This document shows positions 1-64,000 of a DNA stretch of 64,000 nucleotides, in pieces. The stretch is taken from positions 1,705,501-1,769,500 of the forward strand of contig NZ_AP026867.1 of NCBI RefSeq assembly GCF_026000115.1. Direction: 5' to 3'. Below the pieces are notes generated by a model. It was not told the origin of the DNA. It saw only the letters and a program-made list of their open reading frames with translations, and made no database searches. Position numbers and translations under genes: made by a program. Source of the stretch: Aureispira anguillae. Lineage in GTDB: Bacteria > Bacteroidota > Bacteroidia > Chitinophagales > Saprospiraceae. Each line of letters starts with the position of its first letter. Positions within the stretch are counted from its first letter, which is position 1.

Positions 1-555
1 ATGACGAAGGTATTTATAAAGAGTCGCCTTACTGATAGAAAGGTTTTTGCAAATTTCTACAATACTTAGTTTTTCTGCTTTATAAAGAGCTTCGGCAGCA
101 ATAGCTTTTTGTTGTGCTTTTTCGGATAAACCTTTTGGTCTTCCGCCCACTCGACCTCTTGCTCTGGCAGCTTTGAGTCCAGCTTGTGTACGTTCTCGAA
201 TAATTTCTCTTTCAAATTCTGCAAGGGAAGTAAAGATGTTAAATACTAATCTACCTTGGGAGGTAATTGTATCAATTGGATCATTGATACTTTTGAGTCC
301 GATGCCTTTTTCATTTAGTTCATGTACCAACTCAACAAGATGTTTGAGTGAGCGCCCCAATCTGTCTAGTTTCCAAATAACCAAAATATCTCCTTTTCGT
401 AATTGAGAAAGGAGTCGGTCTAATTCTGCCCGTTCAGTTTTTGCTCCACTTACTACCTCATGGAAAACCTGTTTACAGCCTTCCTTTTTCAAGGCGTCAA
501 TCTGTAAATTTAAACTCTGATCTTTTGTGCTCACTCTTGCATATCCTATTTTCAT
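1..555 (-). CDS. Serine recombinase (resolvase/invertase family), 3' end outside window
   Basis: Reading the minus strand from the ATG at 555 gives an open frame of 185 codons that runs off the window edge without a stop. The N-terminus MKIGYARVSTKDQSLNLQID is the resolvase signature with the catalytic serine at residue 9. RKGDILVIWKLDRLGRSLKHL and a FNIFTSLAEFEREIIRERTQ segment follow, as in Tn3 resolvases and Hin/Gin invertases. The C-terminus has a linker (ARARGRVGGRPKGLS) and a helix-turn-helix (LSIVEICKNLSISKATLYKYLRH). These enzymes make a phosphoserine-linked double-strand exchange at short crossover sites. The visible length is close to the usual 180-200 residues, so only a few residues are missing. 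Whether it acts as resolvase or invertase cannot be told from the sequence. Confidence 0.95.
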   Translation of the reverse strand, partial: MKIGYARVSTKDQSLNLQIDALKKEGCKQVFHEVVSGAKTERAELDRLLSQLRKGDILVIWKLDRLGRSLKHLVELVHELNEKGIGLKSINDPIDTITSQGRLVFNIFTSLAEFEREIIRERTQAGLKAARARGRVGGRPKGLSEKAQQKAIAAEALYKAEKLSIVEICKNLSISKATLYKYLRH

Positions 556-560
556 GATTC

Positions 561-600
561 AAGTTTACAAAACTTATCTGAAAGTATAAGATTAAACTTA
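561..600. promoter_or_regulatory. Possible recombinase crossover or operator site
   Basis: Just upstream of the recombinase start lie AAGTTT-ACA-AAACTT (561-575) and the overlapping CTTAT-N8-ATAAG (573-590), followed by another AAACTTAG. Short, imperfectly symmetric repeats directly upstream of the gene are where resolvases often bind both to recombine and to repress themselves. No full three-subsite res layout is recognisable, so this is only a candidate. Confidence 0.3.
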
Positions 601-642
601 GATTAGGTAGACCAGTTTTTTGAACATGCTTAAGAAGCAATT

Positions 643-1584
643 TTGAATTTTTCTGATTTCAGGGCTGAGTTCACAAAAACGGTCGATTTCTACCTTGTGA
701 CTACAAGGAACATTATCAAACAACTCGAACAAGGACGTATCCCTTGGCGAAGAACCCTAAAGCACCCATACATTGGCTTTGCCCAAAACTATTACTCTGG
801 GCATAGATATAGAGGCATTAATTGGCTTTTGCTCAACTTAATGACGAAGCATGAAGTCCCTTATTACCTCACATGGAATCAAATCAAAAAGCTTGGGGGT
901 ACTGTATTAAAGGGAACAAAATCCAATGAAGTTTTCTTCCTTAATACCTATTACAGAAATAAAGCAAGAGATTTAATTTCTGTGGTTCAAGCCCAACAAT
1001 TAGAAGCGAAACATGAGGAAGTCCACCGCATTTCGTACCTAAAAAAACATTGTATTTTTAATATCGCTTGTATCAGTGGTATTAATTGGCAAGAACCCGA
1101 ATTACGGCACCACTATGATGTTATTACGCATTGTGATATGATTTTAGATCGAATGAAAGAACGCCCAATACTCAAACATCAAGAAGAATTTGATGCGTAC
1201 TATAATCCAGTATTGGATCAGATTATTCTACCACAATTTAAGGTTTTTAATGACCCAGAAACCTATTATTTACTGTTGTTTCACAATTTAATCCATTGGA
1301 CAGGCAATATAAAACGCCTCGCCCGCCCTGGGATTATGGATAGTACATTGGGAGATCAAGCGATCTACATTGAAGAAAGCCTTATTGCAGAATTAGGTGC
1401 CTGTATGCTCACCGCCATTGTTGGTATAGAGCAACTGACTGAACTAGAGCGAAATTCTGACCACGTTTCTTCTTGGATTACCGCTCTAGAAGAAGACAAA
1501 CGGTTTATCTTTCGGGCAGCATCAAGAGCACAAAAGGCAGTAGATTTTATCTTAAGCGGAAAAAGAAATACGTATGGAGGTTAG
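643..1584 (+). CDS. ArdC-like antirestriction protein with altered zinc-protease motif
   Basis: A 313-residue protein. The start is TTG at 643; a stop at 631-633 excludes any ATG upstream, and the next ATG (841) would remove part of the N-terminal domain. Residues ~12-110 match the ArdC N-terminal ssDNA-binding domain (IPWRRTL, YRGINWLLL, WNQIKKLGGTVLKGTKS). Residues ~165-300 match the zincin-like domain usually carrying HELxHWTG and a downstream E-rich helix. Here the motif reads HNLIHWTG (residues 214-221): both histidines are kept, but the catalytic glutamate is asparagine. The third ligand region EESLIAELGA (E250) is present. ArdC proteins protect incoming plasmid or element DNA from restriction. 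Next to a serine recombinase, this suggests a mobile-element module. Family call is firm; catalytic state is doubtful. Confidence 0.85.
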   Translation: MNFSDFRAEFTKTVDFYLVTTRNIIKQLEQGRIPWRRTLKHPYIGFAQNYYSGHRYRGINWLLLNLMTKHEVPYYLTWNQIKKLGGTVLKGTKSNEVFFLNTYYRNKARDLISVVQAQQLEAKHEEVHRISYLKKHCIFNIACISGINWQEPELRHHYDVITHCDMILDRMKERPILKHQEEFDAYYNPVLDQIILPQFKVFNDPETYYLLLFHNLIHWTGNIKRLARPGIMDSTLGDQAIYIEESLIAELGACMLTAIVGIEQLTELERNSDHVSSWITALEEDKRFIFRAASRAQKAVDFILSGKRNTYGG

Positions 1585-1831
1585 ATTCCTATTTGATTGT
1601 GTTCGTTGTGATTATAAGCAACTGAAAATGATTGAGGTTTATGAATCCCTTTGGTTCAGTCTTAAATCCGCTACAGAAGAACAAAAGCAAGCCCTTATAA
1701 GCATTGGAGCATTTAGTCATGAAGCCTTATTTAAAGATTATCATGTAACGGTAAAGCAATTTTCATATCAAGAAAAACGGCTTTTGTGCGTAGAATGGTC
1801 ACGGATTCATTTTTTCTATCAAATTTTATAA
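1574..1831 (+). CDS. Hypothetical protein, coupled to the ArdC-like gene
   Basis: An 85-residue protein starting at an ATG inside the last codons of the ArdC-like gene (11-bp overlap), which suggests translational coupling. A second in-frame ATG at 1628 (MIEVYESLWFSLK) is an alternative start. The protein has no signal peptide or membrane segment and contains a charged helix (SATEEQKQALISIGAF). I do not recognise a family. By position it would be an accessory gene of the same mobile module. Confidence 0.5.
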   Translation: MEVRFLFDCVRCDYKQLKMIEVYESLWFSLKSATEEQKQALISIGAFSHEALFKDYHVTVKQFSYQEKRLLCVEWSRIHFFYQIL

Positions 1832-1896
1832 CTATTAAACAGTGGAGAAATAGCAGGGAGGTTGCTCAATGAGTAATCTCCTTTTTTATAAAAAAA

Positions 1897-1923
1897 GAGA
1901 GTTCCCTCTAGAAAGGAACTCTC
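1897..1923 (-). terminator. Intrinsic terminator of the 104-residue gene
   Basis: GAGAGTTCC (1897-1905) pairs perfectly with GGAACTCTC (1915-1923) around a 9-nt loop. Read on the minus strand the stem is followed by six T residues. It lies just past the stop of the minus-strand gene at 1934. Confidence 0.8.
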
Positions 1924-1933
1924 AACAATTATT

Positions 1934-2248
1934 TTAGTATTCTTCAGCAAAAAGAAGCGTACAATAATTGTGTTCAGGAGGTTGTTCTCCTATTTGGAGC
2001 GACTCTCTTGTGACCTGATCAAGAAAGAAAAGTTTGTATCCCTTCTCTTTTTGCTCAAATACCTGCACGTAGTCAATCCCCTGATGTTGCTGCACTAAAT
2101 TGATAATATGAGCGTAGATAAAAAAGATTTCTGCTCCTGATAAAGCATCTTGAACACCCTGTGATACCAAAAATTTTCCATCAAACCAGTAATCTCCTGT
2201 TTCATATTCAGGAGGCTTGTGCTCCCAACCAAAATCGTTTAGATCCAT
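1934..2248 (-). CDS. Hypothetical protein, 104 residues
   Basis: A small, acidic, soluble-looking protein (MDLNDFGWEHKPPEYETGDY at the N-terminus, ending LLFAEEY). The central part, GVQDALSGAEIFFIYAHIINL followed by a beta-rich segment (YVQVFEQ, GYKLFFLDQ), recalls small accessory proteins of mobile elements. I cannot name a family with confidence. It has its own terminator and stands alone, facing the ArdC-like operon. Confidence 0.6.
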   Translation of the reverse strand: MDLNDFGWEHKPPEYETGDYWFDGKFLVSQGVQDALSGAEIFFIYAHIINLVQQHQGIDYVQVFEQKEKGYKLFFLDQVTRESLQIGEQPPEHNYCTLLFAEEY

Positions 2249-2643
2249 TTCATTGTTTTTTGATTAAAATTTAGATGAGCACATGAAAGAATACTATAAC
2301 AAAACATTTGCACAAAATAAATTTGCGCTAGACAGTTAATTTATCAAATTGCATCAAAAAAATAAAGGCTAAAGAACACAGCATAACAGCACTAAAAACG
2401 CTATATTTATGCATTTTTAAATGAGATATAAATAAAAAAGGATTTAATTGAACTTTTTTGAAATAATTAGAGTTGTACAAAATACCCCCAAACAAACATT
2501 CCCTCCTTAAAATAGACTAAGACAGCAGATAAACAAGTATAGCATTGTTATGCCACCTGTAACATGCCTTCATGATTTAACTTCGTTACGCACCATATTC
2601 TTATGGTGATAGTGAATCCATCATGAGGACTTATTTGTAAACC
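2249..2643. other. Intergenic region upstream of the giant gene
   Basis: About 400 bp without a plausible gene, strongly A+T-rich. It must hold the promoters for the minus-strand 104-residue gene and for the giant gene. A perfect hairpin CACCATA-TTCT-TATGGTG (2591-2608) lies about 60 bp before the giant gene and could be an operator or leader structure. No convincing -33/-7 promoter pair was found by eye. Confidence 0.4.
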
Positions 2644-2670
2644 ATGAAAACGCTTAAACCTTCTGTATGA
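2644..2670 (+). CDS. Eight-codon upstream ORF overlapping the giant gene start
   Basis: ATG at 2644 opens a short frame encoding MKTLKPSV and stops at TGA 2668-2670. That stop overlaps the ATG of the giant gene (2667) as ATGA. The arrangement fits a leader peptide coupled by termination-reinitiation, or it may only mean that translation starts here by chance. The same ATGA overlap recurs four times downstream. The coding call is speculative. Confidence 0.3.
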   Translation: MKTLKPSV

Positions 2671-5600
2671 AAACAATTCTCTTTATTGTAATGGTATGCT
2701 TATGGCACGCCTTTGCATCAGCTCAGACCTCGCTTACTTTTGATGGGGTAGACGATTACACCCATGTCAATTATTACCCCCAATTAGATTTGGGGACAGG
2801 AAATTTCACCTTAGAAGCCATGCTCTCTACGGTAGATTTTAGCCTTTCCGATACTTTGACCCTTTTTTCGCAACGCAACCAAGCCTCCAACCAAGGACTT
2901 CGCTGGTCGCTAACCAATAATGCCATTCTTCTTCAAATAGGAAGCATGAGCTATTCCATCAACCATAGCTTTACAGGCTGTAGCCATTTAGCCATCGTTC
3001 GAGAAAACGGAACGTTGCTTTTTTATGCCGACCATCTGCTTCTCGGAACACAGGTACTAGTAGGTACGGTAAGTACCACGTGTATCAATTGTGACTTGTG
3101 GATGGGAAAAGACGTAGACAACAGTGATTTTTTTAAAGGGAGCTTAGACGAACTTCGAATCTGGGATATAGCCAGAAGTAGTGCCAATATTGCCTCCTAT
3201 GAACTAAGCTGTTTGGATTCTACGAGCATAGCGCATTCTAATTTGGTTGGTTACTGGAATTTTGAAGAAAACACAGGGCAATTTGCCAATAATTTAAGCA
3301 GTGTGGCGCATTATGCTCGTTTGGGCAGTACCTTTTATGCAGATAGCAATGACCCAACATGGACTTCAACCAGTTGTCTATCGAGTGCCTGCTATACCAC
3401 AGGGCTTGCGGACTTTACCTTGAGTGATAACAATCCCAAAGAAGCAGACCTCGTCACTTTATACAATAACAGTGCAGGAGGAGCGGTTGCTTTTTGGTGC
3501 ATTAATGGCGATACCACTCTATCGGTTAATTCTTTGCAATATGCTTTTCCTTTGGGGATGAACATCATTCAATTGGCAGTGAATACGGCTAGTGGATTGA
3601 CGGTTCGGACGTTTTTGTTGGATGTAAAACGCCCCAAATATCCTTGTGGGGCAGATGAACTTCTAGAGTGGAGGCGATTAAACGACCCACTCTCAAATTA
3701 TGGTTCTTCTTTGCAAGTTTTAAATATGATAAGAAACGCTAATGCAGCGCCTCCACAAGATAGCATCTATTACATTCCTGTTGTATTTCATGTGATAGCC
3801 GATAATCAGGCAAGGTTAAGTAGTTTCCCAAACACTAGAATACAAGAACAGTTAGATACCTTAAATGCACATTTTTCTAAAAATAATACCAATGTTATTT
3901 TTTGTCTAGCAGAGAATTTACCAACCGATATTCCACAAAATCAATGGTCAAGTTTTGGGACAGCAGCAACACCTGGACTACCAGGAATAACCTATACATT
4001 AGATACGCTTCATCAAATCACTACCATTAATTTTGCCCAAAATAGGATTTTAACAGGATTGGCTAATAACTTACCTTTTAAGCCCGAAGAGTATCTGAGT
4101 GTTTATATAACAGACAGTGTCTTGTTACCCGATTCGACTCCTGTTTTAGGCGTATCAGCTGTTGGACCTAGTTTTCAAGTATCTGATGGAATTGGAATTC
4201 AATATGAAGCTTTTGTTGGTGGAACGGCTGCTCCATTAGGAAAAGTTTTGATACATGAAGCGGGGCATTGGCTGGGCTTGTATCATGTTTTTGATGATGG
4301 TTTTAATGGAGATGGTATTTGTGATACGTATACACAACCTATCCCCACACAAGATGTTGTACCTTCAATCTTAAACTGTGATAGTAGTTATAGTGGAACA
4401 ATTTGCCCTCCAGGAATTCCTTACAATCAAGGAGAAAATCACATGGATTATCATCTTGAAACTTGTTTAGACTTTTTTAGCCCTGGGCAAGTTAATGCCA
4501 TGAACCGATTATTAGATATAGGGCGTCCATTTATTCATTCAGAATTAAATCTTATTAATACAGGAGTACAAAAAGTAGGGGGATGTTTGGATACAACCAA
4601 CTTAACAGCTTCGTTTGCTATTTCCGCTAATGGTGTTTGCGCAGGCGAGTCCTTATTGCTCAATGGAGCGGTTATAGATTATGATTCTTGGCAATGGTCT
4701 GTGAATTGGGATGCTACAAAAAATGATAACCAACCCATGCCTACTGGAGCAATGATAACGCTATCCAACGATAGTGGCTCTATAAGTTCTCCAATGACTT
4801 CTGTCCTTATTTCTGAACCAGGTATTTGGGATATTAGCCTTACGGTAATGCATCTAGACACGAGTACAGGAGCTACGATTCCTATAACAATTAGCGATAC
4901 GGTAGCGGTAACGATACTAGACTGTACGGTTAGTGATCAAAGATACCGTATTACCACTACATTTGATAGTAGTGATTGGCAGTTGAGCATGGTTTCTATT
5001 GATGCTGTAGAAGCCTCCTTAGGTGATACGACCCAAGGATATATCCTAACAGGAACATCCCAAAAAGATTCAATAGAGGTAGGGGTTTTAATGCAAGTTG
5101 ATTTATTAGGAATTAACCAATGGCGTAAAACAATTCGCTCTGCTTATGGAGCGGTTCGTTTGTTTGATGTTGTTTCTGGTGTGAATTATAATGGGTTAAC
5201 CGACTGTTATGCGTTAACAGGACATGTAAATACAGGCAACACAACCAACTTATTATTTATTATTACCAATAAACAAGGTACCGTTTTATACCAAGAAAAT
5301 TACCCCATGGAAAATGGAGGAATACCTCTTGCTCATACAGCAGGTTTCCAAGTGATTCAATTATCTAGTGCATTCAATAACCAATTTGCCATTGTAGGAG
5401 TGACAGGAGAAGGAGTAGATACAACTGCCCCTAAATCAGGATTTATCGTTGGTATAGATCCTACCTTAGGGCTTGGGAATTCCTTAGTTTGGAGCCATTT
5501 TTATGAATCTACAGCACCAACCGTTCGGTACGATTATGATATTCTTGAAAGCGTGGTAGAAATAAAAGCAGATTTTGGAAATGGACTAGAAGCGGCTTTA

Positions 5601-8600
5601 GTAGTTGGAGGAAATTCAAACCGACCTTTGGTTCAAAAATCATCTGGAGCATTTATTAGTTGTTTGACCGTTGCAGGGCAAGTTGTAACTCAAAAATGGC
5701 GAAAAAATATACAATCAGCGGGGAATAATGTTGGGTATTCAACCATGGTTGCAATTGCTTACGGAGCAAATCGCTTATTTGGCATTTGTTACAGTGAACT
5801 TTCCCATGGTTCTTTTCTTTTTGAGTTAGAAAAAACGACAGGAGATTTAGGCGCTATTGCTGAAATAGGAAATTTTGGTGCCCATGAACTATTAGTAGAT
5901 AGTGGTTCTTGTGTAATATCAGGGAGAGGTATTACCACTCGTGAATTAATGGCAATGAAAGTAGGATTACCTGTTCTTAATGCCAACACGTGGAATACAG
6001 CAAGTTCTGCCATTATTAGAACCTATTCAGATACTTATTTGGCACCATCTTGGAATGGACTGTATCGCCAAGAGGAAGCCTTTTTATCCAAACCTCAAAA
6101 TCTAGTTGTGTCACCCAATGGAGGTTATATGCTAATCAATGAAATGAGTTTATCTCCTCTGATCGTTATTGCCAATGGACTTAGTCCAATTCAACTGGCT
6201 ATTAATAAATTAGATAATGTATTGGTTAGTGCCTGTATAGGAACCGCCAATACTTTATTAAGAGGAATCATAACACAGATCGACTTTCCCACAATTACTG
6301 ACTCTATCCATTTGGGCGTAAATTATGATACAGCAACCGTTCATGATTCTTTAAATTCTTTTGTATGTTTTGACCCTTATTGCGGTGCTGTAAACGCTCA
6401 ATTTTCTTTTCAGAAATGTGCACAGGATAGTTTGTTACTAACAAGCGCATTATCTGCTATAGGAGATTATAGTTATCAATGGAGTCCTTCTATTCATTTG
6501 AGCAATGATACGATTCTAGAACCAATAACAACAACGCCAGTCAATCAGGTTTACAGGTTGGTAATAACAGAAAATAGCACAGGCTGCCAAGTATCTGATG
6601 CTGAGTACACTGTTTACGCCTTACAAGATGATACCTTAGAATTTAACATTCCTTGTCTAGGAATTGATACAAATTTATATTCTTATAATACAAACAGTAA
6701 TGAAAATGAAATTAACTTAAGTTATTTACTAACAAGTTCAAGCATACCACAAGGTGGCAAATGGCTTTTCCCTGGGACAATAAATGCTTCTATTGATACG
6801 GTTGGAGATGATTTATTACATTTTAGTGGTACTTTAAGCGCTTTTAGTGAACTTCATTACCAATTTGGAATGTGTAAGAATCAAATAGCTATTTTTAACT
6901 TGGGTTTAAATGCTGCTATTTCAGGTGCCTCATCTAGGACTGTTTGTAGTGGTGAAACCATTACATTTCAAGGAGCCAATAGTGTAGGATGGACACATCA
7001 ATGGTTTATAATTCCTCCAACAGGAGGAGGCTTTGTAGCAGGAGTGGGGCCCAACCTCACTTATACATTTACTTATGATACCACTCTTTCTTCAACCTCA
7101 CATGGATATATAGTATTCCATCGTGTTGGGACTCCTTGTGCCGTTGATAGCTTATTGTATGCTCCCCCGCCTAATTTTTCAAATTTTGAAGAGGTTTTTG
7201 TTAGGGTATACAATGCCTTGGCAAATATTAGCCTAGATACTTGTGCAGGGATTCTAAATGTATCCCCCAATAGCCCAACCGATACCATCCAATGGTACGA
7301 AGTCAATAGTGGTCTAATAACAGGAGCAACAAGCCATAATTATCAGCCATTAACCAACGGCTCTTATTATGCAACGGTTCAAACAGAACACTGTGATTTT
7401 ACTAGTGACACCTTTCATTACACCATTCCTTTACCCATTGCAAGTACAGCAAGTGTAAGTTCCAATTACAATGGAGTGGACATCTCTTGTTATGGCGCAG
7501 CAGATGGAACAGCAACGGTTACGGTTAATAACGGGTTGGCACCTTATAGCTACTTATGGTCTAATGGAGACAGTACTGCTATAGCGACCGATTTAGCCGC
7601 AGGAAGCTATCAAGTAAGCGTCATAGATGCCTGTTTGGATACGACAGTAGCTACTGTCAACCTAACAGCACCGCCCCTTTTACTCGTAACAGTAGACAGC
7701 ATGAAACAGGTCAGTTGTTTTGGAGGCAGTGATGCTACAATCCATGTAACAGGAACAGGCGGAACACCAACCTACAGCTATTTATGGTCGAATGGAGACA
7801 GTACCACTATCGCTACAGGTTTAGCCGCAGGAGTAGCAATTGTGAGCTTAACCGATAACAATGGTTGTCAGACAACGGCTGTGGTAACCATTACAGAGCC
7901 TAATCCGATTAGCATCAGCATCAACACCATTATCCCTATTAGCTGTGCAGGAGCCAATGATGGACAAGCTACTGCCATGGCAACAGGTGGAACCATGCCT
8001 TATAGCTATTTATGGTCGAATGGAGAGACCAACGCCACCGCAACACAATTGGTCGTTGGTAGCAATACGGTCACCATTACCGATGCCAATCAATGTACTG
8101 CATCAAGGTCAATGACCTTGGCACAACCAGCACCGTTAAATCTTGCCTTGCAAGTGATCAATAGCCTTAATTGTAGCTATGACAGCAACGGTCAAATACA
8201 GGTTGTCCCAACAGGAGGCACAACGCCGTATACTTATCAATGGAGCAATGGACAAAGCAATGCCCTAATTACAGGGCTTTCTATGGGTACTTATACCGTC
8301 ACTGTTACTAGTGCCAACAATTGTAGCAATATAGATTCTATTACGCTAAGCAGTCCCGCACTGCCTACAGTTATCAGCACAGCTAGCCCTGTATCTTGTT
8401 ATGGGTTTACTGATGGGCAAATAGCCACAAGCGTCAGTGGAACTACTGCGCCTTACAGCTATTTGTGGTCCAATAATAGTACGAATGCAACCGCTACAGG
8501 ATTGGCAAGTGGCTTACACAGCGTCACCATTACCGATGTGAATGGTTGTACGATTACGAATGTTGATACGCTAACAGAGCCAACTCTTGTACAAAGAACC

Positions 8601-11600
8601 ATCAGCAATACAACTATCACCTGCCCTAATGGAAATGATGGTCAAGCGTCTATACTTGTCTCAGGAGGAACTGCTCCCTATTCTTATTCTTGGTCTAATG
8701 GTGGGACAAATAGCTCAATTACTAGCTTAACAGCAGGTTTATATACGGTAACCGTAGCGGATGCCAATAATTGCACCACTGTAGATTCGATAAACATCAC
8801 AGCTCCTACCATCAATAGTACGGCGAATAGTACGCCAGTAAGTTGCTATGGAGGCAATGATGGAAGTGTAACGGTTGTTGTAACAGGAGGAACCGCTCCC
8901 TATGTTTACAGTATTGATGGAACAAACTTTCAGTCTTTAGGAACCTTTACAAATCTGGGAGCAGGACTAGATACCATAACCATAATAGATGCAAATGGCT
9001 GTATAACAATCCAGCCCATAACGATACTCGAGCCTACTCCAATCACCTCAACGATCAATACCATGAATGCCGTTACTTGTAGTTATGGTACAGATGGTAC
9101 AATAGAAGTCGTTCCAACAGGAGGCACAACGCCGTATACCTATCAATGGAGCAATGGACAAAACAATGCTCTTATCTCAGGGCTTTCTACGGGTACTTAT
9201 ACGGTCACCATTATAGATGCCAACAATTGTAGCCATACGGATTCTATTACGCTAAGCAGTCCCGCACTGCCTACGGTTATCAGCACGGCTAGCCCTGTAT
9301 CTTGTTATGGGTTTGCTGACGGACAAATAACCACAAGCGTCAGTGGAACTACCGCACCTTATAGTTATTTATGGTCAAATAATAGCACCAATGCAACCGC
9401 TACAGGATTGGCAAGTGGCTTACACAGCGTCACCATTACCGATGTAAATGGCTGTACAATTACGAGTGCTGAAACCGTGACCCAACCCAATGCTTTAAAT
9501 GCAGTACTCAGTAGTACGCCAATCAATTGCATCAGCGCCAATAGTGGAAGTATTAACAGCTTGATAAGTGGCGGGAGCAGCCCATATACCTATCTGTGGT
9601 CGAATGGAGCAAGCAGTCAAGCTATTTCAGGACTCACCGCAGGTACCTACTGTATCACTGTAAGTGATGCAAACGGCTGTACCTTTACCGACTGTGATTC
9701 TATAATGCCGCTAAATAGTCCTTTATCTATTGTTAAAACCGTAGATAAAGACAGCATTGTGCCCTATGATACGGTTTGTTATCGTATATTAGTAACCAAC
9801 CATTGCCAAACGAGCCATAACATCGTTGTAACAGATACCTTAGCCATGGGCTTATTGGTGAATGCTTTAGGGAACTTTCATTATGATACAAACACAGGCG
9901 TTTTGATAGATACGGCAACCATAGCAGCAGGAATGACCGATACCCTTGCCTTTAAAGTGCGGGTATTAAGGACCCCTCGATGCGATAGTATGAATAGTAT
10001 TCTAAATCAAGCCCATGCCTTTGAACTGGGGAACCCAAGCCAATCGGTAAGCGATGAGGTTCGCATCTGGGTACAAGATACCTTTGCGAGCAATTGTACT
10101 CCTTTACTTGATACCATCTCCTTTAGTGCTGCGATACAAGCAGGAGAGCTATTGGATGCAGGCACGGCTCAAACAACCAATCAAACCGTAACTATCACAG
10201 GGGTTTGGCGAGTAGACCCTGGAACAAGCTATCACTTTACCAGTGGTTCAGTTGTTCGGATGAATCCAGGAGCGCAAATCATTGTATCATCTGGAGCAAG
10301 CTTAGTCCTCAACAATGCAACCGTTCGAGCGGCTTGCACCAACTGTATGTGGCAACGCATTTTGGTAGAAGGTGGCGGACGCTTAACCACCAGAAACAAT
10401 ACCATTCTTAGAGATGCCCAATATGCGATACAAGCAGCGGACAATTCAGAGTTGAGAAGAATCTCCAAAACAACGTTCCGAAATAACTTTATTGGAATAT
10501 ATGTAGCACCCAATGGCAGCAACAATGTTTTGGTGGGGCGTTTTGCCAACAATAGCTTTTCGGCATCAGGAATTCCTGCCCCCTTTGTTGGAGCAGCAAG
10601 TACCCCATCTTTGGACATCAATGGAGATACCGTACAATTGGCAGTCCCTCCACCCCATCCAACCAACCTTGTTATGGGCTTGGCAGGGATTTTAGCCTGG
10701 GACATTCCAGCGCTGAATCTCAATCTGCCTACAGCTACGCCTTCCAATACTTTCCAACGAGTCGTCGCAGGAATTGTATTGTTTAACACCAATTTTTCCA
10801 CCAATTCTTGCTTATTCAAGCGCATTACGAGCGATGCTGTTTACCCATCTAGCCTAGCCTATCAAGGCTGTGGGATTCATGTTCGAGCAGCTGGAGCATT
10901 GGGGGTGAACAATATTTTGGTGGAAAGCTGTGAGTTTAACAGTTGTGACATAGGTATTTCAGGGATAGGACTGGGCATACAAGCCTATCACAATACCATG
11001 AGTAGAATCAGTGATATGGGCATTCGTTCCATTAATCTTTTTGATACCAGACTTTACGCTCGTTTTAATCATTTTACCAAAATGAGAAGACTGGGCATTG
11101 GGGTCTTCAACCCACTTAGTCCTAGTGACATCTGGATAGATCAAAATGAAATAGCCATGCGTACAGCAGCAGGGCAAGGGGCTGGTATACTGATTAATGA
11201 CAGCCCCCTAACAGGAGCCGCTTCTTCTTTGAGAATTTCTAGCAATACCTTAGAAGCCAACCAAGCGCAAAATGGCATTGTGGTGAGCAATCATAACAAT
11301 AGTGCTGTTAATTTGATTGGCGTAATTCAGAATAATACCATCACTATGAAAGGCGCTAGCCCTGAACGTGCAGGGATTAGTGTACTCAATAGTCGTCTTT
11401 TGGTGGAATGCAATAGCATTGAGGGCAATAGGCAAACGCTGAATGCTGCAGATGTATTTGGAATAGTGGGCGCTACCAATGCTACACTAGGGGGACAGAG
11501 TATTTATCAGTGTAATCAGGTAGATAGGACCAATATTGGGGTCTATTTTGAAGGCTTTAATAATCTGCAGTTTAGAGGGAATCGGTTTGATCGGCATGAT

Positions 11601-12878
11601 GTTGGGCTCCTAATGGATGCTGGAGCTATTATTGGGCAGCAAGATTATAATGGTAATCTTTGGGCTGGTGGAGCTAGTCAAGATGCATGGCATCAGGGGT
11701 TAAGTAATCCTTTTATTGTATCTCAATCACAGTTCAGAATAGACCCAAGTTTTAATCCAGATATAGAACCTAATAATATAGGACAATTAGGTGGCTGGTT
11801 TGTTAGCCTGCCAGGAACTTCAAATTTTAACTGTAATAGTCCACAATTAATTTGTGGTTCTCCTTTATTGAGATTAGCTAATTCCAATCCAACTAATAAT
11901 GTGAATGTAGTAGATCATACTATTGCTAATGGAGGATTAAGTGCTATAAAGGTAACAGAGTATAATGGGAAAAGAGCCTTGTTTAGAAAATTATCAACAA
12001 ATCCAAACTTAGCCACAAATAGCTCAAGCTCTAATATTCAAAGCTTTATAAGCAATCATCAAAGTTCCTGTATAGAGCATTTTGATCATATTGTAGATCA
12101 ATGCTCGCAGGCACTTACTATAAGCTCAATAGATTCTACTCTGTTAGATAGTTTAAAAAATACCTGTGCTTGTTATTTAGATTCTTTACAATGTTTAGAC
12201 TCAACTTTGTGCGTAAATTATACAACTGTAACAGCAAATAAAAGGACTGCTTTAGTTAATAATTTAAGCACAACCCTTCAGCAAGAGCAAGCTTTTCTGA
12301 ATAATTTAAGTATTCAACAACAAACAGCATTAATACCAGTGTTGAATGCTAACAATGGGTTTAATACAGCTATTACACATGAATTTTTAGAAAAAGAAGT
12401 CAATAATATTTACTTGAATACTCTAGCTAGAGGAAAGCTTTCTTTTAGCAGTAGACAACTCAGCACATTAAGAATGATTGCTGCTTACTGCCCACAAGAA
12501 GGAGGGATTGCTGTTCACCAAGCCAGAGGAATGCTTTCTATGATAGAGAATGTTGATTTATTAAACTTTGATTGTCGTTCTAATTTTCGCTCTAAGTCAA
12601 CAAAACAAGATCATGCTACTGTAAATGATAAATGGGAAGTAATCTTATCCCCCAATCCAACAAGGAATGGCATAACAATACAAAGTAATCTTGTTTTAGA
12701 AGATAACACTCTAGTAGAAATCTATAATGCATTAGGACAAAAAGTAAAAACGATATCTATTAATGAAAATACGAAAAGTATAAAAATAGATACTCATTCA
12801 TTTTTAGATGGTGTATATCTCATGCATCTTAAAAATCAAAATAATACAATAATAAAAGCCTTTATTGTGGCGAAATAA
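2667..12878 (+). CDS. Giant secreted M43-protease/SprB-repeat/beta-helix protein with T9SS tail
   Basis: 3,403 residues, secreted. Signal peptide MKTILFIVMVCLWHAFASAQ; LamG-like domain at ~22-205 (FDGVDDY, LDELRIWD, GYWNFEENTG); M43 (cytophagalysin/pappalysin-type) metalloprotease at ~360-635 with HEAGHWLGLYH at 530-540 and the Met-turn MDY at 593; PKD-like and unassigned beta-rich regions to ~1600. Ten SprB repeats of ~75 residues follow at ~1605-2345 (core SYLWSNG...T.LAAGxYxVxVxDANGC). Then a DUF11-like domain (~2352-2470), a right-handed beta-helix (~2490-3010), a variable region, and a T9SS type A sorting tail at ~3325-3403 (LSPNPTRNG, LGQKV, DGVYLMHLKN). SprB is the Flavobacterium gliding adhesin, so an extracellular adhesin or processing protease is likely. 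The segments differ visibly in base composition, suggesting mosaic assembly. Confidence 0.92.
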   Translation: MKTILFIVMVCLWHAFASAQTSLTFDGVDDYTHVNYYPQLDLGTGNFTLEAMLSTVDFSLSDTLTLFSQRNQASNQGLRWSLTNNAILLQIGSMSYSINHSFTGCSHLAIVRENGTLLFYADHLLLGTQVLVGTVSTTCINCDLWMGKDVDNSDFFKGSLDELRIWDIARSSANIASYELSCLDSTSIAHSNLVGYWNFEENTGQFANNLSSVAHYARLGSTFYADSNDPTWTSTSCLSSACYTTGLADFTLSDNNPKEADLVTLYNNSAGGAVAFWCINGDTTLSVNSLQYAFPLGMNIIQLAVNTASGLTVRTFLLDVKRPKYPCGADELLEWRRLNDPLSNYGSSLQVLNMIRNANAAPPQDSIYYIPVVFHVIADNQARLSSFPNTRIQEQLDTLNAHFSKNNTNVIFCLAENLPTDIPQNQWSSFGTAATPGLPGITYTLDTLHQITTINFAQNRILTGLANNLPFKPEEYLSVYITDSVLLPDSTPVLGVSAVGPSFQVSDGIGIQYEAFVGGTAAPLGKVLIHEAGHWLGLYHVFDDGFNGDGICDTYTQPIPTQDVVPSILNCDSSYSGTICPPGIPYNQGENHMDYHLETCLDFFSPGQVNAMNRLLDIGRPFIHSELNLINTGVQKVGGCLDTTNLTASFAISANGVCAGESLLLNGAVIDYDSWQWSVNWDATKNDNQPMPTGAMITLSNDSGSISSPMTSVLISEPGIWDISLTVMHLDTSTGATIPITISDTVAVTILDCTVSDQRYRITTTFDSSDWQLSMVSIDAVEASLGDTTQGYILTGTSQKDSIEVGVLMQVDLLGINQWRKTIRSAYGAVRLFDVVSGVNYNGLTDCYALTGHVNTGNTTNLLFIITNKQGTVLYQENYPMENGGIPLAHTAGFQVIQLSSAFNNQFAIVGVTGEGVDTTAPKSGFIVGIDPTLGLGNSLVWSHFYESTAPTVRYDYDILESVVEIKADFGNGLEAALVVGGNSNRPLVQKSSGAFISCLTVAGQVVTQKWRKNIQSAGNNVGYSTMVAIAYGANRLFGICYSELSHGSFLFELEKTTGDLGAIAEIGNFGAHELLVDSGSCVISGRGITTRELMAMKVGLPVLNANTWNTASSAIIRTYSDTYLAPSWNGLYRQEEAFLSKPQNLVVSPNGGYMLINEMSLSPLIVIANGLSPIQLAINKLDNVLVSACIGTANTLLRGIITQIDFPTITDSIHLGVNYDTATVHDSLNSFVCFDPYCGAVNAQFSFQKCAQDSLLLTSALSAIGDYSYQWSPSIHLSNDTILEPITTTPVNQVYRLVITENSTGCQVSDAEYTVYALQDDTLEFNIPCLGIDTNLYSYNTNSNENEINLSYLLTSSSIPQGGKWLFPGTINASIDTVGDDLLHFSGTLSAFSELHYQFGMCKNQIAIFNLGLNAAISGASSRTVCSGETITFQGANSVGWTHQWFIIPPTGGGFVAGVGPNLTYTFTYDTTLSSTSHGYIVFHRVGTPCAVDSLLYAPPPNFSNFEEVFVRVYNALANISLDTCAGILNVSPNSPTDTIQWYEVNSGLITGATSHNYQPLTNGSYYATVQTEHCDFTSDTFHYTIPLPIASTASVSSNYNGVDISCYGAADGTATVTVNNGLAPYSYLWSNGDSTAIATDLAAGSYQVSVIDACLDTTVATVNLTAPPLLLVTVDSMKQVSCFGGSDATIHVTGTGGTPTYSYLWSNGDSTTIATGLAAGVAIVSLTDNNGCQTTAVVTITEPNPISISINTIIPISCAGANDGQATAMATGGTMPYSYLWSNGETNATATQLVVGSNTVTITDANQCTASRSMTLAQPAPLNLALQVINSLNCSYDSNGQIQVVPTGGTTPYTYQWSNGQSNALITGLSMGTYTVTVTSANNCSNIDSITLSSPALPTVISTASPVSCYGFTDGQIATSVSGTTAPYSYLWSNNSTNATATGLASGLHSVTITDVNGCTITNVDTLTEPTLVQRTISNTTITCPNGNDGQASILVSGGTAPYSYSWSNGGTNSSITSLTAGLYTVTVADANNCTTVDSINITAPTINSTANSTPVSCYGGNDGSVTVVVTGGTAPYVYSIDGTNFQSLGTFTNLGAGLDTITIIDANGCITIQPITILEPTPITSTINTMNAVTCSYGTDGTIEVVPTGGTTPYTYQWSNGQNNALISGLSTGTYTVTIIDANNCSHTDSITLSSPALPTVISTASPVSCYGFADGQITTSVSGTTAPYSYLWSNNSTNATATGLASGLHSVTITDVNGCTITSAETVTQPNALNAVLSSTPINCISANSGSINSLISGGSSPYTYLWSNGASSQAISGLTAGTYCITVSDANGCTFTDCDSIMPLNSPLSIVKTVDKDSIVPYDTVCYRILVTNHCQTSHNIVVTDTLAMGLLVNALGNFHYDTNTGVLIDTATIAAGMTDTLAFKVRVLRTPRCDSMNSILNQAHAFELGNPSQSVSDEVRIWVQDTFASNCTPLLDTISFSAAIQAGELLDAGTAQTTNQTVTITGVWRVDPGTSYHFTSGSVVRMNPGAQIIVSSGASLVLNNATVRAACTNCMWQRILVEGGGRLTTRNNTILRDAQYAIQAADNSELRRISKTTFRNNFIGIYVAPNGSNNVLVGRFANNSFSASGIPAPFVGAASTPSLDINGDTVQLAVPPPHPTNLVMGLAGILAWDIPALNLNLPTATPSNTFQRVVAGIVLFNTNFSTNSCLFKRITSDAVYPSSLAYQGCGIHVRAAGALGVNNILVESCEFNSCDIGISGIGLGIQAYHNTMSRISDMGIRSINLFDTRLYARFNHFTKMRRLGIGVFNPLSPSDIWIDQNEIAMRTAAGQGAGILINDSPLTGAASSLRISSNTLEANQAQNGIVVSNHNNSAVNLIGVIQNNTITMKGASPERAGISVLNSRLLVECNSIEGNRQTLNAADVFGIVGATNATLGGQSIYQCNQVDRTNIGVYFEGFNNLQFRGNRFDRHDVGLLMDAGAIIGQQDYNGNLWAGGASQDAWHQGLSNPFIVSQSQFRIDPSFNPDIEPNNIGQLGGWFVSLPGTSNFNCNSPQLICGSPLLRLANSNPTNNVNVVDHTIANGGLSAIKVTEYNGKRALFRKLSTNPNLATNSSSSNIQSFISNHQSSCIEHFDHIVDQCSQALTISSIDSTLLDSLKNTCACYLDSLQCLDSTLCVNYTTVTANKRTALVNNLSTTLQQEQAFLNNLSIQQQTALIPVLNANNGFNTAITHEFLEKEVNNIYLNTLARGKLSFSSRQLSTLRMIAAYCPQEGGIAVHQARGMLSMIENVDLLNFDCRSNFRSKSTKQDHATVNDKWEVILSPNPTRNGITIQSNLVLEDNTLVEIYNALGQKVKTISINENTKSIKIDTHSFLDGVYLMHLKNQNNTIIKAFIVAK
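7480..9700 (+). repeat. Ten SprB repeats, including a duplicated pair
   Basis: Ten in-frame units of ~222-228 bp, each encoding a Cys-rich beta-sandwich repeat (SC.G..DG....V.GG..PYSYLWSNG ... TVTITDANGC). Units 4-5 and units 8-9 are nearly identical in DNA: the shared stretch around 8211 recurs at 9117, a fixed offset of 906 bp. This points to a recent internal duplication of a four-unit block or to conversion between repeats. Confidence 0.85.
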
Positions 12879-12886
12879 TTAACCTA

Positions 12887-12923
12887 GCCCAAAGAGATAA
12901 ATTCTATTTCTTTGGGCTTTTTT
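12887..12923 (+). terminator. Terminator of the giant gene
   Basis: GCCCAAAGA (12887-12895) pairs with TCTTTGGGC (12909-12917) and is followed by six T residues. Relatives of this GCCCAAA...TTTGGGC hairpin close the following repeat modules, so the terminator belongs to the duplicated unit. Confidence 0.85.
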
Positions 12924-12934
12924 ATCTTTTTTAA

Positions 12935-14416
12935 ATGAAATATTTTTTTATCCTATTTAGTTTGGGTTTTTTTTCAAGTTGTTTTGCACAACAATATGAT
13001 AAGAACTGGTTACTAGGAGGTCATACAGCTTTGCCTTCTGCTAAAGCTGCCTTTTCTTCGAGTACCTTAATAATAGACACTTTAATTAGAAATATGCCTA
13101 TAACTCGTACAGCTCTTTCTATGTCAGATAGTCTAGGGAATCTAATTTTTTATTCTAATGGAATAAAAGTCCATAATGCCCAGCATCAGTTAATGCAAAA
13201 TGGAGATAGTTTAAATCCTGGACAAATAGCGAATAATAATAGTGTTATAGGCTATACTATTAATGAAGGAATAATATCAATTCCTCACCCAAGCCAAGCT
13301 AACAAATACTATATATTTCATCAAGCAGCAACTTATACAAGCGTCGTAGCAGGATTTGCTGAAAAACTCTATTATACTCTAATAGATATGAATGCTAATG
13401 GAGGTTTAGGAAAAGTAGAAAAAAAGAATCAAATTTTATTAGAAAATGATTCTATGTGTGGAGGACAATTAGAAGTAGTCAAGCATGGTAATGGTAGAGA
13501 TTGGTGGCTTATTCAACCAATGAGTGGTTCTAATGGTTATCATATTTTTTTGATTGAAGGAAATGCTATTAATTACCATCACAAACAATACCTTGGTGCT
13601 TCTAAAATATTAGGGAGCGAGGTAGCAGGACAAGCTACATTTAGCCATGATGGAAATAAATATTTTAGATATGACTATAGAAATGACTTAGATATTTATG
13701 ATTTTGATAGATGTACAGGGTTGCTTTCTAATTATTTGCACATACCTATTATTGACTCTATTGACAATATCACCAATAGTTTTGTTTTAACAGGAGTAGC
13801 AAGCTCACCTAATGATAGATATTTGTATGTCTCCTCTTGGATATATCTTTATCAATTTGATTTATGGGCATCTAACATTGCTGCATCAATAGATACTGTG
13901 GCTGTTTATGATAATTATAAAATAGGAAACCTTCCAACTCTATTTGGTTTTATACAATCTGCCCCAAATGGCAAAATATATAGCATGATAAGTAGTGCTC
14001 CATATTTACATGTTATCAATAATCCTAATATAGGAGGAATAGGCTCTAATACGATTCAAAGGGCAGTAAACATATACTATAATAATTCTCATATTCCCAA
14101 TCTACCCCACTACAGAACCCCAACCCTATCAGGTTCAGCCTGTGATACCATCACAAGTATAGAAACTGTAGAAACACCAGAAAAAGAGATCCAAATTTAC
14201 CCCAATCCAACCAGTGGACTAGTGTATATAGAAGCCGTACAAGAGATAGAGCAACTATCCATCCATGATGCACTAGGGCGAGAAGTATATTGGTATAATC
14301 AACCTAGACAACAAGGAATAACATTAGATACCCAACAATGGGAAAATGGGATTTATTATATCAGTATATGGCTAGATGGAAAAATCATACAAGAAAAAAT
14401 ACAAGTATTGCGATGA
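12935..14416 (+). CDS. T9SS-secreted propeller-like protein, array copy 1
   Basis: 493 residues. Signal peptide MKYFFILFSLGFFSSCFAQ. The body (~20-400) has propeller-blade-like motifs: SDSLGNLIFYSNGI, PSQANKYYIFHQ, DMNANGGLGKV, KHGNGRDWWLIQP, GNKYFRYDYRNDLDIYDFD, SPNDRYLYVSS and APNGKIYSM. Similar segments form the N-terminal propeller of many T9SS-secreted Bacteroidota proteins. The T9SS type A tail lies at ~410-493 (IQIYPNPTSGLVYIE, LGREV, ENGIYYISI). The substrate or role is unknown. It is the first of four tandem paralogues. Its last ~310 bp are almost identical to copy 2, while the body has diverged. The stop overlaps the next start as ATGA. Confidence 0.85.
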   Translation: MKYFFILFSLGFFSSCFAQQYDKNWLLGGHTALPSAKAAFSSSTLIIDTLIRNMPITRTALSMSDSLGNLIFYSNGIKVHNAQHQLMQNGDSLNPGQIANNNSVIGYTINEGIISIPHPSQANKYYIFHQAATYTSVVAGFAEKLYYTLIDMNANGGLGKVEKKNQILLENDSMCGGQLEVVKHGNGRDWWLIQPMSGSNGYHIFLIEGNAINYHHKQYLGASKILGSEVAGQATFSHDGNKYFRYDYRNDLDIYDFDRCTGLLSNYLHIPIIDSIDNITNSFVLTGVASSPNDRYLYVSSWIYLYQFDLWASNIAASIDTVAVYDNYKIGNLPTLFGFIQSAPNGKIYSMISSAPYLHVINNPNIGGIGSNTIQRAVNIYYNNSHIPNLPHYRTPTLSGSACDTITSIETVETPEKEIQIYPNPTSGLVYIEAVQEIEQLSIHDALGREVYWYNQPRQQGITLDTQQWENGIYYISIWLDGKIIQEKIQVLR

Positions 14417-14826
14417 TGTACTCTACTAGTCAATTATCCGTATTGAGGTTAATTGCTTATGATTGCCCACAAGCAAGAGGAGTGTTATCTCAAGTAGAAG
14501 ATGTGAATTTCTTAGATTTTGATTGTTCTTCTAATTTACGTTCTAAGCCAATGGAGCAAGAAGAAGCATCAACAAGTGAATGGGAAATTACTTTATATCC
14601 AAATCCTACAGATGATAAATTGACAATTGAAAGTAATCAAATACTAGAGAATACAACCACGATTGAAATATATAATTCTCTAGGTCAGCAAATTAAAGTT
14701 ATTACAATCAAAGAGGATATACAGAGTATAAGCATCGATGCTAGTTCATTAATAGATGGCGTCTATATCATGCGTTTAAAAAATGGAGCTAATGTGAAAA
14801 CCAAAGCATTCGTAGTATCTAAATAA
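14413..14826 (+). CDS. Orphan copy of the giant gene's 3' end, array fragment 1
   Basis: 137 residues beginning at ATG 14413 (or 14416), overlapping the stop of copy 1. The N-terminus (STSQLSVLRLIAYDCPQ, then VEDVNFLDFDCSSNLRSKP) aligns with the giant protein's segment RQLSTLRMIAAYCPQ ... VDLLNFDCRSNFRSK. The rest is a complete T9SS type A tail (LYPNPTDDKL, LGQQIK, DGVYIMRLKN, AFVVSK). There is no signal peptide, so the product could not reach T9SS on its own. The frame is open and tidy. It is either a recombination remnant, a sequence store for repair of the giant gene, or a coupled peptide. I favour a remnant or store. Confidence 0.55.
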   Translation: MMYSTSQLSVLRLIAYDCPQARGVLSQVEDVNFLDFDCSSNLRSKPMEQEEASTSEWEITLYPNPTDDKLTIESNQILENTTTIEIYNSLGQQIKVITIKEDIQSISIDASSLIDGVYIMRLKNGANVKTKAFVVSK

Positions 14827-14832
14827 AAAATT

Positions 14833-14870
14833 AAGTCCAAATGCAGAGCAGTCTGTATTTGGACTTTTTA
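14833..14870 (+). terminator. Module 1 terminator
   Basis: AAGTCCAAATGCAGA (14833-14847) pairs with TCTGTATTTGGACTT (14852-14866, one G-U pair) and runs into T residues. It shows that a start at 14841 for the next gene would lie inside the terminator, so the ATG at 14883 is the real one. Confidence 0.85.
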
Positions 14871-14882
14871 CATCCAGAAAAT

Positions 14883-16358
14883 ATGAAATATTTAATACTT
14901 ACAATCAGTCTATTTTATTTTTCAAATACACGAGGACAACAGCATGATAACACATGGATGTTATCCCAAGAATATGGAAATTTATCCACTCAAGTAGAAT
15001 TTTTACCAACTGTTACAACTGATACAGCTATTAGGAATTTAAAAATATCAAAGACTAATTTAACTGTTTCAGATAGTTTAGGAAATCTTTTATTTTATAC
15101 AAATGGTATTAAAATTTACAATACCCAATATCAATTAATGCAAAATGGAAATGGACTGAACCCTGGGCAGTTAGCAACAAATAGTACAAATGGCTATCCT
15201 TATGTAGAAGCAATTACAAGCATCCCTCATCCAGTACAAGCTAATAAATATTATGTTTTTCATCAAGGTGTATCTTACAGTAGTGCTTTAGATGGTTTTG
15301 CAGAAAAACTCTACTATACTTTAGTGGATATGAATGCAAATGGAGGTTTAGGTAGAGTAGATAAAAAGAATCAAGTCTTATTAGAAAATGACTCGATGTG
15401 TGTAGGTCAATTAGAAGTTGTCAAACATGGTAATGGTAGAGATTGGTGGCTAATACAACCGATGGCATACTCCAATGGCTATTATATTTTTTTAATAGCA
15501 GATAGTACTATTACTTACCATCATAAACAATACATAGGCAATGTTAGTCTTCATGACTCTGAATTTATAGGACAAGCCACATTTACCCATCAAGGTGACA
15601 AGTATTTTAGATATGACCAAGAAAACGACTTAGATATGTTTGATTTTGATAGGTGCACAGGGTATTTAGCTAATTATGAACATATCCCAGTACAAGACTC
15701 GGCAGACAATGTAGCTGGTGGTTTTTTTATGGGCGTAGCTGTGTCACCCAATGATAGGTATTTGTATGTGTCTTCTTATATTTATATGTATCAATTTGAT
15801 TTATGGGCTTCTAATATTGCTAGTACCAGAGATACTGTAGGAGTCTATGACAACCACTTACATATAGGAATTTTTCAAACATTTTTTGGGTCTATACAAA
15901 CTGCTCCAGACGGAAAAATATATAGTGTATCTTTTGGTTCACCTTATCTTCATGTCATCAATAATCCTAATGTCGGTGGTGTAGGTTGTGATGTAGTACA
16001 AAGAGGACAGAATCTTTTATTTATCAATAGTCATATTCCCAACTTCCCCCACTACAGAACCCCAGCCCTATCAGGTTCAGCCTGTGATACCATCACAAGT
16101 ATAGAAACTGTAGAAACACCCGAAAAAGAGATCCAAATTTACCCCAATCCAACCAGTGGACTAGTGTATATAGAAGCCGTACAAGAGATAGAGCAACTAT
16201 CCATCCATGATGCACTAGGGCGAAAAGTATATTGGTATCATCAACCTAGACAACAAGGGATAACATTAGATACCCAACAATGGGATAATGGGATTTATTA
16301 TATCAGTATATGGCTAGATGGAAAAATTGTTCAAGAAAAGATACATGTATTGAGATGA
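14883..16358 (+). CDS. T9SS-secreted propeller-like protein, array copy 2
   Basis: 491 residues from ATG 14883, where a typical signal peptide begins (MKYLILTISLFYFSNTRGQ). Same layout as copy 1: SDSLGNLLFYTNGI, PVQANKYYVFHQ, DMNANGGLGRV, KHGNGRDWWLIQP, DKYFRYDQENDLDMFDFD, SPNDRYLYVSS, APDGKIYSV, then the T9SS tail IQIYPNPTSGLVYIE...DNGIYYISI. The tail DNA, from about 16,046 on, matches copy 1 with only scattered differences, in contrast to the diverged body. The stop overlaps the next ATG as ATGA at 16355-16358. Secreted or surface-attached; function unknown. Confidence 0.85.
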   Translation: MKYLILTISLFYFSNTRGQQHDNTWMLSQEYGNLSTQVEFLPTVTTDTAIRNLKISKTNLTVSDSLGNLLFYTNGIKIYNTQYQLMQNGNGLNPGQLATNSTNGYPYVEAITSIPHPVQANKYYVFHQGVSYSSALDGFAEKLYYTLVDMNANGGLGRVDKKNQVLLENDSMCVGQLEVVKHGNGRDWWLIQPMAYSNGYYIFLIADSTITYHHKQYIGNVSLHDSEFIGQATFTHQGDKYFRYDQENDLDMFDFDRCTGYLANYEHIPVQDSADNVAGGFFMGVAVSPNDRYLYVSSYIYMYQFDLWASNIASTRDTVGVYDNHLHIGIFQTFFGSIQTAPDGKIYSVSFGSPYLHVINNPNVGGVGCDVVQRGQNLLFINSHIPNFPHYRTPALSGSACDTITSIETVETPEKEIQIYPNPTSGLVYIEAVQEIEQLSIHDALGRKVYWYHQPRQQGITLDTQQWDNGIYYISIWLDGKIVQEKIHVLR

Positions 16359-18121
16359 GGTATGCTAATCATCAATTATCTGTTTTGCATTTTTCTGACA
16401 GCCCCCTAACAGGAGCCGCTTCTTCTTTGAGAATTTCTAGTAATACCTTAGAAGCCAACCAAGCGCAAAATGGCATTGTGGTGAGCAATCATAACAATAA
16501 TGCTGTTAATTTGATTGGCGTAATTCAGAATAATACCATCACTATGAAAGGCGCTAGTCCTGAACGTGCAGGGATTAGTGTACTCAATAGTCGTCTTTTG
16601 GTGGAATGCAATAGCATTGAGGGCAATAGGCAAACGCTGAATGCTGCTGATGTCTTTGGAATTGTGGGCGCTACCAATGCTACACTAGGGGGACAGAGTA
16701 TTTATCAGTGTAATGCTGTGGATAGAACCAATATTGGGGTCTATTTTGAAGGGTTTAATAATCTGCAGTTTAGAGGGAATCGGTTTGATCGGCATGAAAC
16801 TGGATTGTTGTTGGAGAGTAATGCGGTTATTGGGGTGCAACGAACGAACTTACCGAATGGTAACCAAGAATTACACGGTAATAGATGGACTGGAAATACA
16901 ACTGAAGATGCTCAAAATTTTAATTTGGCTAATCTGCCAGCATCAGTATTTTTTATTGATTTGAGCATTCCGAATAATGTGCCAAATAATTTTGGACCAA
17001 CTGGAACTTTACCCCCTACATGGTTTACGCCTCAATTTGGTACAAATACTTTTGATTGTAATACACCACAACTGATTTGTAGGGCACCTTTGTTGGCTTC
17101 TCCATTCTTTAGTACAATAAGTAGTAATAATATTTCTTTATTGACAGCAAGAGACAGTTCTTTAGCTTTAGGTACATTTACTACAACTGCTTATACTCCA
17201 AATGCAAGATATACAGGACAAAGAGGTTTATACAGAAAGTTAGTAGGAAATCCAAGTTTACAGCAAGGAATATTTAGCAATTTTGTGACGACTTGTCAGA
17301 CAAATTGTATAGGGCATTCTGATAATGTAAGTGAGCAATGTAAACAAGCATTCAGTATCATTTTTACAGATTCTTTAGTTTTAGATAGCTTGAAAAAAGT
17401 ATGTAATTATTACTTGGACACGTTATCTTGTTTGGATTCTATGTTAGCTGTTAATTATAACATTAATACAGCAAATACAAGAACTAACTTTACTCAACAA
17501 CTGATTACAGTCTCTAATCAGAGACAGGCATTATTATCAAATGTAAATAACCAACAACAGGCAAGTCTAACTCCTATTTGTAATGTGAATAATAGCATTA
17601 GTACGATTGTTAAACATGAGTTGTTTGAACAGCAAGTAAATGATATATACTTGAATACAGTTGCTAAAGGAATCTTGGAATATAGTAATAGCCAATTATC
17701 TATTTTGAGATTGATAGCATCTGATTGTCCACAGGAAGGAGGGAAAGCAGTACACACTGCAAGAGGAATGCTGTCAAGAATAGAAGATGTGAATTTTTTA
17801 GATTTTGATTGTAGCTCAAATTTACGTTCTAAGCCAATGGAGCAGAGCAATGAAAATACAAATACAATTGATATATGGGAAGTCATATTATATCCAAATC
17901 CAACAGATGATAAATTGACTGTTGAAAGTAATCAAATACTTGAGGGTGAAACAACAATTGAGATTTACAACTCTTTGGGGCAACAAGTACAAATATTAAC
18001 CATTGAGGAAGATATACAAAGCATTAACATTGATGCGAGTTCTTTATTAGATGGTGTCTACATTATGAGGTTGAAAAACGGAAATAATAGCAAAACAAAG
18101 GCTTTTGTAGTCTCCAAATAA
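16355..18121 (+). CDS. Long orphan copy of the giant gene's 3' region (alternative C-terminal cassette)
   Basis: 588 residues from the coupled ATG at 16355 (MRYANHQLSVLHF); no signal peptide. After the first 13 residues it switches abruptly into the beta-helix region of the giant protein: 16396-16797 equals 11198-11599 with 12 base differences and no gap. It then diverges strongly (ETGLLLESNAVIGVQ against DVGLLMDAGAIIGQQ) while keeping the same plan: CNTPQLICRAPLL, GLYRKLVGNPSL, VNDIYLNTVAKG, SQLSILRLIASDCPQEGG. It ends in a T9SS tail (LYPNPTDDKL...DGVYIMRLKN). The open frame is intact throughout. It can be read as an insertion of a giant-gene segment into the short orphan fragment and could act as a donor cassette for the giant gene. 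Confidence 0.6.
   Translation: MRYANHQLSVLHFSDSPLTGAASSLRISSNTLEANQAQNGIVVSNHNNNAVNLIGVIQNNTITMKGASPERAGISVLNSRLLVECNSIEGNRQTLNAADVFGIVGATNATLGGQSIYQCNAVDRTNIGVYFEGFNNLQFRGNRFDRHETGLLLESNAVIGVQRTNLPNGNQELHGNRWTGNTTEDAQNFNLANLPASVFFIDLSIPNNVPNNFGPTGTLPPTWFTPQFGTNTFDCNTPQLICRAPLLASPFFSTISSNNISLLTARDSSLALGTFTTTAYTPNARYTGQRGLYRKLVGNPSLQQGIFSNFVTTCQTNCIGHSDNVSEQCKQAFSIIFTDSLVLDSLKKVCNYYLDTLSCLDSMLAVNYNINTANTRTNFTQQLITVSNQRQALLSNVNNQQQASLTPICNVNNSISTIVKHELFEQQVNDIYLNTVAKGILEYSNSQLSILRLIASDCPQEGGKAVHTARGMLSRIEDVNFLDFDCSSNLRSKPMEQSNENTNTIDIWEVILYPNPTDDKLTVESNQILEGETTIEIYNSLGQQVQILTIEEDIQSINIDASSLLDGVYIMRLKNGNNSKTKAFVVSK
16396..16797 (+). repeat. 402-bp near-identical repeat of giant-gene segment 11198-11599
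   Basis: Aligned by eye at a constant offset of 5,198 bp. I count 12 substitutions and no indels, clustered in the second half. Identity begins and ends sharply, at TGACAGCCCC on the left and at CGGCATGA on the right. Confidence 0.9.
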
Positions 18122-18131
18122 ATAAACCTAG

Positions 18132-18167
18132 CCCAAATGCAGTTTTTATATTGTGTTTGGGATTTTT
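18132..18167 (+). terminator. Module 2 terminator
   Basis: CCCAAATGCA (18132-18141) pairs with TGTGTTTGGG (18152-18161, two G-U pairs), followed by ATTTTT. It is homologous to the other module terminators. The next gene therefore starts at ATG 18180 rather than at 18153. Confidence 0.75.
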
Positions 18168-18179
18168 ATATCGATAAAT

Positions 18180-19661
18180 ATGAAATATTTTATATCAATA
18201 ATCATTCTATTTTATTTTTCAAATGTAATAGCCCAAAAACATGATAATATTTGGTTAGTTGGAAGTTATGACCCATCAAGTCAAATAGAGTTTAATAGTA
18301 CTTCTTTCAGTCTTGATACTGTAAATAAAGGAGGGATGGAGGGATTTAGAGCAATGACCTCTATCTGTGATAGTTTAGGGAATTTATTATTTTATACCAA
18401 TGGGATTTGGGTGAATAATCATCAGCATCAGATGATGGATAATGGAGATAGTTTGAATCCTGGATTAGTAGCAGATGATTTTAGAACAGCAGGATATCCA
18501 ACATGTAACAGTATCATTATCCTTCCACATCCAGTACAAATGAATAAATATTACATCTTTCATCAGTCGATTACTTATCCATCACAAATTGCAGGATTTG
18601 CCGAGCATTTATATTATAGCTTAATAGATATGAATGCTAATGGAGGTTTGGGAAGAGTAGAATTGAAGAATCAAATTTTAGTCTCAGATAGTCTGTCTAT
18701 GGGACAAATACATGCAGTGAAGCATGCAAATGGTAGAGATTGGTGGTTGATACAAGGAAAAGGACATTCCATAGGATTTTATACTTTTTTAGTCCATGAG
18801 AATCAAATTACTTTAGAACATGAGCAATATATAGGTGATACTAGTAGAATAGGAGGCGGAGCAGAATGGAAAGGACAAGCTGTGTTCTCCTCACAAGGCG
18901 ATAAATATGTACGTTATGATTATTTGAATGACTTGGACATTTATGATTTTGATAGATGCATAGGTTTATTATCCAATAATGTCCATATTGCAATCCAAGA
19001 CTCTGCGGATTTTAATGGAGGTGTAGGAGGAGTAGCCGTATCACCAAGTGGGCAGTATTTGTATTTAGCTTCTTCCTTAGATTTATATCAATTTAACTTA
19101 TGGACTACAAATATAGAAAGTACAAAAGACACTATAGCCCATGTCGATAATTTTTATCAGTTTATTCCTGCCAATAGAGCTGCTTTTAACTTTTTGCAAT
19201 TAGCCCCAGATGGCAAAATATATGGTGTCGCCCCCAATACGACTTATATGCACGTGATAGAGTACCCAGACTCTGCAGGAACAGCTAGTAGTGTATTACA
19301 ACATCATATCAATACCAATTTTATCAATGGCTTTTTTATGCCAAACCATCCACATTACCGCACCCCAGCCCTATCAGGTTCAGCCTGTGATACCATCACC
19401 AATACAAAAACTGTAGAAATAACAGAAAAAGAAGTACAAATCTATCCCAATCCAACCAGTAGACTAGTGTATATAGAAGCCACAGAAGGGATAGAGCGAC
19501 TATCTGTTCATGATGCATTAGGGCGAGAAGTATATTGGTATCATCAACCTAGACAACAAGGAATAACATTAGATACCCAACAATGGGAAAATGGAATTTA
19601 TTATCTGAGTATATGGCTAGATGGAAAAATCATACAAGAAAAGATACAAGTATTGCGATGA
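18180..19661 (+). CDS. T9SS-secreted propeller-like protein, array copy 3
   Basis: 493 residues from ATG 18180; signal peptide MKYFISIIILFYFSNVIAQ. Shares with copy 4 features absent from copies 1-2: NKGGMEGFRAMTSICDSLGN, SQIAGFAEHLYYSLIDM, WWLIQGKGHSIGFYTFL, EYPDSAGTASSVLQHH. This makes copies 3 and 4 a distinct pair. T9SS tail VQIYPNPTSRLVYIE...ENGIYYLSI. Here SGL is changed to SRL, a small departure in an otherwise conserved tail. The stop overlaps the next ATG (19658) as ATGA. Confidence 0.85.
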   Translation: MKYFISIIILFYFSNVIAQKHDNIWLVGSYDPSSQIEFNSTSFSLDTVNKGGMEGFRAMTSICDSLGNLLFYTNGIWVNNHQHQMMDNGDSLNPGLVADDFRTAGYPTCNSIIILPHPVQMNKYYIFHQSITYPSQIAGFAEHLYYSLIDMNANGGLGRVELKNQILVSDSLSMGQIHAVKHANGRDWWLIQGKGHSIGFYTFLVHENQITLEHEQYIGDTSRIGGGAEWKGQAVFSSQGDKYVRYDYLNDLDIYDFDRCIGLLSNNVHIAIQDSADFNGGVGGVAVSPSGQYLYLASSLDLYQFNLWTTNIESTKDTIAHVDNFYQFIPANRAAFNFLQLAPDGKIYGVAPNTTYMHVIEYPDSAGTASSVLQHHINTNFINGFFMPNHPHYRTPALSGSACDTITNTKTVEITEKEVQIYPNPTSRLVYIEATEGIERLSVHDALGREVYWYHQPRQQGITLDTQQWENGIYYLSIWLDGKIIQEKIQVLR

Positions 19662-20080
19662 GGTCCTTTACTAGTCAATTATCTGCATTAAGGTTAATTG
19701 CTTATGATTGCCCACAAGAAAGAGGAATGTTATCTCAAGTAGAAGATGTGAATTTCTTAGATTTTGATTGTAGCTCGAATTTACGTTCCAAACCAATGGA
19801 AGGAAAAGATATAGAAGAAACTATATCAGATAGATGGGAAGTAGTCTTATATCCAAATCCCACAGATGATAAATTAACTATTGAAAGTGATCAAATGCTT
19901 GAAAATGAAACAACTATTGAGATTTATAATTCTATAGGACAACAAGTGCAAATCTTAACAATCAAGAAAGATGTACAAAGCATCAATATTGATGCGAGTT
20001 CATTAATGGACGGTGTTTATATCATGCGATTAAAAAATGCAGATAATAGCAAAACAAAGGCTTTTGTAGTTTCTAAATAA
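19658..20080 (+). CDS. Orphan copy of the giant gene's 3' end, array fragment 3
   Basis: 140 residues from the coupled ATG at 19658 (MRSFTSQLSALRLIAYDCPQ). It contains VEDVNFLDFDCSSNLRSKP and a complete T9SS tail (LYPNPTDDKL, IGQQVQ, DGVYIMRLKN, AFVVSK). No signal peptide. Same open status as fragment 1, with a slightly different linker (MEGKDIEETISDRWEV). Confidence 0.55.
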   Translation: MRSFTSQLSALRLIAYDCPQERGMLSQVEDVNFLDFDCSSNLRSKPMEGKDIEETISDRWEVVLYPNPTDDKLTIESDQMLENETTIEIYNSIGQQVQILTIKKDVQSINIDASSLMDGVYIMRLKNADNSKTKAFVVSK

Positions 20081-20088
20081 TGAATTAT

Positions 20089-20122
20089 GCCCAAATGCAG
20101 ATAATACTGTATTGGGGCTTTT
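20089..20122 (+). terminator. Module 3 terminator
   Basis: GCCCAAATGCAG (20089-20100) pairs imperfectly with CTGTATTGGGGC (20107-20118), followed by TTTT. It is another version of the module hairpin. Confidence 0.7.
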
Positions 20123-20136
20123 AATATTGAGTGAAT

Positions 20137-21618
20137 ATGAAGTATATAATATTAATAATCAGTTTGTTTTATTTTTCAAATGCAATAGCTCAAAAGCATG
20201 ATAATATTTGGTTGGTTGGAAATAGCGATCCTTCTACTCAAATAGAATTTAATGCTACTTCTTTTACCATTGATACTATAAACAAAGGAGGAATGGAAGC
20301 ATTTAGAGCGATGACTTCTATATGTGATAGTTTGGGTAATTTATTATTTTATACTAATGGAATTAGTGTTCATAATCATCAATATCAGTTAATGCAAAAT
20401 GGTGATACATTGAACCCTGGTCCAATATCTGATAGTTGGTACAATACAGGTTATCCAACTTGTAATAATGTTATAATCCTTCCACACCCAGTGCAAGTCA
20501 ATAAATATTATATTTTTCATCAATCTATTACTTATCCATCCCAAATTGCAGGATTTGCAGAACATCTGTATTATAGTTTGGTAGATATGAATGCCAATAA
20601 TGGATTAGGAAAAGTAGAGGTAAAAAATCAAATTTTAGTATCTGATAGTTTATCAATGGGACAAGTCCATACAGTCAAACATGCGAATGGTCGAGATTGG
20701 TGGCTAATACAAGGGAAAGGAAAGTCTATAGGTTTTTATACTTTTTTGATACATGAGAATCAAATCACTTTGGAGTATGAGCAATATATAGGAGATACCA
20801 GTCGTCAGGGAGGCGGAGCGGAATGGACAGGCAAAGCTGTGTTCTCTCCACAGGGTGATAAGTATGTTCGTTGTGATTATCTAAATGATTTGGATATTTA
20901 TGATTTTGATAGATGTACTGGCTTGTTATCTAATAATGTGCATATTGCTATCCAAGATTCTGCAGATATAAATCAAAGTCGTACTGCTGTTAGTATATCA
21001 CCAAGTGGTCAGTATTTATATATGGCTTCATTTTTAAATTTATATCAATTTGACTTATGGGCTTCTAATATTGCAAGCAGTAAAGATACAGTAGCTAGGG
21101 TAGATAATTTTTATCAGTTTTTTCCAAATAATAGAACACTATTTAATTGTTTAGAGTTAGCACCAGATGGTAAAATATATGGCGTAGCCCCTAATACAAC
21201 CTATATGCACGTGATAGAGTACCCAGACTCTGTAGGTGCAGCTTGTAGTGTTCTACAGCATCATATCAATACCAATTTTATCAATGGCTTTTTTATGCCA
21301 AACCATCCACACTACAAAAACCCAGCCCTATCAGGTTCAGCCTGTGATACCATCACCAATACAAAAACTGTAGAAATAATAGAAAAAGAAGTACAAATCT
21401 ACCCCAACCCAACTAGTAATCTAGTATATATAGAAGCCGTACAAGAGATAGAGCAACTATCCATTCATGATGCATTAGGACGAGAAGTTTATTGGTATCA
21501 TCAACCTAGACAACAAGGAATAACATTAGATACCCAACAATGGGAAAATGGAATTTATTATCTGAGTATATGGCTAGATGGAAAAATCATACAAGAAAAG
21601 ATACAAGTATTGCGATGA
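20137..21618 (+). CDS. T9SS-secreted propeller-like protein, array copy 4
   Basis: 493 residues from ATG 20137; an in-frame GTG at 20131 is possible but leaves a poorer signal peptide than MKYIILIISLFYFSNAIAQ. Closest to copy 3 (NKGGMEAFRAMTSICDSLGN, WWLIQGKGKSIGFYTFL, EYPDSVGAACSVLQHH). T9SS tail VQIYPNPTSNLVYIE...ENGIYYLSI. It is followed by an ATGA overlap into a decayed fragment, so this is the distal edge of the array. Confidence 0.85.
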   Translation: MKYIILIISLFYFSNAIAQKHDNIWLVGNSDPSTQIEFNATSFTIDTINKGGMEAFRAMTSICDSLGNLLFYTNGISVHNHQYQLMQNGDTLNPGPISDSWYNTGYPTCNNVIILPHPVQVNKYYIFHQSITYPSQIAGFAEHLYYSLVDMNANNGLGKVEVKNQILVSDSLSMGQVHTVKHANGRDWWLIQGKGKSIGFYTFLIHENQITLEYEQYIGDTSRQGGGAEWTGKAVFSPQGDKYVRCDYLNDLDIYDFDRCTGLLSNNVHIAIQDSADINQSRTAVSISPSGQYLYMASFLNLYQFDLWASNIASSKDTVARVDNFYQFFPNNRTLFNCLELAPDGKIYGVAPNTTYMHVIEYPDSVGAACSVLQHHINTNFINGFFMPNHPHYKNPALSGSACDTITNTKTVEIIEKEVQIYPNPTSNLVYIEAVQEIEQLSIHDALGREVYWYHQPRQQGITLDTQQWENGIYYLSIWLDGKIIQEKIQVLR

Positions 21619-21990
21619 TGTACTCTACTAGTCAATTATCTGTATTGAGGTTGATAGCATCAGATTGTCCACAAGAAGGAGGTACAGCAGTCCATCAAGC
21701 AAGAGGAATGTTATCTCAAGTAGAAGATGTGAATTTTTTAGATTTTGATTGTTCTTCTAGTATTCATTCTAAGCCAATGGAACAAAAAGAAGAGGTATAA
21801 ATGAATGAGTGGCAAGTTGTTCTTTATCCAAATCCAACAGATAAAGAGTTGACTATTGAAAGTAATCTCTTACTAGAAGAAATAATCACAATTGAGATAT
21901 ACAGCACTATTGGTCAGTAAGTTAAAGTCATTACAATTAAAGAAGATATACAAAACATCAGCATAGATGCAAGTTCATCAACAAAGGAAA
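21615..21990 (+). pseudogene. Decayed orphan copy of the giant gene's 3' end
   Basis: From ATG 21615 the frame reads STSQLSVLRLIASDCPQEGG ... VEDVNFLDFDCSSSIHSKP and stops at TAA 21798-21800. The same frame continues from ATG 21801 as NEWQVVLYPNPTDKELTIES, is broken again by TAA after STIGQ, then reads VKVITIKEDIQNISIDASSS before homology ends. Two in-frame stops and loss of the DGVYIMRLKN end mark it as a pseudogene of the T9SS-tail fragment. Confidence 0.85.
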
Positions 21991-22004
21991 GATATTTATA
22001 CAGG

Positions 22005-22121
22005 ATGTCTTTTGAGGTTTTAAAAGATTATTGGGGTGCCAAATCTAATTTTAAAACCCCTAGTTATATGAATAAAAAGTGGTCTGAAATTCATCCATGT
22101 ATTCAGTTTTTAATTAAATAG
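22005..22121 (+). CDS. Doubtful 38-residue ORF after the array
   Basis: ATG 22005 to TAG 22119-22121 encodes MSFEVLKDYWGAKSNFKTPS and 18 more residues. It is not similar to the array proteins, and I do not recognise it. It may be chance or the tail of a lost gene joined at the array edge. Confidence 0.15.
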   Translation: MSFEVLKDYWGAKSNFKTPSYMNKKWSEIHPCIQFLIK

Positions 22122-22337
22122 TGGAACAAGGCATTCCACCTCAGAAGCCAACAGACTAGAACTATGCCAGTAACCTTTGTGCCACAGGCACAAGCAAACC
22201 CGAATAGTTGAAAAACTACCACTGTGCTAGTCGCTACGTTCTGTCATGATTCTAGGTTTGGTATGTTCGGTTTTTTACTAAGCTTTTGAGGCACTAGCAT
22301 CAAGCTATTTGGGGTTCTCGTGCTTATGTTTTTCAAC
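22121..22337. repeat. Structured non-coding stretch with nested inverted repeats
   Basis: Contains GTGGAA-N7-TTCCAC (22121-22139) and TTGTGCC-ACA-GGCACAA (22177-22193). GTTGAAAAAC (22207-22216) pairs with GTTTTTCAAC (22328-22337), and inside it TGCTAGT (22225-22231) pairs with ACTAGCA (22293-22299). No plausible gene. It could be a structured RNA, a MITE-like element or the scar of a lost element. Confidence 0.45.
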
Positions 22338-22392
22338 AGAACCCAAAAAGACTCAGCGAAGCTAAAATTTATGACAAAATACATACAGAAAA

Positions 22393-22425
22393 AAAGCCCC
22401 ATCAGAAAAGATCTAAGGGGGCTTT
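22393..22425 (-). terminator. Terminator of the YceI-like gene
   Basis: AAAGCCCC (22393-22400) pairs with GGGGCTTT (22418-22425). On the minus strand the stem runs into a T tract, directly after the YceI gene stop. Confidence 0.85.
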
Positions 22426-22439
22426 CTATAAAATATCTA

Positions 22440-23099
22440 TTACAGTAGAACTAAGCTGATGTCAAGGCTAAATTCATCTTTAATTGCTCGATCACCAAGG
22501 TTGCTAAAGAAACTTCCAGAGCCATATTTGATGCCAAAGGAAGTTCTATTAATGGACACCGTTGCCGTTATGATATTGCTTTTTAATTGAGCATCAAAAG
22601 TTAACGTCTGCTGGATTCCTTTGATGGTCATATCACCAGTGATGGTATAAGCATTCTTATTATGTAGGCTAACCTTTTGAATGACAAATGTTGCTTTGGG
22701 AAACTGTTTGGCATCAAAGAAATCAGAGTCCATCAAGTGCTCGGCTAATTCTGCTTTTTCGTCATGAGGCTCTTCATCTTCTTCCTCTTCTTGTCCTGCA
22801 TCCATTAAATCCGAGACAACAACAGAGTTCATATCAACAGTAAAAGACCCTGAGCTAATGTTTCCATCTTTAAAATCTATTTGTCCTTCCGATAGTTGGA
22901 TGGTGCCAGAATGGAAGCCCATGATTTTGTAACCTTTCCAATAAATTTTGCTTTTTTCTAGGTCAATTTTTTTTTCTCCTATTAGCTCTACAGCAGGGGT
23001 AGAGGTATTGATCGATTCATTAGGAACTTCATTAGGCGCCTCATTTTCACAGGCGGTTATAACCAAACTCAATAATAAGATTAAACTTAAATGTTTCAT
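22440..23099 (-). CDS. YceI-family lipoprotein
   Basis: 219 residues with a lipoprotein signal (LSLVITAC, lipidated Cys17). The YceI lipocalin-like barrel spans ~40-219: LEKSKIYWKGYKIMGFHSGTI, then VDMNSVVVSDLMD, LMDSDFFDAKQFPKATFVI, YTITGDMTIKGIQQTLTFDA and SFGIKYGSGSFFSNLGDRAIKD, the standard YceI order. The family binds amphiphilic isoprenoid-type molecules in the periplasm. An acidic insert (EEEEDEE, ~105-111) is unusual. It is downstream of the receptor gene, with a hairpin in the 71-bp gap, so weak co-transcription is possible. Confidence 0.9.
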   Translation of the reverse strand: MKHLSLILLLSLVITACENEAPNEVPNESINTSTPAVELIGEKKIDLEKSKIYWKGYKIMGFHSGTIQLSEGQIDFKDGNISSGSFTVDMNSVVVSDLMDAGQEEEEDEEPHDEKAELAEHLMDSDFFDAKQFPKATFVIQKVSLHNKNAYTITGDMTIKGIQQTLTFDAQLKSNIITATVSINRTSFGIKYGSGSFFSNLGDRAIKDEFSLDISLVLL

Positions 23100-23128
23100 G
23101 ATAATTTTTAATTTAAACGATTTAATTC

Positions 23129-23154
23129 GCCCCTTTTAAGGGAGACAAAGGGGC
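23129..23154. terminator. Hairpin between receptor and YceI genes
   Basis: GCCCCTTT (23129-23136) and AAAGGGGC (23147-23154) form a perfect 8-bp stem. On the minus strand no strong T tract follows, so it may attenuate rather than fully stop transcription from the receptor gene into the YceI gene. Confidence 0.5.
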
Positions 23155-23170
23155 TACTTTTTATATGAAA

Positions 23171-25546
23171 TTAGATGTTTCTACCAGAATACTCCATGGC
23201 TTCCCCTTTTCCAAAACCATAACTAAAACCAAGTCTAAAGAAACGACCACGTTGCCCAAAGCTATAACTGTAAAAATCACCTTGGAAGACCTCAACTTTT
23301 CGATTGCGGGAAGCAAAAAGATCTCTTACACTAAAACTAACGACCATTTTTCCTCCTTTTATTTTTTTTCGAATTCCAGCATCTGCAAAAATATTGGCTC
23401 CAACTTGTCCTTGTAAGGTTTGGTATTTAGATCGATAATGTCCTGTGATTTCAGTTTCTATATCCCAAGGCAATTTAAATTTTGCTGTAATTTTAGTTGA
23501 CCATCGATGAGCGTTAAAATTAAATGCAGTGCCATCAAAAGATCCTTGGCGAATGAAATAGTTATAGTTGGCATTTCCATTAATGCTCATCCATTTAGTA
23601 GGATTGTATTTAAGGTTTAATTCTGCTCCAGTAGACCAGTCTATACCCAAGTTGACGGGTTTTGAAGTATTAACGTCGTTCTCAAAGAAAGAAACTTGCT
23701 CCATTACATCTGTAGTATGAAGGTGGTAGATTCCTAAGTTAAGCGATAATTTTTCTAAAATATAGATACCATTCATTTCGTAAGAATTGCTAAATTCTGG
23801 TCTTAGTTCAGGGTTCCCTGTTCGAATCATGAAATTATTGCGAATGTTAAAAAATGGATTCAAATCCCAAAGATTAGGTCTGTTAATACGTCTAGAATAG
23901 CCTGCTTGTAATGAAAAGCGTTGATTAACTTTGTAGGATACATGGGCACTTGGAAATAAGTTGATGTAGTTTTGTGTATTTAGTTGATTGGTGTTAACCA
24001 GTTTTGTATTCAAGTTGGTATACTCCATTCGCAGCCCAATTTGAATGCCCCATTTATCATTTTTATAAGCACCAATGCTGTAAATTCCCAATACTTTTTG
24101 ATTGTACTCAAATACATTGGTCTGATTACTGTCTACTGTCCAGTCATTTTGAATCAAATCCAATACTTTATAATCATTGTTGGTGTCAAAAAAGACAAAT
24201 TGACTCCCCGCTTCCAGTTTAAAATGCTCGCCAAAGGGTTTCGTATAATCTATTTTGAAGGTATATTCAGACTCCCTAAAGGCTGTTTGGCTCTGCTGAT
24301 AAGAATCGTTGGTTGTGCCAAATGTAATCTTGTTTTTAAAATCAGATGACAGGGTTTTTCCGAAGAAACTGCCCAAAGCGCTAATTATTAAGTCATGCTC
24401 CTTGTGGTCTTTAAAATCTCTTTTATATTGTAATTCAAATTGCCATTTAGGGTTGGTTGCAGTTGTGCTTTCTTCTCGATACCATTCTGAAATCAAGCTG
24501 TCGTGGGTTAAATAGCTAAAATGTTGAAGAGAAGGTTGCTGCTCAAATTCATAGGAAAAATCTCCCGAAAGTGTTATCGTATTGTGTGCGTCAATATAAT
24601 AATCGGCTCCTAATGCAATATTAAAAAACAATTCATGTTTAAAATTGTCTCCATTGCTTAAAATTTTGCTTCCATCTGCTAAGTTTTGATTGATATAATC
24701 ATTTTTTCGAGGCCAAGTTTTATAGCCAACTCCTAATTGACTAAAAAAATTGAACTTCTTACTTCTATGATTGAGGCTTAAACCAAGGCTATGATTATTG
24801 GGAAAGCCTGTGTTTAGTGAGATCGCACCATTCAGACCCTTTTTTTCGGCTTTTTTCATTACAATATTGATAATGCCTGAAGTGCCTTCAGCTTCGTATT
24901 TAGCAGATGGATTGGTAATGACTTCTACCTTCTCAATCATTTCTGCTGTTATTGTGCCTAGAGCGTTGTTTTGTTCATTGGTTAGAATAGAAGGTTTGCC
25001 ATTGATTAATACCTGAACACCTGCTTTTCCACGTAGGCTAATTTCCCCTTCGAGATTAACATCAACGGAAGGCACATTGTTGAGTACTTCTAAGGCACTC
25101 GCTCCCGTACTGCTCAAATCTTTCCCAACATTAAAAACACGTTTATCTAATTTAAATTCTGTTTGTGATTTTTCTGCTCGAACGACAACTTCTTCTAGGG
25201 TTTCATTGTCTTCTGATAATTCAATTTTTCCCAAATCAATGGCTGCATTGTTAACTTGGAAATCGCTTATCTTTAAGGTGCTAAAACCAATAAAACTAAC
25301 CTCTAAATGAATACTATCTGTTGCAACCTGAAATTCAAAACTGCCATCTTCAGCCGAAGTGGTGCCGCCCAAAATTTGTTGATTTTGATTGTGGATCGCT
25401 AGAATAGTTACAAAGGGAATTCTTTGTTGGCTTTGTTGCTCAACAACAATACCTGTTATGGTTAGTTGGTTTTGTTGTGCCCAAAGTTCTGTAGAAGAAG
25501 AAAGGAAAAACAAAATACAAAATACGAAATAGAAGATATTTTTCAC
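23171..25546 (-). CDS. TonB-dependent-receptor-like outer membrane beta-barrel protein
   Basis: 791 residues from a GTG start at 25546, giving MKNIFYFVFCILFFLSSSTELWAQ; a TTG two codons upstream is less likely. The N-terminal CarboxypepD_reg-like domain (~28-110: ITGIVVEQQSQQRIPFVTI, EDGSFEFQV) precedes a plug (~115-220: VVVRAEKSQTEFKLDKRVFNV, GASALEVLNNVPSVDVNLEG, VLINGKPSI, VEVITNPSAKYEAEGTSGII). The rest is an outer-membrane barrel of the OMP_b-brl_3 type (SRRINRPNLWDLNPF, GNPELRPEFSNSYE), ending near the C-terminus in FRLGFSYGFGKGE. Such proteins import or bind unknown ligands; no SusD partner is adjacent. It is divergent from the LytS-like kinase. Confidence 0.9.
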   Translation of the reverse strand: MKNIFYFVFCILFFLSSSTELWAQQNQLTITGIVVEQQSQQRIPFVTILAIHNQNQQILGGTTSAEDGSFEFQVATDSIHLEVSFIGFSTLKISDFQVNNAAIDLGKIELSEDNETLEEVVVRAEKSQTEFKLDKRVFNVGKDLSSTGASALEVLNNVPSVDVNLEGEISLRGKAGVQVLINGKPSILTNEQNNALGTITAEMIEKVEVITNPSAKYEAEGTSGIINIVMKKAEKKGLNGAISLNTGFPNNHSLGLSLNHRSKKFNFFSQLGVGYKTWPRKNDYINQNLADGSKILSNGDNFKHELFFNIALGADYYIDAHNTITLSGDFSYEFEQQPSLQHFSYLTHDSLISEWYREESTTATNPKWQFELQYKRDFKDHKEHDLIISALGSFFGKTLSSDFKNKITFGTTNDSYQQSQTAFRESEYTFKIDYTKPFGEHFKLEAGSQFVFFDTNNDYKVLDLIQNDWTVDSNQTNVFEYNQKVLGIYSIGAYKNDKWGIQIGLRMEYTNLNTKLVNTNQLNTQNYINLFPSAHVSYKVNQRFSLQAGYSRRINRPNLWDLNPFFNIRNNFMIRTGNPELRPEFSNSYEMNGIYILEKLSLNLGIYHLHTTDVMEQVSFFENDVNTSKPVNLGIDWSTGAELNLKYNPTKWMSINGNANYNYFIRQGSFDGTAFNFNAHRWSTKITAKFKLPWDIETEITGHYRSKYQTLQGQVGANIFADAGIRKKIKGGKMVVSFSVRDLFASRNRKVEVFQGDFYSYSFGQRGRFFRLGFSYGFGKGEAMEYSGRNI

Positions 25547-25745
25547 TGGCAAGCTGTTTTAGTAAATGAAAGCAGCAAAAAAATAAAGATTGGAGCGGTT
25601 GGGGAAATTATTTCTTTGAACGGCACAAGTTTTAGGATAAACAACAAATCAAGTTTTTATGGAAAAATAAAGTCGTTAAAGGGAAGGTTTTTGTTGTTGC
25701 CAGAATCTTTTCCCTCTTTTAGGGGAAAAAGCTTATTTTTAGACG

Positions 25746-26768
25746 ATGAAAAACATTATAAAATATTGGCAGCAAGCTGCTCTAGAAATGCTATTCCAAG
25801 TGGTATTGCATCTTATCGTCTTTGTTTTTTATGCATTTGATTGGAATAGTCCTGGCGTTGAGCCTTTTGAAGTCGCATTTTTTTTTAATTATGCCTTGGT
25901 CGCATTTCTGATTAATTACTTGTTGTTGCCTCGTTATTTGTACGCCAAGGCTTATTTAAAATTTGCTTTTTTTGTGATTTTGTTGATGGCAGCGGCTTTA
26001 TTGATCGAGGAATTTGTTTTAGAACAAATTTACTTTCCGTACACAAGAGCTCAAAAATTTCCTGGCGTTTTTTATACAATGTTAGATATTTTGCCAGTAA
26101 CGGTTATTTTGATTGGTTTTAAATTTGCTTGGGATGCTTTGAGAAAAGAGCGTGAGTTGAAAGATTTGCAAGCGACTATAAAGGAAAGCGAATTACAGTT
26201 TTTAAAGTCTCAAATCAATCCTCATTTTTTGTTCAATAATATGAACAATCTTTACGCACATACGATAGAACAATCCCCTAAAACACCTGAAATTATTTTG
26301 GGGTTATCTGCTGTGTTGAGGTATATGCTCTACGATTGTAAGGCAGAATATGTATTGTTAAGCAAAGAGATTGAACATCTTCAAAATTTTATCAACATCA
26401 GTGAATTGCAGATAGAAGATAGAGGAAGTGTTTGCTTTGCTGCCGATCTTAAAGGGGATTATCATATTGCTCCTTTAATACTGGTAGTATTTGTAGAGAA
26501 TGCTTTTAAACATAGTACTGCCAGCCAGTCTAGTAATATTTTTATTGAAGTGAAGGTTGTGGTTAAGGAGGAAGGGGAGCTAATGTTTTCTTGCATTAAT
26601 TCATTTGAAGAACAATCCAATACAGAGCATCTTTCTAATGGCATTGGTTTGGAAAATGTACAAAAACGATTGGACCTATTGTACCCCGATTCTTATGAAT
26701 TAACATTTAAAGAAGAGGATAACTTATTTAAAGTTTTCTTATTGCTCAAATTGAATCAAGTCGCATAA
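25746..26768 (+). CDS. LytS-type membrane sensor histidine kinase
   Basis: 340 residues. Four membrane segments lie in ~10-135, without the conserved extracellular module of 5TM-LytS proteins. A short coiled coil (LRKERELKDLQATIKESEL) leads to the His_kinase domain QINPHFLFNNMNNLYAHTIE with phospho-accepting H160. An HATPase region follows (LILVVFVENAFKHS, then SNGIGLENVQKRLDLLYP). It makes a two-component system with the next gene, which starts directly after its stop (TAAATG). These systems are frequent in Bacteroidota; the signal is unknown. The divergent receptor gene is a possible target. Confidence 0.93.
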   Translation: MKNIIKYWQQAALEMLFQVVLHLIVFVFYAFDWNSPGVEPFEVAFFFNYALVAFLINYLLLPRYLYAKAYLKFAFFVILLMAAALLIEEFVLEQIYFPYTRAQKFPGVFYTMLDILPVTVILIGFKFAWDALRKERELKDLQATIKESELQFLKSQINPHFLFNNMNNLYAHTIEQSPKTPEIILGLSAVLRYMLYDCKAEYVLLSKEIEHLQNFINISELQIEDRGSVCFAADLKGDYHIAPLILVVFVENAFKHSTASQSSNIFIEVKVVVKEEGELMFSCINSFEEQSNTEHLSNGIGLENVQKRLDLLYPDSYELTFKEEDNLFKVFLLLKLNQVA

Positions 26769-27479
26769 ATGAATTGTATTATAATAGAAGATCAACCGCC
26801 TGCACAACGAATTTTAAAAAAATACATCAAAGATGTGGGGTCCTTGACGTTGAAGGCAACCTTTTTGGATGCAATTGAAGCGATAGAATATTTAAAATCA
26901 GAAAGGGTAGATTTGGTTTTTCTTGACATTCATCTACCTAAAATATCTGGGATTGACTTCTTAAAAATTATGTCTCAGCCACCACTAATTATTTTAACGA
27001 CTGCTTTTCAGGATTATGCCTTGGAAAGTTATGAGTTTGATGTTGTGGATTATCTATTAAAGCCATTTTCCTTTCAGCGGTTTGTTAAGGCAATAACGAA
27101 GGCGGCAGAAAGAAATACCTTAATGAGTTCAAAAATAACAACTGAACCAACTGCTGTACTCAAAAAAGAACTGTTTATTAAATCAGGTTACGAACACTTC
27201 AAAGTAGTGATTGATGATATTATTTATATAAAATCAGATGCCGACTATTCAGAAATTTTTGTAGGCAATAAAAAATATCTTTCGCCAAAACCATTGAGGT
27301 ATTGGGAAGAAAATTTGCAAGCGCATCAATTTACTAGAATTCATAAATCTTATATTATGAACGGCTCAAAAATTGACAAAATAACCGCTACTCAAATTTT
27401 CCTTTTTGGAGGAATTGTATTGCCTATTGGTCGAGCATACAAAGAAATGGTGGCGAAGTATTTGAGTGGATATAAATAA
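26769..27479 (+). CDS. LytTR-family response regulator
   Basis: 236 residues. The receiver domain at ~1-120 has IIIEDQPPAQ and the phospho-acceptor D53 in LVFLDIHLPKISG, plus TTAFQDYALESYEFDVVDYLLKPFSF. The C-terminal LytTR DNA-binding domain (~135-235) reads LFIKSGYEHFKVVIDDIIYI, FTRIHKSYIMN and LPIGRAYKEMV. It binds DNA as a dimer at direct repeats in target promoters. It is co-transcribed with the kinase with zero spacing and closed by a strong shared terminator. Confidence 0.95.
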   Translation: MNCIIIEDQPPAQRILKKYIKDVGSLTLKATFLDAIEAIEYLKSERVDLVFLDIHLPKISGIDFLKIMSQPPLIILTTAFQDYALESYEFDVVDYLLKPFSFQRFVKAITKAAERNTLMSSKITTEPTAVLKKELFIKSGYEHFKVVIDDIIYIKSDADYSEIFVGNKKYLSPKPLRYWEENLQAHQFTRIHKSYIMNGSKIDKITATQIFLFGGIVLPIGRAYKEMVAKYLSGYK

Positions 27480-27517
27480 TATTAGCCCTCAATCAAGCTT
27501 TTTTGAGGGCTAATATT
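27478..27517. terminator. Bidirectional terminator
   Basis: AATATTAGCCCTCAA (27478-27492) pairs perfectly over 15 bp with TTGAGGGCTAATATT (27503-27517) around a 10-nt loop. It sits between two convergent genes. Confidence 0.85.
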
Positions 27518-27522
27518 ATAAG

Positions 27523-29355
27523 CTACTGATAATGCTTATCGGTCAAGGATTCAATAAAGGCAACTAAGGCCTTTTTTTCAGTTTTTGTCAAATTTAAAGC
27601 ATTTTCTGGAAGCGTTTGGTTGGGCAAATCAAGCCCCATACCCAAGCCTCCTCCAAGATCGTAAAACTCAATTACTTTATCAAGTGTTTTTATAGAACCA
27701 TTGTGCATGTAGGGAGCACTTAATTTTGCATTTCTAATTGTTACGGTTTTAAAGGAATGGGCAAAAAAATCATAATTGTCTTTTACGATGCCACTCGCCA
27801 TTCGCCCTAGATCTTCATCCAAGATAGGTTGTTCGTAATTCTCATTAATGAGGACTCCCAATACTTCCGATTCTGAATCCACATAAGCAGGGGGAACCAA
27901 GCCACTAAATGTTGGCGGAAAATGGCAGGTAGCACATTGCGCTTTGCCCATAAAGAGATTAAATCCTAGACGAATTTCAGTTGGAATTTCAATTGTTTTG
28001 GTTTGTACAAATTGATCAAATTGGGAGTCAAAGCTAGGCAAACTCATCAAGTAACATTTTAGGGCGTGGTTGATGCTTGCTGTACTGATAGCATTGGGAT
28101 ATTGAGCATAGTTTTTTTTGAAAAGTGCGTTATATTCTTCTTGAGTTGCTAGCTTTTTAATAATAGCAGGATAAGAAGAATTAAACTCCTTTTCATTGTG
28201 GATTACATGATCGAATTGGTTGTTGAGGTCGTGGGCTCTCAAATCGTGGAAGTAGGCACTGGCATATATGGTATAATTTAAGGAAGGAGAATTTCGACTA
28301 GTCGTTTGGCTTTTGTCACCGTTCATGCTGTGTGGCAACTGATCGGTAAATGCCTGTGCTTCTTTGTGACAAGTCGCACAAGAGGTTGCTAAATTATTGG
28401 ACAACAAAGGGTCATTAAATAGGCGTTTTCCTAATAAAATACGTTCAGTGGTAACTTCTTTCGCTGGAATGTGGGTAAAGTAGGATGGGTTGAAGAAATC
28501 TTTTTGAAAAGGGTTTCTAAAACTACTATTGATGGGCAGTGGCAAGCGATTTAATTCTTCTTTGGTTTCTAGATGAGCGGTTACTCGGATTTGTTCTAAG
28601 CACTCCAAAATGGGAATGAGTTGTTTTACTAAATAGTCATAGCGGTCAAAGGTTTCAAAAGATAGGTAATCGATTTGGTCAAAATGCTTAAAAATTTCAC
28701 CTAACCATTCAGCTGAAAAATGATCTTTGTAAAGCTTTAACGTTTGTACAATTCCTTTATTGACTTGTTTAAAATCTTCCATGGCATGATCGGAAGATGG
28801 CGTGTCAAAACCTGTAATGCCTAGCGTAAAGGAACGAATTAACTGCTCTTTAATTGCGTGAATGATGATAGAATCATAAAAGCGCAGTGTTTGTATGTTT
28901 TCATAAAAGGTTTCTATGTTGATGTCTAAGTTTTTGACCAAATGGCACAAATACTTTGTATCTACGTCCTTTTCAAAAAGCAATTCATCAATTCTTTGAA
29001 ACCCCTTGGGATAATGCGTCTCTTTGCTTGCCACCTTAGGCTCTGGTTTTAGCAATGGTGATTCATTGATGTTCTTTTCATAGAGTTGTGGAGCCAAATA
29101 AGCAATTAAAAACTCGGCTTGCTTAAAATAGGTTCTGCTTTTTAAGTAGATCGTTTTAGCGGTAGTAATGTCTTTTTTTTGCAAGGCATTAGAAAGTGCC
29201 GTTAAAGTAGTCCTTAATTGTTGCAATTGCTTGATAAGAGCACTTTTGACTTGAACAGAAGCGGGGGAAGGGAGAGGAGAAGATGAAGGCTGATTGGTCA
29301 TCGATACCAATACAAACAATAGGGCTAATACAAAAATTGGAAATAACTTTTTCAT
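27523..29355 (-). CDS. Imelysin-like/di-heme cytochrome c peroxidase fusion
   Basis: 610 residues with an N-terminal signal or anchor (LFPIFVLALLFVLVSMTN). Residues ~35-260 are helical, with imelysin-like content (LYEKNINESPLLKPEP, YPKGFQRIDELLF). Residues ~285-610 are a MauG/CcpA-type di-heme peroxidase with two heme c sites: SCATCHKE (C326-H330) and QCATCHFPP (C474-H478). SYMHNGSIKTLDKVIEFYD-type peroxidase motifs follow (APYMHNGS, EFYDLGGG). It would act in the periplasm, reducing peroxide or modifying a partner. The fusion, found in some marine Bacteroidota, suggests iron-linked redox work. Single-gene unit; function beyond the family is inferred. Confidence 0.9.
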   Translation of the reverse strand: MKKLFPIFVLALLFVLVSMTNQPSSSPLPSPASVQVKSALIKQLQQLRTTLTALSNALQKKDITTAKTIYLKSRTYFKQAEFLIAYLAPQLYEKNINESPLLKPEPKVASKETHYPKGFQRIDELLFEKDVDTKYLCHLVKNLDINIETFYENIQTLRFYDSIIIHAIKEQLIRSFTLGITGFDTPSSDHAMEDFKQVNKGIVQTLKLYKDHFSAEWLGEIFKHFDQIDYLSFETFDRYDYLVKQLIPILECLEQIRVTAHLETKEELNRLPLPINSSFRNPFQKDFFNPSYFTHIPAKEVTTERILLGKRLFNDPLLSNNLATSCATCHKEAQAFTDQLPHSMNGDKSQTTSRNSPSLNYTIYASAYFHDLRAHDLNNQFDHVIHNEKEFNSSYPAIIKKLATQEEYNALFKKNYAQYPNAISTASINHALKCYLMSLPSFDSQFDQFVQTKTIEIPTEIRLGFNLFMGKAQCATCHFPPTFSGLVPPAYVDSESEVLGVLINENYEQPILDEDLGRMASGIVKDNYDFFAHSFKTVTIRNAKLSAPYMHNGSIKTLDKVIEFYDLGGGLGMGLDLPNQTLPENALNLTKTEKKALVAFIESLTDKHYQ

Positions 29356-29438
29356 ACGCTTTTTATTTATCTAGAAAGGTAAAAAAGATTGTAAACAACT
29401 TTTTTGTCGAAAAATTTAATCAATGGTTGATGAAACAA

Positions 29439-29472
29439 AGGTGATGAATGGTTTTAAAACCATTCATCACCT
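29439..29472 (-). terminator. Perfect 34-bp palindrome terminator
   Basis: Two 17-bp arms (29439-29455 and 29456-29472) are perfectly complementary with no spacer. On the minus strand they follow the PhoX-family gene and lead into TTTGTTTC. Probable terminator; the apical bases would open as a loop in RNA. Confidence 0.7.
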
Positions 29473-29501
29473 CAAAATCAAAAATAGAAGGATGTTAGCT
29501 G

Positions 29502-31331
29502 TTATTTAACGATTAGTTTTTTGGTAACACCAGCTTCGTTTTGAATAAAGTAAGTGCCAGCCACAAGGTGGGCAACGTCAATTTGGTTGACATTTCTATG
29601 AACTTCCAAACGTTGACCATAAACATCATAAATAGCAAAGTCACCTGTTTTTTTGAAATAAACCGTACGAGAAACAGGGTTAGGGAAAAAGTCATATTCT
29701 CCTTGTTTTTTTAAGGCATTTTTGACCGTTGTAACGGTTTGATCCCAACCTGTAATGGCATAAGTTAAGGAGTGGTTGTAAGGAAATGGGTTGCTGCTGC
29801 TTGGGTGCTGAGAGTTAACAAAGATCGTCTTTCCATCAGGAGTCGCAACAGCACCTGTAATTTCTGCGCCTTTAGGAGCAAAAGAAATGCGTACTAAATC
29901 GCTAACGGTAGGCGTATTGTCAGACATATCAAACAAGTATAATTCGCAAGTTCTATTAGAAAAACCAGCAGGAACTCTACCATGAGACGTCCCATTCAAA
30001 TCTTCGCAAATGATCATGTAAGATTGCCCATTAACATTCAAAAAGTTCAAACCATCAGGATTAGATAAGTGGTTGTATGGATAGTTGCTAGAATCAGGAG
30101 AGTTAGCATAGTGAGGACCGCCTTCTAAGAATACTGTCATGGCATCTGTAGCAGGATCAAATTGCAATACTCTACCATAAAAATCCCAATAATCGCTAGA
30201 ATCAGGGTGGGTACCTTGTACAAAGGTAGCTCTATTCATGGTGTGAGCAGAGTGGGTAGCGCCAGCAGCATGCTCATCTTTCCATCTAGAAGCAGGATAA
30301 TCACGCCCCGTTTCTGTGATATAGATTTTATTAGAGTTAGGATCTTTGGCAGACCACTCTAGGCGATTGAACATCGTTGCACCAACGGCTACGGCTTCTG
30401 TTTTGAAATCAAGCATTTTGTCCAAATCATTGTTGTCAATTTCAATCCATTTGTTGTTAGGAGCATCTTGCTTGTACACATAGGTTTTTCCTTGAGTAAA
30501 GTCACCCGCAGTAGTCGCTACAAATTTGGTAAAAAATGCAGGGGTCGCATCCACCGATAAATAAACCGTTTGGTTGTCAGGCATTACAACACCACCTTCA
30601 AAAGCTTGTCTTCCCCAGTTGTATTGCTTGCGAATAGCAACGGCTTGTCTAGGGTCAATTTCTGTCATGTAGTTGTAGTTTTGATACTTTTTGATGGTAT
30701 CGCCATTAAATCCAGGAAAACCAGCAGGGGCAGCTTGACCATTGAGTGTACCTGTTCCAATAACAAAATCAGAAGTGTCTCTATCCGCAATGTCTTCGTT
30801 GTCATAGCGGAACCATTCTTCTGCGGTCCAGATTCTACCATCAACAGTAGAGGTGATGCCTCCACAATTCATACCTGTTTCTCCTGTGTGGTTGACAAAA
30901 TCAACGTTGAAGAATTTTCCAGAACGACCATCTGCTAAGGTTTGGTTGGTAACAATAATAGAATCGGTATTAGGGTCTCTGTCTACCAAAAAGGTAGTCA
31001 TTCCACCACCATCCCCTAGGTGATCATCAGCAACGACTCTTTCATGATTAATCGAAATCCACCCTAGGTGCTGCCCAGAGTTATCAGAAGTAAAACCAAT
31101 AAAGTCATTCCACGATTTAGAAACAACGGTTTGAGCGGCTTGTCCATAAGTTGCAGTAGCTTCTACCATATCATATCCTCCAATGAAAATGATTTGAGTT
31201 TGTAATGGAGAAGGATGCATTACAACAGTATCAGAACTAAAGGAAGGTTGGATGCTTGGGTCAAATTGGATTTGTCCATATCCAGTTGTAACACAAATAA
31301 CACCAAGTAATAATAGTGCTAATCTTTTCAT
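29502..31331 (-). CDS. PhoX/DUF839-family secreted protein with T9SS tail
   Basis: 609 residues; signal peptide MKRLALLLLGVICVTTGYGQ. The body (~40-530) carries marks of the PhoX-type six-bladed propeller: GWISINHERV, NCGGITSTVDGRIWTAEEW, DPRQAVAIRKQYNWGRQAFEG, YITETGRDY, NPDGLNF, ICEDLNGTSHG and GAEITGAVATPDGKTIFVNSQHP. PhoX is a calcium/iron-dependent alkaline phosphatase. The T9SS type A tail is at ~540-609 (DFFPNPVSRTVYFKK, VAGTYFIQNEAGVTKKLIVK). It probably releases phosphate from organic compounds outside the cell, although the catalytic ligands were not all checked. It is divergent from another protein type often found with phosphatases. Confidence 0.85.
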   Translation of the reverse strand: MKRLALLLLGVICVTTGYGQIQFDPSIQPSFSSDTVVMHPSPLQTQIIFIGGYDMVEATATYGQAAQTVVSKSWNDFIGFTSDNSGQHLGWISINHERVVADDHLGDGGGMTTFLVDRDPNTDSIIVTNQTLADGRSGKFFNVDFVNHTGETGMNCGGITSTVDGRIWTAEEWFRYDNEDIADRDTSDFVIGTGTLNGQAAPAGFPGFNGDTIKKYQNYNYMTEIDPRQAVAIRKQYNWGRQAFEGGVVMPDNQTVYLSVDATPAFFTKFVATTAGDFTQGKTYVYKQDAPNNKWIEIDNNDLDKMLDFKTEAVAVGATMFNRLEWSAKDPNSNKIYITETGRDYPASRWKDEHAAGATHSAHTMNRATFVQGTHPDSSDYWDFYGRVLQFDPATDAMTVFLEGGPHYANSPDSSNYPYNHLSNPDGLNFLNVNGQSYMIICEDLNGTSHGRVPAGFSNRTCELYLFDMSDNTPTVSDLVRISFAPKGAEITGAVATPDGKTIFVNSQHPSSSNPFPYNHSLTYAITGWDQTVTTVKNALKKQGEYDFFPNPVSRTVYFKKTGDFAIYDVYGQRLEVHRNVNQIDVAHLVAGTYFIQNEAGVTKKLIVK

Positions 31332-31401
31332 AGCTTGTTTTAGATTTTAATAAAGTTAAGATAGTTGAATAGTGTCATTGGGCAGTGGCTTGTTTTCGAC
31401 A

Positions 31402-31409
31402 CAAAAGTA
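31402..31409 (-). promoter_or_regulatory. Candidate -7 element for the PhoX-family gene
   Basis: On the minus strand 31409-31402 reads TACTTTTG, a match to the Bacteroidota consensus TAnnTTTG, about 70 bp upstream of the start codon. A TTT-containing stretch lies 17-18 bp further up as a weak -33 element. Confidence 0.4.
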
Positions 31410-31613
31410 GTTCTCGTTTGTTAACGGAAATTAAAAAAAGGAACAACTTATGATAAAATTATTTAGATTGCCTTTTTATAAATATGCTTGTTTTTATTAT
31501 GGAAAATGTTTTTATTTGTGCTTGTTAAATAGGCTATTATGCGTTGATTCGTGTTTTGGGAAAGAGCACTGATTGAAGCTTTTTATACCTTATTTTAGGA
31601 TTGCAAAACTTAA

Positions 31614-31665
31614 CATTTAAATAGCTTATATTTAAATGTCAGTAAATCTAGTGACTGTACATTTG
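31614..31665 (+). promoter_or_regulatory. Inverted-repeat operator and -7 element for the choice-of-anchor I gene
   Basis: CATTTAAAT-N7-ATTTAAATG (31614-31638) is a perfect 9-bp inverted repeat. Twenty bp downstream, TACATTTG (31658-31665) matches the TAnnTTTG element, 46 bp before the ATG at 31712. An operator just above a promoter in the gap between two phosphatase-type genes could mean shared control, for example by phosphate. Confidence 0.45.
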
Positions 31666-31711
31666 CGTTAAATGAACAACCTTATTCTTAACAGTTACAA
31701 ACCAATAAAAA

Positions 31712-33505
31712 ATGAAACTTACCTTACTTTTATTAATGATAATGGTCAATTGGGTAGCAGCCCAAAATCTATCGATTAACGAATTAGGACGTTACACAGA
31801 TGGTAGAGATGGAGCTTGTGAAATAGCTGCCTATGATTCTACCAGTCATCAATTGATTATTACCAATGCAGCAACCGACTCGATTGATATTATTGATGTA
31901 ACTAATCCTGCTGCACCGATTGTTGTTGGGGGAGTTGATGTGAGCTTATATGGAGGAGGCATAAATTCTGTGGTTAACCTTAATAATGGTTATTTTGCCG
32001 CAGCAATAGAGGCACCAATTAAGCAAGATTCAGGAAAAGTTGTCTTTTTTGACATGTCAGGGGCTTATGTTGTAGAACTAATGGTTGGAGCCTTGCCCGA
32101 TATGTTGACCGTAACTAAGGATGGCAACAAAGTTTTAGTAGCTTGTGAAGGAGAGCCCAATGATGCTTATACGATCGATCCAGAGGGAAGTATTGGGATT
32201 ATAGATATTAGTGGGGGAGTAATGAACTTAACCGCTAACCAAGTTACGCTCCTTAATTTTAACAATGCTCCAGCAACCATTGCAGGAAGTGTTCAAAAAC
32301 CAAACACTACTTATGCCGAGGACTTGGAACCCGAATACATTGCGGTAAATGAGGCATCGACCTTGGCAGGAGTGGTTTGCCAAGAAAACAATGTATTGAT
32401 TTTGGTTGATTTAACAGCAGATACCATATTAAGCTATAAAGGGCTAGGTTTTAAAGATCACAGCGTACAGGGGAATGGTTTGGATGCGTCAAATGTAGAT
32501 GGTGCAATTAATATCTTAACTCAAAATGTGAAAGGGGTGTATCAGCCTGATGCCATTGCAGCCTATACGGTTAACAATACTACTTATTTTATTTCTGCCA
32601 ATGAGGGAGATGCTAGAGATTATGGGGGGTATAGCTCTGAGACAAGAGTTAAAAACTTAACCCTAGATTCTGCGGCTTTTCCTACTGCCAATGTTCTTCA
32701 AGGGGATAGCGTATTGGGGCGTTTGAAGACGTTTACAGCAGATGTTATTGGAGATACCGATGGAGATGGTGATGTAGATGAATTGTATAGTTATGGTGCT
32801 CGTTCTTTTTCTATTTGGGATGCTGCTGGAAATTTGGTTTGGGATAGTGGTGATGCAATCGAACAGTATATTGCTGCTAATTACCCGACCTTTTTTAATT
32901 GTAATGACGGTTTAGCTGCTAAAATGGACAATCGATCAGATGATAAAGGAGCAGAGCCAGAAGCGGTCACCATTGGAAAAATTGGAACTAGAGTTTATGC
33001 TTTTGTTGGTCTGGAACGCCAAGGAGGAATCATGGTTTATGAGGTAACCGACCCTAATAACCCTGTTTTTGAAAACTTCATCCATTCATTTGATTTAGCT
33101 ACAGGGACGATGTTAGATATTGCACCTGAAGGATTGATTTTTGTGCCAGCAGCAGAAAGCCACAACAACAAAAATATGTTGATTGTTAGCAATGAAGTTT
33201 CTGGAACAACAGTAATTTATGAAGTGGAAGATTTATTGTCTTCTCTTAGGTTAACAAATTCTGTAAATGAAATAAGTGTTTACCCTAACCCAACTCAGCA
33301 TCAATTGACAATTGATTTAGGGCAAGAATTGGACGGTTCTGTTAACTATCAATTGATCAATGGAATTGGGCAAGAACTAAAAAATGGACAGTTGGGAGAG
33401 ACGCAATCAACGCTTGAAATTAGCGATTTGCCAAATGGTATTTATTATTTAACCTTACGCAATGCCGAACAATTGCTCTTCACTCAAAAAGTTGTAAAGT
33501 ACTAA
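31712..33505 (+). CDS. Choice-of-anchor I-family secreted protein with T9SS tail
   Basis: 597 residues; signal peptide MKLTLLLLMIMVNWVAAQ. The body is the propeller-like choice-of-anchor I domain, often annotated as alkaline-phosphatase-like: YTDGRDGACEIAAYD, ITNAATDSIDIID, ALPDMLTVTKDGNKVLVACE, GEPNDAYTIDPEGSIGIIDI, DLEPEYIAV, ISANEGDARDYGGYSSETRV, DDKGAEPEAVTIGKIGTRVY. The T9SS tail is at ~525-597 (ISVYPNPTQHQLTIDL, PNGIYYLTLRN). It is extracellular or surface-bound. Divergent from the PhoX-family gene and sharing a 380-bp control region; a joint role in phosphate scavenging is an inference. Confidence 0.85.
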   Translation: MKLTLLLLMIMVNWVAAQNLSINELGRYTDGRDGACEIAAYDSTSHQLIITNAATDSIDIIDVTNPAAPIVVGGVDVSLYGGGINSVVNLNNGYFAAAIEAPIKQDSGKVVFFDMSGAYVVELMVGALPDMLTVTKDGNKVLVACEGEPNDAYTIDPEGSIGIIDISGGVMNLTANQVTLLNFNNAPATIAGSVQKPNTTYAEDLEPEYIAVNEASTLAGVVCQENNVLILVDLTADTILSYKGLGFKDHSVQGNGLDASNVDGAINILTQNVKGVYQPDAIAAYTVNNTTYFISANEGDARDYGGYSSETRVKNLTLDSAAFPTANVLQGDSVLGRLKTFTADVIGDTDGDGDVDELYSYGARSFSIWDAAGNLVWDSGDAIEQYIAANYPTFFNCNDGLAAKMDNRSDDKGAEPEAVTIGKIGTRVYAFVGLERQGGIMVYEVTDPNNPVFENFIHSFDLATGTMLDIAPEGLIFVPAAESHNNKNMLIVSNEVSGTTVIYEVEDLLSSLRLTNSVNEISVYPNPTQHQLTIDLGQELDGSVNYQLINGIGQELKNGQLGETQSTLEISDLPNGIYYLTLRNAEQLLFTQKVVKY

Positions 33506-33512
33506 AGTAGAT

Positions 33513-33547
33513 GAGCCAATTTGAAGTAGTCGTCTTCAAATTGGCTC
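33513..33547. terminator. Bidirectional terminator
   Basis: GAGCCAATTTGAAG (33513-33526) pairs perfectly with CTTCAAATTGGCTC (33534-33547) around 7 nt, between two convergent genes. Confidence 0.85.
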
Positions 33548-33559
33548 CTGTTTAAATTG

Positions 33560-35083
33560 CTATTCTAGCTCAATATTAGTAACATTTCCATCAGCATCCG
33601 TCATATTGATGCTACCATTTTGTTCGTATTTAAAGGTATGAACAATATAACCATTGGCATCTAGCATTTTTTTCAATTTGCCATCCTCATAAATATAGGT
33701 ACTCTTGAGCAAATGATCTTTGTCATATTCCTTCCATTCTCCTGTTCTTGCATAACCTAACTCAATGCTATGTTTGTTGGGATCAAAAATGCTAGCAGTT
33801 TGTGGGCTGTGGTTGCCCTTTAGTTTTAATCCCCCATCTTCATAGAAGGCTAAGTATTGACCTTCACGAACTGTTTTTTTGTTTTTTACAACAATATCTT
33901 TGATGCGTTGACTTTTTTCAAAACCATAGCTTCTATAAACATTAAAACGTCTATTTAATTCAGCTGGCGCAATAGAATACCCTGGCTCATGTAACCAAGT
34001 AATATACTCATAATGCATGTTGGAAAAATCCTCTTCAACCAATAAAAAGTGATGTTCATAAGGTAATTTTAAACTAAAAAAGATACTATCTCTGCTTGTT
34101 TCATCTGTTATGATAACATGGGTACCCGATTCCTGCAATTGTCCATTTTTATAATAACGTTTGAATTCTCCCTCTTCCAAACCATTGTTATAATTAGATT
34201 CGTATTTTAATTGACCACTTTCATAATAATGATTAAATTTACCGTGAGGGACACCGTGATTATAGGAACCTGCAAGGTAGGTCTGATTTTCGATTCTAAC
34301 TTTCCAGAGCCCATCTCGTTTTCCATTGTTATCGTAGTTTCCTGTTTCTATAAAATCACCTTTGGTACCGTAATTAAATTCGATCCAACGCCCAATTTTT
34401 TTGCCATTAGAATAAGAACCACTCCCCACCAAACTTTCATTTGTTCCAAAGCTAGGATGATGTTCTACTTTATAAAAATTTAGTCTACCGTTATTGGTGC
34501 CATTTTCAAAAGACAAACTACCTTTGACATGAGTGTTCATATCTAAATAATAATCGTAGACCCATTCTCCAATACGAACGCCATCTTTGTAATAACCTTC
34601 AGACATTACCTTATTTAGTTTTAACCCATTTTTATCATGAGCACCAGTAGGAGTATTTTGATCGTAAAAAATCCATTTTCCATGGCGAATGCCATCTAGC
34701 ATAAGACCTCTTGCAAGAATGCTGTTATTTTGGTCATAGTAGACGCATTCCCCTTGCATTAAATCATTTACAAAATTGACTTTTAAACTAATGTTGGAAA
34801 ATAGATTGGTATAAAGCCATTCTCCTTGTTTGATGCCACCATTTCCATAAAAACCAATAACATCGGCCTGCTGTTGTTGACGGCTAGCATCAGAAACATA
34901 GAATTTCCACTGACCATTGCGCATATCATCAACATAGTTGCCTTCGGCATAAACTAAACCTTGTGCGTCTTTGAGTACCCATTGACCTATTTTTTTCCCA
35001 TTCTCAGTATTGTTTTGAGCTTGTATGTAACTAGCTGTAAAGATTAAAATCAAAGCAGCAATTCTATTCAGTAATATTCTCAT
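33560..35083 (-). CDS. MORN-repeat (YwqK-like) secreted protein A
   Basis: 507 residues; signal peptide ending SYIQAQ. About a dozen MORN-variant repeats (PF07661 type) run through the protein: GKKIGQWVLKD, YVDDMRNGQWKFYV, GGIKQGEWLYT, GIRHGKWIFYD, GVRIGEWVYDY, SNGKKIGRWIEFN, NGKRDGLWKV, HGVPHGKFNHYYESGQLKYE, GLEEGEFKRYYKNGQLQESG. Such repeats form elongated beta solenoids. Many are annotated as toxin-antitoxin YwqK-like antitoxins, although these secreted ones more likely have a cell-surface or periplasmic role. It is paralogous to the gene at 35966-37408, with a membrane protein gene between them. Confidence 0.85.
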   Translation of the reverse strand: MRILLNRIAALILIFTASYIQAQNNTENGKKIGQWVLKDAQGLVYAEGNYVDDMRNGQWKFYVSDASRQQQQADVIGFYGNGGIKQGEWLYTNLFSNISLKVNFVNDLMQGECVYYDQNNSILARGLMLDGIRHGKWIFYDQNTPTGAHDKNGLKLNKVMSEGYYKDGVRIGEWVYDYYLDMNTHVKGSLSFENGTNNGRLNFYKVEHHPSFGTNESLVGSGSYSNGKKIGRWIEFNYGTKGDFIETGNYDNNGKRDGLWKVRIENQTYLAGSYNHGVPHGKFNHYYESGQLKYESNYNNGLEEGEFKRYYKNGQLQESGTHVIITDETSRDSIFFSLKLPYEHHFLLVEEDFSNMHYEYITWLHEPGYSIAPAELNRRFNVYRSYGFEKSQRIKDIVVKNKKTVREGQYLAFYEDGGLKLKGNHSPQTASIFDPNKHSIELGYARTGEWKEYDKDHLLKSTYIYEDGKLKKMLDANGYIVHTFKYEQNGSINMTDADGNVTNIELE

Positions 35084-35258
35084 AACAATTGATTTTAGTG
35101 ATTGGAGTAATCTCTTTTATTTACATAGAATTATAACAGTGTGTATTATAAATACGAAAAGAGTTTAGGATTCGTTAATGACTCAAATGTTAACAAAATG
35201 TTAAAATGATTTTGTTTTTTTACGAATATTGTGCTATAGGTGACAACCTTAAGCTCGA

Positions 35259-35669
35259 CTATTTTTTGACGGATAATGTTTTTGCTGTTTGGAGTTCTAT
35301 ATAAACAAGAGCCATAACAATCGTAATTTCGGTAATGATATAGCCCCAAGCCAAATAGCTTAGTTTTTGGTAATGATAGATTGCTAGAATAATTGACAAC
35401 AAACAGTAAGAACTATTCATGAGCGCAATTCCCTTTAAATAAAAAGGAATATTTTGTTTAACTGTCAGGAAACAATAAAAATCGTAAGCAACAAAAAAAC
35501 AAGGTATAAAAGCTAGGAGGTAAAGTGTTGGTATAGGAATTCCGAAGAATCGTTCCAATTTTACCAAGACAACCCCTAGTAAAAAAATAGATAATAAAGC
35601 GCCTAGTCCATCTATTAAAAATAATTTATGGGGCGTTGTTGTGGCTTGTTTGATGGCTTTCTGAAACAT
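35259..35669 (-). CDS. Small membrane protein with four predicted TM segments
   Basis: 136 residues from ATG 35669 (MFQKAIKQATTTPHKLFLID). An upstream in-frame ATG at 35774 would add 35 residues of weakly coding character. Hydrophobic segments: GALLSIFLLGVVLVKL, LYLLAFIPCFFVAYDFY, MNSSYCLLSIILAIYHY and YIITEITIVMALVYIEL. No catalytic motif is visible, and I do not recognise a named family. It sits alone between the two MORN genes. Confidence 0.65.
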   Translation of the reverse strand: MFQKAIKQATTTPHKLFLIDGLGALLSIFLLGVVLVKLERFFGIPIPTLYLLAFIPCFFVAYDFYCFLTVKQNIPFYLKGIALMNSSYCLLSIILAIYHYQKLSYLAWGYIITEITIVMALVYIELQTAKTLSVKK

Positions 35670-35909
35670 TGGATTTTGTTTTAAGTATATGGAGTGAAAA
35701 AAATAAGGGTAACCCTTTGTTGTTAATTGTTTAATAAGATTGATAATAAAAGGCAGGGAAATAGGGAATGCCAATTAAAAAATAACCTTAAGGATTAAGA
35801 GCAGCTAGCAAAATAGAAGCATACATCAATCAAAATAATGCCCCCAAAATAGACAGTGCATTGTTTTGATAATTAGTTGAATACGATTTTATGCACAGTA
35901 ATGATAAAA

Positions 35910-35946
35910 AAAAGATGCTTTGAAAATTAGTTTCAAAGCATCTTTT
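35910..35946 (-). terminator. Terminator of MORN gene B
   Basis: AAAAGATGCTTTGAAA (35910-35925) pairs perfectly over 16 bp with TTTCAAAGCATCTTTT (35931-35946). The minus-strand side runs into T residues, 20 bp after the stop of the gene at 35966. Confidence 0.85.
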
Positions 35947-35965
35947 AATAAAAATAGAATTGTTC

Positions 35966-37408
35966 TTAATTATTAGTAGCATCCATGTTTGCACCAATGC
36001 CCATTTCGTTGCCTTTGTCGTCCAGCATTTTGATCAATTCTCCCTTGTCATAAGTCATTGTTCTCATAATATAACCATTATCATCATACTGCTTCCATTC
36101 TCCATCTCGTGCATAATCACGAACGGAAGTATTCGTTTCAGGATCAAAAACCTCTGTTACTTTAGGGTAATAACTACCTTCTAGTTTTAGTTTGCCATTT
36201 CTAAAAAATGCTTGATAAGGACCTTTTCTAACAGCTTTTTTGCCAATAGTTTTTACATTATCAATGCGTTTGTGTGGCTCTAGTCCATAGTCTTTGTAAA
36301 TGTCAAAGCGGCGATCTAGCTCTGCGGGTTCAATCGAATAACTAGGATCCGCAAGCCAAGTGGCATAATGATAGCCCATTCGATGAAAATTAGGCAGTTC
36401 AACCAATTGAAAATGATATTCATAAGGCAATTCTAAGGTGTAATAGACCGTATCTCTTGTTACATCAGAGGGATTAGGAGAAAAGACAGTTGTTCCCGTT
36501 TCTTCTAAGTTTCCGTTGTCAAAATAGCGCTTAAATTCTCCAGTTGGCAACCCGTCTTTGTAGGTCGTTTCATATTTTAATTTGCCATTGTCATGGTATT
36601 GTTTAAAAATGCCATTGAGTACCCCATTCTCATAGATGGCCGCTTGGTAGTTTCTACGTTCAATCGTAGATTTCCAGAACCCCTGACGCTTGCCACCACG
36701 GTTATAATTGCCTGTCTCAACAAATTCACCTTTTAAACCTTGGTTATATTCAATCCAACGACCAATTTTTTTGCCGCTAGAATAAGTACCAATTCCAGAC
36801 AGCAGTTCATCAGTACCAAATTTAGGATGTCTATCCACTCTATAATATTCGAGTTTACCATTTTTGACACCATCATCAAAATTAAAGATCCCTTTTATGT
36901 GCATTTGAGGATCAGGATAATAATCATAAGACCAATCGCCTATTTTTACACCATTTTGATAATAACCTTCTGTCATTTTGGTACCATTGTGGTAGAAGAC
37001 CCATTTGCCATGGCGAATCCCTGCGCTCATTAACCCCGTAGCAAGGACGCTGCCATTAGAAGCATAATAGGTACAAGTTCCATCCATCAAATCTTGATCA
37101 AATTGTGCTTCTACTCTTATTTTGGTCTGCGTACTAATGAATGTCCAAGTACCCGTTTTTTTCCCTGCATCGGTATAATCTCCTTTTACATCTGCTACAT
37201 GAGTATAGCGGCTGATCGGAGAGACAAAATATAGCCATCTGCCTTCTCGAACTCCATCTTGATAAGTTCCTTCTGCGTAAACTAAATCTCGCTTATCTTT
37301 ATGTGCCCAACGCCCAACTTTTACTCCATTTTCCATGCGATTTTCTTGAGCAAAAATGTGCCCAGTAAAAGTGACCAATAGTATAATAACAAGTATTTTG
37401 TTAATCAT
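35966..37408 (-). CDS. MORN-repeat (YwqK-like) secreted protein B
   Basis: 480 residues; signal peptide ILVIILLVTFTGHIFAQ. The repeat series matches protein A almost unit for unit: GVKVGRWAHKD, GVREGRWLYFV, AGKKTGTWTFI, GIRHGKWVFYH, GVKIGDWSYDY, GGKRQGFWKS, GKLKYETTYKDGLPTGEFKRYFDNGNLEETG. The shared C-terminal block contains EPAELDRRFDIYKDYGLE and RKGPYQAFFRNGKLKLEG. It is a tandem-derived paralogue of protein A with its own terminator. Function unknown; the secreted location is supported by the signal peptide. Confidence 0.85.
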   Translation of the reverse strand: MINKILVIILLVTFTGHIFAQENRMENGVKVGRWAHKDKRDLVYAEGTYQDGVREGRWLYFVSPISRYTHVADVKGDYTDAGKKTGTWTFISTQTKIRVEAQFDQDLMDGTCTYYASNGSVLATGLMSAGIRHGKWVFYHNGTKMTEGYYQNGVKIGDWSYDYYPDPQMHIKGIFNFDDGVKNGKLEYYRVDRHPKFGTDELLSGIGTYSSGKKIGRWIEYNQGLKGEFVETGNYNRGGKRQGFWKSTIERRNYQAAIYENGVLNGIFKQYHDNGKLKYETTYKDGLPTGEFKRYFDNGNLEETGTTVFSPNPSDVTRDTVYYTLELPYEYHFQLVELPNFHRMGYHYATWLADPSYSIEPAELDRRFDIYKDYGLEPHKRIDNVKTIGKKAVRKGPYQAFFRNGKLKLEGSYYPKVTEVFDPETNTSVRDYARDGEWKQYDDNGYIMRTMTYDKGELIKMLDDKGNEMGIGANMDATNN

Positions 37409-37752
37409 TTGTATACAGATTGTGATAGTTTTTGAAACTCTTTATGTAAAAATAGGGTTTTTCTTTGAAAATTAGGACACAGCTTAATGTTTAAAATGGA
37501 TATAAATATACTTTATCAAAAGTATCAATTCAATATTTCTTAAATACTTAATTATGACCTAATTAATTTAGAACAAAAAAACAATTTTTTCCTTTAAAAA
37601 AAAAGGTTCTCTGACAAATCCTGTGGTAAATGAAAAAATAGGCGGCTTCTTATTTGAGGAGGCAAGAACAAATCGCAACTCCAAAGCTGCTTGTTATCAA
37701 AATAAAAATAAGACTAAATACCCCCTTTTGTCAAGGAACAAAAGAAAAAACA
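37409..37752. other. Non-coding, A+T-rich gap between MORN gene B and kptA
   Basis: About 340 bp. Contains only poly-A/T runs and a weak AGAAC...GTTCT symmetry near 37570-37611. It must carry the promoters of both divergent genes. No clear promoter, RNA or gene was seen. Confidence 0.35.
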
Positions 37753-38298
37753 ATGAAAACAAATTATAAAAAAATAAGCAAATTCTTAAGTTTAGTATTA
37801 AGACACAAACCCGAAGTGCTTGGGCTTGTTTTGGATGAGCAAGGTTGGGTAAAAACGCAGGATTTATTAGAAAAAATGGCACAAAATGGGCGAACATTGA
37901 GCCTTGAGGTATTGGAAGAAGTAGTAGCCAATAACGACAAAAAGCGCTTTGCTTTTAACGCCGATCATAGTCAAATCAGAGCATCCCAAGGGCATTCTAT
38001 TGCGATTAATCTGGGGTATCAAGCAATGAAACCCCCAAAAGTGCTTTTTCATGGAACAGCCCTGCGGTTTTTGGCTTCCATTCGAAAAAGTGGTTTATTA
38101 AAAAAGAATCGACATCATGTCCACTTGTCACAAGATATGGATACTGCTACTACAGTTGGGAAACGGCATGGCGCAGTGGTGGTGTTGGAAGTGAAGGCCT
38201 TAGAAATGCACCAAGCAGGATTTGAATTCTTTATTTCTGATAATGGCGTTTGGCTGACAGAGCAGGTGCCTACTGAATACTTAATTTTTCCAACTTAA
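37753..38298 (+). CDS. kptA: RNA 2'-phosphotransferase (KptA/Tpt1 family)
   Basis: 181 residues from ATG 37753, where homology begins (MKTNYKKISKFLSLVLRHKP); the in-frame extension to 37654 is unlike the family. Tpt1 signatures are present: SLVLRHKPEVLGL with the first catalytic Arg, GWVKTQDLL, FAFNADHSQIRASQGHSI with the second Arg, LFHGTALRFLASI with the catalytic His, HVHLSQDMDTATTVGKRHG, and SDNGVWLTEQVPTEYL at the end. The enzyme moves an internal RNA 2'-phosphate to NAD+. In bacteria it is often found without the fungal-type tRNA ligase and may repair RNA or ADP-ribosylate RNA ends. No RNA ligase gene is adjacent. Confidence 0.95.
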   Translation: MKTNYKKISKFLSLVLRHKPEVLGLVLDEQGWVKTQDLLEKMAQNGRTLSLEVLEEVVANNDKKRFAFNADHSQIRASQGHSIAINLGYQAMKPPKVLFHGTALRFLASIRKSGLLKKNRHHVHLSQDMDTATTVGKRHGAVVVLEVKALEMHQAGFEFFISDNGVWLTEQVPTEYLIFPT

Positions 38299-38454
38299 AT
38301 TTTGCAACCCAACCAGCATTTGAGCATTGCTTTACGTTTATAGAAAGATTAGAGGCCATAGTTGCTTCATGTTATTTAATACTTACCAGAAAAAAATATA
38401 TGATCAACATTTACACGAGTGCAATAAATAATTATTTAAACTTAAAGTTAACTT

Positions 38455-41115
38455 ATGCGTTACGTGTATCCATGGATCGTTGCAATCCTATTTCTATGGG
38501 GAGAGGCTTCTTTTGCTCAAAGCCCAGAAAGGACTGCTACACTTATTGGCGAAATTAAGGATGGCGAGGGTGTCAATTTGGTCGGTGTTTCTATTTATTT
38601 AGAAGGGAGTAGTGAAATAGGAACGAGTTCCAATGAAAATGGTGCTTACAAATTAATTATCCCTGCCAACAAAACATTTACGCTTGTTTTTGCCTATGTG
38701 GGCTTTCAAGAGATAAAACGTCCTAATTTAAGGCTTGAAGAAGGGGCTGCTATTCGGGTAGATATTGTAATGAAAGAAACGCATGTTTTGTTAAAAAATC
38801 AATTGGTCATCACTCCATTTGAAAAACGAGAAATTGACGCATTGCATGTTCAAAAAAAAGACATAGAACGCATCCCAACGACCGATGGCAACCTCACTTC
38901 CTTAATCAAATATTTAGCTCCTGGAGTTACAGCGGGCACAGGTGGAGAATTGACTTCACAATACTCTGTGCGTGGTGGAAATTATGATGAGAATCTAGTT
39001 TATGTGAATGGTTTTGAAATTTATCGCCCTTTATTGGTTCGTTCTGGACAACAAGAAGGTCTGATTTTTCCGAATGGTGATATGATGGACTACCTCTCTT
39101 TTTCATCAGGTGGGTTTAAAGCACAATATGGGGATAAGATGGCTTCCGTATTGGATGTCCATTATCGTCGCCCTTATGAGTTTGAGGCTTCGGTTGGTGG
39201 TTCTTTGTTGGGAGGAAGTGTTTATGTAGGCGGGGCTGTTTACAAAGATTCTTTGTCTAGAGCCAACAAAGTACCCAATCGGCTTAGTTATGCACTAGGA
39301 GCCCGTTATAAAACGACCTCTTCTTTGCTAAATTCTCTAAATATTAAGGGGGAGTATGTGCCACAATTTATAGACATACAGGGCGATGTTATTTATGATG
39401 TGAATGAAAAATGGCAGCTAGAAGCAATTGGGCATTATTCTAATTCTACCTATTCTTTGAAACCTAAACAGGGGGAGCATGTTACCGCTTTGTTTAATAA
39501 AGCGTTGAAATTGGAATCTGATTTTGAGGGGCAAGAAATTTCTAATTTTGAAAATTTTACGCTAGGAACTGCGGTGACGTTTTTGCCTTGGGGTGGAGGG
39601 AGAGAGCAGGAAATTGATACCACTGCAATGGTCTCGACCAATCTAAAGTTAAAATTATTAGGCTCGCATTATCAAAGCAATGAAAACGAACGAATAGATG
39701 TACTGAATGATTATGAACTAAATGAAATTGAAACGGGGCTGGGCAACGATAATTTTGGCGAGGTGATTGGCACTTTAGCAAAGGGACAGTCGCATCATTT
39801 TGCCCGAAATTTTTTGCAAGCAAATGTGACCAATGTTCAATTTAAAGGGGCTTGGTTGTACGATCGTTATGAACATACAGGGCTAGAAAATCATCATACT
39901 TTAAAGTGGGGAATTGGTTATAAAAATGAACTCATCAAGGATAAATTGAAAGAATGGCGTCGCATTGATTCTGCGGGTTTTACCTTACCATTTGATACCA
40001 ACCAAGTCTATATTCCAGATTATATCAAAACCAAGGTAGCGCTCAATACACATCGCCTAAATGCTTATGTGCAGAATACTTGGGAACACAAAACTAACCA
40101 GCATTTGTTTCGGATGACAGCAGGGGTACGAGCCAGTTATTGGAACCTCAACCAAGAGTTTATTGTTTCTCCTCGTTTACAAATGTATTATACCCCCAGA
40201 AGGTACCAAAATTCAATTGTAGATTCTACCAAAAAGACCAAAGACCTGACCTTTAAATTAGCAGCAGGTTTGTATTACCAACCGCCTTTTTATAGAGAAT
40301 TGAGAGATTTGGAAGGCAACCTTAATTATAAAGTAAGGGCTCAAAAATCAGTGCATATCTTAGGAGGAGTGGTTTGGGATTTTATAATGTTTAATCGCCG
40401 TTTTAAATTTATAACAGAGGGCTACTATAAGCATCAATGGGATTTGATTCCTTATGATATTGAGAATGTGCGCATCCATTATTATGGAGACAATTTGGCG
40501 AAGGGGTATGTTGCAGGGTTGGATTTGCGTTTAAATGGCGAATTGGTAGAAGGGTTAGAGTCTTGGGTTAATTTGTCTTTTTTGAGAGCACGAGAATCCT
40601 TTGATGAAGTTCAGCATGGCATCCGAAAATTATCAGGAACAACCATTGATACCATTTGGACAGCAGATGCCCCCAAAGCTACCGATCAGTTATTTATTTT
40701 TTCGATGTATTTTCAAGATAATTTTCCTAAAGCCCCTTGGGCACAGGTCAATTTTGCCTTTACAGTAGGCTCTGGGCTGCCCTTTGGCATTCCTAAAAAT
40801 AATGTGCAATTTCGGAATTCTTATGCTTTTCAGGTGTATCATCGAATTGATATTGGGGCTTCTTTTAGTATTTGGGAGCGAAAACTGCATATTAAGAATA
40901 AGTACAACGGAAGCAAGACCGCCTTTAAGAAAAAATCAAGACATCCACTGCGCTTTTTTAAGGGAATCTGGTTGAGTTTTGAGGTGTTTAACTTGATGGA
41001 TGCAAAAAATGTGGCCTCTAATACATGGGTGAAAGATTATTCCAATAGAAGTTATGCAATTCCAAGCACCTTAACTTCAAGGCGCATCAATATTCGATTT
41101 AAAATTGATTTTTAA
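38455..41115 (+). CDS. TonB-dependent receptor-like protein, tandem copy 1
   Basis: 886 residues; signal peptide IVAILFLWGEASFAQ. CarboxypepD_reg-like domain at ~28-105 (LIGEIKDGEGVNLVGVSI, SSNENGAYKLIIP). TonB plug at ~115-245: FEKREIDALHVQKKDIERIP, LAPGVTAGTGGELTSQYSV, RGGNYDENLVYVNGFEIYRP, FSSGGFKAQYGDKMASVLDV. The remainder is a 22-strand-type barrel ending SRRINIRFKIDF. The ligand is unknown, and no SusD, lipoprotein or TonB gene is adjacent. Directly followed by a close paralogue, with a 100-bp gap that holds no obvious terminator, so co-transcription is possible. Confidence 0.92.
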   Translation: MRYVYPWIVAILFLWGEASFAQSPERTATLIGEIKDGEGVNLVGVSIYLEGSSEIGTSSNENGAYKLIIPANKTFTLVFAYVGFQEIKRPNLRLEEGAAIRVDIVMKETHVLLKNQLVITPFEKREIDALHVQKKDIERIPTTDGNLTSLIKYLAPGVTAGTGGELTSQYSVRGGNYDENLVYVNGFEIYRPLLVRSGQQEGLIFPNGDMMDYLSFSSGGFKAQYGDKMASVLDVHYRRPYEFEASVGGSLLGGSVYVGGAVYKDSLSRANKVPNRLSYALGARYKTTSSLLNSLNIKGEYVPQFIDIQGDVIYDVNEKWQLEAIGHYSNSTYSLKPKQGEHVTALFNKALKLESDFEGQEISNFENFTLGTAVTFLPWGGGREQEIDTTAMVSTNLKLKLLGSHYQSNENERIDVLNDYELNEIETGLGNDNFGEVIGTLAKGQSHHFARNFLQANVTNVQFKGAWLYDRYEHTGLENHHTLKWGIGYKNELIKDKLKEWRRIDSAGFTLPFDTNQVYIPDYIKTKVALNTHRLNAYVQNTWEHKTNQHLFRMTAGVRASYWNLNQEFIVSPRLQMYYTPRRYQNSIVDSTKKTKDLTFKLAAGLYYQPPFYRELRDLEGNLNYKVRAQKSVHILGGVVWDFIMFNRRFKFITEGYYKHQWDLIPYDIENVRIHYYGDNLAKGYVAGLDLRLNGELVEGLESWVNLSFLRARESFDEVQHGIRKLSGTTIDTIWTADAPKATDQLFIFSMYFQDNFPKAPWAQVNFAFTVGSGLPFGIPKNNVQFRNSYAFQVYHRIDIGASFSIWERKLHIKNKYNGSKTAFKKKSRHPLRFFKGIWLSFEVFNLMDAKNVASNTWVKDYSNRSYAIPSTLTSRRINIRFKIDF

Positions 41116-41215
41116 GCAACTTCCGTTAATATTTTTGTCATGCCCTCTGATTTATGGCAAAAATCTTTACATTTATGAATTAAGATACTTTTCACAACTT
41201 CCTAACTATACTCTT

Positions 41216-43879
41216 ATGCGCAGTGTTTTTTTGTTGATATTAACCACCGTCTTTTTATTCCTGACAACTGTAAATGCACAAGACGAAAAATTAACGGCCA
41301 CGGTTATTGGTACCATTACCAATCAAGAAGGAGAGCCTTTGTCTTTTGCCAATGTCAGTTTGGATGGAACGAGTATTGGAAGTGCAGCAGATGTTGATGG
41401 AAATTATAAACTGGTTATTCCTGCCAACAAAACCTTTACCATCATCTTTACTTATTTGGGCTATAAAGAATTTCGCAAACCAGGTTTGAAATTAGCTGCT
41501 GGGGCAGGAATTCGCTTAGATGTTGCGATGGAATTGGGAGAGGGCAAGAATGTCTTGGAACAAGACATTGTAGTGGTTCCCTTTGAAAAACGAGAGATTG
41601 ATGCGTTGCATGTCGAAAAAGCAGACCTTGAACGAATCCCAACAACAGATGGCAACCTTACTTCTTTAATTAAGTATTTGGCTCCTGGGGTTACTGCGGG
41701 AACAGGGGGAGAATTAACCTCTCAATACTCTGTGCGAGGTGGAAACTACGATGAAAACTTAGTTTATGTCAATGATTTTGAAATTTACCGTCCTTTGTTG
41801 GTGCGTTCTGGACAGCAGGAAGGTTTGATTTTTCCCAACAGTGATATGTTGGATTATTTGTCCTTTTCGTCAGGTGGATTTAAGGCACAATACGGCGATA
41901 AAATGGCTTCGGTTTTAGATGTTCACTATCGTCGCCCCTATGAGTTTGAAGCTTCGGTTGGTGGTTCTTTGTTAGGTGGAAGTGTTTATGTAGGAGGAGC
42001 TATCTACAAAGATTCTATTTCTAAAAAGAGAAAGGTACCCAATCGATTTACGTATACCTTAGGAGCCCGTTACAAAACAACCTCTTATTTATTGTCTTCT
42101 TTGGATGTTAAAGGCGAGTATGTGCCACAATTTGTAGATATACAAGGCGATTTTATTTATGATATTAATGAAAAATGGCAAGTGGAGGCTATTGGTCATT
42201 ACTCTAATTCCATTTATTCGCTTATTCCAAAAGAAAGCTCTACAACAACGGGATTGTTTAATCAAGCCCTGCGTTTAACCACTTTGTTTGAAGGGCAGGA
42301 AATTTCTAATTTTGAGAACTTTACAGCAGGTACCGCCATTACCTTTTTGCCTTTGGGGGGAGGAACAGATCGAGAAATAGATACTACGGCCGTAGTGTCT
42401 ACCAATCTAAAACTAAAACTATTGGCTTCGCATTATCAGAGCAATGAAAATGAACGCATTGATATTATTAATTTTTACAAATTAGATGAGATTGAAACGG
42501 GGCTGGGAGAAGATAATTTTGGGGAAGTAATCGGAACCTTGGCTTATGGAGAAACGCATCATTTTGCCCGTAATTTTTTGCAGGCGAATGTAACCAATGT
42601 ACAGTTTAAAGGAACTTGGTTGTACGACCGTTATGAACATACAGGGGTAGAAAATCATCACTGGTTAAAATGGGGTTTAGGCTATAAAAATGAAATCATC
42701 AAGGACAAATTAAAAGAGTGGCGTCGCATAGATTCTTTAGGGTTTACGTTACCTTTTGACACCAGTCAAGTGTATATTCCAGATTATATCAAAACAACAG
42801 TGGGACTCAATACACACCGTCTAAATGCGTATGTGCAAAATACTTGGGAACACAAATCTACCCAACATTTGTTTCGGATGACAGCAGGAGTACGGGCTAG
42901 TTATTGGAGCCTAAACCAAGAATTAATTGTTTCGCCTCGTTTGCAAATGTATTACACCCCTAGGAAATACCAAAATTCAATTGCTGATTCTACCAAAAAA
43001 ACAAAGGACCTTACGTTTAAATTAGCGGCAGGTTTGTACTATCAACCTCCTTTTTATAGAGAATTAAGAGATTTGGAAGGGAACGTCAACTACAATGTCA
43101 AGGCTCAAAAATCAGTACATATTTTGGGCGGAATTGTTTGGGACTTTATGTTGTTCAAACGCCGTTTTAAATTTATAACAGAGGGCTATTACAAGCATCA
43201 ATGGGATTTGATTCCTTATGATATTGAGAATGTACGCATTCGCTATTATGGAGATAATTTAGCAACAGGATATGTGGCTGGCTTAGACTTGCGTTTGAAT
43301 GGCGAATTGGTAGAGGGCTTAGAATCTTGGATTAACTTGTCGTTTTTGAGAGCTAGAGAATCGTTTAATGGGGTAGAACATGGGGTTAGGGTGCTAAATG
43401 GAACTACTATTGATACAACATGGATGTCTGATGCTCCTAAAGCAACCGACCAATTGGTGATTTTTTCAATGTACTTTCAAGATGATTTTCCCAAAGCTCC
43501 TTGGGCTCGTCTTAACTTGGCATTCACCGTAGGTACAGGCTTGCCTTTTGGCATTCCAGAAAACAATGTTCAATTTAGAAACTCATACCGTTTTGCTGCT
43601 TATCATAGAATTGACATTGGGGCTTCCTTTGGCATTTGGGATCGAGCTCTGCACATCAAGAAGAAATACGATGGGAATAAGGCATTGTTCAAAAAACAAT
43701 CAAAACATGCCTTGCGTTCCATCAAGGGAATTTGGTTGAGTTTTGAGATTTTCAATTTAATGGACGTAAAAAATGTGGCTTCTAATACTTGGATTAAAGA
43801 TTTCTCTAATCGTAGTTATGCGATTCCAAATGTATTGACCTCTAGACGCTTTAATGTTCGATTTAAAATTGATTTTTAG
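41216..43879 (+). CDS. TonB-dependent receptor-like protein, tandem copy 2
   Basis: 887 residues from ATG 41216 (MRSVFLLILTTVFLFLTTVNAQ, a normal signal peptide). A longer frame to 41105 would overlap the previous gene and spoil the signal. Same architecture as copy 1 and near-identical in the plug (TGGELTSQYSVRGGNYDENL, DFEIYRPLLVRSGQQEGLIF). Differences concentrate in the N-terminal domain and in surface-loop-like regions of the barrel. A tandem duplication with diverged ligand-facing parts suggests related but distinct ligands. Confidence 0.92.
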   Translation: MRSVFLLILTTVFLFLTTVNAQDEKLTATVIGTITNQEGEPLSFANVSLDGTSIGSAADVDGNYKLVIPANKTFTIIFTYLGYKEFRKPGLKLAAGAGIRLDVAMELGEGKNVLEQDIVVVPFEKREIDALHVEKADLERIPTTDGNLTSLIKYLAPGVTAGTGGELTSQYSVRGGNYDENLVYVNDFEIYRPLLVRSGQQEGLIFPNSDMLDYLSFSSGGFKAQYGDKMASVLDVHYRRPYEFEASVGGSLLGGSVYVGGAIYKDSISKKRKVPNRFTYTLGARYKTTSYLLSSLDVKGEYVPQFVDIQGDFIYDINEKWQVEAIGHYSNSIYSLIPKESSTTTGLFNQALRLTTLFEGQEISNFENFTAGTAITFLPLGGGTDREIDTTAVVSTNLKLKLLASHYQSNENERIDIINFYKLDEIETGLGEDNFGEVIGTLAYGETHHFARNFLQANVTNVQFKGTWLYDRYEHTGVENHHWLKWGLGYKNEIIKDKLKEWRRIDSLGFTLPFDTSQVYIPDYIKTTVGLNTHRLNAYVQNTWEHKSTQHLFRMTAGVRASYWSLNQELIVSPRLQMYYTPRKYQNSIADSTKKTKDLTFKLAAGLYYQPPFYRELRDLEGNVNYNVKAQKSVHILGGIVWDFMLFKRRFKFITEGYYKHQWDLIPYDIENVRIRYYGDNLATGYVAGLDLRLNGELVEGLESWINLSFLRARESFNGVEHGVRVLNGTTIDTTWMSDAPKATDQLVIFSMYFQDDFPKAPWARLNLAFTVGTGLPFGIPENNVQFRNSYRFAAYHRIDIGASFGIWDRALHIKKKYDGNKALFKKQSKHALRSIKGIWLSFEIFNLMDVKNVASNTWIKDFSNRSYAIPNVLTSRRFNVRFKIDF

Positions 43880-43992
43880 TGCTTAAAAAGAAGCATAAGT
43901 TTTTAGCTATGAATGGGGTTTTGTTTGCTGTTTGTTATTTGTTTATATATTTATTTATGTATAATTTATGTAAGATGTAGAATTAATTGTAG

Positions 43993-44023
43993 TTGGAGTT
44001 GAGTGAGTTATGGTTTATTTTTG
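43993..44023 (+). promoter_or_regulatory. Candidate Bacteroidota promoter of the SprB-repeat gene
   Basis: TTGG (43993-43996) lies 19 bp before TATTTTTG (44016-44023), a TAnnTTTG element, 33 bp before the ATG at 44057. Spacing fits the TTTG-N19-TAnnTTTG rule, with an imperfect -33 box. Confidence 0.5.
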
Positions 44024-44056
44024 AATCTATTACATCACTTCTAAACCTCCATTTAA

Positions 44057-47000
44057 ATGGTACACCAACAAAGTTTATACAAAATAATAGCAGCACTGTT
44101 TTTATGCTGCTTGTTCGGTTCTGTCTATGCACAGTGCCCCAATAGTTACACTGTTACTACTCAAAATCAACCCTCTTGCCCAACAGCTAGCAATGGGACG
44201 TTATCGTTATCTCAAACCACCTATTATTCAGGAGCTTCTTACATTTGGAGCAATGGTTCTACCAATCGGAATCAATATAATTTGTCTTCAGGGCATTATA
44301 CGGTTACGATAACAGACCCTACTACCTGTACTTATACAGCAACTACTTATCTGGCTCCATCTCCAAATGGAATCCCTGTAACTCCTTCCTTCTATGCTTG
44401 TAATGCAGAATTATATGCTAACGTAAGTTGGCCGCATAATCCTACAAGCTATTTATGGAGCGACGGAAGCACCAATTACCGCATTTTGAATCCTGCTCCA
44501 GGAACCTATTCTGTTACAATAACAGATGCAAATGGTTGTACAGGAGAGGGATCTACAACCGTTGTACCCTATGCTTCCCCTATTGCTGCCTCGCATACCT
44601 CAACGGCAGCTACTTGCAATGCCAGCGATGGATCTATTGATTTAACCGTAACGGGAGGAACACCGCCTTATACTTATTATTGGTATGATGGTGCCCAAGG
44701 ACAAACCGTTCAAGATCCTACTAATATTCCTGTTGGGCGAACAAGAGTACAAATTAGAGATGCCAATAACTGTTACCTTTTTTATAATGCTCAGGTCGCA
44801 GGACCACAGGTTAGTTTAACGGCATTGCACATGAGCTGTGGACAAAACAATGGATCTATCACGGCAACTACTCAGGGGATGAGCAACCCGACTTTTACAT
44901 GGAGCAATGGAGATGTTGGAGCTACGATTACGAATTTGACCAATGGGACATATACCGTGACCGTAACCGATGGATCTTGCGTAATTACAGAAAGTATTAG
45001 TATTTATAATGGAGGGAGCGTATATGCTTATATCGTCGATTCTTTACAGATGGGATGTGTACTTAGCCAATTAGACGTTCAAGTTCATGGTGGAGCAGGT
45101 TCTGGGTATACCTATTTGTGGAGTACAGGGGCAACAACTCCTTCTATTCCTGTACAAAATGGAATTACTGTTTACTCCGTAACGGTGACAGACCCGAATG
45201 GGTGTTCTGCGTCCGATACCATCAATGTAAATAACAATGGTGGATTATCTTTTTCTTCTGTTGTTCAGGATGCTACTTGTGGGAATAGTGATGGTGCGAT
45301 TGATTTGACAATAAATGGATCAGTTAATACAATATCTTGGTCTCCAACGGGAGCAACTACCGAAGATTTGACCAATATAGCTGCGGGTTTTCATATTGTA
45401 GAAGCGACCAATTGGAATGGCTGTGCTTATCGAGATACAATAGCAGTTGGCGAATTTATTGAATTTACATCGGTTGATGCTAGTTGTGGACTAGCCAATG
45501 GTTCTGCAACGGTACATGATTATGGGATGACCAATCCAACCTTTGCATGGAGCAATGGAGCAACTTCACCAACCATCAATAACTTAGGGGCAGGTTTGTA
45601 TATTGTAACCGTTACCAATGGTTCTTGTGTTATTATCGATACTGTTGATATTGTTGATGCAGGGCAAATGGTAGCAGGAATTAACCCAGAATCAACTTGT
45701 GAACCTGATTATTTAACAGCTGTGCCAACAGGTGGCGCAACGCCTTATACCTACCTTTGGGACAATGGAATTACCGACCAAAGTATTGTCAATGTTACAC
45801 CTAATAGTACTTATTATGTAACGATTACAGATGCCAATGGCTGTTCAGACTCTGCTAGTTATTGGGTGCCTAATCCTGTACCTGTTACAGCTAGTTATAC
45901 GGTTACAGCAGCAACTTGTAACAATAAGAACGGTGCGATTGATCTCACCATGACAGGAGGAACAATGCCCTACAATTATGCGTGGTCGTTAGGAAGTGGC
46001 AATGTCGAAGATTTGAATGGCATTTTTCCTGGACAATATTCTGTTAGTATAACCGATAACAATGGTTGTAAATTAGAACTTACCAATATTGTAGTAGGAG
46101 GTCAGACTAATATTGCAGTATCTCAATCCATCACCAATGTAAATTCTTCTAATATGGGAGGCATAATTGATATTACTGTCTCAGGAGTAGCAAATCCTAC
46201 CTTTGTATGGAGCAATGGAGCCATTACAGAAGACATCATCAATTTGTCTTCGGGCTGGTATACTGTATCGATTACAGATCCTGCAACTGGCTGCGTTTTT
46301 GATCGAGATTATTATCTTCCTCCTCCTCACGTTGCGAATCCTAACATCAAAATTTCAGGTTATGTATACGATGTATCAGCAACGGGAACTTGTCAAGCTG
46401 GCTTGCCTTTGCCTTACGAAATGGTGCGATTACAACCGCTAGGGATTGTACGATTTACCAATGCCTATGGACGATATGAGTTTAATGTTACTACTCCAGG
46501 TAATTATACGGTAGAATATGTGAACACTTCACCACTAACAACAACCGTTTTATGCCCTGTTGGTGGAGTTGCAACCATAACAAATGCAGCACAAGGAGCT
46601 TGTTATACCAATCATTTTTATTTGACCAATCCTCCTGTTCAAGATTTGACCATCGACCTATGGGATTATAGCAATGCAACCCCTGGTTTTAGTTATTATA
46701 CTCGAATCAAATACTGTAACAAAGGAAATACCATTATGAATGGGACGGTTGAGTATGACTACAATAGTCTATTGGGTTTTGAATCAATTACTGGGTGGAA
46801 TTCTACGTTGACATTACACGATATTCCTGGACACAAGTTCTATTGGTCATTTAGCAACTTAAACCCAGGTGCTTGTCGTTATTTGGATGTTAAATTTAGA
46901 GTGCCAACTACTACTGCTTTGGGAACAGGTTTGCAGGGCTTGGCCGAAGTGCTGCCAATTGTTGGAGATGCTACGCCTTCTAATAATACAGATGGAGAAT

Positions 47001-47740
47001 ATACAACAGTAGTTGGTTCTTGGGACCCCAATGATAAACAAGTAGAGCCTTATCATACAGGAGATGCTTGGTCTGGTGGAATAATCTACGAAACAGACGA
47101 AGAGTTAGAATACACCATTCGTTTCCAAAATACAGGAACAGCTCCTGCGCATATTGTGGTTATTCGTGATACACTAGACGTTAATTTATTGCCGCATACC
47201 GTGCGTGAAATTGATACCAAACACGATGTAGATATTAGCCTTGAAAATGGCAATGTATTGGTGTTTACTTTTAACAATATTTACCTGCCCGATTCTTCAG
47301 CCGATTTTGATGCTAGTATGGGATTTGTAAAATTCAAAGTGAATAGAGCATCAGGTTTGCCAATTGGGACGGAGATTGAAAATACAGCGGCTATCTATTT
47401 TGATTATAATCCTCCTGTAATTACAAATACGCCAATTAGTATTATCGATCAATATCAATCTGTAATTGATGTAGACCAAGCAGGGTTGAAGGTAGAAACG
47501 ATGCCAAATCCTTTTGAGCGTGGCATTACCTTAAAGTATACTTTAGAAGAAGCATCTAAGGTCACCATTAAAGTAATGAATAGCATGGGACAATGTGTTT
47601 ATAGCCATGTGGCAGAAAGCGACCAATCAGCAGGTGTTTACATCGAACAATTGCAAATGGATCATTTACCAAGTGGTATGTATTTGCTGAATGTAGCAAC
47701 CAATCAAACCATTGTAACAAAGAAAATTGTTAAACAGTAA
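44057..47740 (+). CDS. SprB-repeat secreted adhesin-like protein with T9SS tail
   Basis: 1,227 residues; signal peptide IIAALFLCCLFGSVYAQ. About nine diverged SprB-type repeats cover ~25-760 (ASYIWSNGSTN, TYTVTVTDGSC, YTYLWSTGATT, PTFAWSNGATS, YTYLWDNGITD, YSVSITDNNGC). A short carboxypeptidase-regulatory-like beta domain follows (~775-870, GYVYDVSATGTCQAG...YGRYEFNVT). The DUF7619 domain at ~985-1130 shows WDPNDKQVEP, YTIRFQNTGTAPA and ENTAAIYFDYNPPVITN. The T9SS type A tail is at ~1145-1227 (VETMPNPFERGITLKYTL, PSGMYLLNVAT). It lacks the protease, LamG and beta-helix parts of the giant protein at 2667. Likely a cell-surface or gliding-type adhesin. Confidence 0.9.
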   Translation: MVHQQSLYKIIAALFLCCLFGSVYAQCPNSYTVTTQNQPSCPTASNGTLSLSQTTYYSGASYIWSNGSTNRNQYNLSSGHYTVTITDPTTCTYTATTYLAPSPNGIPVTPSFYACNAELYANVSWPHNPTSYLWSDGSTNYRILNPAPGTYSVTITDANGCTGEGSTTVVPYASPIAASHTSTAATCNASDGSIDLTVTGGTPPYTYYWYDGAQGQTVQDPTNIPVGRTRVQIRDANNCYLFYNAQVAGPQVSLTALHMSCGQNNGSITATTQGMSNPTFTWSNGDVGATITNLTNGTYTVTVTDGSCVITESISIYNGGSVYAYIVDSLQMGCVLSQLDVQVHGGAGSGYTYLWSTGATTPSIPVQNGITVYSVTVTDPNGCSASDTINVNNNGGLSFSSVVQDATCGNSDGAIDLTINGSVNTISWSPTGATTEDLTNIAAGFHIVEATNWNGCAYRDTIAVGEFIEFTSVDASCGLANGSATVHDYGMTNPTFAWSNGATSPTINNLGAGLYIVTVTNGSCVIIDTVDIVDAGQMVAGINPESTCEPDYLTAVPTGGATPYTYLWDNGITDQSIVNVTPNSTYYVTITDANGCSDSASYWVPNPVPVTASYTVTAATCNNKNGAIDLTMTGGTMPYNYAWSLGSGNVEDLNGIFPGQYSVSITDNNGCKLELTNIVVGGQTNIAVSQSITNVNSSNMGGIIDITVSGVANPTFVWSNGAITEDIINLSSGWYTVSITDPATGCVFDRDYYLPPPHVANPNIKISGYVYDVSATGTCQAGLPLPYEMVRLQPLGIVRFTNAYGRYEFNVTTPGNYTVEYVNTSPLTTTVLCPVGGVATITNAAQGACYTNHFYLTNPPVQDLTIDLWDYSNATPGFSYYTRIKYCNKGNTIMNGTVEYDYNSLLGFESITGWNSTLTLHDIPGHKFYWSFSNLNPGACRYLDVKFRVPTTTALGTGLQGLAEVLPIVGDATPSNNTDGEYTTVVGSWDPNDKQVEPYHTGDAWSGGIIYETDEELEYTIRFQNTGTAPAHIVVIRDTLDVNLLPHTVREIDTKHDVDISLENGNVLVFTFNNIYLPDSSADFDASMGFVKFKVNRASGLPIGTEIENTAAIYFDYNPPVITNTPISIIDQYQSVIDVDQAGLKVETMPNPFERGITLKYTLEEASKVTIKVMNSMGQCVYSHVAESDQSAGVYIEQLQMDHLPSGMYLLNVATNQTIVTKKIVKQ

Positions 47741-47774
47741 TTCTTCAAGAAGGTTAATTAATTAAGTTGTTCAT

Positions 47775-47811
47775 GGTTGCCTAGGTCTTTTGATCTGGGC
47801 AACCTTTTTTT
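47775..47811 (+). terminator. Terminator of the SprB-repeat gene
   Basis: GGTTGCCTAG (47775-47784) pairs with CTGGGCAACC (47795-47804, one G-U pair) and is followed by seven T residues. Confidence 0.9.
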
Positions 47812-48466
47812 ATTCAAAGACAAATTGCCCATTTTTTAGCAAGCTATAACGATGCGTTTTAATTACATTGGCTTTTGGGGGAGTTCCTTCCTTAAAATGA
47901 GTGTACAGTTGTTTAGTTTGACTTTTTAGTTTTAGTACCATGCGATCAGATTCTAGAAACTCTAAGTCCGATTTACAAGAAAAGCCCATCTTATACCCTT
48001 TGCTTGCTTGATAATCAAAAACAGAACTACCAAAGACCATTCGGGCATCTATAAACTGTTCGTTTGGGCGATTAAAGCTGGCTAAAAAAGAAGCTGCCAT
48101 TAGATGCCCCTTGTCTTCTGCCTTATAATAAAAAGTAAAGGCAACCATAACACTATCCTCATAAATCACCTGCCCATAATTATAACTAGCCTTCTCCAAC
48201 CCAAGGTAGGGATGTAAGCGATTATTTGCCAAGATAGGCTCTATATAACGGTCGCATAATTCTTTGGGAATACTGCTACCTGGCTCAACGAGCTGAAATT
48301 GCTGTATGAAATGCGACAAGCTATTGTCAGTTGTGTTGTTGGGTGTCGCAGTGGTTGAAACCTTAATAGAAGAGGGATTGGTATTGTCGCAAGCTCCTAG
48401 AAATATGAAACAGACAAAAATTAGAAAACTTGTTGTACCTGGTCTCCAAAGACTTTTTTTTATCAT
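47810..48466 (-). CDS. Hypothetical lipoprotein
   Basis: 218 residues from ATG 48466 (MIKKSLWRPGTTSFLIFVCF, lipobox FLGAC). The upstream in-frame extension to 48538 reads through a dispersed intergenic repeat and is not coding. The mature part is soluble: IQQFQLVEPGSSIPKELC, NNRLHPYLGLEKASYNYGQVIYEDSVMVAFTFYYKAEDKG. No family recognised. Anchored in the periplasm or outer membrane by inference. It lies downstream of the DUF255 gene but is separated by 376 bp with large palindromes, so it probably has its own promoter. Confidence 0.7.
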   Translation of the reverse strand: MIKKSLWRPGTTSFLIFVCFIFLGACDNTNPSSIKVSTTATPNNTTDNSLSHFIQQFQLVEPGSSIPKELCDRYIEPILANNRLHPYLGLEKASYNYGQVIYEDSVMVAFTFYYKAEDKGHLMAASFLASFNRPNEQFIDARMVFGSSVFDYQASKGYKMGFSCKSDLEFLESDRMVLKLKSQTKQLYTHFKEGTPPKANVIKTHRYSLLKNGQFVFE

Positions 48467-48842
48467 TAGAATAGTATTTCTGAGTACAGGACAAACTATA
48501 AAACGAACCCAGCTTGCTGGCTCATAAACGAAGTGCATAACAAAGTGCTCACGAACAAAGCGAGCTAAAGAGGTAAAGGATACTTATAAAGTACTGTTTG
48601 AGCTAAAACTATGTTTCGATCTTAGATGCTAGACCGCTTTGCTTTTAGATATTAGACCCTATTAGGCTGTCATAGGGTCTAATATCTAAAAGTGCAACGA
48701 TCTAATATCTGAAAAATAGTTCCATTAATCCTTTATTTTATTTAATTCCAATTGTTTAGCTATTCGTTCCTCATGAGCGTTTCACTTATAGTTCGCTTTG
48801 CTCATGATATAGTTTATCCTGTATATAGATAGTATTTATAAA
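48467..48842. repeat. Intergenic region with a 20-bp perfect palindrome and dispersed repeats
   Basis: Two arms of 20 bp (48643-48662 and 48672-48691) are perfectly complementary around a 9-nt loop (TAGGCTGTC). Imperfect copies of the same arm (TTAGATGCTAGACCG and CGATCTAATATCT) flank it, giving a stacked palindrome over ~48,625-48,712. On either side are members of a repeat family: CAAAGTGCTCACGAACAAAG at 48551 and GTTCGCTTTGCTCATGA near 48791. No gene is seen. Confidence 0.7.
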
Positions 48843-50963
48843 TTAATTACTTAGTAGCTTTAAAGCCTCTTCGGTTGTATTGAGAGGACGTTTGCAAGCT
48901 TTGTTCTGACAGACATAAATGGTAGTCGTGCCTTGGATCATTTTTCCTTCTAGGAGTGCTAAATTACCTTCTTTTGTACCGCCCATAAACAAAACATTGG
49001 GAAGATAATATTGATCGAACTCTTTTCGTTTGGTCTCAAAATCGTTGCCCATAATAGCGACTTCATAGGGTGGTTGAATGATGGCTAACATCAGTTTTGA
49101 CCAATTGGAAAAATACGTTGGGCTTTGAAATAGATTCTTGCTAACATTAGCCAACATTTGCTTGGCTTTTTGATGGTAATCTTTGTTATAAAAATAGAGA
49201 CCTAATAGATAGAGGTTATTTGCCATCTCAGAGTTAGAAGCAGGGATTACATTGTCGGTGACTTCCATTTTTCGAGCCACTAAATTAGCATTGTAATTAG
49301 GAGTGTAATTAAACATACCCGTTTCTTCCTGAAAAAAATGCGTTAAAGTATGCTCTGTTAATGTGTCCGCTATTTGCAACCATTTTTCCTCAAAAGTTAC
49401 CTGATACAATTCGATAAATGCTCGAATGAGAAAGGCATAATCGTCCAAAAAACCACTAATAACAGCTTTTCCGTCTTTGTAATTCCTAGTAATTTTATAA
49501 TCCTTAGGAATCACATTTTTGATCAAAAAATCAGCATTTTTTAAGGCAATAGTTAAGAACTTCTCTTCTCCAAAAGCACGATAAGCTTTGACATATCCCG
49601 TTAGCATAATCGCATTCCATGAAGTCAATATTTTATCATCTAGACCTGGGCGGATGCGTTTGGAGCGTTCTTGTAGCATTTTGTTATTGAGCAAGGCAAT
49701 TTTTTCTTGCAACTCAGCAATTGTCAATTGATATTTAGTAGCAATTTTTTCCTCGCTTTTTTTGCGGAGCAGGATATTGTTGTGCTGTTCCCAATTGCCC
49801 CCTTCTGTACAGTTATAATAGTCCATAAACAGCGCAGCATCCTCAGCTAAGATGGCTTTGATTTCTTTCGCTTTCCAAACATAAAATTTACCTTCTTCTC
49901 CCTCACTATCGGCATCCAAAGAAGCATAGAATCCCCCTTCAGGACTTGTCATTTCTCGTTCAACCCATTCCAAGGTTTCGTACACTACCTTTTTGTACAA
50001 TGGATTTTTACTGTGTTGATAAGCTTGCGCATACAAACTAACGAGTTGTCCATTGTCATACAGCATCTTTTCAAAATGAGGGGCTTTCCAAAACGCATCT
50101 GTAGAATAGCGAGCAAAGCCACCACCTAATTGGTCGTAGATACCACCCCAAGCCATATTTTTTAGGGTAGTATGAGTTGCTTCCAATGCTTTGGAATTGT
50201 TGCTTAGTGTAGCATAACGCAGCAAATAATCCCAACTAGAAGGAAGTGGAAATTTATTATCACCTTTGTTAAATCCCCCTTTTTCAAAATCAATGCTTGT
50301 TGCCCACAAATCAAAGGAGCGATCCAGTTGCTCCATGGTATATTCTGAGGGAGAGGGATTGAATCCTACCTTACCACTTTGGGCGACCCCTTCGGTGATC
50401 TGTTTGGCAGCTTCCTGAAGTTTTTCTGGTTGTTCTTTATAAAAACGGATAAAATGATTTAAAACTTTTGTCCAATCCTCTTTGGGATAATAAGTACCTG
50501 CATAGAATGGTTTCCCATTAGGCAAAGCAATGGCATTCAAGGGCCAGCCACCACTTTGGTTAATCAGTTGACAGGCTGCCATATAAACTTGGTCAACATC
50601 TGGTCGTTCCTCACGATCTACTTTTATACAAACAAAATGATCGTTCATCAATTGGGCAACGGCGGAATCTTCAAAACTTTCATGTTCCATGACATGGCAC
50701 CAATGACAGGCCGCATAGCCAATGCTAATCAATAGCATTTTGTTTTCTTGTTTTGCTTTATTCAGCGCTTTTTCTCCCCAAGGATACCACTGAACAGGAT
50801 TGTGGGCATGTTGCAATAAGTAAGGACTGCTCTCATGGATCAGAGCATTGGTGTATGGATGTGATGCTGTTTCTTTTGTTGCTTTGTTGGAATGTTTTTG
50901 AGCGCAACTCGTAACACTTACACTTAACAAATAAACCAAAAGATAGAGATAGTAGGGATTCAT
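48843..50963 (-). CDS. DUF255 (YyaL/SSP411-like) thioredoxin-domain lipoprotein
   Basis: 706 residues. Lipoprotein signal [13 protein letters not shown]. The thioredoxin-like domain (~40-200) has the family hallmark [25 protein letters not shown] and a redox CxxC in [37 protein letters not shown] and [12 protein letters not shown] follow. The rest is an (alpha/alpha)6 barrel like N-acylglucosamine epimerases ([60 protein letters not shown]). The biochemical role of the family is not settled. Lipidation places this copy in the envelope. It is probably co-transcribed with the upstream lipoprotein, 29 bp away. Confidence 0.93.
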
Positions 50964-50992
50964 TAAAATTGATTTAAAAATGAAATAAGTGC

Positions 50993-51610
50993 TTACTCAG
51001 GGACAATTTCTGCTTGGCTAAAATAATCCATATATTGTTGATACAGCTTATCTTGTTGTTGCTCAAAAGCCTTTGAGTTTGTTGTGAATTCTTGATGAGG
51101 ATGATAGGGCGTTTTTTCAAAACTTAAGTTGGCGGCGGGCTTTTTTTCTAGTGCATTGACAATGGAACCCGTTTGATAATAAATTTTATTTTCGTAATAA
51201 GGTTCCTCCATTTCTTCCTCTTTATTATGCACCAAAATTAATTGATTTGCTTTAAAATAATAGCTGGTTTCCATTCTAAAAACCTCTTCTCCTCCAATTA
51301 TTTTTAATTTGCTAGGGCTAGCCTTGTCTGTTTTATAATAAATTTCAAAATCAATTTGGACGTAATTCTCCGTATGATCGCCATTGGTATAACGCCTTTT
51401 TTCTAAAGAATAGTTGGATAAATTACCTTCAATAGTTTGATAATAGTCGTCTATTTCTTTGGTTGTTAAAGGTGTTGAAATGCTTTCTTTGGGCTTTGTG
51501 TCTGTATTGGAAACTTGCTCAATATTAACGTTCTGAGGGTGGGTAGAGTTGCAGGCACTTAAGAGGATAAGAATGCCAAAACAAGGAAGTATTTTCTTGA
51601 AAAAAAGCAT
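50993..51610 (-). CDS. Hypothetical lipoprotein upstream of the DUF255 gene
   Basis: 205 residues from ATG 51610 ([20 protein letters not shown]); a start at 51628 is also possible. Lipobox LLSAC. The mature domain looks like a small beta-sandwich: [64 protein letters not shown]. The family is not recognised. Short spacing to the DUF255 gene suggests one transcript and a shared role in the envelope. Confidence 0.7.
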
Positions 51611-51628
51611 AGGATAGTGCATTGACAA

Positions 51629-52083
51629 AATGGTGAAGTAAAGTTGTGGTTGATTTGAAAATTAATGGGCTATAGTTATTTTAATACGGATTAAGATAAA
51701 CTATTATTTTTATACCAACCTCTAATATTGATAAAGAAAAAATAATAAATGTTCCCCTTTGGACAATACTTCATGGATTTTTTGTTTTTTTATCAACCCA
51801 AGCTAGTAATTTGATAAGCAGAGTGGACAAAAAATTAAAAAAGCTCTGTATTAAAATTCGTACAATAATCATGCTGTCACTGCCAAAAAAAATTAGTCCT
51901 GTGATAGTTACATAAGCATGAGTAAAACGAACGAGCGACTTGGTGTATGCGCATAGTGAACCGAGCACTGCGAGCTCATAAGCGTTAGCGTACTAACTGG
52001 TAGAGCTTGGTACGGCGTGCCAATTGTGATGCCTACCAGCAGGGCTGTAGGGAACTAATAAGCGGAGTATTAAAATAAAGTAA
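51629..52083. other. 455-bp intergenic region with dispersed repeat and nested hairpins
   Basis: A repeat-family segment lies at ~51,917-51,990 (GCATGAGTAAAACGAACGAG ... GAGCTCATAAGCG). Directly after, CTGGTAG (51997-52003) pairs with CTACCAG (52033-52039), and inside it TTGGTAC-GGC-GTGCCAA (52007-52023) forms a second stem. This G+C-richer patch stands out from A+T-rich surroundings. It could be a structured RNA leader or a repeat element. It ends 45 bp before the cytochrome gene. Confidence 0.45.
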
Positions 52084-54657
52084 ATGAAAAAAACAATCAT
52101 CCTCATTGTAATTATGATTGCTGTTTTTGCAATGACTTGCATGGATACAAAAACAGAAATTATACCTACGAATACGGAGATAAGCCCAGAGCGAGCTGCT
52201 TTGCGCAAAAAATACCATAGTTATGCCGAAAAATTGAACCATCCTAAAGATTTGTTGCACCTCAATCCTGAGAACAATAAATGCCTAACTTGTCACAAAG
52301 AAATAGAACCCATTCGTGCCACTAGTTCAGGCATGATGCAAGATATTTACAAATTTGCAGCAACAGCAGGCTTTCCAGATAACGATTGTATTGTTTGCCA
52401 TGGAGGAAATCCTGAGGCAGAAACAGCCGCACTAGCCCATGAAGGAACCATTGATTTTTTTGAAAAAGGGAAAGGTCCTAAGGAGTTTTACCCAGATCCA
52501 GGAAGCCCTTTTATTAATGAACATACCTGTGGTCTTTGCCACATGGATCAGGTCAAAACGCAGTTTACGTCTTTGATGTATACCGAAGCTGGAAAAATCC
52601 AAGGAACTACTTGGGGCTTTGGAGCGATTCAGGGCTATGAACATAATGTAGCTAATACTCATGTTCAAGAAGTTGTGGTGCATGAACGTTTGGGAACCGA
52701 TATCTACAAAAAATACATGGAAAAGCTAAAGGCAGCAGAACCTCAGGTGTTTCCAAAAGAAATGAAACCATTGCCACCAGCACCTACCGCCGAAGAAGTC
52801 AATGAAAACCCTCAATTGTCGGTATACACCTATCTTAGAATGGAGTGCCAGCGTTGCCATACAGGAGTTAAGGGACGTTTTAAAGAAGGAGACTTTAGAG
52901 GAATGGGCTGTAGTTCTTGCCATAGCCCGTATTCCAATAAAGGCTATTATGAAGGGGAAGATAGCGCAATTCCGAAAGATGAAGTAGGGCATATGTTAGT
53001 ACATAGCATGCAATCTACACGAGACGCATCGGTAACGGTTCATGGAAAAACGTATTCAGGAATTCCTGTCAAAACTTGTCAATCTTGTCACAATAGGGGG
53101 CGAAGAATTGGGGTTTCTTATGAAGGCTTGATGGAAACGTCTTACCAATCGCCATTTATGGGGAATGGTGAAAAACCGTCAAAAATTCACACCAAAAGTT
53201 ACATGCACTTGGCTCCAGATGTACATTTAACAAAAGGAATGGTTTGTCAAGATTGCCACACTTCTGGCGACGCACACAGTTATGGTGATTTGGCAGGGGC
53301 CATTCAGGGAGCAGTAGAAATAGAATGTGAAGATTGTCATGGAACGCCCAGTCAGTATCCTTGGGAATTACCCGTTGGACATGGAGACGAAATTGCTGGT
53401 CCTTTGCCAGCAGAAGGTGCCGCTAGAGGGGTGTCAGATACCTTGTTGCCACATCAGTTATATGGTTCTGTGCATCCTGTTCAAGATGGTTATTTAATTT
53501 CGGCTAGGGGCAACCCTATGGGAAATGCTGTAAGAAAAGGAAATCAGGTAATTTTGCATAGTGCGGGTGGAAAAGATTTGGAATTGAAGCCGTTAAAATA
53601 TTTGGTAGATCACGATGAGTTGAGTCGTGAAGCTAAAGTAGCTAAAATACAGACACATATCCATATGGAAAAAATGGAGTGCTATTCTTGTCATGCCACT
53701 TGGGCTCCTCAATGTTATGGATGCCATATTAATATAGATTATACCAAAAAAGAAGGAAAACCTGATTGGGTAGAATTGGCAACAATTGTAGATAAACATG
53801 GGATGACACCAGATGGTTTGTACAATGGTTTTAAAGGAATAAAACTAGGGGAGGACAGCAATTTATCAAAGGAAGAAATAGAAACGATTAAGGGCTTTAT
53901 GATTCAGGGAGAAGTTTCAGAACAACGGAGTTATTTGCGTTGGGAGGACCCTCCATTAGTGATTAATGGAGATCATCGTTTCTCGCCTGCTATTCCTGGT
54001 TGTCAAACTACTGTAACGGTAAAGGGAGCGGATGGAAAAATGAAATTATTAAATCATATCTTTAAGGTGCCCCATGCTGAAGGAGCAGGAGAAGAAGGGC
54101 AATTAGCTATTGATATGTCACCATTACAACCTCATACGGTTCAAAAAAAGGCAAGGAGTTGTGAGAGTTGCCATACCAACCCCAAGACTTTTGGATATGG
54201 TATTAATAATGGGGACTTGTATGCGGCTCCTGACAGTAGTTATGTAGCCGATCATCCATTGGCATCGAAAGTAGATACACAATTTAATGCCATTCCTAAT
54301 TTGACCATGGATTGGTCCAAGTTTTTGGATGAAGAGGGCAATCAATTACAAACAGTAGGACATCATTTTTCAGGTTCTAGACCACTCAATAAGAGTGAAT
54401 TGCAACGACTGGATAGAAGGGGCGTTTGTTCTTCTTGCCATGCTTCCTTGCCTGATGCTGATTTGGCGACTAGTTTGTTAGATCATGTTGCCAAATACGC
54501 TGATGTTCAAATTGATAACGAGTATCACCAATCGATTCTAATCAAAACGACTCGTTTAGCGGCATGGGTTCAAGTTTTGGGAGGATTGTTAGGCGTTGTT
54601 TTTGCTTTTTGGTTGGGACGAAGATTACTTAAAGGGAAGAAAATCAAGGGAAAATAA
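52084..54657 (+). CDS. Dodecaheme c-type cytochrome, membrane-anchored
   Basis: 857 residues; N-terminal signal (MKKTIILIVIMIAVFAMTC). Twelve CxxCH heme c motifs: CLTCH (residue 67), CIVCH, CGLCH, CQRCH, CSSCH, CQSCH, CQDCH, CEDCH, CYSCH, CYGCH, CESCH and CSSCH (residue 782). One hydrophobic segment near ~827-848 (WVQVLGGLLGVVFAFWLG) followed by a basic tail anchors the C-terminus, with the hemes in the periplasm. Multiheme proteins of this kind move electrons between quinol dehydrogenases and terminal reductases or act as reductases. No NapC/NrfH-type or iron-sulfur partner is adjacent, so the substrate cannot be named. Confidence 0.9.
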   Translation: MKKTIILIVIMIAVFAMTCMDTKTEIIPTNTEISPERAALRKKYHSYAEKLNHPKDLLHLNPENNKCLTCHKEIEPIRATSSGMMQDIYKFAATAGFPDNDCIVCHGGNPEAETAALAHEGTIDFFEKGKGPKEFYPDPGSPFINEHTCGLCHMDQVKTQFTSLMYTEAGKIQGTTWGFGAIQGYEHNVANTHVQEVVVHERLGTDIYKKYMEKLKAAEPQVFPKEMKPLPPAPTAEEVNENPQLSVYTYLRMECQRCHTGVKGRFKEGDFRGMGCSSCHSPYSNKGYYEGEDSAIPKDEVGHMLVHSMQSTRDASVTVHGKTYSGIPVKTCQSCHNRGRRIGVSYEGLMETSYQSPFMGNGEKPSKIHTKSYMHLAPDVHLTKGMVCQDCHTSGDAHSYGDLAGAIQGAVEIECEDCHGTPSQYPWELPVGHGDEIAGPLPAEGAARGVSDTLLPHQLYGSVHPVQDGYLISARGNPMGNAVRKGNQVILHSAGGKDLELKPLKYLVDHDELSREAKVAKIQTHIHMEKMECYSCHATWAPQCYGCHINIDYTKKEGKPDWVELATIVDKHGMTPDGLYNGFKGIKLGEDSNLSKEEIETIKGFMIQGEVSEQRSYLRWEDPPLVINGDHRFSPAIPGCQTTVTVKGADGKMKLLNHIFKVPHAEGAGEEGQLAIDMSPLQPHTVQKKARSCESCHTNPKTFGYGINNGDLYAAPDSSYVADHPLASKVDTQFNAIPNLTMDWSKFLDEEGNQLQTVGHHFSGSRPLNKSELQRLDRRGVCSSCHASLPDADLATSLLDHVAKYADVQIDNEYHQSILIKTTRLAAWVQVLGGLLGVVFAFWLGRRLLKGKKIKGK

Positions 54658-54788
54658 GTGAATCTTTTTGTTTTTATTGTGCAACTTTTTGTTTTTGTTG
54701 CGAGAAAATTCTACCTTGTTGGTGTAGAACAATTTAATTAGAACATATTTTAAAATTATTAATTAGTGTATATATGAAACTAATATAG

Positions 54789-54796
54789 TATTTTTG
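54789..54796 (+). promoter_or_regulatory. Candidate -7 element of the DUF1761 gene
   Basis: TATTTTTG matches TAnnTTTG and lies 33 bp before the ATG at 54830. No matching -33 box was found at the expected distance, so this is weak. Confidence 0.3.
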
Positions 54797-54829
54797 ATGT
54801 GTTCTTAACTCAATTTAAAATACTTAATT

Positions 54830-55339
54830 ATGGGACCTAATTTAATGATTATTCCTCTGGTTGCTTTAATTCCATTAGTGGTTGGTTTTGTTTGGTATAA
54901 CCCTAAAGTAATGGGAAATGCTTGGATGAAAGAAACGGGTATGACAGAAGAAAAAGCTCAACAAGGTAATATGGCGGTAACCTTTGGTGCTGCTTATGTT
55001 TTTGCTATTTTTGCTGCTTTTTCGCTGTTGGGCTTGGTCGATCATCAAATGGGAATTTTTCAGCTTTTTGCCGCTCAGGAAGGATTTGGTGAAGCGGGGT
55101 CAGAAGCAATGAAATCTTATGAGGCGACCATGGCTATGGTTGGTGCTAGACACTTGAGCTTTGGTCATGGTGCTTTTCATGGTGTTTTGGCAGGTATTAC
55201 CCTTGCTTTGCCCTTAATAGGAACCAATGCCCTCTTTGAGCAAAAGTCTTGGAAGTACATATGGATTAATGTCGGTTATTGGATCGTGTCATTTGCCTTG
55301 ATGGGAGGTGCTTTAGGGCAGTGGGGATTTAATGTATAG
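54830..55339 (+). CDS. DUF1761-family membrane protein
   Basis: 169 residues with four membrane segments: LMIIPLVALIPLVVGFVWYN, VTFGAAYVFAIFAAFSLLGL, GAFHGVLAGITLALPLIGTN and WINVGYWIVSFALMGGALG. The motif FVWYNPKVMGNAWMKETGMTEEKA near the N-terminus is typical of DUF1761. The function of the family is unknown. Single gene with its own candidate promoter and a following hairpin. Confidence 0.88.
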   Translation: MGPNLMIIPLVALIPLVVGFVWYNPKVMGNAWMKETGMTEEKAQQGNMAVTFGAAYVFAIFAAFSLLGLVDHQMGIFQLFAAQEGFGEAGSEAMKSYEATMAMVGARHLSFGHGAFHGVLAGITLALPLIGTNALFEQKSWKYIWINVGYWIVSFALMGGALGQWGFNV

Positions 55340-55361
55340 TCAAAATTAGTTGTAAATTATG

Positions 55362-55403
55362 AATCATAAGTTGTTCATTTGAGAAGGTGTACAACTTATG
55401 ATT
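55362..55403 (+). terminator. Inverted repeat after the DUF1761 gene
   Basis: AATCATAAGTTGT (55362-55374) pairs perfectly with ACAACTTATGATT (55391-55403) around 16 nt and ends in TTTT. Probably a weak A+T-rich terminator; it might also regulate the next gene, which starts 16 bp later. Confidence 0.5.
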
Positions 55404-55418
55404 TTACATTGAGAATCA

Positions 55419-56327
55419 ATGAGAATAATTGTTTTGTTTTTTTGTTTACTGCCTTTTGCAAACACAGCGCAAAATGGTTATAGTCAATGGCTTTCTGTTC
55501 AGGGGACAGAGATGCATTTATTGGGAGATTTTAAAGAAAAAAGAGTGTATGGCAACCCCAAAGGGGAGCAAAAAAAGGTAGCACTCATGCAGGTACAGCG
55601 TTATGAGAATGGGCGCTTAAAAAGAGATGTTATGTATAATGGTTATCCCCAATTGATGTATGACATGGTAATCGATTATCAAGAGGATGGAACAGCTAGG
55701 GGGATTAATGTATTGGATTCTAGTATTGTAACCTATGCATTTACAAACGATAAAAAAATACGTTATTATGTCGTTGATCAACAAAGTGCCACCCATGTTA
55801 TTTATACCTATAATGATAAAGGAGCATTGATTCGTTGTAAGGATTGTTTGGCTCCTTTTGGAAACCATGAATGGTGTGCTTATTATCAATACATATACAA
55901 TGAGCAAGAACAACTAATAAAAGTATTGTCTTATAATCTAGAAAAGGGGATGCCTGTTGAATCTAAAGTTTTATTTGCAACAGATTCTTTGGAGTATGAA
56001 CAGGGCTTGTTAAAAAATCGTTGGACACTCAATCCAGCAGGAAACGTTACACAAAAAGCAGTTTATAAGTATAATAAAAAAAATCTGTTGGAGCAGGAGG
56101 AATCGACACAGTTAATTGCTAATCCAAATCCTAAACGTTATACTAAAAATTATACTTACCATTGTAATAAAAGATTAAAGCAAAAAGTAGAGGCTTATTA
56201 TACAGGAAGTCATCTGGATGGGCAGCAAATTGCTAAGTATAACCCCAAAGGATGGAAAATCAGGCAGGAGTCGTATCGAGGAGATGGAAAAAGAACAAAG
56301 TACTATAAAATAAAGTATAAAGGATAA
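55419..56327 (+). CDS. Secreted protein with YD/RHS-like repeats
   Basis: 302 residues; signal peptide MRIIVLFFCLLPFANTAQ. The body consists of short beta-strand repeats reminiscent of YD/RHS or MORN types: VQRYENGRLKRDVMY, MVIDYQEDGTARGI, VIYTYNDKGALIRC, YQYIYNEQEQLIKVLSYN, AVYKYNKKNLLEQEES, IAKYNPKGWKIRQESYRGDG. No toxin domain is seen at the C-terminus. Probably a periplasmic or surface protein of unknown role. Converges on the hybrid kinase gene, with a 21-bp gap. Confidence 0.7.
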   Translation: MRIIVLFFCLLPFANTAQNGYSQWLSVQGTEMHLLGDFKEKRVYGNPKGEQKKVALMQVQRYENGRLKRDVMYNGYPQLMYDMVIDYQEDGTARGINVLDSSIVTYAFTNDKKIRYYVVDQQSATHVIYTYNDKGALIRCKDCLAPFGNHEWCAYYQYIYNEQEQLIKVLSYNLEKGMPVESKVLFATDSLEYEQGLLKNRWTLNPAGNVTQKAVYKYNKKNLLEQEESTQLIANPNPKRYTKNYTYHCNKRLKQKVEAYYTGSHLDGQQIAKYNPKGWKIRQESYRGDGKRTKYYKIKYKG

Positions 56328-56348
56328 GCAATTAAGTAACTAAATCGT

Positions 56349-59192
56349 TTATTTAGCCTCTAAAGAAAACTGTTGCTTTAGCAGTGGGTAGACTTGGGCA
56401 CAGGTAGTTTTCAGGCGTTGCATTAGCGGTTTGTTTTTTTCTGCATGATAAATTTTGTTGGACATATTATGTTCAATCTGCTTGGCTATCTTTTGTTGCT
56501 TAGACATTCCTAAGGTACCAAGTGTTGACTTTAATTGATGCGCTAAATCCTGTGCTTTGTCCCAGTCGCCCCTGTCGAGTGCTTGATTTAAAATGCTTAT
56601 ATTTTGAGGATTTTGTTTTAAGAACAATTGAACCATATCGATGACGAACTGTGGATTTCCCTGACTAAATGTATTTAAATGGCTTAAATCATATAATTCT
56701 TCCTCTTGAATTGGATCAACAGGAGGAGGAGCTAATTGAGTTTTTTCAAATGGAACGGACTGATCCAAACAGCTTATGATGGTACGTTGTAATTGCTGTG
56801 GTGAAAAGGGTTTGGTTATAAAATCATAGACACCAGCTTCAAACATTCGTTTGCGTTCTTCGTGCAGAGCAGCTGCAGTAAGGGTAACAATAGGGGTATG
56901 AAAATTAAGATTTAGCGGATCTTTTTTTATTTTCACGGTAGCTTCATAACCATTCATAATAGGCATGTTAAGATCCATGAATATCATATCATATTGTTTG
57001 GTGCGTGCGTATTCTACCGCTTCCAAACCATTGTTTGCCAAATCAAAATCGATGCCCCATTGAGTGAATATACTAGTGATTAGTTTTTGATTGATTAAAT
57101 TATCTTCAGCAATTAAGATGGTCAATTCTTTAAAGGAGTCTATCGTTTGACCGTTGGTGCTTTTACTCTTTTTGATGTCGGTATTTAGCAATTCAGAATA
57201 TTTGAAAGGCAATAAAACTTCAAAGACAGTTCCCTTGCCTAGTTCACTTTTTACTTTTATCGTTCCGTTTTGTAATTCTACTAATTGTTTGACAATAGAA
57301 AGCCCTAATCCTGTACCACCAAATTCTCGATGGGTATTAACGGTGGCTTGTTTGAAACTACTAAAAATAATTCCAAGGTTTTCTTTCGAAATACCAATTC
57401 CTGTATCCGAAACTTGAAATTTGATCCAACAAGTGTCTCCCTCAGATTTTTCCAACAAAGCAGTGATACCAATGGACCCTTCGGAGGTAAATTTACTAGC
57501 ATTACTGAGTAAATTACTTAAAATTTGACCCATTCTAGTTTTATCTCCAATCACCTGATGCTTAATATTTTTATCAATGTTTATCTTAATCGATATATTT
57601 TTTTCTTGCAATCTGAATTGGTAAGAGCGATAAAGTGATTCTAAAAGGCTATGCAAGGAGAAAGGACGATATTCCAATTCGATTTCGCCTGCTTCTATTT
57701 TGGACAGATCCAGTATGTCAGAGATAATACCCATTAAGCTATCGGCAGAAAATTTTAACGCTTGAATATAGTCTTTTTGCTCTGCTGTAGGTTGAGAACG
57801 TTGCAATAAATAAGTCATTCCGATAACAGCATTCATAGGCGTTCGAATTTCATGACTCATGTGTGCCAAAAATTGACGTTCTACATTTCTAGCTTGTTCT
57901 GCCGCTTTTTTGGCATTGATTAGGGCTTGTTCACTTTTTTTCCTGATGGTAATATCTCGACAAAAAGCTGAAAAGAAGTATTGATTTTGTATTTTGATGG
58001 GCGACATGGTCAATTCAATAGGAAATTCTTCTCCCGTTTTGCGTATAGCAGTTAGTTCTATGCGTTGGTTTAATGGGGGCGGTTGCTCCATTTTCATAAA
58101 AAGAGCGATTTCTTTCTTGGATTTAATAGCCTTTGCATTAGGAACAATCAAATTATTTAGCACACGACCAATCACCTCAGTGGAGGAATAACCGAAGATT
58201 TTTTCTGCATTAGGATTCCAGTCAATTATTTTGCCTGTTTCATCAATGGTAAAGATAGCATCTAAAGAGGTGTTGAGAATTAATTGCAACTTTTCCTGGC
58301 TTTCTCTAATTTTTTGTTCTGCCATTTTGCGTTCAGTAATATCTAAGTGGATGCCAACCGAACCAGCAACATGGTTGTTTTCATCATAATAGGGAGCCCC
58401 ACTAATCATAACCCATATTTTTTTGCCATTTTTCTTTTTTAACTGAATCTCATAAACCCCTGTCTCTCCTTTTTTTCTAGCAGCTCTTTCTTTAGCCATT
58501 TTTTTGATTCCAGCTTTTCCGAGAAATATATCTGCGGCAATTTTTCCAAAGAGTTCTTCTTCGGTATAACCTGTTAGCTTACAAAATTTGGGGTAAGCTT
58601 TTATGATTTTTCCCTCAGGAGTTACCTCCAACAAACCAAGCTCCATGTTTTCTATAATAGAGCGATATTTTTCTTCATTTCTTAGTGTTTCTTTAGTGGA
58701 TTGTTCATACACAAGGCAGGCTTCTATCGATAATGCAAATTTGTTAATCACATCCTGTATAGACAAGACAAAAGAAGTTTTTAATCCTTTATGTTTTTTA
58801 GATGCTATAATATCTAAGATGATTAGCCCTCTAGCTCCTAATGGGTAAACAATGTGCTTGTAAGCAGGATTGTTTACTTTTTGGGTAAAAAGGCTTTCTA
58901 GAAGCGGATCTTTGTGCTCCAAAATGGCATAACCGTTTTGACTAACGAGTTGGTAGAGTGTTGATAGATTTTGATTAAAACTTTTTTTATGCTCAAATAA
59001 AGGGGACTCAAAAGTACTATAATGGCTTGTTGTTGCGGTAGAATTAAGAGATGTATTTAACCAAATAGCCGCACGCTCACCTGCTGCTTTTTTTATAAAA
59101 GAAGATAAAAAATGCTGAATGTTCTCTTGGAGGTTTAAGGACGTTCCAATAGCGAGAGACAATTTATAGAGTGAGGAAAAATCTTGTATCAT
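56349..59192 (-). CDS. Hybrid histidine kinase (GAF-PAS-PAS-HisKA-HATPase-REC-Hpt)
   Basis: 947 residues, soluble. GAF-like domain at ~5-165; PAS domain 1 at ~175-295 (YRSIIENMELGLLEVTPEGKII, GSVGIHLDITERK); PAS domain 2 at ~300-425 (LILNTSLDAIFTIDETGKII, FCRDITIRKK). HisKA has H447 in AHMSHEIRTPMNAVIGM, and HATPase contains DTGIGISKENLGIIF and FGGTGLGLSIV. The receiver has D740 in MIFMDLNMPIMNGYEAT, and the C-terminal Hpt domain has H885 in AHQLKSTLGTLGMS. This is a full phosphorelay (His-Asp-His) in one protein. No response regulator with an output domain is adjacent, so the final target is encoded elsewhere. The lack of membrane segments suggests cytoplasmic sensing, for example of redox or ligands bound by PAS. 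Confidence 0.95.
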   Translation of the reverse strand: MIQDFSSLYKLSLAIGTSLNLQENIQHFLSSFIKKAAGERAAIWLNTSLNSTATTSHYSTFESPLFEHKKSFNQNLSTLYQLVSQNGYAILEHKDPLLESLFTQKVNNPAYKHIVYPLGARGLIILDIIASKKHKGLKTSFVLSIQDVINKFALSIEACLVYEQSTKETLRNEEKYRSIIENMELGLLEVTPEGKIIKAYPKFCKLTGYTEEELFGKIAADIFLGKAGIKKMAKERAARKKGETGVYEIQLKKKNGKKIWVMISGAPYYDENNHVAGSVGIHLDITERKMAEQKIRESQEKLQLILNTSLDAIFTIDETGKIIDWNPNAEKIFGYSSTEVIGRVLNNLIVPNAKAIKSKKEIALFMKMEQPPPLNQRIELTAIRKTGEEFPIELTMSPIKIQNQYFFSAFCRDITIRKKSEQALINAKKAAEQARNVERQFLAHMSHEIRTPMNAVIGMTYLLQRSQPTAEQKDYIQALKFSADSLMGIISDILDLSKIEAGEIELEYRPFSLHSLLESLYRSYQFRLQEKNISIKINIDKNIKHQVIGDKTRMGQILSNLLSNASKFTSEGSIGITALLEKSEGDTCWIKFQVSDTGIGISKENLGIIFSSFKQATVNTHREFGGTGLGLSIVKQLVELQNGTIKVKSELGKGTVFEVLLPFKYSELLNTDIKKSKSTNGQTIDSFKELTILIAEDNLINQKLITSIFTQWGIDFDLANNGLEAVEYARTKQYDMIFMDLNMPIMNGYEATVKIKKDPLNLNFHTPIVTLTAAALHEERKRMFEAGVYDFITKPFSPQQLQRTIISCLDQSVPFEKTQLAPPPVDPIQEEELYDLSHLNTFSQGNPQFVIDMVQLFLKQNPQNISILNQALDRGDWDKAQDLAHQLKSTLGTLGMSKQQKIAKQIEHNMSNKIYHAEKNKPLMQRLKTTCAQVYPLLKQQFSLEAK

Positions 59193-60010
59193 GTTTTGGA
59201 TATTTAAAAGGTGGCTCTTTGATACCTTACCAAGTTATGTATAAATCTTTTAATGCAATAATTCTTGGAGTAAAAAACTCCAAAAATGAGACCGTTACCC
59301 TATTTTATAAAGGAAAAGTAAGTTATTAGAGTAAAAAACGCCTAAAAATATGTGTTAATTTGTTCTAAAACAATGAAGTATGGATTTTTTAACCTTACTT
59401 AAGGAGCAGAGAAACAGAGCGCAGGGAGAGTTCGTAATTTTGGAGAAAAAACATAATAATTCTAATAAGTGTAATTCTTCCAAAATAGAGATAAAAAATA
59501 GAAGGGCAATTTATTGGTTGAGGAAGTATTAGTTGGGGGAAATAGGCAATCGTTACTGTGTATAAAAGCGATGCAAATCACCACAACTATTCAGTGAGGT
59601 ATTAATCAATAATAAGATCATTTTTATACGATAATACTCCATGGCTTTTTTTTACAAAAAACATCTACACTGATTATTACATGAGCTAGCAAAGCTAGGT
59701 TATCAATGTTTTTAATGCTTTAAGTTGTGGTGCGTTTTTTTTAACGGAGCAGTGTAAGTTGGAAGAAAAAAATAACTAACTTTGATTTTTATAAGTAATG
59801 GGGCAAAATTATTTATAGAATTTGCAGTAAAAGATTTTTGATATTAACAAGGCGAAAAACACAGTCATAGCCTTAGCTATGGCGAGTATTTTCAACACAG
59901 TTAAGATTAAAAAGATTGCTCGAATAAACTATCAATAATTTAGATTCATTACTTACCACTTAAATACAATGCTTAATCGCAATAGCGAATTATTAACTAA
60001 ACTAAAAAAC
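59193..60010. other. Long intergenic region with short inverted repeats
   Basis: About 820 bp with no plausible gene. It includes GCTAGC-AAA-GCTAG near 59685-59698, a TTAACGGAGCA word at ~59739 also found in the inverted repeat at 63.6 kb, and a hairpin CATAGC-CTTA-GCTATG (59866-59881) set between GGCGAAAAACACAG and GGCGAGTATTTTCAACACAG. It carries the promoters of the divergent kinase and ELWxxDGT genes. Possible site of a small RNA or element remnants. Confidence 0.35.
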
Positions 60011-61432
60011 ATGAAAAAATTAACCCTTTTGAGTACGTTTCTTTTATGTACCTCAATCTTATTTGGACAAGCAACGCAAGTGATGGACATTCATACTGGA
60101 AGTGGAGACTCTTACCCTTTTGGTTTTATGGAATACAATAATGAACTGTATTTTACCGCCTATCCTAATGGACTATCTATGCAAGCTGAATTATGGAAGA
60201 CAAATGGAACCAATACCGTTTCTGTTTTAACGCCTAATAATAACTTAATACCAATGATTTTAGCTAATTATAATGGTAAGTTATACTTTTCTTATGGAAA
60301 CCAGAACAATGGAAGTAGGGAAGGATTATGGGAATATGATGGGGTAAATGCACCCACTCTTATTCTTAATTCTAATCCTAATGGAGGGGATGTTGGGAAG
60401 CATTTTGTAGAATTTAATGGAAAATTGTATTTCAGAGGAATAGACTCTATTCATGGTAGTGAATTGTGGCAATATGATGGAACCAACCCTCCAACTATGG
60501 TTGCAGATCTAAATGCGGGAACAGCAGGGGCAATAATAGCCAACCTTACTGTTTTTCAAAATAAATTGTTTTTCTCTGCCAAAACAGCTACCAACACAGA
60601 TGTTTTGATGATGTACGATGGCGTAAATACTCCTACTGTTGTGGCTAATGATTTAAAATCATCAGGTTTTACCTATAATGGACCTATGCCAATTCTAAAT
60701 GGCAAACTATATTTTATAGCGTATACAATAAGTGGAGATCCTACAAGTAGTACTATATTTGAATATGATGGTGTGAATCCAGCGACGAGTGTTGTTTCTA
60801 ATGTAGGTGCAAATCAACCTGTTTATGCTACCAATCTTTATGCTGAGCGTTTTGGTACGTTATATTTTTTTATTGTAAATAATGGTGGGGGATCGCATGT
60901 GTGTTGGGAATATGATGGAACGAATCCCGCAGGACCAGCATCAAATCCAAGTCTAATTGCTTCTACAATGTATAACAATGAAGCATATTATTTTAGTTAT
61001 GATGCTACTTATGGTACAGAGTTGTGGAAAACAGATGGGGTGAATGCAATAAGACTAACAGATATCAATCCTATGGGAAGTGTTGAATCCGAAGAGAAGC
61101 CTTTTATCTATCAAAATAAACTCTATTTTGATGCTAGAGATGGTACTACAGGTCAAGAGTTGTGGGTTTATGATCCTTCTGTATTGAATTCAATTAATAA
61201 GCAAAAAGATTTGAGTGTACAAATTCATCCTAATCCTGCTCAAAATCAAGTGCAAATAGAGGTAAATACAACGATTAGTGGTATAGAAGTTTATGATGTA
61301 TTAGGTAAAAAAGTTTTAGAACAATCAACGTCTTTAAATAAATTGGATGTCTCAAATTTATCGAATGGTATTTATTGGTTGCATATTCACACTGATAAAT
61401 ACACAGAAATAAAAGAATTCGTGAAAATTTAA
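60011..61432 (+). CDS. ELWxxDGT-repeat secreted protein with T9SS tail
   Basis: 473 residues from ATG 60011 (MKKLTLLSTFLLCTSILFGQ); an in-frame ATG at 59969 would spoil the signal peptide. A propeller-like body of ~7 repeats related to ELWxxDGT: AELWKTNGTNTV, GLWEYDGVNAPT, GSELWQYDGTNPPTMVADLN, LMMYDGVNTPTVV, IFEYDGVNPATSV, CWEYDGTNPA, GTELWKTDGVNAIRLTDINPMG, GQELWVYDPS. T9SS type A tail at ~400-473 (VQIHPNPAQNQVQIEV, SNGIYWLHIHTD). Secreted or surface protein; the role of the repeat family is unknown. Confidence 0.88.
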   Translation: MKKLTLLSTFLLCTSILFGQATQVMDIHTGSGDSYPFGFMEYNNELYFTAYPNGLSMQAELWKTNGTNTVSVLTPNNNLIPMILANYNGKLYFSYGNQNNGSREGLWEYDGVNAPTLILNSNPNGGDVGKHFVEFNGKLYFRGIDSIHGSELWQYDGTNPPTMVADLNAGTAGAIIANLTVFQNKLFFSAKTATNTDVLMMYDGVNTPTVVANDLKSSGFTYNGPMPILNGKLYFIAYTISGDPTSSTIFEYDGVNPATSVVSNVGANQPVYATNLYAERFGTLYFFIVNNGGGSHVCWEYDGTNPAGPASNPSLIASTMYNNEAYYFSYDATYGTELWKTDGVNAIRLTDINPMGSVESEEKPFIYQNKLYFDARDGTTGQELWVYDPSVLNSINKQKDLSVQIHPNPAQNQVQIEVNTTISGIEVYDVLGKKVLEQSTSLNKLDVSNLSNGIYWLHIHTDKYTEIKEFVKI

Positions 61433-61494
61433 CGCTTAAGATTAGTTGGACAAAGAATGCTAATCTCTACGTTAAGTAGCTTAACTTTATTATT

Positions 61495-61540
61495 AACGCT
61501 GTGAGGTTCTTTAAGATGAAGTGTCTCACAGCGTTCAATT
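61495..61540. terminator. Terminator between convergent genes
   Basis: AACGCTGTGAG (61495-61505) pairs perfectly with CTCACAGCGTT (61525-61535), followed on the plus strand by CAATTTTT. A smaller GTTAAG-TAG-CTTAAC hairpin lies just upstream, near 61470. Confidence 0.7.
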
Positions 61541-61552
61541 TTTAGCCCAGCC

Positions 61553-62602
61553 TTAAAAAGATTTCCAAAGCTGTTTGCCTGTTTTTCCATCAAAAATTTG
61601 CAAGAATTTGCCTTTCGTTTCATAACTTTCTAACAAAATTTTTCCTTCGTACTCACTTAGCCAAATGGCATTAAAATAAGTACTATTGGCAATTCCTCCA
61701 GAAGAAGACATGTTAGCTTCCCACTTGATTTGTTTGGTTTGCAAATCTATACCCAATAATTGTACAAGGGGGCTGCGATGATTATAGACTGCTAAAATTA
61801 AGGTATGATCTAAAATTAGGGTTTCTGCATGACTAATGTCCTTGAATGTAGGATGCTCTACAGAAAAGTTATCGCTGATATAAGTTATTTTAATACTACT
61901 GCTGCTTTTGTCTAATTGAATGAAGCCATGAATATCCATATCCATTGCTGCATCTCGAATGACACCAACAGAAGAAAAATCAAAGTTAGACACACTGCCA
62001 TCTAAGGTGCTAAGAGAAACCGTTTTGGGAATTCGATCTACATAAGATGAAAAAACAATTGTATTGGCAGTATGCATGGTATAGCCCAAATAAGGCAAAT
62101 GATAAGCCAGTTCTCCATGTTGAACAAATTCGCTGTGCGGAACTTGCACGCCAAATACTTCTTCTCCCTTTGCATTGTATTTGTAGACCATAAAGCCATT
62201 GTCTCCCTTTAGTGGTTTGATGTAAACAATGCCACCTGTAGCCTCTAGAAGTAAACTATTTCCTTGCATTGGCAATCCCTTTTCTTTGTTAGGAAGTGGA
62301 ATAACGGCCTGCGTTTCTAAGTTTTTAAACAATAGGCTATTGTCTTTGGACGCTTCAAATAACATTCCTTGATAGGCAATTTTATCCAATGCAAGCCCTT
62401 TGTAGCGCATGGCATACTTGCTGTCGGTTTTAAAGGAATGTGCTAATTGTTCTTCTTGGTTCGTATATTGCAGCGTTTGAAGATTGAGAATTTTTTTATT
62501 AAAAGGGTAGAGGTGCGTATTAATTTTTTTAGGGCTCTCTTGAGCTTTTGTGATCAATCCTAAACTACTAAAAAGCGTAATAAAAAGTATCGTTCTTATC
62601 AT
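61553..62602 (-). CDS. Secreted protein with PQQ/propeller-like features
   Basis: 349 residues; signal peptide ILFITLFSSLGLITKAQ. Propeller-like segments: MLFEASKDNSLLFKNLETQAVIPL, NGFMVYKYNAKGEEVFGVQV, PKTVSLSTLDGSVSNFDFS, QLLGIDLQTKQIKWEANMSS, and LQIFDGKTGKQLWKSF at the end. The last two resemble PQQ-type repeats (G...LW). No T9SS tail, so probably periplasmic. Lies 26 bp after the M15 peptidase gene and probably forms an operon with it; its function is unknown. Confidence 0.7.
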   Translation of the reverse strand: MIRTILFITLFSSLGLITKAQESPKKINTHLYPFNKKILNLQTLQYTNQEEQLAHSFKTDSKYAMRYKGLALDKIAYQGMLFEASKDNSLLFKNLETQAVIPLPNKEKGLPMQGNSLLLEATGGIVYIKPLKGDNGFMVYKYNAKGEEVFGVQVPHSEFVQHGELAYHLPYLGYTMHTANTIVFSSYVDRIPKTVSLSTLDGSVSNFDFSSVGVIRDAAMDMDIHGFIQLDKSSSSIKITYISDNFSVEHPTFKDISHAETLILDHTLILAVYNHRSPLVQLLGIDLQTKQIKWEANMSSSGGIANSTYFNAIWLSEYEGKILLESYETKGKFLQIFDGKTGKQLWKSF

Positions 62603-62628
62603 ATTGTATAGATATTGTGGTGTGTAAC

Positions 62629-63489
62629 TTATAAGTCAATAAGAAGTTCGGGACGGTATTCAAAATGCATGGTATCATAGTGATACCATTTGCCACCCCA
62701 AATAAAACCATTGTTTTCAAATATTTCTACAATTTGTAGAGGAATTCTGTTTTTATAAATAATGGGGCGTTTTCCATTTTCTGTTTTGTCTTTTACCGCC
62801 CAGCGCCAATAATTAGAATATTTAATGTTAATATCAATCGTCATACCAAAACTGTGTGTGCTCAATCGGTTGGTTCCCGCTATTGTTCGCCAATTGAAGC
62901 TACCGCCAACATTTTCCAAATAAGGTTTTAATTCAGGATATAAAGCCAATTCTTGTGCAATTTTAGTTAGTTTTTTATCAATACCATTAATCCTTGTTAC
63001 CTTGAGTTTAGTGCCTAAAAAATCAATTTCTACCAATTGTTGCATGACTGCTTCTTTATTCTTGCCATACATCTTCAAAAAAAAATCCTCTACTCGAATT
63101 CTTCCTGGATCTTGGTTTCTACTCGGAATTTTATAGTTCTTTCCTTTGGTATAAACCATTGCCATTTGGTCTTCTAAATCGGGCTGATTCAACAATTGCT
63201 CAAAAGATTTTTGAGGGATCGTATCTTGATATAGACTCGTTGATCCATCTGACCAAATTAAGTGATTCGAAGAAGCGCTTAGTTGCTGACTGGGGTAAGC
63301 AGCTACTATTTTTTGTAAACCTAAGGGAATGGGATCTTGTTGTTGAACAGGATCTATTTTGGGGAGGGGGATGTGTTGGGGTTGATGTTCAATAGGGGAA
63401 TTACAAGCGCAAAAAAAAATGCACCAAATAATGTTATGTAAATAAGTGTTCATCATTAAAAATACAAAAACCATTGGACTCTTTGGCAA
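62629..63489 (-). CDS. M15-family peptidase lipoprotein (D,D-/L,D-carboxypeptidase-like)
   Basis: 286 residues as drawn; ATG 63453 (MNTYLHNIIWCIFFCAC) gives a better lipoprotein signal with a 16-residue leader before the lipidated Cys. The C-terminal zinc peptidase domain shows VGGSFNWRTIAG, STHSFGMTIDIN (the SxHxxGxAxD-type ligand motif), NGFIWGGKWYHYDTMHFEYRP (HxD/H end ligands). This matches M15C/VanY-type endopeptidases that trim peptidoglycan stem peptides. The domain is preceded by a helical segment (VEDFFLKMYGKNKEAVMQQL). Likely envelope remodelling, co-transcribed with the following propeller-like gene. Confidence 0.9.
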   Translation of the reverse strand: MPKSPMVFVFLMMNTYLHNIIWCIFFCACNSPIEHQPQHIPLPKIDPVQQQDPIPLGLQKIVAAYPSQQLSASSNHLIWSDGSTSLYQDTIPQKSFEQLLNQPDLEDQMAMVYTKGKNYKIPSRNQDPGRIRVEDFFLKMYGKNKEAVMQQLVEIDFLGTKLKVTRINGIDKKLTKIAQELALYPELKPYLENVGGSFNWRTIAGTNRLSTHSFGMTIDINIKYSNYWRWAVKDKTENGKRPIIYKNRIPLQIVEIFENNGFIWGGKWYHYDTMHFEYRPELLIDL

Positions 63490-63623
63490 TTTGCGTTAAA
63501 AAAGAAAAGAGATTAATAAAGTCTAGTAGAAACACACCAAAATTATAGAAGTGAGCATCTTCTTAAATATTGAATCGTACCAATCTTCTTTTACGATTTC
63601 GCTAGAGTTGTAGATTACTAATA

Positions 63624-63699
63624 CTCCGTTAATGTTTTGCTTTTCCACAACTGTTCTCATGAGCAAAGCGAACTAAAAAAAAGCAAAACATTAACGGAG
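63624..63699. repeat. 21-bp perfect inverted repeat upstream of the last gene
   Basis: Arms 63624-63644 and 63679-63699 are perfectly complementary over 21 bp. The 34-bp centre contains CATGAGCAAAGCGAAC, a member of the dispersed repeat family also seen near 48.8 kb. It ends 37 bp before the next start codon and could act as an operator, attenuator or miniature mobile repeat. Confidence 0.75.
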
Positions 63700-63736
63700 C
63701 AATGGATTACCTAACCCTCCAAAAAATAAAAATCTT

Positions 63737-64000
63737 ATGATAAAAGTACTTCATATTATCTTTTTTAGTTTATTAATTCTTCATAATACAATAGCTCAAA
63801 CAACAGGAACACTTCAAGGTCAAGTGCTAGACCTTAATAGCGACGAAGGCTTACCTTTTGCTAGGCTTAGTTTAGAACATCCCATTCATCCAAACAAAGT
63901 AACAGAAACGGATTTTGATGGAAAATATAATTTTAGTAATGTCAAACAGGATACCTACCAATTGGTTGTTTCTTATGTAGGGTTTCCTACAAAAACGATG
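63737..64000 (+). CDS. Start of a CarboxypepD_reg-type (TonB receptor-like) protein, cut by window end
   Basis: 88 codons from ATG 63737. Signal peptide IKVLHIIFFSLLILHNTIAQ, then a CarboxypepD_reg-like beta domain: GTLQGQVLDLNSDEGLPFAR, VTETDFDGKYNFSNVKQDTY, LVVSYVGFPTKTM. This is the usual N-terminal extension of Bacteroidota TonB-dependent receptors, but the plug and barrel lie outside the window, so other outer membrane proteins are possible. Confidence 0.75.
   Translation, partial: MIKVLHIIFFSLLILHNTIAQTTGTLQGQVLDLNSDEGLPFARLSLEHPIHPNKVTETDFDGKYNFSNVKQDTYQLVVSYVGFPTKTM

Follow-up and report, generated by a model that had tools for sequence, protein, structure and literature searches.

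A giant T9SS surface protein gene and a downstream orphan C-terminal tail share a homology arm in Aureispira anguillae

Orphan C-terminal arrays are already known from toxin delivery systems (CDI and Rhs). The orphan cdiA-CT/cdiI arrays of contact-dependent inhibition (CDI) systems contain C-terminal fragments separated from the full-length gene and accompanied in every case by a partner gene (PMC3150448). In Salmonella LT2 rhs, recombination through a 522-bp arm of 95% identity was shown experimentally to load an orphan tip onto the main gene (PMC3967940). For the T9SS surface proteins of P. gingivalis, the part of the published account considered here describes allelic exchange and domain rearrangement across strains (PMC5266723). 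New here is the occurrence of the orphan-array layout, including a 5′ homology arm, on T9SS-exported giants of Bacteroidota; a full-text literature search of open-licence papers returned no description of such arrays in T9SS systems.

The array lies in a 64,000-nucleotide stretch of the A. anguillae chromosome (the window, to whose positions coordinates refer unless stated otherwise), with all features on the + strand. It opens with a giant gene, G (2667–12878, 3403 aa), encoding a putative signal peptide, LamG, an M43 peptidase domain, SprB repeats, a parallel beta-helix, a helical region and a T9SS sorting domain. Partner genes (A) and orphan tails (T) then alternate in the order A1 (12935–14416), the short tail T1 (14413–14826), A2 (14883–16358), the long tail T2 (16355–18121, 588 codons), A3 (18180–19661), the short tail T3 (19658–20080), A4 (20131–21618) and the decayed T4 (21615–21985). 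The A proteins combine a hydrophobic leader, a predicted beta-propeller and a T9SS sorting domain, as in A1; A3 is a diverged subtype to which A4 also belongs. Four orphan tails are therefore present, at 14413, 16355, 19658 and 21615, the last degenerate with two in-frame TAA codons. The ATG of each of the three intact orphans (T1–T3) overlaps the stop of the preceding A gene (ATGA at A1/T1). G and the A genes open with hydrophobic leaders and T1–T3 lack them, signal peptides having been judged by eye rather than with a predictor; the claim of an earlier note on this DNA that the T2 reading frame has no signal peptide held on this inspection. Terminator-like hairpins 3′ of G (12886–12918) and of T2 (18132–18161) are consensus matches only, the former of a kind no commoner than chance expectation. 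An ArdC-like antirestriction protein (ArdcN and MPTase-PolyVal) is encoded at 643–1584, shortly upstream of the giant, and no recombinase was found beside the array among ten nearby proteins scanned. A second array, at 6.50 Mb on the same chromosome (locus 2), has its own giant of 3118 aa and no long tail.

G and T2 share a homology arm. In a base-by-base self-comparison, 11198–11599 of the giant and 16396–16797 of the orphan matched at 97.015% over 402 bp with 12 mismatches, no gaps and the frame kept, reproducing the match that had been claimed. At the right edge of the arm (11599/16797), where the giant copy ends at FDRH, identity falls suddenly, from 12 differences in 399 positions to 503 in 1,254 further 3′ (Fisher p ~2e-56), bearing out the strong divergence noted before. 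Within the window, dS is 0.098 inside the 402-bp arm and ~1.6–2.1 (saturated) past its edge. C-terminus I of the giant (11600–12878; helix end, helical domain and T9SS tail) and C-terminus II of T2 (16798–18121), its diverged homologue, can be aligned end to end with 43–57% amino-acid identity by segment, and a Por_Secre_tail domain, a trait of T9SS substrates, was found in both giant and T2; the common domain plan and the paired T9SS tails described in the earlier note thus stand.

Of the 12 differences in the arm, most (8.5) are synonymous, which indicates that both copies have been kept under protein-level constraint. Because such constraint does not drive dS, which steps at the edge, arm and C-terminus differ in age and were therefore joined by recombination: a young arm on an old, long-diverged C-terminus is, on the sequence evidence, a recombination joint. 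Simple tandem duplication of the 3′ end of G is insufficient, as it would predict equal dS in the arm and the downstream part. The 5′ side of the arm in T2 is also spliced. The listed open reading frame runs from 16310, but the ATG at 16355, on the A2 stop, is the more probable start; the first 13 codons (MRYANHQLSVLHF, 16355–16395) are those of the short tails and not the giant's, after which the sequence jumps in frame into the arm. A crossover between the two arm copies, computed from the sequence, would keep the frame, delete 5198 bp and yield a giant of 3418 aa, and a swap of the giant's own end through the arm is plausible.

The arm recurs in a second species of the genus (genome G003), where the order is G, A, a long orphan tail, A, a short tail, A and decayed units. 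There, the giant and the long orphan share 807 bp with 17 differences (~98%; 11778–12584 versus 15474–16280 of the reverse-complemented region), and the arm ends at the homologous FDRH codon, as in the window. Again dS steps, from 0.054 in the arm to 0.4–0.9 beyond, and the long orphan starts 5 nt past the A stop. With the edge at the identical codon in a second species, and a young arm on an old C-terminus in the window, the proposal of homologous recombination at the arm is upheld. The arms of window and G003 are only ~65% identical to each other (dS 1.6–2.8), so homogenisation took place separately in each genome. A small diverged patch lies at a like position in the arms of both species, directly after YQCN (11516–11530 in the window and 12502–12521 in the G003 region).

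Orphan tail–A modules were found in at least four genera (g1, g84, g54 and g21), with orphan tails between A genes at loci L095–L099 and L101–L103 of g84, g54 and g21. Of 14 orphans, six have a 150-nt segment that matches their own giant at 89% identity or more, centred every time in the 5′ half of the orphan. The arm at L095 spans 330 bp at 96.4%, with dS of 0.04–0.07 followed by saturation. Arms in other genera have their edges elsewhere than the FDRH codon of the window and G003, and no arm was found in the locus 2 array, L098, L099 or L103.

In anatomy the array resembles CDI and Rhs orphan arrays, but judging by the traits compared it is no member of those families. Shared with them are an exported full-length gene with leaderless fragments, an arm with a fixed boundary (in the window and G003) and a partner for each fragment; absent are VENN or DPxG motifs and tips unrelated to each other. 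Like cdiA-CT/cdiI (PMC3150448), the locus has a full-length exported giant with a partner gene, followed by detached C-terminal fragments with partners; these fragments have no signal peptide, and many retain a giant-homologous stretch just 5′ of a fixed boundary. Unlike in cdiA-CT/cdiI, the C-termini are homologous (at the identities given above) and finish with a T9SS sorting domain; a secreted beta-propeller takes the partner's place instead of a small immunity protein, and toxin activity is not indicated. The signal-peptide-like N-terminus and T9SS tail of A argue against a cytoplasmic immunity protein. The arm is comparable to that between the LT2 rhs main gene and the rhs-CT orphan (PMC3967940), with 522 bp and 95% there versus 402 bp and 97% here, but Rhs repeats and the DPxG motif are lacking, and loading, demonstrated there, is a prediction here. 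A motif search for VENN and the Rhs DPxG core was negative in G, T2 and relatives. With the P. gingivalis proteins the locus shares T9SS-exported modular surface proteins diversified by recombination; the part of that source considered here describes no downstream orphan tail–partner arrays (PMC5266723).

The C-terminal region of G was modelled with AlphaFold2 on 12 sequences (mean pLDDT 78.5, pTM 0.59). The predicted order is a right-handed parallel beta-helix (10152–11784), a helical domain and the T9SS domain, and the best PDB match of the helix model is a phage tailspike (Z 25.5). The arm corresponds to model residues 371–504 and makes up the final third of the helix. An exchange would thus replace the terminal helix rungs together with the helical and sorting domains. 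The C-terminal family of G is present in 127 of 298 genomes of the bacterial family at E ≤ 1e-10, many weaker matches being to the generic T9SS domain only. By a hand count from coordinates, an A gene lies directly 3′ of ~29 of the 31 G-type C-termini among the stronger matches, and the G–A pair is conserved across the family. A scan of the GTDB contig collection, queried with the alignment of the C-termini or with just C-terminus II, returned no further relatives and no giant bearing C-terminus II.

Orphan tails that share a truncation point, and hence diverged after truncation, were compared in pairs. Their dN/dS was 0.17 (T1/T3) and 0.11 (T1/T2 of locus 2), and none of 300 neutral simulations gave a value as low. 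With the exception of G003 T2, orphan tails in locus 2 and in G003 resemble one another more closely than they resemble their own giant's tail. This low dN/dS and the clustering apart from giant tails suggest that orphan tails are long-lived translated sequences. Across both genomes of this genus, all seven intact tails are followed by an intact A gene, and none of the three decayed tails is. The frame of the tail relative to A is −1 in the window, +1 in locus 2 and 0 or −1 in G003; programmed frameshifting or readthrough from A into the tail was set aside, as this relation varies between arrays.

Gene conversion is, as far as sequence comparison reveals it, widespread at these loci and involves the 3′ ends of A genes as well as the 5′ parts of two giants. 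The last ~300 nt of the A genes are 76–96% identical inside an array (87–96% in the window array, with A2 96% identical to A1) and ~52–66% identical between arrays; the A-gene bodies show no such within-array homogenisation. In the window, the homogenised ends, which encode the T9SS sorting domain, lie at 14092–14391, 16034–16333 and 19337–19636. The window giant and that of locus 2, 4.8 Mb apart, have ~1.25 kb of common 5′ DNA at roughly 95% identity (dS 0.18–0.33) and are diverged thereafter. This tract, which takes in ~300 bp of upstream DNA and the opening ~1 kb of the giant, pairs 2350–3620 with ~6502490–6503760 of the same chromosome (G000:C1; L056) and is mostly 90–98% identical. A 300-bp patch at 7332–7632 is 99% identical between both giants (dS 0.04) in saturated surroundings.

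These observations probably reflect a G–A array in which homologous recombination at shared segments makes, moves and homogenises modules, with T2 as one such module. The array would be built on the conserved pair of a giant surface protein and its secreted propeller partner, the downstream modules each consisting of a 5′-truncated G end and the A gene behind it. Where segments are shared (the arm in the G beta-helix and the A-gene 3′ ends), recombination would create, move and homogenise modules while C-termini and A bodies diverge. T2 would hold C-terminus II, as a former end or an alternative one, together with its partner A3, recombination having joined it to a recently made copy of the arm of G, and renewed recombination through the arm would put C-terminus II on G in frame. 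We infer that T2 was displaced from, or is loadable onto, a giant, and that stop–start coupling carries translation from A into the tail. In favour of this array model are the dS step and its recurrence in G003, the spliced start of T2, the G–A pairing, the presence of orphan tail–A modules in four genera, the 5′-half position of high identity, the homogenised A 3′ ends, the low dN/dS of orphan tails, and the precedents of cdiA-CT/cdiI arrays and rhs loading. Against it, C-termini I and II are homologous and not unrelated modules, the arm is missing from some arrays as listed above, and in trees of the C-terminus and its regions both window sequences are insecurely placed, with support too weak to tell which C-terminus moved.

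Since recombination is general at these loci, conversion of the arm alone is a serious rival, although we judge it unlikely. Under such plain concerted evolution, T2 would be the 3′ remnant of a second, ancient giant within a tandem G–A array; conversion would recopy the arm and halt where homology falls, the C-termini never having been exchanged. Conversion limited to the arm would give an equal dS step without any movement of the C-terminus, and conversion tracts do occur elsewhere, as at the 5′ ends of the giants and in the 99% patch. Past the edge, moreover, both T2 copies have TGLLL versus GLLMD in the giants, so the types may have stayed put, a comparison of only ~10 residues. A3 and A4, as a diverged subtype beside C-terminus II, are what an old second array would be expected to contain, and the lack of a recombinase among the scanned neighbours fits as well. 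By itself, however, concerted evolution leaves unexplained why the high-identity stretches fall in the 5′ half in all six cases and why a short-tail start is spliced to the arm in T2.

Rather less probable is that the orphan tails are functional small genes, translated after A by stop–start coupling, with the arm of T2 incidental. The dN/dS of ~0.11–0.17 between post-truncation orphans, the ATGA overlaps in the window and the association of intact tails with intact A genes in the two genomes would all agree with this. Without a signal peptide, however, their T9SS sorting domain would be stuck in the cytoplasm, their frame relation to A varies between arrays, and A appears independent of tails, given tail-less A–A tandems and a remnant tail before an intact A gene (L097).

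Improbable, in our view, is silent-cassette antigenic variation, in which T2 and the other tails would be unexpressed donors for one-way segmental conversion of the expressed 3′ end of the giant. As in vls and pilS, one expressed surface gene has several partial copies that lack its signal peptide. The single full-length gene here precedes the copies, the arm and domain plan are conserved, and a further 95–97% tract occurs in G003 (13431–13530). Unlike in vls and pilS, the copies alternate with partner genes, have their ATG on the A stop and show purifying selection; they also cluster apart from giant tails, and each comes with an A gene, for which a pure donor would have no use. The silence attributed to the T2 donor is therefore doubtful, since orphan tails are under purifying selection and the intact ones of the window have a start codon overlapping the A stop. 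A mis-join of the assembly at the 402-bp repeat is very improbable: nothing was found in its favour, the arm carries 12 substitutions, and arms of other sequence occupy the equivalent place both in other genera and in a separate genome assembled into 2 contigs.

A broader and more tentative extension of the array model, somewhat doubtful at present, is family-wide exchange of C-termini in T9SS giants. The giant's end and its propeller partner would be replaceable, with displaced modules stored as translated orphans and reloaded via the beta-helix arm, like Rhs or CDI tips but homologous, non-toxin and with secreted partners. Occurrence of the CDI and Rhs layout, with its 5′ arm, on T9SS-exported giants would suggest that tip loading by recombination is a general means of diversifying huge surface proteins, whatever the export route and whether or not toxins are involved. 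A G-type C-terminus or a truncated tail between beta-propeller T9SS genes can serve as a search handle for such arrays. In other genera, A genes stand in tandem without tails at L105, L106 and L101; a requirement of the orphan tail for expression of the next A gene was dropped, as such tandems exist. In several genomes the A gene is strongly amplified, to as many as 24 matches.
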